Below are positions 1 through 20,682 of a DNA stretch of 20,682 nucleotides, one piece after another. Origin of the DNA: Spirochaetaceae bacterium (GTDB taxonomy: Bacteria > Spirochaetota > Spirochaetia > Treponematales > Breznakiellaceae); assembly GCA_031255315.1 (NCBI GenBank), contig JAIRSS010000260.1, forward strand, positions 1 to 20,682, given 5' to 3'. A program made the translations under genes and the position numbers. The notes below the pieces were generated by a model. It was not told the origin of the DNA. It saw only the letters and a program-made list of their open reading frames with translations, and did not search any database. Every line of letters starts with the position of its first letter. The stretch's first letter is position 1.

Positions 1-591
1 TCCGCTGAAGTGGAAGCGTTGACCGGCTGGTCGAGCAGCACTGTCCGCAAGGATATTTCGTATCTTTCAGCCCGATCCCTTTTGAGCGATGCGCCGGAAG
101 ACGGGGACGCCCCCGGTCAGAAAGCCGGCGGCGCGGCGGGGTACGCGCCGGGGCAGCTTATCCCCGCCATCAGGAAGTCTCTGGGCCTGGATCGCCGCCG
201 CCGGTTTTGTGTGGTGGGGCTGGGCCGGCTGGGCTCCGCCCTCCTCAACTTCCACGCCTACGAGCTTGACGAATTCAAGCTGGCCGCCGGATTCGATACG
301 AATGTCAACCGGGTAGAGATTCTCAAATCCCCGGCGCCCCTGTACCCGGCCTACAAGATGGCGGAGGTCATCGGGAGATTTTCTATAGAAATGGCTGTTC
401 TGTGCGTTCCTGAAGACGCCGCCCAAAGGGTTGCGGAAAAATTGGCCGCCGCCGGTATACGGGGCATCCTCAACTTTGCCCCGGCGGTCCTCAAACTTCC
501 TCCGGAAGTCGCGGTTCGTAATGTCTACCTGGTGCATGAACTCCAGACGCTCGCGGTACAGATGGGTACGAAAGATGACCGTCCACAATGA
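1..591 (+). CDS. rex: Redox-sensing transcriptional repressor Rex, 5'-truncated by the window edge
   Basis: Rex represses fermentation and respiration genes at low NADH/NAD+ and leaves DNA when NADH binds its Rossmann domain. The frame is open from base 1. A GTG at 10 is in frame, but it lies inside the helix-turn-helix: the recognition-helix motif VRKDISYL follows it directly and the first helices are missing, so the true start is outside the window. Further on come GYAPGQLIPAIRKSLGLD, the NAD(H)-binding VVGLGRLGSALL (GxGxxG), AAGFDTN, and a C-terminal stretch (ILNFAPAVL, NVYLVHELQTLA) that fits the Rex family. The segment between the recognition helix and GYAPG is about 24 residues of Ala/Gly/Pro-rich sequence, where family members usually have a short FGxFGxRGxGY wing. 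Identification is secure. Regulation of the downstream ser genes by Rex is possible but unproven. Confidence 0.9.
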   Translation, partial: SAEVEALTGWSSSTVRKDISYLSARSLLSDAPEDGDAPGQKAGGAAGYAPGQLIPAIRKSLGLDRRRRFCVVGLGRLGSALLNFHAYELDEFKLAAGFDTNVNRVEILKSPAPLYPAYKMAEVIGRFSIEMAVLCVPEDAAQRVAEKLAAAGIRGILNFAPAVLKLPPEVAVRNVYLVHELQTLAVQMGTKDDRPQ

Positions 592-613
592 ATTTATCAC
601 TGATAGATTGTGG
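583..613. repeat. Inverted repeat over the rex stop codon, possible operator
   Basis: CCACAAT (583-589) is perfectly inverted as ATTGTGG (607-613). Inside lies a second dyad, TATCA-C-TGATA (595-605). The element covers the last codons and stop of rex and part of the 49-base gap before serC. There is no T-run after the right arm, so it does not look like an intrinsic terminator. The TTGTG half-site resembles half of a Rex operator, but the 17-base spacing between arms is not the usual Rex spacing, so the function is open. Confidence 0.4.
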
Positions 614-640
614 GGGGATTAATTGTGAAGGAGTATGAAG

Positions 641-1750
641 ATGCGTGTGTATAATTTTTCTCCCGGACCTTCGGCGCTGCCCGTGCCGGTGTTGGAAAAG
701 GCGGCGGCGGAAATGACCGACGCCAATGGAACCGGGCAGTCCGTGATGGAGATGAGCCACCGATCCAGGGATTATAAGCCCATCATTGAAAAGACCGAGG
801 CCCTGCTCCGGGAGCTTATGGGTATCCCGCCGGGGTATGCGGTGCTTTTCCTTCAGGGCGGGGCGTCGCTTCAATTTTCCATGATCCCCCTCAACCTGGC
901 CGCCGGAGAACGCGGGGCCGCGAAGAAGCGGGCCGTCTATGTGGAAACCGGCGTCTGGGCCAAGAAAGCGGCTGAAGAAGGGGCTAAGTTCGCGGAGGCG
1001 GTTACCCTTGCCAGTTCAAAAGACCGGGCTTACGCCTATATTCCCGAAGCTCCGGCGCCTGACCCGGGGGATGCGTATTACCATATCACCTTGAATAACA
1101 CTATCGTGGGGACCAAATGGGACGGTCTCCCCGAAACCGGCGCGGTTCCCCTGGCGGCGGACATCTCCAGCTGCATCCTCTCTGAACCCCTGGATGTCTC
1201 CCGGTTCGGTGTTCTTTACGCGGGGGCGCAGAAGAATCTGGGACCGGCGGGGACTACCGTGGTCGTCATCCGGGAAGACCTCATGGGGGGCGCTCCCTCC
1301 TGGGTTCCGGCCCTGCTCAGATATGATATTCACGCGGGGGAAGGCTCTATGTACAACACCCCCCCCTGCTACGGCATCTACATCATCGGCCTGGTCCTGG
1401 AATGGCTTAAAGACCAGGGCGGGGTGGAGGCTATAGCCGAAAAAAACCGGGAAAAGGCGGCTTTATTGTATGACTGCCTGGATGCTTCCCGCAATTTCCG
1501 GTCCCCTGTGGAAAAGCCCTACCGGAGCTTGATGAACATTCCGTTTGTCTCTACCGAAGCCGACCCGGAACGGCGTTCCGCGCTGGAACGCCGGTTCATA
1601 CAAGAAGCCGCCGCCGCGGGCTTGGTGAATCTTGCCGGGCACCGTTTGGTTGGGGGCATGAGGGCCAGCATCTACAACGCCATGCCCCTTGAGGGGGTAA
1701 GGGCTCTGATTCGTTTTATGGAACGGTTTGAAGCAACGATAGGACGCTAA
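641..1750 (+). CDS. serC: Phosphoserine aminotransferase SerC
   Basis: SerC transfers an amino group from glutamate to 3-phosphohydroxypyruvate, giving O-phosphoserine in serine synthesis; PLP-dependent, cytosolic. The protein opens with the family hallmark RVYNFSPGPSALP and contains AGAQKNLGPAG, whose lysine (residue 198) is the expected PLP Schiff-base residue. The GQSVMEMSHRS and LQGGASLQF motifs and the C-terminal LVGGMRASIYNAMPLEGV are also typical. Its 369 residues match the usual length. I chose ATG 641 over the in-frame ATG 635: the Shine-Dalgarno AAGGAG at 628-633 is 7 bases before 641 but only 1 base before 635. It sits 49 bases after rex and 13 before serA, so co-transcription with serA is very likely. 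Confidence 0.95.
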   Translation: MRVYNFSPGPSALPVPVLEKAAAEMTDANGTGQSVMEMSHRSRDYKPIIEKTEALLRELMGIPPGYAVLFLQGGASLQFSMIPLNLAAGERGAAKKRAVYVETGVWAKKAAEEGAKFAEAVTLASSKDRAYAYIPEAPAPDPGDAYYHITLNNTIVGTKWDGLPETGAVPLAADISSCILSEPLDVSRFGVLYAGAQKNLGPAGTTVVVIREDLMGGAPSWVPALLRYDIHAGEGSMYNTPPCYGIYIIGLVLEWLKDQGGVEAIAEKNREKAALLYDCLDASRNFRSPVEKPYRSLMNIPFVSTEADPERRSALERRFIQEAAAAGLVNLAGHRLVGGMRASIYNAMPLEGVRALIRFMERFEATIGR

Positions 1751-1763
1751 CGAGGAGTACTCC

Positions 1764-2942
1764 ATGTTTCGTATTAGAACGATGAATAAGATTTCCCCCC
1801 AGGGCTTGGATTTGTTTCCACGGGACGCCTATGAAGTAGCCAGTGAGATTCCCAATCCGGACGCTATTCTCGTCAGGAGCGCGGATCTTCACCACATGAA
1901 GCTCCCCCTCAGCGTGAAGGCTGTTGCCCGGGCCGGAGCGGGGTACAACAATATCCCCGTACGCTCATGCAGCGACCGGGGTGTGGTGGTCTTTAACACC
2001 CCCGGGGGGAACGCCAACGCGGTAAAGGAACTGGCTCTTGCCGCCCTGCTCATCGCGTCCCGGGACATTCTGGGCGGGGTGCGCTGGGCGGCTTCGCTGG
2101 CGGACAAGGCTGATGAAGCGCCCGCTCTGGTGGAAAAGGGCAAGTCCGCCTTTGAGGGGCCGGAGCTTAAAGGCAAGATACTCGGCGTGATCGGCCTGGG
2201 CGCTGTCGGCGTTATGGTTGCCAATGACGCGGCTGCCTTAGGAATGGAGGTGGTTGGCTATGATCCGTATATCTCGGTGGAAGCGGCCTGGAACTTGTCC
2301 CATCAAGTCCGGCGGTCCGATACGCTGGAAGGGCTTTTAGCCGCGTCCGATTATATTACGCTTCACCTCCCGTTAACGGAAACAACCAAGGGGCTTTTAG
2401 ACACGGGGAAATTCAGGCTTATGAAGAAAAACGCCCGGATCATCAACCTTGCGCGGGGCGGCCTGGTGAACGAAGCGGATATCATCGCCGCCCTGCAATC
2501 GGAAAAACTGGGGATTTACGTTACCGATTTCCCCACCGCCGAGCTTTTGGCCTGCCCCAAGGCTGTCTGCATCCCTCACCTGGGCGCTTCCACCCCGGAA
2601 GCGGAAGACAACTGCGCGGTTATGGCGGTACGGCAGCTCATGGACTTCCTGGAAACGGGGACTGTCCGCAATTCCGTCAACTTCCCCCGGTGTAAGCTGG
2701 AGCAGCGGGCCGCGTACCGGCTTGTGGTGATTAACCGGAACATCCCCAACATGGTAGGCCAGATTACCACCCTGCTGGCCGCGGAGGGGATTAACATCAT
2801 GGACCTGATAAACCATCACCGGGATAGATACGCCTACAACATCATTGATACGGACCAGGATATTCCCCCGGTCGCCCTGGAGCGGATTATCGCCGTGGAA
2901 GGGATTATCCGGGTTAGGCTCATCCAGCGCTACCACACATGA
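1764..2942 (+). CDS. serA: D-3-phosphoglycerate dehydrogenase SerA with C-terminal ACT domain
   Basis: SerA oxidises 3-phosphoglycerate to 3-phosphohydroxypyruvate with NAD+, the committed step of serine synthesis; its product is the SerC substrate. Visible are the substrate-side loop RAGAGYNNIPV, FNTPGGNANAVKELA, the Rossmann motif GVIGLGAVG, LHLPLTETTKGLL, NLARGGLVNEADI and IPHLGASTPEAEDN. The catalytic set is Arg231, Glu260 and His272. The Glu-His interval is only 12 residues, shorter than the 23 of E. coli SerA, so the loop between them is trimmed. From about residue 318 an ACT domain (VINRNIPNMVGQITTLLAAEGINI) follows, a likely serine-feedback site; no extra ASB domain is present. A GAGGAG-like ribosome site precedes ATG 1764. 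The next gene is convergent. Confidence 0.95.
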   Translation: MFRIRTMNKISPQGLDLFPRDAYEVASEIPNPDAILVRSADLHHMKLPLSVKAVARAGAGYNNIPVRSCSDRGVVVFNTPGGNANAVKELALAALLIASRDILGGVRWAASLADKADEAPALVEKGKSAFEGPELKGKILGVIGLGAVGVMVANDAAALGMEVVGYDPYISVEAAWNLSHQVRRSDTLEGLLAASDYITLHLPLTETTKGLLDTGKFRLMKKNARIINLARGGLVNEADIIAALQSEKLGIYVTDFPTAELLACPKAVCIPHLGASTPEAEDNCAVMAVRQLMDFLETGTVRNSVNFPRCKLEQRAAYRLVVINRNIPNMVGQITTLLAAEGINIMDLINHHRDRYAYNIIDTDQDIPPVALERIIAVEGIIRVRLIQRYHT

Positions 2943-2961
2943 ACCCGCCCGCGCGGATTGC

Positions 2962-3001
2962 GCCGCCCGGCGGCCCGCTTCGCCCCCCGCGATGACGCGG
3001 G
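2962..3001. terminator. GC-rich hairpins between the convergent serA and ABC genes
   Basis: The 96-base gap between the convergent stop codons holds two GC-rich dyads: GCCG-CCCGG-CGGC (2962-2974) and CCCGCG-ATGA-CGCGGG (2986-3001). Their position suggests a bidirectional transcription end. Neither is followed directly by a T-run on either strand, so a classical intrinsic terminator is not supported. Confidence 0.3.
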
Positions 3002-3038
3002 CCGAACTCACGGTACGTAGTTTTGGAACAGGTTCAGG

Positions 3039-3821
3039 TTACTTTAAAACGGGAACGCAACTGAGGACTCCGGTTTCGTCCCGCCGGACACGGACCTGGA
3101 TGCCGTAGAGGAGGGAGATGAGGCCGGCGGTCAGGACCTCCGCCGGGGGGCCTGAGGCGGCTATCCGGGCGTTGTGCAGGGCCAGCACCCGGTCGGTGAA
3201 CATGAAGGCGTGATCCGGATTGTGGGTGCTGAGAATGACGCTGTAGCCCTGGACGCTGAGATTTTTGATGTGGGAGAGAACCCTGATCTGGTTGCCGTAA
3301 TCCAGGTTGGCCGTGGGCTCGTCCATCACCAGAAGTTTCGCCTCCTGAACCAGGGCCCGCGCAATGAGGACGAGCTGCTGTTCTCCCCCCGACAGGAGCC
3401 CGAATCCCCGGAAACGCAGATCCCCAATGCCCAGCCGGTCCATAGCCGTTTCCGCCGCCTGCTGTTCGCGGGGCCCCGGTACGGACCACTCTTTTCCGCG
3501 GGAGACGGTTCCCATAAGCACCATGTCCAGGGCTGAATAGTTGAAAGACGGGAGGTGGGTTTGCGGCACATACGCCGCCTTCCGGGCCAGCAGCTCAAAC
3601 TGCTGCTTTTTAACGTCCTTCCCGTCTATGTGGATTGATCCGGCGTAATCTCTTTCCAGGCCCAGGATACACCGGAACAGGGTGCTTTTCCCGGCCCCGT
3701 TCGGCCCCAGGAGCCCCAGAAGCGTTCCTTCCCCCAACTCGAAACCGATATTTTCCAGTATGGGGCGATCCCCATAGGCGAAATTAAGCCCCCGAACCGT
3801 CAGTATGGGCGGACTTACCAT
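3039..3821 (-). CDS. ABC importer ATP-binding protein, FecE/BtuD/HmuV type
   Basis: Cytoplasmic ATPase of a type II (FecBCD/BtuCDF-class) importer. The 260 residues contain Walker A GPNGAGKST (39-47), Q-loop Gln87, signature LSGGEQQ (143-149), Walker B LLVMDEPT (163-170, catalytic Glu168), D-loop NLDYG, and H-loop His200 in LSTHNPDHAF. All catalytic elements are intact. Its start overlaps the permease stop by 7 bases, so translation is probably coupled, and it is the last gene of the seven-gene minus-strand block. ATPases of this class do not reveal the cargo: iron-siderophore, heme, cobalamin or another metal chelate are all possible. Confidence 0.92.
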   Translation of the reverse strand: MVSPPILTVRGLNFAYGDRPILENIGFELGEGTLLGLLGPNGAGKSTLFRCILGLERDYAGSIHIDGKDVKKQQFELLARKAAYVPQTHLPSFNYSALDMVLMGTVSRGKEWSVPGPREQQAAETAMDRLGIGDLRFRGFGLLSGGEQQLVLIARALVQEAKLLVMDEPTANLDYGNQIRVLSHIKNLSVQGYSVILSTHNPDHAFMFTDRVLALHNARIAASGPPAEVLTAGLISLLYGIQVRVRRDETGVLSCVPVLK

Positions 3822-4828
3822 AGATCCCCCTTCCGGGTAATGAGCCAGAGGAAGAACGGCGCTCCTACCAGGGACGTGAGGATCCCCAGGGGAATCTCGG
3901 TGGCGAAGAGATTCCGGGACACATTGTCTATGACAAGCAGAAAAAACGCGCCGAATACCATAGACGCGGGCATGAGCCGGCGGTAGTCGTTGCCGGCTAT
4001 GCGCCGGGTAAGATGGGGGATAACGAGCCCGGCCCAGCCTATGATGCCGCTCACGGACACCGCCGCCGCGGTAAGCAGGGTGGAACTGATGATGACCACG
4101 GCCCTGGTCCGCCTGACGTTGACCCCCATGGACTGGGCTTCGTCATCGCTGAGGGTAAGCAGGTTGATGCGCCACCGCAGGACGATGAGGGGCGTTATGC
4201 CCAGCACCATGGGGATCAGCACAAAAAAAACATCGGCAGCCCTGGTTTTCGCCAGGGAACCCATAAGCCAGAAGACAATTTCCGGCAGTACGTTGTTGGG
4301 GTCCGCAGTAAGCTTCATAAAGGAAACCGCGGCGCTGTTCAAAGATGAAATCATCATTCCCGCAAGGATGAGGCCCAGGATTTTTTTCCCCCGCACCCGG
4401 TCCCCGATGAACATCACCAGGACTATGGTCAGGAAGCTGGAGGAAAAGGCGAAGATGGTGATTAGCGGGGCGGGGAGCCTGAGAAGTATGGCCAGAGCCG
4501 CGCCGGTAGCCGCGCCGCTTGAAGCCCCCAGAATGTCCGGCGCCGCCAGGGGGTTTCGGAACACCCCCTGATAGGAAGCGCCCGCCGCCGCCAGGGCGGT
4601 ACCCACCAGGCAGGCCAGGGCTATGCGGGGAAGCCGCACATTAAAAAAGACGGCTTCCATTTGGGCGGACGCAAAGGGTACGTTGAAAAGCCGGGCAACC
4701 AGGGCTGTAAGGGGGATGGGATACCGGCCTAAGGAAAGGGAAACCAGGACAGCCGCCCCCAGGAGCAGAAGCATACCTGCGATGACGCCGGGGAATCTGC
4801 GGGAGCTCCACTTGGGCGGGGCGGCCAT
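3815..4828 (-). CDS. FecCD-family ABC transporter permease
   Basis: Integral inner-membrane subunit of the importer, expected to work as a homodimer with the ATPase at 3039-3821. The protein is 337 residues, normal for the family, with about ten hydrophobic segments. Family hallmarks visible are RLPRIALACLVGTALAAAG, YQGVFRNPLAAPDILGASSGAATGAA, the coupling-helix region GWAGLVIPHLTRRIAGNDYRR, and IDNVSRNLFATEIPLGILTSLVGAPFFLWLI near the C terminus. The start ATG 4828-4826 shares one base with the stop of the binding-protein gene (TAATG), a typical translational-coupling overlap. Substrate cannot be told from this subunit. Confidence 0.93.
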   Translation of the reverse strand: MAAPPKWSSRRFPGVIAGMLLLLGAAVLVSLSLGRYPIPLTALVARLFNVPFASAQMEAVFFNVRLPRIALACLVGTALAAAGASYQGVFRNPLAAPDILGASSGAATGAALAILLRLPAPLITIFAFSSSFLTIVLVMFIGDRVRGKKILGLILAGMMISSLNSAAVSFMKLTADPNNVLPEIVFWLMGSLAKTRAADVFFVLIPMVLGITPLIVLRWRINLLTLSDDEAQSMGVNVRRTRAVVIISSTLLTAAAVSVSGIIGWAGLVIPHLTRRIAGNDYRRLMPASMVFGAFFLLVIDNVSRNLFATEIPLGILTSLVGAPFFLWLITRKGDLW

Positions 4829-5973
4829 TATACGTCTCCGCGTCCCGGACCGCCTGCGTGAAGGCTGCGGGCGGTGAGGCGGTCATACCGTTCCCGTGAA
4901 AGGGTGTACCCATAGAAGAGGCGGTAGTATTCGGCAACTTCGGCGTACAGATTATAGGATGCGTATTCGGGGTAGAGAATTTTTCCCAGCCAGAGCATAC
5001 CCAGATACCGGTTGATGGAAGGAGGGGTCCCCATCCAGTTGTGCGGTCCTGAGGGTACTTCGTAGTACGCGCCGTTGCGTATGGCCCTAAGCTGCCGCCA
5101 CGCGGGGTCTGAACCGGCGGAGGCATAGATGCTGCCGGTTCCGAAGATAATCACCTCCGGGTCCCACAGAAGTATTTGTTCCAGGTTCGTTTCATTTCCG
5201 CTGCCCCTTCCCGCTGGATTATCAACTACCGCCTTGTTGTCGGTCAGCTTATCCAGGACCTCGGAGTGGAAAGAAGTTTTCGGCAGGACGTTAAGGCCCG
5301 CGTTCCCCAGACAGTAGAGCACCTCCCGTTTGTTGTTTCCCGCCCGCGCCTCAACCGCATCCGCCGCGGCCAGGGTTTTTTCGCAGAAGACCACCAGTGC
5401 TTCCCCGTGAGCCTCCCTGCCCAGGAGTTTTCCCAGGGTACGGAAAGCGTCCGGCGTTGACGCGAGCGTAGCGGTGATGTGGATGGCCGGGACCGCCACG
5501 GACGCGGAGATCTGGTCCATATCCGCGGCGATGGAGTCCTTGGGTTCTCCAATGTCAATGATGACATCCGGGTTTATCACGGCCAATTCCTCGGGATTCA
5601 GGTTTTGCGCGCCGTAGAATTGACCCACAACCGGAAGACCCTGTAGGTAGGCCGGAACGAATTCCGCCTCCCCGCCGCTGTACGGGGCCGACACCGCGCA
5701 CAGCAGATCCGGCGCCGCGGCCAGAAGGAACATCTGGGCAAGGCTTCCCGACGGGGCGATCCGGGTGATCTTCGCCGGCAGTTCAACCGTCCTGCCGCTT
5801 GAATCGGTAAACAAGACTGTTTCCGCCTGAGCAGGCTGGGCGGCCCTGGGGCTCCCCCTGTCCCGCTGGGCCGCGCCCCAGGAAAACCCGGGGAGCAGCA
5901 ACAGCAGCGCCGCGAGCAGCAAGCCGGACGCGCTTTTTTTCAGAAGAGAACCGGAATTTCGATGTACGTTCAT
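4828..5973 (-). CDS. Periplasmic substrate-binding protein of the iron/corrinoid ABC importer class
   Basis: Captures the cargo in the periplasm and hands it to the FecCD-type permease. A Sec signal peptide (basic MNVHRNSGSLLKKS, then a Leu/Ala core ending near GFSWGA) lacks a lipobox cysteine, so a soluble periplasmic protein is expected. The mature part has the FecB/BtuF pattern: FTDSSGRTVELPAKITRIAPSG, INPDVIIDIG, LLWDPEVIIFGT, and near the C terminus PSGPHNWMGTPPSINRYLG and WLGKILYPE. The start is ATG 5973: GGAGG at 5979-5983 is five bases upstream, while the TTG at 5985 overlaps that site. It is 381 residues long. It lies 51 bases after tonB and overlaps the permease start by 1 base. Binding residues are not assignable by eye. 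Confidence 0.88.
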   Translation of the reverse strand: MNVHRNSGSLLKKSASGLLLAALLLLLPGFSWGAAQRDRGSPRAAQPAQAETVLFTDSSGRTVELPAKITRIAPSGSLAQMFLLAAAPDLLCAVSAPYSGGEAEFVPAYLQGLPVVGQFYGAQNLNPEELAVINPDVIIDIGEPKDSIAADMDQISASVAVPAIHITATLASTPDAFRTLGKLLGREAHGEALVVFCEKTLAAADAVEARAGNNKREVLYCLGNAGLNVLPKTSFHSEVLDKLTDNKAVVDNPAGRGSGNETNLEQILLWDPEVIIFGTGSIYASAGSDPAWRQLRAIRNGAYYEVPSGPHNWMGTPPSINRYLGMLWLGKILYPEYASYNLYAEVAEYYRLFYGYTLSRERYDRLTARSLHAGGPGRGDV

Positions 5974-6024
5974 ACTATCCTCCAAAAGGTATTTTATAAA
6001 AACAAACCCCCCGGCGGGATTTGC

Positions 6025-6732
6025 TTATCGCAGCTTAAAAACCACCGGAATAGCCAGACGCGCCGCCGCCTGCGGGGGCGGGAATGGGGCGGCGTCGTGA
6101 ACCGCCGCAAGCGCCGCCAGATCGAGGATCTCATGGCCGCTGGTGGTCAAAATTGACACGCCGCTGTCCGTTCCATCCCTGTTCATGGTAAAACCCACTT
6201 CGGCGGCGCCCTGGATGCCGGCCCTCCTCGCCGGGGGCGGATACTTCAGCCGGTCCCGGATACGGCGCTGAATATAGGTAACGTTCCGACTGACATACGC
6301 GCCGGTCAGCGCCGCAGACTCCGGGTTTCCGGCGGAACCGGGAGGCCTCGCGGTAATGCCGGCGGTTTCCACCGGGCCGGAGGGGGGGGCCGGCGGTCCC
6401 GCCGATGAAGGCGGCTCCACTGCGTCCGGGGGAATTTCTTCCAGGAGAATGTAGGTTTCCGCCTGAAGATCCTCCGCCTGCTGTTCCGGCTCCGCCGCGT
6501 TAGGGACGGGCGGCGCAACCTGCGGTACAACTGCCGGTGCAACCGCCGGCGCCGGGACCGGTTCGGCCGGCGGAAGCTGGATGCTGATCAGGGAAAAAAT
6601 ATCCGGCTCCGCCGCCTGAGGAAGCGGGCCGTCCGGCCTACGGTACATGGCGGCATCCAGGCGCATAAAAAAGACCATCCCCGCATGGAGAAAAACCGAA
6701 ACGCCAAAGGCGGCCGGCAGGAGCCTGCTCAT
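6025..6732 (-). CDS. tonB: TonB-family energy transducer
   Basis: TonB spans the periplasm and passes proton-motive energy from ExbB/ExbD to outer-membrane receptors. The 235 residues show the expected three parts: an N-terminal membrane anchor (LLPAAFGVSVFLHAGMVFF, with Ser and His in the helix), a Pro/Ala/Glu-rich middle (about residues 35-145) and a C-terminal TonB domain (YIQRRIRDRLKYPPPARRAG, AAEVGFTMNRDGT, ending IPVVFKLR) with the YP motif. It begins 12 bases after the receptor stop, so it is likely a dedicated TonB for that receptor. ExbB and ExbD are not in this window and must be encoded elsewhere. Confidence 0.85.
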   Translation of the reverse strand: MSRLLPAAFGVSVFLHAGMVFFMRLDAAMYRRPDGPLPQAAEPDIFSLISIQLPPAEPVPAPAVAPAVVPQVAPPVPNAAEPEQQAEDLQAETYILLEEIPPDAVEPPSSAGPPAPPSGPVETAGITARPPGSAGNPESAALTGAYVSRNVTYIQRRIRDRLKYPPPARRAGIQGAAEVGFTMNRDGTDSGVSILTTSGHEILDLAALAAVHDAAPFPPPQAAARLAIPVVFKLR

Positions 6733-6744
6733 CCCCCCAGGCCC

Positions 6745-8829
6745 TCACCGGTACTTCACGGTTACGGCGGCGGTAAAACTCCGTCCCGCCAGGGGCGCGT
6801 ATTGCTGTATCTCGTAATAGGCGTCAAAAATGTTTTCAACGCCGGCGGAGACGGAAAGGTATTTGCCTATATCGGCGGTTACCCGGAGATGGGCAAGGAA
6901 ATACCCGTCCAGCGTTGTTTTGCCGTCCGTATCGGCGTACCGGGAGCTTATGTACTCAAGCCGGGGAATTATCGAAACCATGGTCAGGACTTTTAGCGCC
7001 GCGTAGCCGTTCAGGGTAAAATGGGGATAATACGTAAGCGTCTTTACGCTGTTCTGACTGCGGTTAAGATGATAGCGGTTGAGGGAAAACGCGGCGCCCG
7101 CGGTGAACCATTCGGCAACGCTCAGTTCCGGGCTCACTTCGATCCCCCAAAAACTGGTCGTATCCAGGTTGCGGGCGTAATTGACCAGCGCGCTGGGATG
7201 GTGGGGATTCCCTAGTTCGACTTGTATGATTTTACCGGAGATAAGGCTGTAGTACAGCGCTGAATTGACAACCAGCGAAATACGTCCGGCGACCCCCGGA
7301 GTCAGGCTGAGACGGTACCCAAGCTCAAAATGATTGGCGATCTCCGGCCCCAGGTTGGGATTGGGCAGGGTTGTACCGAACCGGGTTGAATAGCGCTGGG
7401 ACATCGTGGGGAAGTGGTTTTTCCTGGCGTAGGTTATATGAAGGTCGTGGCCGAAAGCCGGCGTATAGAACAGGCCGGCCTGCCAGGTATACAGGAACAT
7501 ATTCCGGGTTTTGACGATGAAGTAATCCGCTTCCAGGAGCCTGAGGTATTCATTTTCCCCGTTCCAGTATTCAAGGGGGATCAGAGCGTCAAACCCTGCC
7601 CCGGCCCTTACGGTAAGCGGCGTCCAGGGGTTCATGGAATACTCAGCGCCCGCGGACCAGGTGTCTTCGGCGACGCGCATTTCTTCGGTAAGATCCCCGT
7701 CGTTGTGTATGCTTCCCCGCAGGCCGGTGTGGTCCTCCTTCTTATAGGTCAGGGCAAATTGGGCGGTATTCCATGCGTTGATTTCCCAGCTTCCTTTCAG
7801 CCGCCCGCCCAAAGAATATTCATCATAATCCGAATGGGGGGCGTGTACGCCCAGTTCGTAGGCCCTCATCGTGTAGTATTCATCAAGGCGGTTATCGTAT
7901 TTATCAAAATAGAACAGCCCTTCTGTTGACACCGCGCCAGTAGTCCAGGTTCCGTTCAAAGCAACGCTCCACCGCTTCCATACCGGCCAGTCCCAAATCT
8001 GGTAGTTTCGTATCGTGATGTTGGGAGGGGATACGCCTTTATCCGCGTTTTGATACACAAAGGCAAGCCATGCGTCAAGGTCCGAAACCGGGGTAAGGCC
8101 CGCGATAAGGGTGAGCTTGAAATCTTTTGAATCCGACCAGAGCCGGTCCCCCGCTTTCTGGGGATTCCCTTCCGTTTCCTCAAAACCCGCGGGCAGGCGG
8201 AAGTGATCGACGTCCCGGTACTGAACCGCCGCCCTGGCGTAGCCGTACCGGAGTTTGGATCCCGCGCTGAGTACGTGGGTGGAACCGGCGTACCGGCCTG
8301 TGCCGTCCAGGGTCAGGCCGGTTTTCAGGGACGCCTCAAGAGGGGTCTGGGGTTTCGCGGTTCTCAGCAGGATTGCCCCGCCTAAGGTGTTGGCCCCCAG
8401 GAGTTCCGAACTGTAGCCCTTTTCAATCTCAATACTCTCCAAATCCCCTGAAAGAATCCGCGCGCTGTCCGCTTCGCCCCGGTAGGGGTTTGCCAGGGGA
8501 ACGCCGTCTACATAAACCGGAATACTGTCCGCGCCGAACCCCCGGACCGTAAAGTTCGAATCGTTGCGCCGTCCGCCTCCCGACAGGATCACCCCCGGAA
8601 CATACCGTACCGCCTCCCACAGATCCTCCGCGCCGTCCCGTTCCATTTCTTCCCCGGTGATGAGTTCCGGGGTGTCCCGCTCGCCGATTACCTCCGCTTC
8701 CGGCAGGCGGTATACCTCCTCCGCACCGGCGGGCGCGGCGTCAGCCTCCTCCTCCTGCGCGCCGGAGGCCGGGGGCAGCCAGGCGCACAGGAAGCAGAGC
8801 AACGCGAAAAGACGGCCGGCCTTTTTCAT
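6745..8829 (-). CDS. TonB-dependent outer-membrane receptor
   Basis: Outer-membrane beta-barrel with an N-terminal plug that takes up a scarce ligand at the expense of TonB-delivered energy. The 694 residues start with a Sec signal (MKKAGRLFALLCFLCAWLPPASGA), then an acidic linker, then the plug: LPEAEVIGERD (possible TonB-box region), EDLWEAVRYVPGVIL, NFTVRGFGADSIPVYVDGVP, LESIEIEKGYSSELLGANTL and GGAILLRTA. The rest alternates aromatic beta strands and loops, with the receptor-like AGVENIFDAYYEIQQYAPLAGRS near the end. The C terminus is VKYR rather than the common terminal Phe. Its ATG overlaps the stop of the preceding lipoprotein gene by four bases (ATGA). The size fits BtuB/CirA-like receptors, but the ligand cannot be assigned. 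Confidence 0.92.
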   Translation of the reverse strand: MKKAGRLFALLCFLCAWLPPASGAQEEEADAAPAGAEEVYRLPEAEVIGERDTPELITGEEMERDGAEDLWEAVRYVPGVILSGGGRRNDSNFTVRGFGADSIPVYVDGVPLANPYRGEADSARILSGDLESIEIEKGYSSELLGANTLGGAILLRTAKPQTPLEASLKTGLTLDGTGRYAGSTHVLSAGSKLRYGYARAAVQYRDVDHFRLPAGFEETEGNPQKAGDRLWSDSKDFKLTLIAGLTPVSDLDAWLAFVYQNADKGVSPPNITIRNYQIWDWPVWKRWSVALNGTWTTGAVSTEGLFYFDKYDNRLDEYYTMRAYELGVHAPHSDYDEYSLGGRLKGSWEINAWNTAQFALTYKKEDHTGLRGSIHNDGDLTEEMRVAEDTWSAGAEYSMNPWTPLTVRAGAGFDALIPLEYWNGENEYLRLLEADYFIVKTRNMFLYTWQAGLFYTPAFGHDLHITYARKNHFPTMSQRYSTRFGTTLPNPNLGPEIANHFELGYRLSLTPGVAGRISLVVNSALYYSLISGKIIQVELGNPHHPSALVNYARNLDTTSFWGIEVSPELSVAEWFTAGAAFSLNRYHLNRSQNSVKTLTYYPHFTLNGYAALKVLTMVSIIPRLEYISSRYADTDGKTTLDGYFLAHLRVTADIGKYLSVSAGVENIFDAYYEIQQYAPLAGRSFTAAVTVKYR

Positions 8830-10709
8830 GGCTTCTTAAGCCCGCCGGGAGTCCAGGGAGCGGACGCGGGGAGCGGAACGCCGCCTTCAATCGAGACGCG
8901 CCCGTCCAGACGGGGAGCAACCACGCCCTGATCGTAGATATATTCCGCCACACCGTGCCAAAAGGGAATATCGAAGGGTTCGATGCCGGTTCTGCTGGTG
9001 AATAACCGGGTGAAGTATCCCCCGGCGGCAAGATAATCGGTGGTGCAAATCCGGTATTCCCGGTTGTCGTCAATAGGGCCGCCCCCAATAAGGAGGGTTC
9101 CCGGTTTGATAAACCCGTGGTAGTAGGGCTCCGCGTCCCGTGAGGATATTTCCTCGTATGAACCGTTGGGATCATAGGTTCCGTCGGGCTTTGTTCCGGG
9201 GGGCTGGTAATACTGGATAGTGTACCGGGCGTCAGCGGACACTATCCCGAAGAACCCGGTATTATGCGGCCCGCCCCGGGCGGTATGCACGACTCCGGCG
9301 ACATCCCCTTCTCCGTCCACCCTGCCCTCGACATCCTGGAAGAACAATTTGAGCATATCCCCTTTCATGGTGATGATTACGATTTTGTCGCTCCGGGCGT
9401 CCGGCTGGGTTATGGCCGAAATCCCGCCGACCGTGATTGTTCCCCGTGAAAGGGCGTTGTCTATATAGCCGCCGTTGAGGAACACAAAATCAATCGGCTT
9501 TTTAAGGATGTTCCTGACATACCACGCCGCGCCGTCGGTAAACAAATTCCCCAGGGCGGTTTCCTGCACCCGGGTCAGCCGGTCGGTATTGGGCCTTCCG
9601 TCAGGGAAAAACACGCTTTTCGGCAGGTCCTGGGCAAAGATATATTCGGCGGCGGCGGATCCCAGTTCAAACCGGGGATTGGTGAAATCTACCGGGTCAC
9701 GGGCGACGGGCTTCCCGGACGCGGCGGGGGATACCGGCGAGTTCTGCCGGGCGCTTTGAGAGTTCCATGATTGAACCCATACATAGTACAGTACACCGTT
9801 GGACAGCCCGGTAATATCGGCGCTTACCCTCGGCGCGGCCGCCGGAACAGACCCGAACTCCTGGGCCTGAGAAAAATCATTCGCCGTTCCATAGTAGACT
9901 TTGTAGCCCGGTACGCCGGAAACCTGATCCCATTCCGCCGTCAGCTTGTTGTTCCCCGGCGTAAGCGCAAGTTCCGCCGGGGCCGCGGCGGGCGGCGCGG
10001 AGGCGTTCCGCGGGGTTCCTGAGGCGGAGGCGTAGCCGGGAGAATTCCCCGCCGTATTGGCCGCCCGGACCCAGATCGTGTAGGACGTTCCATTACTCAA
10101 CCCAAGCAGGGCCGCGCCGGTTTCGGATACGGTTTTGATGGACGCGTCCTGAGGCGGCGTTCCGTTCGATCCGTTTTCCCGGTAGTACACTTCATAGGTG
10201 AAGGCGTCCGGCGTTGGGTCCCAGGTTACCTCAAGCATCTCCTCCCCGGAGGCGACGGCCAGGCCGGTGGGGATTGCCGGAGGCGGGATGGGCGTTCCAT
10301 AGGTGATGGGGCTGAACGCCGATTCCCCAAGATCCGGGTACACCGCTTTTACCCAGACGTACCATGTTACGTGGTTGTCTAGGCCTGTAATCTCGTACCG
10401 AACCAGGTTAGATGTGTTTGATTCCACCCTCCCGCGTTTTATCGCGCTTCCCTCAGCAGGGGAAAGGCTGGAATAAATCTCGTAGAAGGGAATTACCCCC
10501 TGGGCGGGGGCTGTTTTGGTCCATTGCAGCATCAGGGATTGGTTCCCCGCCGTTACCTGGATGGAGCGCGGCCCAGCCAGAGGGATGGAGCTGTCAGGAT
10601 CGGGGCCGGCCTCGCAGGAGGCCGCCAGCAGGCCGGCAAGCGCCAGCAACGCCGCCGCCGCGTATCGTTTGAGCCTTCCGGCAATTCTTTCACTCGTTAC
10701 GTTCCGCAT
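8826..10709 (-). CDS. Lipoprotein: three fibronectin type III domains plus lone 5'-nucleotidase C-terminal domain
   Basis: Exported protein of 627 residues. The signal sequence ends in the loose lipobox AASC (Cys32), so it is probably a lipoprotein. Three fibronectin III modules follow at roughly residues 42-140, 144-237 and 243-338, each with the WxxT/D...YEVYY...ITGLSNGTxYxxWVxA pattern. Residues about 343-620 resemble the 5'-nucleotidase C-terminal (substrate-recognition) domain: RVQETALGNLFTDGAAWY, DFVFLNGGYIDNALSRGTIT, IITMKGDMLKLFF, NREYRICTTDYLAAGG. The metallophosphatase domain that normally precedes it, with its DxH and GNHE motifs, is absent, so catalysis is unlikely. The domain recurs in the neighbouring lipoprotein. 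Four-base overlap with the receptor gene ties the two in expression. Its own ribosome site is weak. The ligand is unknown. Confidence 0.82.
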   Translation of the reverse strand: MRNVTSERIAGRLKRYAAAALLALAGLLAASCEAGPDPDSSIPLAGPRSIQVTAGNQSLMLQWTKTAPAQGVIPFYEIYSSLSPAEGSAIKRGRVESNTSNLVRYEITGLDNHVTWYVWVKAVYPDLGESAFSPITYGTPIPPPAIPTGLAVASGEEMLEVTWDPTPDAFTYEVYYRENGSNGTPPQDASIKTVSETGAALLGLSNGTSYTIWVRAANTAGNSPGYASASGTPRNASAPPAAAPAELALTPGNNKLTAEWDQVSGVPGYKVYYGTANDFSQAQEFGSVPAAAPRVSADITGLSNGVLYYVWVQSWNSQSARQNSPVSPAASGKPVARDPVDFTNPRFELGSAAAEYIFAQDLPKSVFFPDGRPNTDRLTRVQETALGNLFTDGAAWYVRNILKKPIDFVFLNGGYIDNALSRGTITVGGISAITQPDARSDKIVIITMKGDMLKLFFQDVEGRVDGEGDVAGVVHTARGGPHNTGFFGIVSADARYTIQYYQPPGTKPDGTYDPNGSYEEISSRDAEPYYHGFIKPGTLLIGGGPIDDNREYRICTTDYLAAGGYFTRLFTSRTGIEPFDIPFWHGVAEYIYDQGVVAPRLDGRVSIEGGVPLPASAPWTPGGLKKP

Positions 10710-10741
10710 GATTTATTCCCAGCCTTTCTGTTTATTAGGGG

Positions 10742-11590
10742 TTAGGGAGTAGCGGGAATCACCGGTACTACGCCCGCGGCCTTAATACGGCCTTCTACAA
10801 CCGGCTCAATCGTACCTTTGGCTGCGATATATTTGGCTACCGCGGTTTTCAAGTTCTCATCGGCGTATTGAGATTCACGGTCTTTTCCGTAATTGGTAAA
10901 GTTTGATGGGCCGCCGCTTGTTGGCACATCGTTGCTGTTCCCATTCCTGCCGGCCATAAAGTTGCCTACCGCGACCCGGTAGTCTTTTTTCGGATCAAGC
11001 GGACTGCCGTTCAGCCTAATATCGACCGCACGGGGAGGCTTCGAAGCGTCTGTATCAGGTTGAATCGCGTAGCTCACCCCTTTAGATACCAGTACGGCGC
11101 AGTTGGCGTTCCACCGACCTGAAGAACTGCTGTTTACAAATATATTGATAATCTTCTCAATATCACTACCGGTATAGGTTACAATCCAGAGGGTGTCCGT
11201 CAGGCCGGAGCTTAGATTGGTTAGGGTTATCACCCCGGCGGAAATTGTTGTTAGGCCCTGGACATTTTGCCCATTCAGCATAGCAAAATCCACCGGCTTC
11301 CCGGAAACATGCTCCGCGTAGGCCGCAATGCCGTCAACGATCAGGTTACCCAATGCGGTCTCCCCGTACCGGATACCCGTTGCGTCAATGTCCCGAGCCG
11401 CAGTGCCCAAGGTAACGGTGGAATCCGTAACGTCCACATCAACGATTTTGCTCCAGTCCAGTCCGGGATAATGGTTCGGAACACCCGGCTCATCATCATC
11501 ATCATTGCCCGTGTTACATCCCAGGACGAACAACGCCGCCAGGAAAACCGCCATAACCAAACAAAACCTGCTTCTCTTCTCAATCATCAT
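10742..11590 (-). CDS. Lipoprotein consisting of a lone 5'-nucleotidase C-terminal-like domain
   Basis: First gene of the minus-strand block, 282 residues. ATG 11590 is chosen because AGGAGG (11596-11601) sits five bases upstream; the frame continues 13 codons further without a site. The signal peptide ends in a classic lipobox VLGC (Cys25), followed by an acidic tether NTGNDDDDEPG encoded by a (CAT)5 run on the + strand (11491-11505). The mature part matches the 5'-nucleotidase C-terminal domain: RYGETALGNLIVDGIAAY, DFAMLNGQNVQG, GVITLTNL, IVTYTGSDIEKII, LDPKKDYRVAVGNFMAG. No metallophosphatase domain precedes it. The GETALGNL/QETALGNL blocks show it is a tandem paralogue of the next gene, minus the fibronectin modules. 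The role is unknown; a ligand-binding rather than enzymatic function is inferred. Confidence 0.82.
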   Translation of the reverse strand: MMIEKRSRFCLVMAVFLAALFVLGCNTGNDDDDEPGVPNHYPGLDWSKIVDVDVTDSTVTLGTAARDIDATGIRYGETALGNLIVDGIAAYAEHVSGKPVDFAMLNGQNVQGLTTISAGVITLTNLSSGLTDTLWIVTYTGSDIEKIINIFVNSSSSGRWNANCAVLVSKGVSYAIQPDTDASKPPRAVDIRLNGSPLDPKKDYRVAVGNFMAGRNGNSNDVPTSGGPSNFTNYGKDRESQYADENLKTAVAKYIAAKGTIEPVVEGRIKAAGVVPVIPATP

Positions 11591-11620
11591 ACAATCCTCC
11601 TGAACAAAACAAACATATCG

Positions 11621-11637
11621 AAAGCTCAACCAGCTTT
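11621..11637. promoter_or_regulatory. Palindrome in the leader just after the predicted transcription start
   Basis: AAAGCT-CAACC-AGCTTT has perfect six-base arms around a five-base centre, at about +5 to +21 of the predicted minus-strand transcript. It could be an operator or a 5' stabilising hairpin in the mRNA. The sequence does not discriminate between these. Confidence 0.45.
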
Positions 11638-11647
11638 ACTGAGTGCT

Positions 11648-11676
11648 AGTATACGCAGTGTTTTCTGGAAAATCAA
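11648..11676 (-). promoter_or_regulatory. Sigma70-type promoter for the seven-gene uptake block
   Basis: Read on the minus strand: -35 TTGATT (11676-11671), a 17-base spacer, and -10 TATACT (11653-11648). Each hexamer has five of six consensus bases and spacing is ideal. Transcription should begin near 11641, leaving a leader of about 50 bases before ATG 11590. That is too short for a cobalamin riboswitch. Confidence 0.75.
11661..11672. promoter_or_regulatory. Dyad in the promoter spacer, possible operator
   Basis: TTTTC-TG-GAAAA is a near-perfect 12-base palindrome lying in the spacer of the promoter and touching its -35 hexamer. A regulator bound here would block RNA polymerase. It does not match a Fur box that I recognise. 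Confidence 0.4.
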
Positions 11677-11807
11677 GAGGAAAACGGTATTTTATTCGGT
11701 TTAGTCTATTTTCACTGGATATTGATTCCCGGCTCGGTATGGCTTCACAGGACAAGAACCTACGAAACCGACTTAAACCGTCCATCCGGTTCGCCAGGCA
11801 TACGGTC

Positions 11808-11892
11808 CGCGGATTAGGCGGATCAACACAGAGTATGAACACGATTGATACGAAAAATCCGCGTTGCTTGGTGATAATCCGCGCAATCCGTG
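11808..11892. repeat. Imperfect long inverted repeat upstream of the A2M gene
   Basis: A 22-base arm at 11808-11829 pairs with 11871-11892 in inverted orientation, 17 of 22 positions matching, around a 41-base loop. The right half also carries AATCCGCG twice (11856-11863, 11876-11883) and AATCCGTGG (11885-11893). It lies in the 358-base non-coding stretch between the divergent genes, which otherwise holds the minus-strand promoter and no clear plus-strand promoter. It may be a dispersed repeat of the genome or a structured leader. Confidence 0.45.
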
Positions 11893-11948
11893 GTTCCCGG
11901 CGTTTATCCCGCCTTGCCGCGTACTTTACTGTGTATTACTCTAAGATT

Positions 11949-14900
11949 ATGAAGATGTTCCCTCCCTGGTTTGGAAGATTTTTGACCCTGTACGCCGCTG
12001 TTTCGCTCTTTGCTTCCGGCGCCTGCAAGTCCCCCGCCGGCGCGTCCGCCCAGCGGACGGTTTTCTCCAGCCCCCTCGCCGCGCCCGGGCGGGCGGTGGA
12101 AGGGCTGGAGGCGTACCGGATCGCCTATTATGAGGCGGACCCGGAGGGCGGCGCGGAAGGGGCCTTTGAAGGAAGCGGCGTTTTTAGCGATGAAAGCGGC
12201 GAGCCCTTTACCCTGGCGGATTACGGGCCCCGGGGGGAACTGCCGTCTGAAACAACGAAACCTTCTATATATATGGTTTTTTCCCATCCGGTACGGCCGG
12301 TGGCCAAACTGGGGGAGTCCGTCCGCTGGGAAGAGGGCGCGCCGGATCCGGGGCTTTTTACGGTGGACCCGCCGCTTCCGGGGGTGTTCCGCTGGTACGG
12401 GACGCGGCTCCTGGCCTTTGAGCCTGACGCGGAGAGCCTGCCGCAGCGCCGGTATACGGTAACGGCGTCGGACCGGCTCAGGTCTCTGGGGGGCAAGCGG
12501 CTTGAGGGGGAGCGGAGCTTCAGCTTTGAGACCGAGCGGCTTTCGGTGCTGTACTGGCAGGTTGGGGATGGGGAATACCCCGCGTCCGCCTGGGACGCGC
12601 CGCCTGAAGCCGCGAAGAACCTCCTCTTTATCTTTTCCTACCCAGTGAACCTTGAGGAAATCAGGCGGTGGATTCGGGTCGATCTGGCGGGCGGGGCTTC
12701 CGGGGGAATACCGTTCCGGGTGTCCCGGCCTGAAACAATAGACGAAACCTGGTACCGCCGGGACCAGGGGGTGCTGATAAGCCTGGAACGGGATCTGCCG
12801 CCTGACACGGATGTGGCGGTTACCGTGCTGCGGGGCGCCCGGTCGGAGGACGGCTTGCTGGGTTCCATGGCGGACGCGGTGTTCACGTTTCACACCCTGC
12901 TCCCCTTCACGCTGGATTATGCCGGGGCCCGTTCCGAATCGTCTCCCCGGACGGAGCAGGGCGACAGCATTCCGGTCATTCTTGATTTCAGCCACCCGGT
13001 TGATCCGGCGGGCGCGGCGGAGCGGTTTTCTATCGAAGGGCTCCCGGCCTTAACGGCGGAGAATATTCATGTCTATGGGAGCCGGGTGATTCTGAACCGG
13101 CTGCCCCTGGAATACGGCAGGGTCTACACCGTAAAAATAGGGGCCGCCCTGAGGGATATTTGGGGCAGGCGGCTGGGGGAGGATCAGACGGCCAGGGTGG
13201 AAACAGGAGAGGCCGGCAGCTATGTGTATATCGGGGACCAGGGGCCCCGGATGCTGGAGGCGGGGTTCATCCCCGGCGTGATTTGGGAAGCCCAGAATCC
13301 CCAGTCCCTGCGCCGGGTCATCCAGGCCGCGGCGGGGCCGTATGAGCGGGCGCCTTCCGACGCGCTGGAGGCGGCGGCGCTGATGAGCGTCCCCCGTGAT
13401 TCAAAGCAGTATTACCAGGAAGATTTATCCCCTTTCCTGGGGCCCGCCGGTACGGGGAGCGTCCGTATGCGCTGGGATTACGAGATCCGTTCCCAGTGGG
13501 ATCCGGGCCGGGTGTACCGGAACCGCCCCTGGCTTACGGTCCAGGTTACCGATATAGGGCTTACCGTCCGGTACGGGTACAACCGGGTTCTGGTCTGGGC
13601 GACCCGGCTTTCCACGGGGGAACCGGCGGCGGGGGCCCGGGTCGTTCTGCTGGAGGGGACCGTCCCGGTAACCGAAGGCGTTACCAGCAGCCAGGGGCTT
13701 GCGGTGTTCAATTTTCCTGACGGGGCCTTTGCGTCCCGGTTTACCCGGCCGACGGAGCGCTATGTGGATGACCAGGAAGCCGCCGGGTCCGCGGTGGGGA
13801 AGGGGCTGCGTATACGGGCAACCCTTGGCAGCGGCCCCGGCGCGGGGGGAGACGAGGTTGAGTTTATCCCCAATGACAGCCACAACCTCTGGCGGTTCTC
13901 CATAGACGCGGCGGTCTCCCCCTTTGAGGCGGAACAGGAACGTTCGGCGGTCTTTCTCTTTACCGACCGGGGGGTCTACCGGCCTGGGGAAACCGTAACC
14001 TTCCGGAGCATAGACCGGATACTCAGCCGGGGGCGCTACCGGGCGTACCAGGGGCCGTACACCATTACGGTACGGAGCGGCGCGTTCCGTGCGCCGGTTG
14101 TCGCGTCTTTTTCGGGAACCGCGGCCAAAAACGGCGGCGGGTACGGGTCATTTACCCTGCCCGGCGATCTTGATCCCGGCAGATACACTATTTTCTACAA
14201 ACGGGGCGGGAAATCATCCACCGAAGCGTCCGCTGTAGCGACCGCTATAGCGGACGCTGAAGCGGCGGTTGAATTTACGGTCGCGAATTTTGAGCGCCTG
14301 CGGATGGAAGCCTCTGTGCGCCTTGGCGAGGAGGCGGCGTTCCTGGGAGACCGGATTTCCGCCCGCCTTTCCGCTTCCTATCTTGCCGGGGGCGTACTGG
14401 CGGGAGCGCCCTATTCCTGGTACTGGACGAGGGAACCCGCGGCCTTTAATCCCGGCGGCTCATGGCGGTACTGGAAGTTTGGGCCGGAACATTCGGACGG
14501 GAGGTCCTTTATCGCCGAGGGCGAAGGAAACCTGGGGCCTGACGGCGCCGCGGGCATAAGCCAGGAACCGCGTCCTGACGGCGTTGAGGGATCTCCCTAC
14601 CGCTACCGGCTGGAAGCCTCAGTCCAGGACGCAGCCCGTCAGTCGGTATCGGTTACGGACGCCCTCATCGTGCATCCCGCGGCGTTCTATATCGCCGCCC
14701 GGCTTGATCCGGGAGCGTTGCGCGCTGTTTCGGAAGCGCGCTCCCCCTCCTCCTCGTTTTTTTCCGCCGGAAGCCCGGCAACCCTGAGCTGGTCCCTCCT
14801 TTCCCCCGCCGGACAGCCGTCCGATGGACGGGGAGCCGAACCCCTCTCCATCCAGTTTGTCCGGTATGACTGGAAGCAGGCGCGCCAGGCCGGAGTCGCG

Positions 14901-17900
14901 GGGCAGGTGAATCTGCTCTGGGAGCAGGTAGAAGAAGTGGTGGAAGAACGGACGGTGAATATTGCCGCTCCGGGAGGGAAAACCAGCGGTACGGTTACGT
15001 TTACCCCGGACAGGGGCGGCGAGTGGGAGGTGCGGCTGCGGAGCCGGGACAGCCGGGGCCGGGCGGCGGTAACCCGGTTCGGGTTTTACGTGAGCGGGGC
15101 GGGATGGGTGCGCTGGGGGTCCGGCGACGCGGACCGTATCATCCTGACGCCGGACCGGGATGTCTACGCTCCAGGCGATACGGCGAAACTTCTGGTTCGT
15201 TCCCCCCTTCCCAAAGGCTCGTACCTCCTTACCCTGGAACGGGAGGGAATCATCTCCGAAAGGATTCTGGAACTGGACGGTTCAGCCCTGACCATCGACA
15301 TTCCCATTACAGAATCCTTTGTTCCCGTCGTGTACGCGGTCGTGTCTTCGTTTACGGTGCGCCGGGGGCCGCCGGAAAACAGCTACTATCTTCCCGATCT
15401 GGACAAACCGAAAGGGCTGTTTGGGATCGCCGCGCTGCCGGTGGATATGGCCGGACGGCATTACGCCGTACAAATCGAAACTTCCCAAGGGGTTTACGCT
15501 CCGGGTGAGGAAGCGGAGGCGCGTATCCGCGTAACGCTGAACGGAAAACCCGCGCCTGATACGGAGGTGAGCTTTATGGCGGTGGACCGGGGGGTGGTGG
15601 ACCTGATCAACTACCATGTGCCTGACCCTCTGGCCTTTTTCTACGATACCCGGCGTTTCCCCCTGGGCGTGCGGGGCGCGGACAGCCGCTCCCTGCTCAT
15701 CGATCCGGTAACGTATTCTGTGGCGGACCTTCAGGGCGGCGATACTGAGGATGTTTCCAAACTTGCCGAGCGCAGGGACTTTAGGCCCACCGCCGTGTTT
15801 GAGCCCTGTCTGATAACCGACCGGAACGGAGTCGCCGTGGTGAAGTTCAGCCTCCCGGATGCGCTTACCACCTACCGCTGTACCGCCGTGGCCGCGGGGC
15901 TTTCCGAGTTCGGGATTGCCGAGGAGGACCTCCGGGTAAGCGCCCCCCTGACCGCCGTCGCCGCCCTTCCCCGGAAGCTGCGCTGGCGGGATACCGGCTC
16001 GGTATCCCTCATCCTTACCAACCTGGAAAAAGAAACCCGGGAAGCCCGCGTCTCCCTTGCCGTCGAACCCGGCGATGTTCCCGGCAGCGCGGGCGCGGCC
16101 GCCGGGGGTTCGTCAGCGGCGCAGACAGCGGCGCAACCAACGGTGCTGGAAGTGGACGGGGAATCCGCAAAAACCGTGCGGATTCCCCCCGGCGCTTCGG
16201 CGGAAGTTTCGTTCAAAGTCGCCGCCGTAGGGGCCGGACAGGCCCGGCTTGTCTTTACTCTGCGTTCTCCTTCGGTAAACGAGCGAATCGTCAGGCCCCT
16301 CTCCGTGGACCGTCCGGCACTGTACGAGACGGTGGCCGCTATCGGGAACCTGGGGCCGGACCGTAGTTTTGTTGAGGAAGGACTTATCCTGCCGTCCCTG
16401 GTTCCTCCGGGGACCGGCAGCCTCGCCGTCAGTCTCTCCGCCTCCCGCCTGGCGATGCTCCGGGAAGCGGTGGGGTATCTTCTGGATTATCCCTACGGAT
16501 GCCTTGAACAGCGTACCGCGGCGCTCCTTCCGCTGGTAAGTTTCGGGGAACACCTGGCGGCCTTTAACCTGGAAAGCCCGGTGGCGGATCCCCGGCGGAC
16601 GGTTGAGGAGGAGCTTGTCCGGATCGCCAAAAACAAACTGCCCGACGGATCATATCCCTACTGGCCCGGCGGACGGTACGGCAACGTTATGGTTACCCTC
16701 CGGGTGGCCCATATCGCGGCGCTGGCCCGCGCAAAGGGCTATGAGGTTCCCGAAAGCCTGGACATTCCCCGGGCGCTTACCTTTATTACCGCTTCCGAAG
16801 AAGCCCGCGGGCTTCTGTCTCAGGACCCGTTCCTTGAAGGGTACGCCCTCTGGATACGGGCCATGCACGGCGAGCAGGTACGGAGCGGGATAACCGCGTT
16901 TCTCACGAAAGGGGACGCCCTGGGTATATGCGGGTTTGCCTTTGCCGGCCTTGCCGCGCTGGAGCTGGGGCGGAAGCCGGAGGCTCTTGCCGCAAGGGAC
17001 CGGATCAGAAACTATATCCGTCCCGGCGCCCGGACTGCGGACCTTGCGGATACCCATGAAAGCCGGGGCGATTTCTGGGGCGGCGATACGGACCGGTACG
17101 CCCTGGCCCTTATGTTGTATCACGCCCTGAATCCCCATGACGACATGACGAGCCGCCTTGCCGGCAGCCTGATAGAACGGCAGCGGCGCGGGATTTGGTC
17201 CAATACCAGCTCTTCCTACTGGGCCGTCCTTGCCTTTGGCCGGGTCGCCGACGCTGAAACCGCGACGGGGACGGATTTGAGCGCCCTCGTCTCCCTGGGA
17301 CCGGCCTCCCTCCTTACCGGGGACTTCTCGTCTTCCGGCGGTGTCCCCCTTTCCCGGACCTTCCCCTTCACGGCCCCGCCTCTGGACGGCCTTGAGCGGG
17401 ACGCCCTGCTTCCCCTGCGTATAGAACGGAAGCGTCCGGGCAACACCGGACCGGGCGCTTCCGGTCCGCTTTTCTACACCCTCAACCTCCGCTATGGCAT
17501 ACCCGCCGAACTTGCCGCCCCCCGGGACGAGGGAATTTCGGTGTTCGCCGAAATCCTGGACTCAGAGGGCAGGCCGGTCAGAGACGGCAGGCTTGTTCCC
17601 GGCGCAACCTATACCCGCCGGGTCGTGGTATCCAGTTCCCGCTCCCGGGGCTTTCTGGTCCTCCGCGCACCGGTCCCGTCCGGGGCGGAGATCATCGACG
17701 CCGTCCTGGTAACCAGTTCCACCGCTCCCCCAACGGAAGCCGGGGAGGAGCCGGACGAAGATGAAGGCCGCAGGTACACGCGGCGCGGCGCCCTTCCGGT
17801 ACGGTTCGTCATGGACGATGAAGTCCGTTTCCATTGGGACTATTTTCCCCCGGGAAAACAGGAAGCGCGGTTCCGTTTCCGGGCGGTAATGCCTGGAATC

Positions 17901-17990
17901 TACCCTACTCCGCCAGTTCAGGCGGAATGTATGTACGAGGAAGAGGTGTTCGGACGTTCCACGGGAGAGTTGATACGGATTGGTGAATAA
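11949..17990 (+). CDS. Bacterial alpha-2-macroglobulin family lipoprotein with thioester
   Basis: Large protease trap of the YfhM type, 2013 residues from ATG 11949. The frame stays open back to 11643, but that part is Arg-rich, crosses repeat sequence and has no signal peptide; at 11949 a signal sequence with lipobox SGAC (Cys26) begins. No strong Shine-Dalgarno is visible (ATG 11955 is an alternative). Ig-like macroglobulin domains follow from about residue 98 (SIYMVFSHPV, LLFIFSYPV, VILDFSHPV). FLFTDRGVYRPGETVTF lies near residue 670. VYAPGD and VYAPGEEAEARIRV lie near 1071 and 1182, and a core A2M motif (FSLPDALTTYRCTAVA) near 1300. Then comes the thioester YGCLEQ (Cys1518, Gln1521) in an alpha-helical domain, and a C-terminal macroglobulin domain ending in EEVFGRSTGELIRI. 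It overlaps pbpC, its usual partner; both likely act at the inner membrane/periplasm. Confidence 0.93.
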   Translation: MKMFPPWFGRFLTLYAAVSLFASGACKSPAGASAQRTVFSSPLAAPGRAVEGLEAYRIAYYEADPEGGAEGAFEGSGVFSDESGEPFTLADYGPRGELPSETTKPSIYMVFSHPVRPVAKLGESVRWEEGAPDPGLFTVDPPLPGVFRWYGTRLLAFEPDAESLPQRRYTVTASDRLRSLGGKRLEGERSFSFETERLSVLYWQVGDGEYPASAWDAPPEAAKNLLFIFSYPVNLEEIRRWIRVDLAGGASGGIPFRVSRPETIDETWYRRDQGVLISLERDLPPDTDVAVTVLRGARSEDGLLGSMADAVFTFHTLLPFTLDYAGARSESSPRTEQGDSIPVILDFSHPVDPAGAAERFSIEGLPALTAENIHVYGSRVILNRLPLEYGRVYTVKIGAALRDIWGRRLGEDQTARVETGEAGSYVYIGDQGPRMLEAGFIPGVIWEAQNPQSLRRVIQAAAGPYERAPSDALEAAALMSVPRDSKQYYQEDLSPFLGPAGTGSVRMRWDYEIRSQWDPGRVYRNRPWLTVQVTDIGLTVRYGYNRVLVWATRLSTGEPAAGARVVLLEGTVPVTEGVTSSQGLAVFNFPDGAFASRFTRPTERYVDDQEAAGSAVGKGLRIRATLGSGPGAGGDEVEFIPNDSHNLWRFSIDAAVSPFEAEQERSAVFLFTDRGVYRPGETVTFRSIDRILSRGRYRAYQGPYTITVRSGAFRAPVVASFSGTAAKNGGGYGSFTLPGDLDPGRYTIFYKRGGKSSTEASAVATAIADAEAAVEFTVANFERLRMEASVRLGEEAAFLGDRISARLSASYLAGGVLAGAPYSWYWTREPAAFNPGGSWRYWKFGPEHSDGRSFIAEGEGNLGPDGAAGISQEPRPDGVEGSPYRYRLEASVQDAARQSVSVTDALIVHPAAFYIAARLDPGALRAVSEARSPSSSFFSAGSPATLSWSLLSPAGQPSDGRGAEPLSIQFVRYDWKQARQAGVAGQVNLLWEQVEEVVEERTVNIAAPGGKTSGTVTFTPDRGGEWEVRLRSRDSRGRAAVTRFGFYVSGAGWVRWGSGDADRIILTPDRDVYAPGDTAKLLVRSPLPKGSYLLTLEREGIISERILELDGSALTIDIPITESFVPVVYAVVSSFTVRRGPPENSYYLPDLDKPKGLFGIAALPVDMAGRHYAVQIETSQGVYAPGEEAEARIRVTLNGKPAPDTEVSFMAVDRGVVDLINYHVPDPLAFFYDTRRFPLGVRGADSRSLLIDPVTYSVADLQGGDTEDVSKLAERRDFRPTAVFEPCLITDRNGVAVVKFSLPDALTTYRCTAVAAGLSEFGIAEEDLRVSAPLTAVAALPRKLRWRDTGSVSLILTNLEKETREARVSLAVEPGDVPGSAGAAAGGSSAAQTAAQPTVLEVDGESAKTVRIPPGASAEVSFKVAAVGAGQARLVFTLRSPSVNERIVRPLSVDRPALYETVAAIGNLGPDRSFVEEGLILPSLVPPGTGSLAVSLSASRLAMLREAVGYLLDYPYGCLEQRTAALLPLVSFGEHLAAFNLESPVADPRRTVEEELVRIAKNKLPDGSYPYWPGGRYGNVMVTLRVAHIAALARAKGYEVPESLDIPRALTFITASEEARGLLSQDPFLEGYALWIRAMHGEQVRSGITAFLTKGDALGICGFAFAGLAALELGRKPEALAARDRIRNYIRPGARTADLADTHESRGDFWGGDTDRYALALMLYHALNPHDDMTSRLAGSLIERQRRGIWSNTSSSYWAVLAFGRVADAETATGTDLSALVSLGPASLLTGDFSSSGGVPLSRTFPFTAPPLDGLERDALLPLRIERKRPGNTGPGASGPLFYTLNLRYGIPAELAAPRDEGISVFAEILDSEGRPVRDGRLVPGATYTRRVVVSSSRSRGFLVLRAPVPSGAEIIDAVLVTSSTAPPTEAGEEPDEDEGRRYTRRGALPVRFVMDDEVRFHWDYFPPGKQEARFRFRAVMPGIYPTPPVQAECMYEEEVFGRSTGELIRIGE
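14225..14258. repeat. Strong hairpin inside the A2M coding sequence
   Basis: AGCGTCCGCT (14225-14234) is perfectly inverted as AGCGGACGCT (14249-14258). The 14-base loop itself contains AGCG-AC-CGCT. It encodes an Ala-rich linker (STEASAVATAIADAEA) between macroglobulin domains, so it may reflect codon repetition rather than function. Confidence 0.4.
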
Positions 17991-20346
17991 GCATACGGCT
18001 GCGGGCAAAATCATTTTTTTCCTTGCGGGGGGCGTCTTCCTGGCGGCGGTCTTCCGCCTTGTTTTAGCCCTGATCCCCTACCCGGAACTCGCGTCCTACC
18101 GTTCCCGGTCCTACGGCCTGGCGATCCGGGACCGTAACGGTACGGCGCTCCGCGTCCTGCCGGCGGCGGACGGCGTAAAACGGGAATGGGTTGATCGTGA
18201 AGCTGTTCCGCCGGGAGTCCTGCGGGTTTTTATCAGGGCGGAGGACCGGCGGTTTTACCTGCATCCCGGCGTGGACCCGGCGGCGGTTCTGCGGAGCGCC
18301 GTGCGGAACCTCCGGGCGGGGAGGATCGTGTCCGGGGCGTCTACCATCACCATGCAGCTTGCCCGGCTTATCCGGGTCCGCAGGCCCGGTTTTGGGGGCA
18401 AACTGGGCGAAGCCTGGGATGCCCTGCGCCTTGAGGCCCGGCTTTCCAAGAAGGATATTCTGGAATTATGGTTCAACGGCATTCCCTTTGGGAGTAATAT
18501 CGAAGGTCTTGCCGCCATGACCCGCGCCCGGTTCGGTATTCCGGTGGAACGCCTTGACGACGCGGGGGCCGCGCTTTTGGCGGTCATTCCCCGGCGGCCC
18601 TCTCGGTATGACCCGGCGGCGGATCCTGTTGCGGCGGTCAGCGCCGCCATGGCCCTATCCCGCCGGTGCGGCCTTAATCTGGACGAGGAGGCGCTCCGGG
18701 CCGCAGCGAAAAACGCGTCCGGCCCGGATCACGCGCCCTTTTATGCGCCCCACTTTACCGGACGTATAGCGGGGATGCCGGAAGCCCGGGGCGCGGCGCG
18801 GCCCGGGACGAAACCGGGCGGGAAAACCAAAAACGCCATTCCGGGTGAAGTATACACTTCTTTGGATTTGCCTCTACAGCTTTTTGCGGAAGAGACGCTT
18901 CAGACGGAATTGCGGGGGCTTCGGGACAACCGGGTTACAAACGGGGCTGTTCTTGCGATAGAGAATGAAACCGGGGCTGTCCGGGTTTATGCGGGTTCCG
19001 CTTCATGGTTTGACGACCGGATTTCCGGCAAGATAGACGGGATTCAGGTACGGAACCAGCCGGGTTCCTGCCTGAAACCCTTTCTATACGCCCTTGCCCT
19101 GGATTCAGGCTTCAGCCCCGCGGATATACTGCCCGACCTGCCCAGCGTTTTCGGCGGAAGCGAAGCCTACATTCCCTCCAACTTTAACCGCCGCTTCAAC
19201 GGACCGGTCCGCCTGCGTCTGGCCCTGGCCTCTTCTCTCAACATTCCGGCGGTGTATCTTTTGGAACGCCTGGGAGTAAGGAATTTCGAGGAATACCTTG
19301 CGGCCCTGGGCTTTGATTCCCTGGCCGCGTCCATGGGAACCCACGGTACGGGGCTGGCCCTGGGCAACGCCGAGGTAAGCCTTGAGGAACTGGTCCGGGG
19401 ATTTTCCGCCTTTCCCCGGGGCGGTTCTCCCGCAGTTCTCCAGTGGCTCGAAGACGCCGGGACCGGCAACACCGCCCAAAGCGCCGCCGGACGGAACCCT
19501 GGCAGCGGGATAATGTCTTCCTACGCGGCGTGGATGATCGCGGACATACTCTCGGACCGAGGGAGCCGCTTTGTGGGTTTCGGTCCAGCTCCGGCCTTGG
19601 CAACAACGTTTCCCTCCATGTTCAAGACTGGAACCGCCAACCAGTTTCAGCATATCTGGGCGCTGGGAGCCACCCGGCGTTTCACCGTAGGGGTTTGGAT
19701 GGGAAATTTTTCCGGGGAGACCGTGGTAGGCCGTACCGGAAGCTCCATCCCCGCCCGTATCGCCCGCGACCTGCTGGCCGCCCTGGAACAACAACCAGCG
19801 GCTTACCGGGACGGCGCCCCGTCTTTGGACAGCCCGACTTTAGTCGGCCCGACTTCAGGCGGCCCGCATCCAGGAGGCCCCACTCCGGCGCTGGTCCGGG
19901 AGGCGCAGATCTGCGCCCTTTCGGGGATGGCGGCGGGACTGTTCTGCCCCGGTACGGTGAGAGAATGGCTGCCCGGCGGCGGCGGGCCCGGTCCCTGTAC
20001 CTGGCACGCCGGCGGAGAAGTCCGGTTTCCCCCGGAATACCGGGCGTGGCTTACGGAGCGGTTCCGGTCCGGGCGGATCAGCGCCGGGGAAGGCGGCGGC
20101 AGGATACGGCAGCCTCTGCCGGGGTCGGTGTACTACCTGGACAGCGGCTTGCCGCCTGACGCCCAGGCTCTGCGGATTGAGACCGCCGCCTTTGAACCCG
20201 GAGCCCTGGTGTATGCCGACGGATTTCTACAGGGCGCGTTGAACCCGGCGGGGGTCTTTACACTGCCCCTTTCCCGCGGGCGGCATACCGTTATAGTGGA
20301 GGACGAAGCCGGATCAACCGCCCTGGTGGAATTTGAAGTCCGGTGA
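17980..20346 (+). CDS. pbpC: Penicillin-binding protein 1C (glycosyltransferase/transpeptidase)
   Basis: Bifunctional peptidoglycan synthase of the PBP1C class, 788 residues. One N-terminal membrane helix (about 9-32) is followed by a GT51 glycosyltransferase domain with RAEDRRFYLHPGVD (Glu88), SGASTITMQLARL and EARLSKKDILELWFN. The transpeptidase domain has SCLK (catalytic Ser363, Lys366), SLN (419-421) and KTGT (Lys549). A Pro/Gly pentapeptide linker and a C-terminal PBP1C domain (YYLDSGLPPDAQALRIE) follow. Active-site motifs are intact. The start is TTG 17980 or GTG 17983, both overlapping the A2M stop, with GGGAGAG at 17963-17969 as a rather distant ribosome site; translation is probably coupled. 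Pairing with an A2M gene is a known arrangement: PBP1C repairs peptidoglycan while A2M traps proteases. Confidence 0.94.
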   Translation: MVNKHTAAGKIIFFLAGGVFLAAVFRLVLALIPYPELASYRSRSYGLAIRDRNGTALRVLPAADGVKREWVDREAVPPGVLRVFIRAEDRRFYLHPGVDPAAVLRSAVRNLRAGRIVSGASTITMQLARLIRVRRPGFGGKLGEAWDALRLEARLSKKDILELWFNGIPFGSNIEGLAAMTRARFGIPVERLDDAGAALLAVIPRRPSRYDPAADPVAAVSAAMALSRRCGLNLDEEALRAAAKNASGPDHAPFYAPHFTGRIAGMPEARGAARPGTKPGGKTKNAIPGEVYTSLDLPLQLFAEETLQTELRGLRDNRVTNGAVLAIENETGAVRVYAGSASWFDDRISGKIDGIQVRNQPGSCLKPFLYALALDSGFSPADILPDLPSVFGGSEAYIPSNFNRRFNGPVRLRLALASSLNIPAVYLLERLGVRNFEEYLAALGFDSLAASMGTHGTGLALGNAEVSLEELVRGFSAFPRGGSPAVLQWLEDAGTGNTAQSAAGRNPGSGIMSSYAAWMIADILSDRGSRFVGFGPAPALATTFPSMFKTGTANQFQHIWALGATRRFTVGVWMGNFSGETVVGRTGSSIPARIARDLLAALEQQPAAYRDGAPSLDSPTLVGPTSGGPHPGGPTPALVREAQICALSGMAAGLFCPGTVREWLPGGGGPGPCTWHAGGEVRFPPEYRAWLTERFRSGRISAGEGGGRIRQPLPGSVYYLDSGLPPDAQALRIETAAFEPGALVYADGFLQGALNPAGVFTLPLSRGRHTVIVEDEAGSTALVEFEVR
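19833..19892 (+). repeat. Four degenerate 15-base tandem repeats in pbpC
   Basis: Units start at 19833, 19848, 19863 and 19878, each opening with GCCC and followed by variable bases. They encode the pentapeptides PTLVG, PTSGG, PHPGG and PTPAL, in frame, as a flexible linker between the transpeptidase domain and the C-terminal domain. Confidence 0.6.
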
Positions 20347-20359
20347 ACGCACTCACCGG
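20340..20359 (+). terminator. Stem-loop at the pbpC stop codon
   Basis: CCGGTGA (20340-20346, including the TGA stop) is perfectly inverted as TCACCGG (20353-20359) around ACGCAC. No T-run follows, so termination here is only a possibility. Confidence 0.3.
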
Positions 20360-20388
20360 TTACCAGAGGCGGGAAAGGAGGCGTGGAA

Positions 20389-20505
20389 ATGAAGCGAAGC
20401 GGTATGACCAAGCCAAGTGAACCCTGGAGAGCCGAAGACCCGTCCCCAGCGAAATTGGAGTATACATACAGTCCTGTTATGCGCAATTTTTTTGAAATTT
20501 TGTGA
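20389..20505 (+). CDS. Possible small protein of 38 residues
   Basis: A perfect Shine-Dalgarno AAAGGAGG (20374-20381) lies seven bases before ATG 20389. The frame (MKRSGMTKPSEPWRAEDPSP at the start, NFFEIL at the end) closes with TGA at 20503-20505. It has no signal peptide or membrane helix and I recognise no family. It spans the change from GC-rich to AT-rich DNA: the first two thirds are GC-rich in style, the end AT-rich. It could be a genuine small gene, or the decayed front of a longer gene cut by an insertion. Confidence 0.35.
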   Translation: MKRSGMTKPSEPWRAEDPSPAKLEYTYSPVMRNFFEIL

Positions 20506-20523
20506 AAATATTATACAAACGAC

Positions 20524-20552
20524 TTGACAAAAGAGACGGTACTATATGGAAT
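20524..20552 (+). promoter_or_regulatory. Candidate promoter of the AT-rich gene at 20571
   Basis: A perfect -35 TTGACA (20524-20529) is followed, 17 bases later, by TGGAAT (20547-20552), which matches four of six -10 bases; TATATG at 20543 is spaced too closely. It sits just upstream of GGGAGAG and ATG 20571. The -35 is convincing, the -10 only moderate. Confidence 0.5.
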
Positions 20553-20570
20553 AAGAATGGGAGAGTTTCA

Positions 20571-20682
20571 ATGAATAAATATCTGAAAAAATATATTGAA
20601 ATAGGAAAATGTGTTTTTATATCAGACAACGATATTTTGAAAAATTCTGATGATTATTTAAAGGGAAACGTCTTTTACAAAT
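20571..20682 (+). CDS. Start of an unidentified protein, cut by the window end
   Basis: ATG 20571 follows GGGAGAG (20559-20565) at five bases and a promoter-like sequence, and stays open for 37 codons to the window edge. The visible part begins MNKYLKKYIEIGKCVFISDN and is rich in Lys, Asn, Ile, Asp and Tyr, with A/T-ending codons, quite unlike every other gene here. I cannot assign a family from 37 residues. The composition suggests acquisition by transfer. Confidence 0.6.
   Translation, partial: MNKYLKKYIEIGKCVFISDNDILKNSDDYLKGNVFYK

Follow-up and report, generated by a model that had tools for sequence, protein, structure and literature searches.

Two tandem lipoproteins encoded in the window (the whole stretch of 20,682 nucleotides analysed, from a Spirochaetaceae bacterium), here denoted NucA and NucB, carry the C-terminal domain of 5'-nucleotidases without the catalytic domain and are encoded at the head of an operon for TonB-dependent uptake (Table 1). 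It seems fairly likely that NucA and NucB assist the adjoining TonB receptor, with this domain serving as a non-enzymatic ligand-capture or capping scaffold. The basis of this reading is the fold of the domain, the missing catalytic domain, the lipobox, the conserved linkage to the receptor and the loss of residues that contact the nucleotide in the enzymes.

Table 1 Features of the NucA/NucB operon (positions in the window)
Feature	Coordinates	Strand	Evidence or size
NucA: lipoprotein, signal peptide and orphan 5'-nucleotidase C-terminal domain	10742..11590	-	282 aa
NucB: lipoprotein, three fn3 domains and orphan 5'-nucleotidase C-terminal domain	8826..10709	-	627 aa
TonB-dependent outer-membrane receptor, conserved partner gene	6745..8829	-	PF07715 and PF00593
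TonB-like energy transducer	6025..6732	-	PF03544, E 7.9e-14; TIGR01352 over cut-off
Periplasmic binding protein, Peripla_BP_2 class	4828..5985	-	PF01497
FecCD-type ABC permease	3815..4828	-	PF01032, E 8.6e-85
ABC ATPase	3039..3821	-	PF00005, E 7.4e-33
Possible sigma-70-type operon promoter, TTGATT-17-TATACT	11648..11676	-	consensus scan, 9/12 matches

The two genes together span 8826..11590. NucA starts at the ATG at 11590, preceded by AGGAGG at about 11600, and stops at 10742; a TTG at 11629 merely gives the longest frame and was rejected as the start. The stop codon of NucB (8826) overlaps the start of the receptor gene (8829) by four bases. Pfam detects the 5'-nucleotidase C-terminal domain (PF02872, curated cut-off 23.6 bits) in both NucA (64.4 bits, E 1.7e-17) and NucB (55.7 bits, E 8.1e-15), along with three fn3 stretches in NucB; NucA has no fn3 match, and some Mucispirillum-type proteins likewise possess the domain without fn3. 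A lipobox-type cysteine is present in both proteins and is invariant in the aligned rows (25/25 for NucB and 13/13 for NucA). A 5'-nucleotidase enzyme has an N-terminal metallophosphatase domain with the DxH and GNHD/E motifs. In NucA and NucB, the Pfam scan found no metallophosphatase family and both the DxH and the GNHD/GNHE patterns are absent; no metallophosphatase domain was found among the 12 window proteins scanned. A sequence-only reading had proposed the lipoprotein pair, its coordinates, the orphan domain, the three fn3 modules and the four-base overlap, all of which were borne out, and its suggestion of a non-enzymatic role for the domain is supported as probable. Comparison with 5'-nucleotidase structures likewise returned the 5'-nucleotidase C-terminal fold, and the unrelated fold that would have contradicted that reading was not seen. 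For NucB, Foldseek alone ranked fibronectin-type arrays first, and the C-terminal domain was resolved by VIA-align; NucB also has a conserved region at His475.

The receptor does not name its ligand because it scores below the cut-off in each of the 21 NCBIfam families that it matches, and the PDB matches form a mixture of haem, siderophore, pseudopaline-metal and transferrin receptors. Among the matches listed, none of the binding protein, permease and ATPase passes a ligand-specific NCBIfam cut-off: the permease is below the cut-off of all 16 families matched and the ATPase is so in the best 25 of 188. The closest PDB relative of the binding protein is 4pag, which bears no ligand name, followed by 4ovk and 4hn9. 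The candidate promoter is no evidence by itself because the stretch holds 5 such sites versus 3.3 in shuffles, and a scan for short inverted repeats upstream of NucA yielded nothing useful.

The pairing of NucB with the receptor is conserved in relatives. The receptor is the next gene in 33 of the 43 informative NucB-type genes and is reached after one more orphan-domain gene in 5 others (38/43 in total), whereas 0/21 proteins with metallophosphatase motifs adjoin it in this manner (flanks of about 1.5 kb there; this list misses some complete proteins, namely L120, L156, L032 and L155), and these counts are not independent because the genomes carrying the locus are relatives of one another, many of them fragmentary. 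The 43 genes derive from 54 entries scored as NucB-type without metallophosphatase motifs, the window itself not being counted; left out were six entries ending at a contig edge (<400 bp downstream), L120 and L156, which on reading carry the metallophosphatase part, and two apparently broken or shortened nucleotidases (L076, L088), and one gene in two pieces (L020) was counted once. Absence in the per-genome candidate scoring is weak evidence because at most three candidates were scored per genome. Of the five exceptions, the second copy at L022 has the receptor directly upstream, the first copy at L110 lies within a run ending at the receptor, the next frame at L015 resembles a second NucB and is followed by the contig end, and the contig ends close by at L041 (downstream) and L152 (upstream). 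The count of 38/43 versus 0/21 led us to set aside a chance neighbourhood and supports a non-random link between NucB and the receptor across two phyla, Spirochaetota and Deferribacterota; the random neighbours that would have spoken against the sequence-only reading were not observed. Relatives of NucB, the larger of the two, are kept beside the same kind of TonB receptor in two phyla, which suggests that an old domain of an enzyme was turned into a non-enzymatic receptor partner.

The window receptor is 50-55% identical to those of the Seleniivibrio and other Deferribacteraceae loci and about 37% identical to those of Mucispirillum-like loci. The claim that the lipoproteins are the first two genes of the block applies to the window. 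Other Treponema loci begin with either NucA or a BNR/kelch-like protein unrelated to it, whereas no second lipoprotein is seen before NucB at the Seleniivibrio loci, where the nearest ABC genes adjoin a second receptor. The viral contigs searched contained no relatives. Plasmid matches to NucA are distant (26-28%, four Azospirillum records), the one such region retrieved carrying no annotation, and no such lipoprotein is annotated next to plasmid receptors of 27-28% identity in the two regions viewed.

The residues by which 5'-nucleotidases hold their substrate were compared in columns defined from 22 complete nucleotidases found in this analysis. In these enzymes the arginine of NGGxR contacts the phosphate, and two aromatics, the first a phenylalanine, sandwich the base. 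The arginine is kept in 0/120 Treponema-search NucB, 2/19 NucA and 0/72 Mucispirillum-search proteins (2/211 overall; two of the 72 are duplicates over the compared part). The first phenylalanine is kept in 0/120, 0/19 and 1/72, respectively (1/211 overall), its loss being uncertain in the Mucispirillum-search set because 71 of the 72 have an aromatic within two columns of this position, a situation found in 3/120 NucB and 1/19 NucA. The second aromatic is retained in 19/19 NucA, 100/120 NucB and none of the 72 Mucispirillum-search proteins, and the GGD aspartate is nearly always lost in Treponema proteins. NucA and NucB of the window have the second aromatic and lack the arginine and the first aromatic. 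With the arginine, first phenylalanine and GGD aspartate nearly all lost in Treponema proteins, classical nucleotide binding is unlikely, and the recognition of a nucleotide-like moiety suggested by the sequence-only reading is not supported.

These losses also weigh against the possibility that the domain keeps a nucleotide-like recognition, so that the lipoproteins would hold a corrinoid or other cofactor by the nucleotide portion and deliver this ligand to the receptor, which we consider quite unlikely. Such a role would fit the retained second aromatic in NucA and most NucB, the best NCBIfam matches of the permease (BtuC, 236 bits, cut-off 461) and of the ATPase (a corrinoid ATPase, 189 bits, cut-off 537), a corrinoid-activation (RACo) gene about 7 kb upstream at L098 and a CobU gene about 2 kb past the tonB gene at L021. 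All B12-uptake profiles examined remain below their cut-offs (TonB-B12 75.7/599.7, BtuC 236/461, BtuD 119.2/281 bits). Neither the window nor any of the 11 loci scanned (out of 31) contains a cobalamin riboswitch that exceeds the gathering score. Riboswitch matches occur in 21/22 carrier genomes, none of them near the NucA/NucB locus; on the locus-carrying contig they are found only in the near-complete genomes G307 and G410, the nearest being >600 kb away. Other TonB receptors do have the riboswitch: at 7 of the 30 riboswitch loci examined, a different receptor gene is next or next but one (L142, with a match under the cut-off that overlaps a receptor frame, was left out of this count). This survey of 22 carrier genomes disfavours a corrinoid, which the sequence-only reading had listed for binding assays.

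Several of the same genomes encode complete 5'-nucleotidases at other sites, and the orphan domains could in principle join a metallophosphatase in trans to form a split 5'-nucleotidase or other phosphohydrolase at the receptor. We set this aside as very improbable, given the absence of a metallophosphatase domain among the window proteins scanned and the loss of substrate-contact residues; the conserved neighbour is the receptor instead. Another alternative, which we regard as doubtful, would make NucB chiefly a structural protein or adhesin of the cell surface, with a stalk formed by the fn3 domains, its position before the receptor reflecting co-regulation only. Arrays of fn3 are common spacers in surface proteins, and further fn3-rich frames exist elsewhere in G410, but the immediate linkage to one receptor family persists in two phyla and through duplications, and NucA and some Mucispirillum-type proteins manage without fn3.

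For the ligand, our leading, albeit tentative, guess is a rare-metal chelate, for example of molybdenum or tungsten; iron chelates, haem or another small molecule may be involved instead. In 22 carrier genomes, 7 of the 16 DUF364 ('heavy-metal chelation') genes lie within 10 kb of the locus, versus about 0.19 expected by random placement, a value that rests on a hand count of loci per genome; an eighth directly adjoins a receptor gene. The window itself has no DUF364 gene, and 9/22 carrier genomes, including all three Seleniivibrio-like ones, gave no match. NTPase_1 and FmdE genes neighbour some related loci, and at a related locus a regulator resembling the last part of a molybdopterin-biosynthesis model is encoded near CobW-like and methyltransferase genes; DUF364, FmdE, CobW-like or NTPase_1 genes are found at several related loci and at neither the window nor the Seleniivibrio loci. 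On plasmids, a DUF364 gene lies about 7 kb from nifH, and a binding protein of 26% identity sits beside a molybdate binding protein; another region holds a DUF364/DUF2478 gene, lacks an annotated molybdenum gene and has cobD and cbiB some 9-10 kb off, and in another the binding-protein relative is annotated with iron and siderophore transport. Passages of PMC2954201 place DUF364 among iron, tungsten, vanadium and molybdenum genes; the genes named there are those of ABC transporters and metal handling, with no mention of TonB receptors or of lipoproteins with a nucleotidase domain, whereas DUF364 adjoins the NucB cassette in several lineages. Literature searches on FmdE with TonB and on DUF4213 retrieved nothing. 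A more specific scheme, in which the domain is a receptor-capping capture protein of a TonB system dedicated to molybdenum or tungsten chelates that DUF364 and FmdE-type proteins handle inside the cell, strikes us as conceivable but improbable.

BtuG is a beta-propeller, whereas the fold of NucA and NucB is that of the 5'-nucleotidase C-terminal domain, and the scans described above revealed no B12 riboswitch at their locus. What the systems appear to share is the pairing of a lipoprotein with a TonB-dependent transporter, known here from the genes and found in the window and for 38 of the 43 NucB-type genes: passages of PMC10404256 describe BtuG of Bacteroides as the surface ligand-binding lid of the vitamin B12 transporter BtuB, and passages of PMC13142918 describe XusB of Bacteroides as recognising metal chelates (xenosiderophores) and passing them to XusA. 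Ligand capture by NucA and NucB would be analogous to that by BtuG and XusB, on a different scaffold; XusB is not among the structure matches listed for them. Unlike the Xus pair, they belong to an operon that additionally encodes TonB and a FecCD-type ABC transporter. From 5'-nucleotidases (UshA, CD73, T. thermophilus 2z1a) they differ in lacking the metallophosphatase domain, in having mostly lost the base and phosphate contacts, and in being lipoproteins beside a receptor. We found no description of this combination in the open-licence literature, in line with the sequence-only reading, which as a whole is partly supported.

In the mechanism that we propose, NucA and NucB are probably located on the cell surface and partner the receptor encoded behind them. 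Their common domain, devoid of the catalytic domain and of most nucleotide contacts, would act as a scaffold for capturing a ligand or capping the receptor; the captured ligand would be handed to the receptor and then carried inward by TonB and by the operon's binding-protein-dependent ABC transporter. NucB would be the constant partner, the second lipoprotein in Treponema being NucA or the BNR/kelch-like protein, and outside Treponema its place may be taken by a further NucB copy or be empty.

If so, the lipoprotein-assisted TonB uptake established in Bacteroides would also operate in Spirochaetota and Deferribacterota, on an unrelated scaffold derived from an enzyme. Proteins named '5'-nucleotidase' in the sources would become candidate transport components, and the uncharacterised family DUF364 would gain a recurrent transport neighbour. 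If the dedicated molybdenum or tungsten scheme were true, gut anaerobes would have an outer-membrane route for these metals that has gone unrecognised until now.

The window carries a compact operon, with adjacent genes overlapping or at most ~40 bp apart, that opens with two lipoproteins, NucA (282 aa), with an orphan 5'-nucleotidase C-terminal domain, and NucB (627 aa), in which this domain is joined to fn3 modules. The sequence-only reading placed such orphan-domain lipoproteins at the head of an uptake operon, and this is borne out by the PF02872 matches and by the absence of the metallophosphatase domain, for which neither a profile match nor motifs were detected in NucA or NucB. NucA starts with an ATG preceded by AGGAGG. 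A bacterial alpha-2-macroglobulin gene, divergent from the operon, is followed by a penicillin-binding protein 1C-like transglycosylase/transpeptidase gene (11643-20346), a usual pair.

Genes of the uptake operon in the window
Feature	Coordinates	Strand	Remarks
NucA	11590-10742	-	PF02872 well above cut-off
NucB	10709-8826	-	PF02872 well above cut-off; three fn3 stretches
TonB-dependent receptor	8829-6745	-	
TonB	6732-6025	-	
Periplasmic binding protein	5985-4828	-	
FecCD permease	4828-3815	-	
ATPase	3821-3039	-	

The named relatives of NucB include those of Leadbettera azotonutricia (68% identical), T. primitia (53%), and Treponema and Spirochaetaceae MAGs; overall, the sources are Treponema MAGs, these two isolates, Seleniivibrio, other Deferribacteraceae and Mucispirillum-type proteins. 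We take the Treponema-type carriers to be termite-gut bacteria. Matches at E 1e-20 were found in 12 of 50 Deferribacterota genomes, one of which (G037) is matched in the fn3 part only, and some match in 26 of the 394 sampled genomes from the class of the Treponema MAG G006, with full-length NucB in 3. Open reading frames were called in the compared loci (L-numbers below) and scored with profiles built for this analysis. After removal of entries cut by contig edges and of complete or apparently broken nucleotidases, and with a gene in two pieces counted once, the receptor gene is next to the NucB-type gene or one orphan-domain gene further on in 38 of 43 cases (33 and 5, respectively), so the neighbors of the homologs are not random, in line with the sequence-only reading. 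No receptor was found among the next two genes for 21 proteins with metallophosphatase motifs (flanks of ~1.5 kb). Most of the Treponema loci have receptors 62-70% identical to that of the window, and four have receptors at 54-58%; the identity is 50-55% in the Seleniivibrio and Deferribacteraceae loci; in the Mucispirillum-like group, it is ~37%, and that of the NucB protein only 25-30%. Because the linkage is kept despite such low identities, the NucB-receptor pairing has outlasted deep divergence. In L022:7716-13517, fn3-plus-orphan-domain lipoproteins lie on either side of one receptor.

The gene before NucB is NucA in the window and in Treponema loci L002, L005, L006, L011, L012 and L023, and a BNR/kelch-like protein in Treponema loci L003, L004, L007, L008, L013, L014, L098 and L099, as well as in L010, where the contig cuts it, and L009, where it is ~1.1 kb away. 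The propeller-like matches of these proteins (DUF6242, BNR, Kelch) are weak, the members in L009 and L098 have no Pfam match, and the lipobox was judged by eye. No second-lipoprotein partner precedes NucB in Seleniivibrio loci L017, L018 and L025; some Mucispirillum-like loci have another NucB-type gene in this place. In genome G001, three orphan-domain genes precede a receptor: the expanded cassette (orphan-domain genes plus receptor) at L110:3523-7218 (contig C120) includes one other gene between the first and second of these, and its receptor is 46% identical to that of the window.

We aligned 120 NucB, 19 NucA, 72 proteins from the Mucispirillum search (Mucispirillum-type proteins below) and 22 complete nucleotidases at the contact residues, whose roles are presumably those in UshA and CD73. 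In this alignment, on which the column assignments hinge, the Arg of NGGxR is present in all 22 complete enzymes, 0/120 NucB, 0/72 Mucispirillum-type proteins and 2/19 NucA; the first stacking Phe, in 22/22, 0/120, 1/72 and 0/19, respectively; and the Asp of GGD, in 21/22, 5/120, 0/72 and 2/19. The second aromatic residue is present in 22/22 complete enzymes, 100/120 NucB and 19/19 NucA; 67/72 Mucispirillum-type proteins have Lys or Arg there instead. The Glu of ETALGN is kept in all 233 aligned proteins, and the second Arg before this motif is missing in only 16. His475 is peculiar to NucB (119/120), with Arg at this position in 70/72 Mucispirillum-type proteins. An aromatic residue of some kind stands no more than two columns away from the first stacking position in 71/72 Mucispirillum-type proteins (3/120 NucB, 1/19 NucA), and therefore, the loss of the first aromatic can be regarded as secure only in the Treponema proteins. 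With the Arg, Phe and Asp mostly lost, the previously proposed nucleotide-like ligand is unsupported, and we read the orphan domain as a reused scaffold that would harbor a different site.

Despite the presence of a RACo gene in L098 (~7 kb upstream) and of a CobU gene in L021, and despite best NCBIfam matches of the permease and ATPase that are corrinoid-type but sub-threshold, a corrinoid is disfavored as the ligand of the cassette. Cobalamin riboswitches are matched in 21 of the 22 genomes carrying the locus (20 above cut-off), but none was found in the window, in the 11 scanned of 31 loci, or on any contig carrying the locus in these 22 genomes, save G307 and G410, where the first contig spans almost the entire genome and the nearest riboswitch is >600 kb from the locus. 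Moreover, 7 of 30 examined riboswitch loci (genomes G005, G009, G048, G052, G057, G058 and G410) have a different TonB receptor gene as the first or second gene after the riboswitch. Because riboswitches are missing from the cassette and are found before other TonB receptors, B12 uptake in the carrier genomes seems to run through those other receptors. In L141, L132 and L137, a cobalamin riboswitch is followed by a gene of ~180-250 aa (no Pfam match in L141, the one tested) and a TonB receptor gene; the small gene is possibly a B12-linked partner in Treponema. A separate row in a Treponema MAG (L029:3766-15442) has the appearance of an operon for handling haem or corrins; it comprises genes for an fn3/FGE-sulfatase-type protein, TonB receptor, ChlI-like AAA ATPase, FecCD permease and ATPase, radical SAM protein, binding protein and CobN-like chelatase.

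A rare-metal chelate would be an alternative ligand, as a lead only, suggested by gene neighborhoods and distant homology. The 22 carrier genomes contain 16 DUF364 genes, distributed among 13 genomes. Counting against the lead, the other 9, including all three Seleniivibrio-like ones, have no match, and there is none within the window's 20 kb. Seven of the 16 (those of G004, G005, G049, G052, G058, G307 and G410) are found within 10 kb of the locus vs ~0.19 expected by random placement, with related genomes each counted singly; the arrangements of these seven are of at least three kinds. An eighth (G056), on a short contig, overlaps a receptor gene by 4 bases, tail to tail. The DUF364 structure paper (PMC2954201) describes gene neighbors for iron, tungstate, vanadium and molybdate. 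Other companions of the cassette at various loci are FmdE, NTPase_1, a methyltransferase, a CobW-like GTPase and a regulator that resembles the terminal portion of a model for molybdopterin biosynthesis; L004, outside the 22 genomes, also has DUF364 and CobW-like genes. DUF364 and a CobW/HypB-like GTPase recur, clustered with more genes, at L007:3670-8651, L098:2695-7538 and L157:7923-10980; L007 adds a methyltransferase, an ABC-type ATPase, an HTH_17 plus PBP_like regulator and an SBP_bac_6 protein with no signal peptide evident in frame by eye. The binding proteins of both phyla share the best PDB relatives 4pag, 4ovk and 4hn9, with HI_1472, which we take to be a molybdate/tungstate binder, fourth or fifth, ahead of iron, haem and B12 binders. 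On plasmids, a DUF364 gene lies ~7 kb from nifH, and a 26% identical binding protein adjoins a molybdate binding protein; two further plasmid regions contain no molybdenum gene.

As proposed in the sequence-only reading, NucA and NucB are likely non-enzymatic partners of the receptor, given the missing catalytic domain and the conserved receptor linkage. By analogy, the cassette would work in the same way as the Bacteroides lipoproteins BtuG (B12; PMC10404256) and XusB (siderophores; PMC13142918), described in these papers as lids on TonB receptors. Unlike these, it has another fold, occurs in other phyla and is accompanied by a transport operon. No description of a nucleotidase-domain lipoprotein combined with a TonB receptor was found within open-licence papers. 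The general principle of a lipoprotein-assisted TonB receptor is already known; what would be new to a specialist is the conserved pairing and the apparent reuse of the 5'-nucleotidase C-terminal domain.
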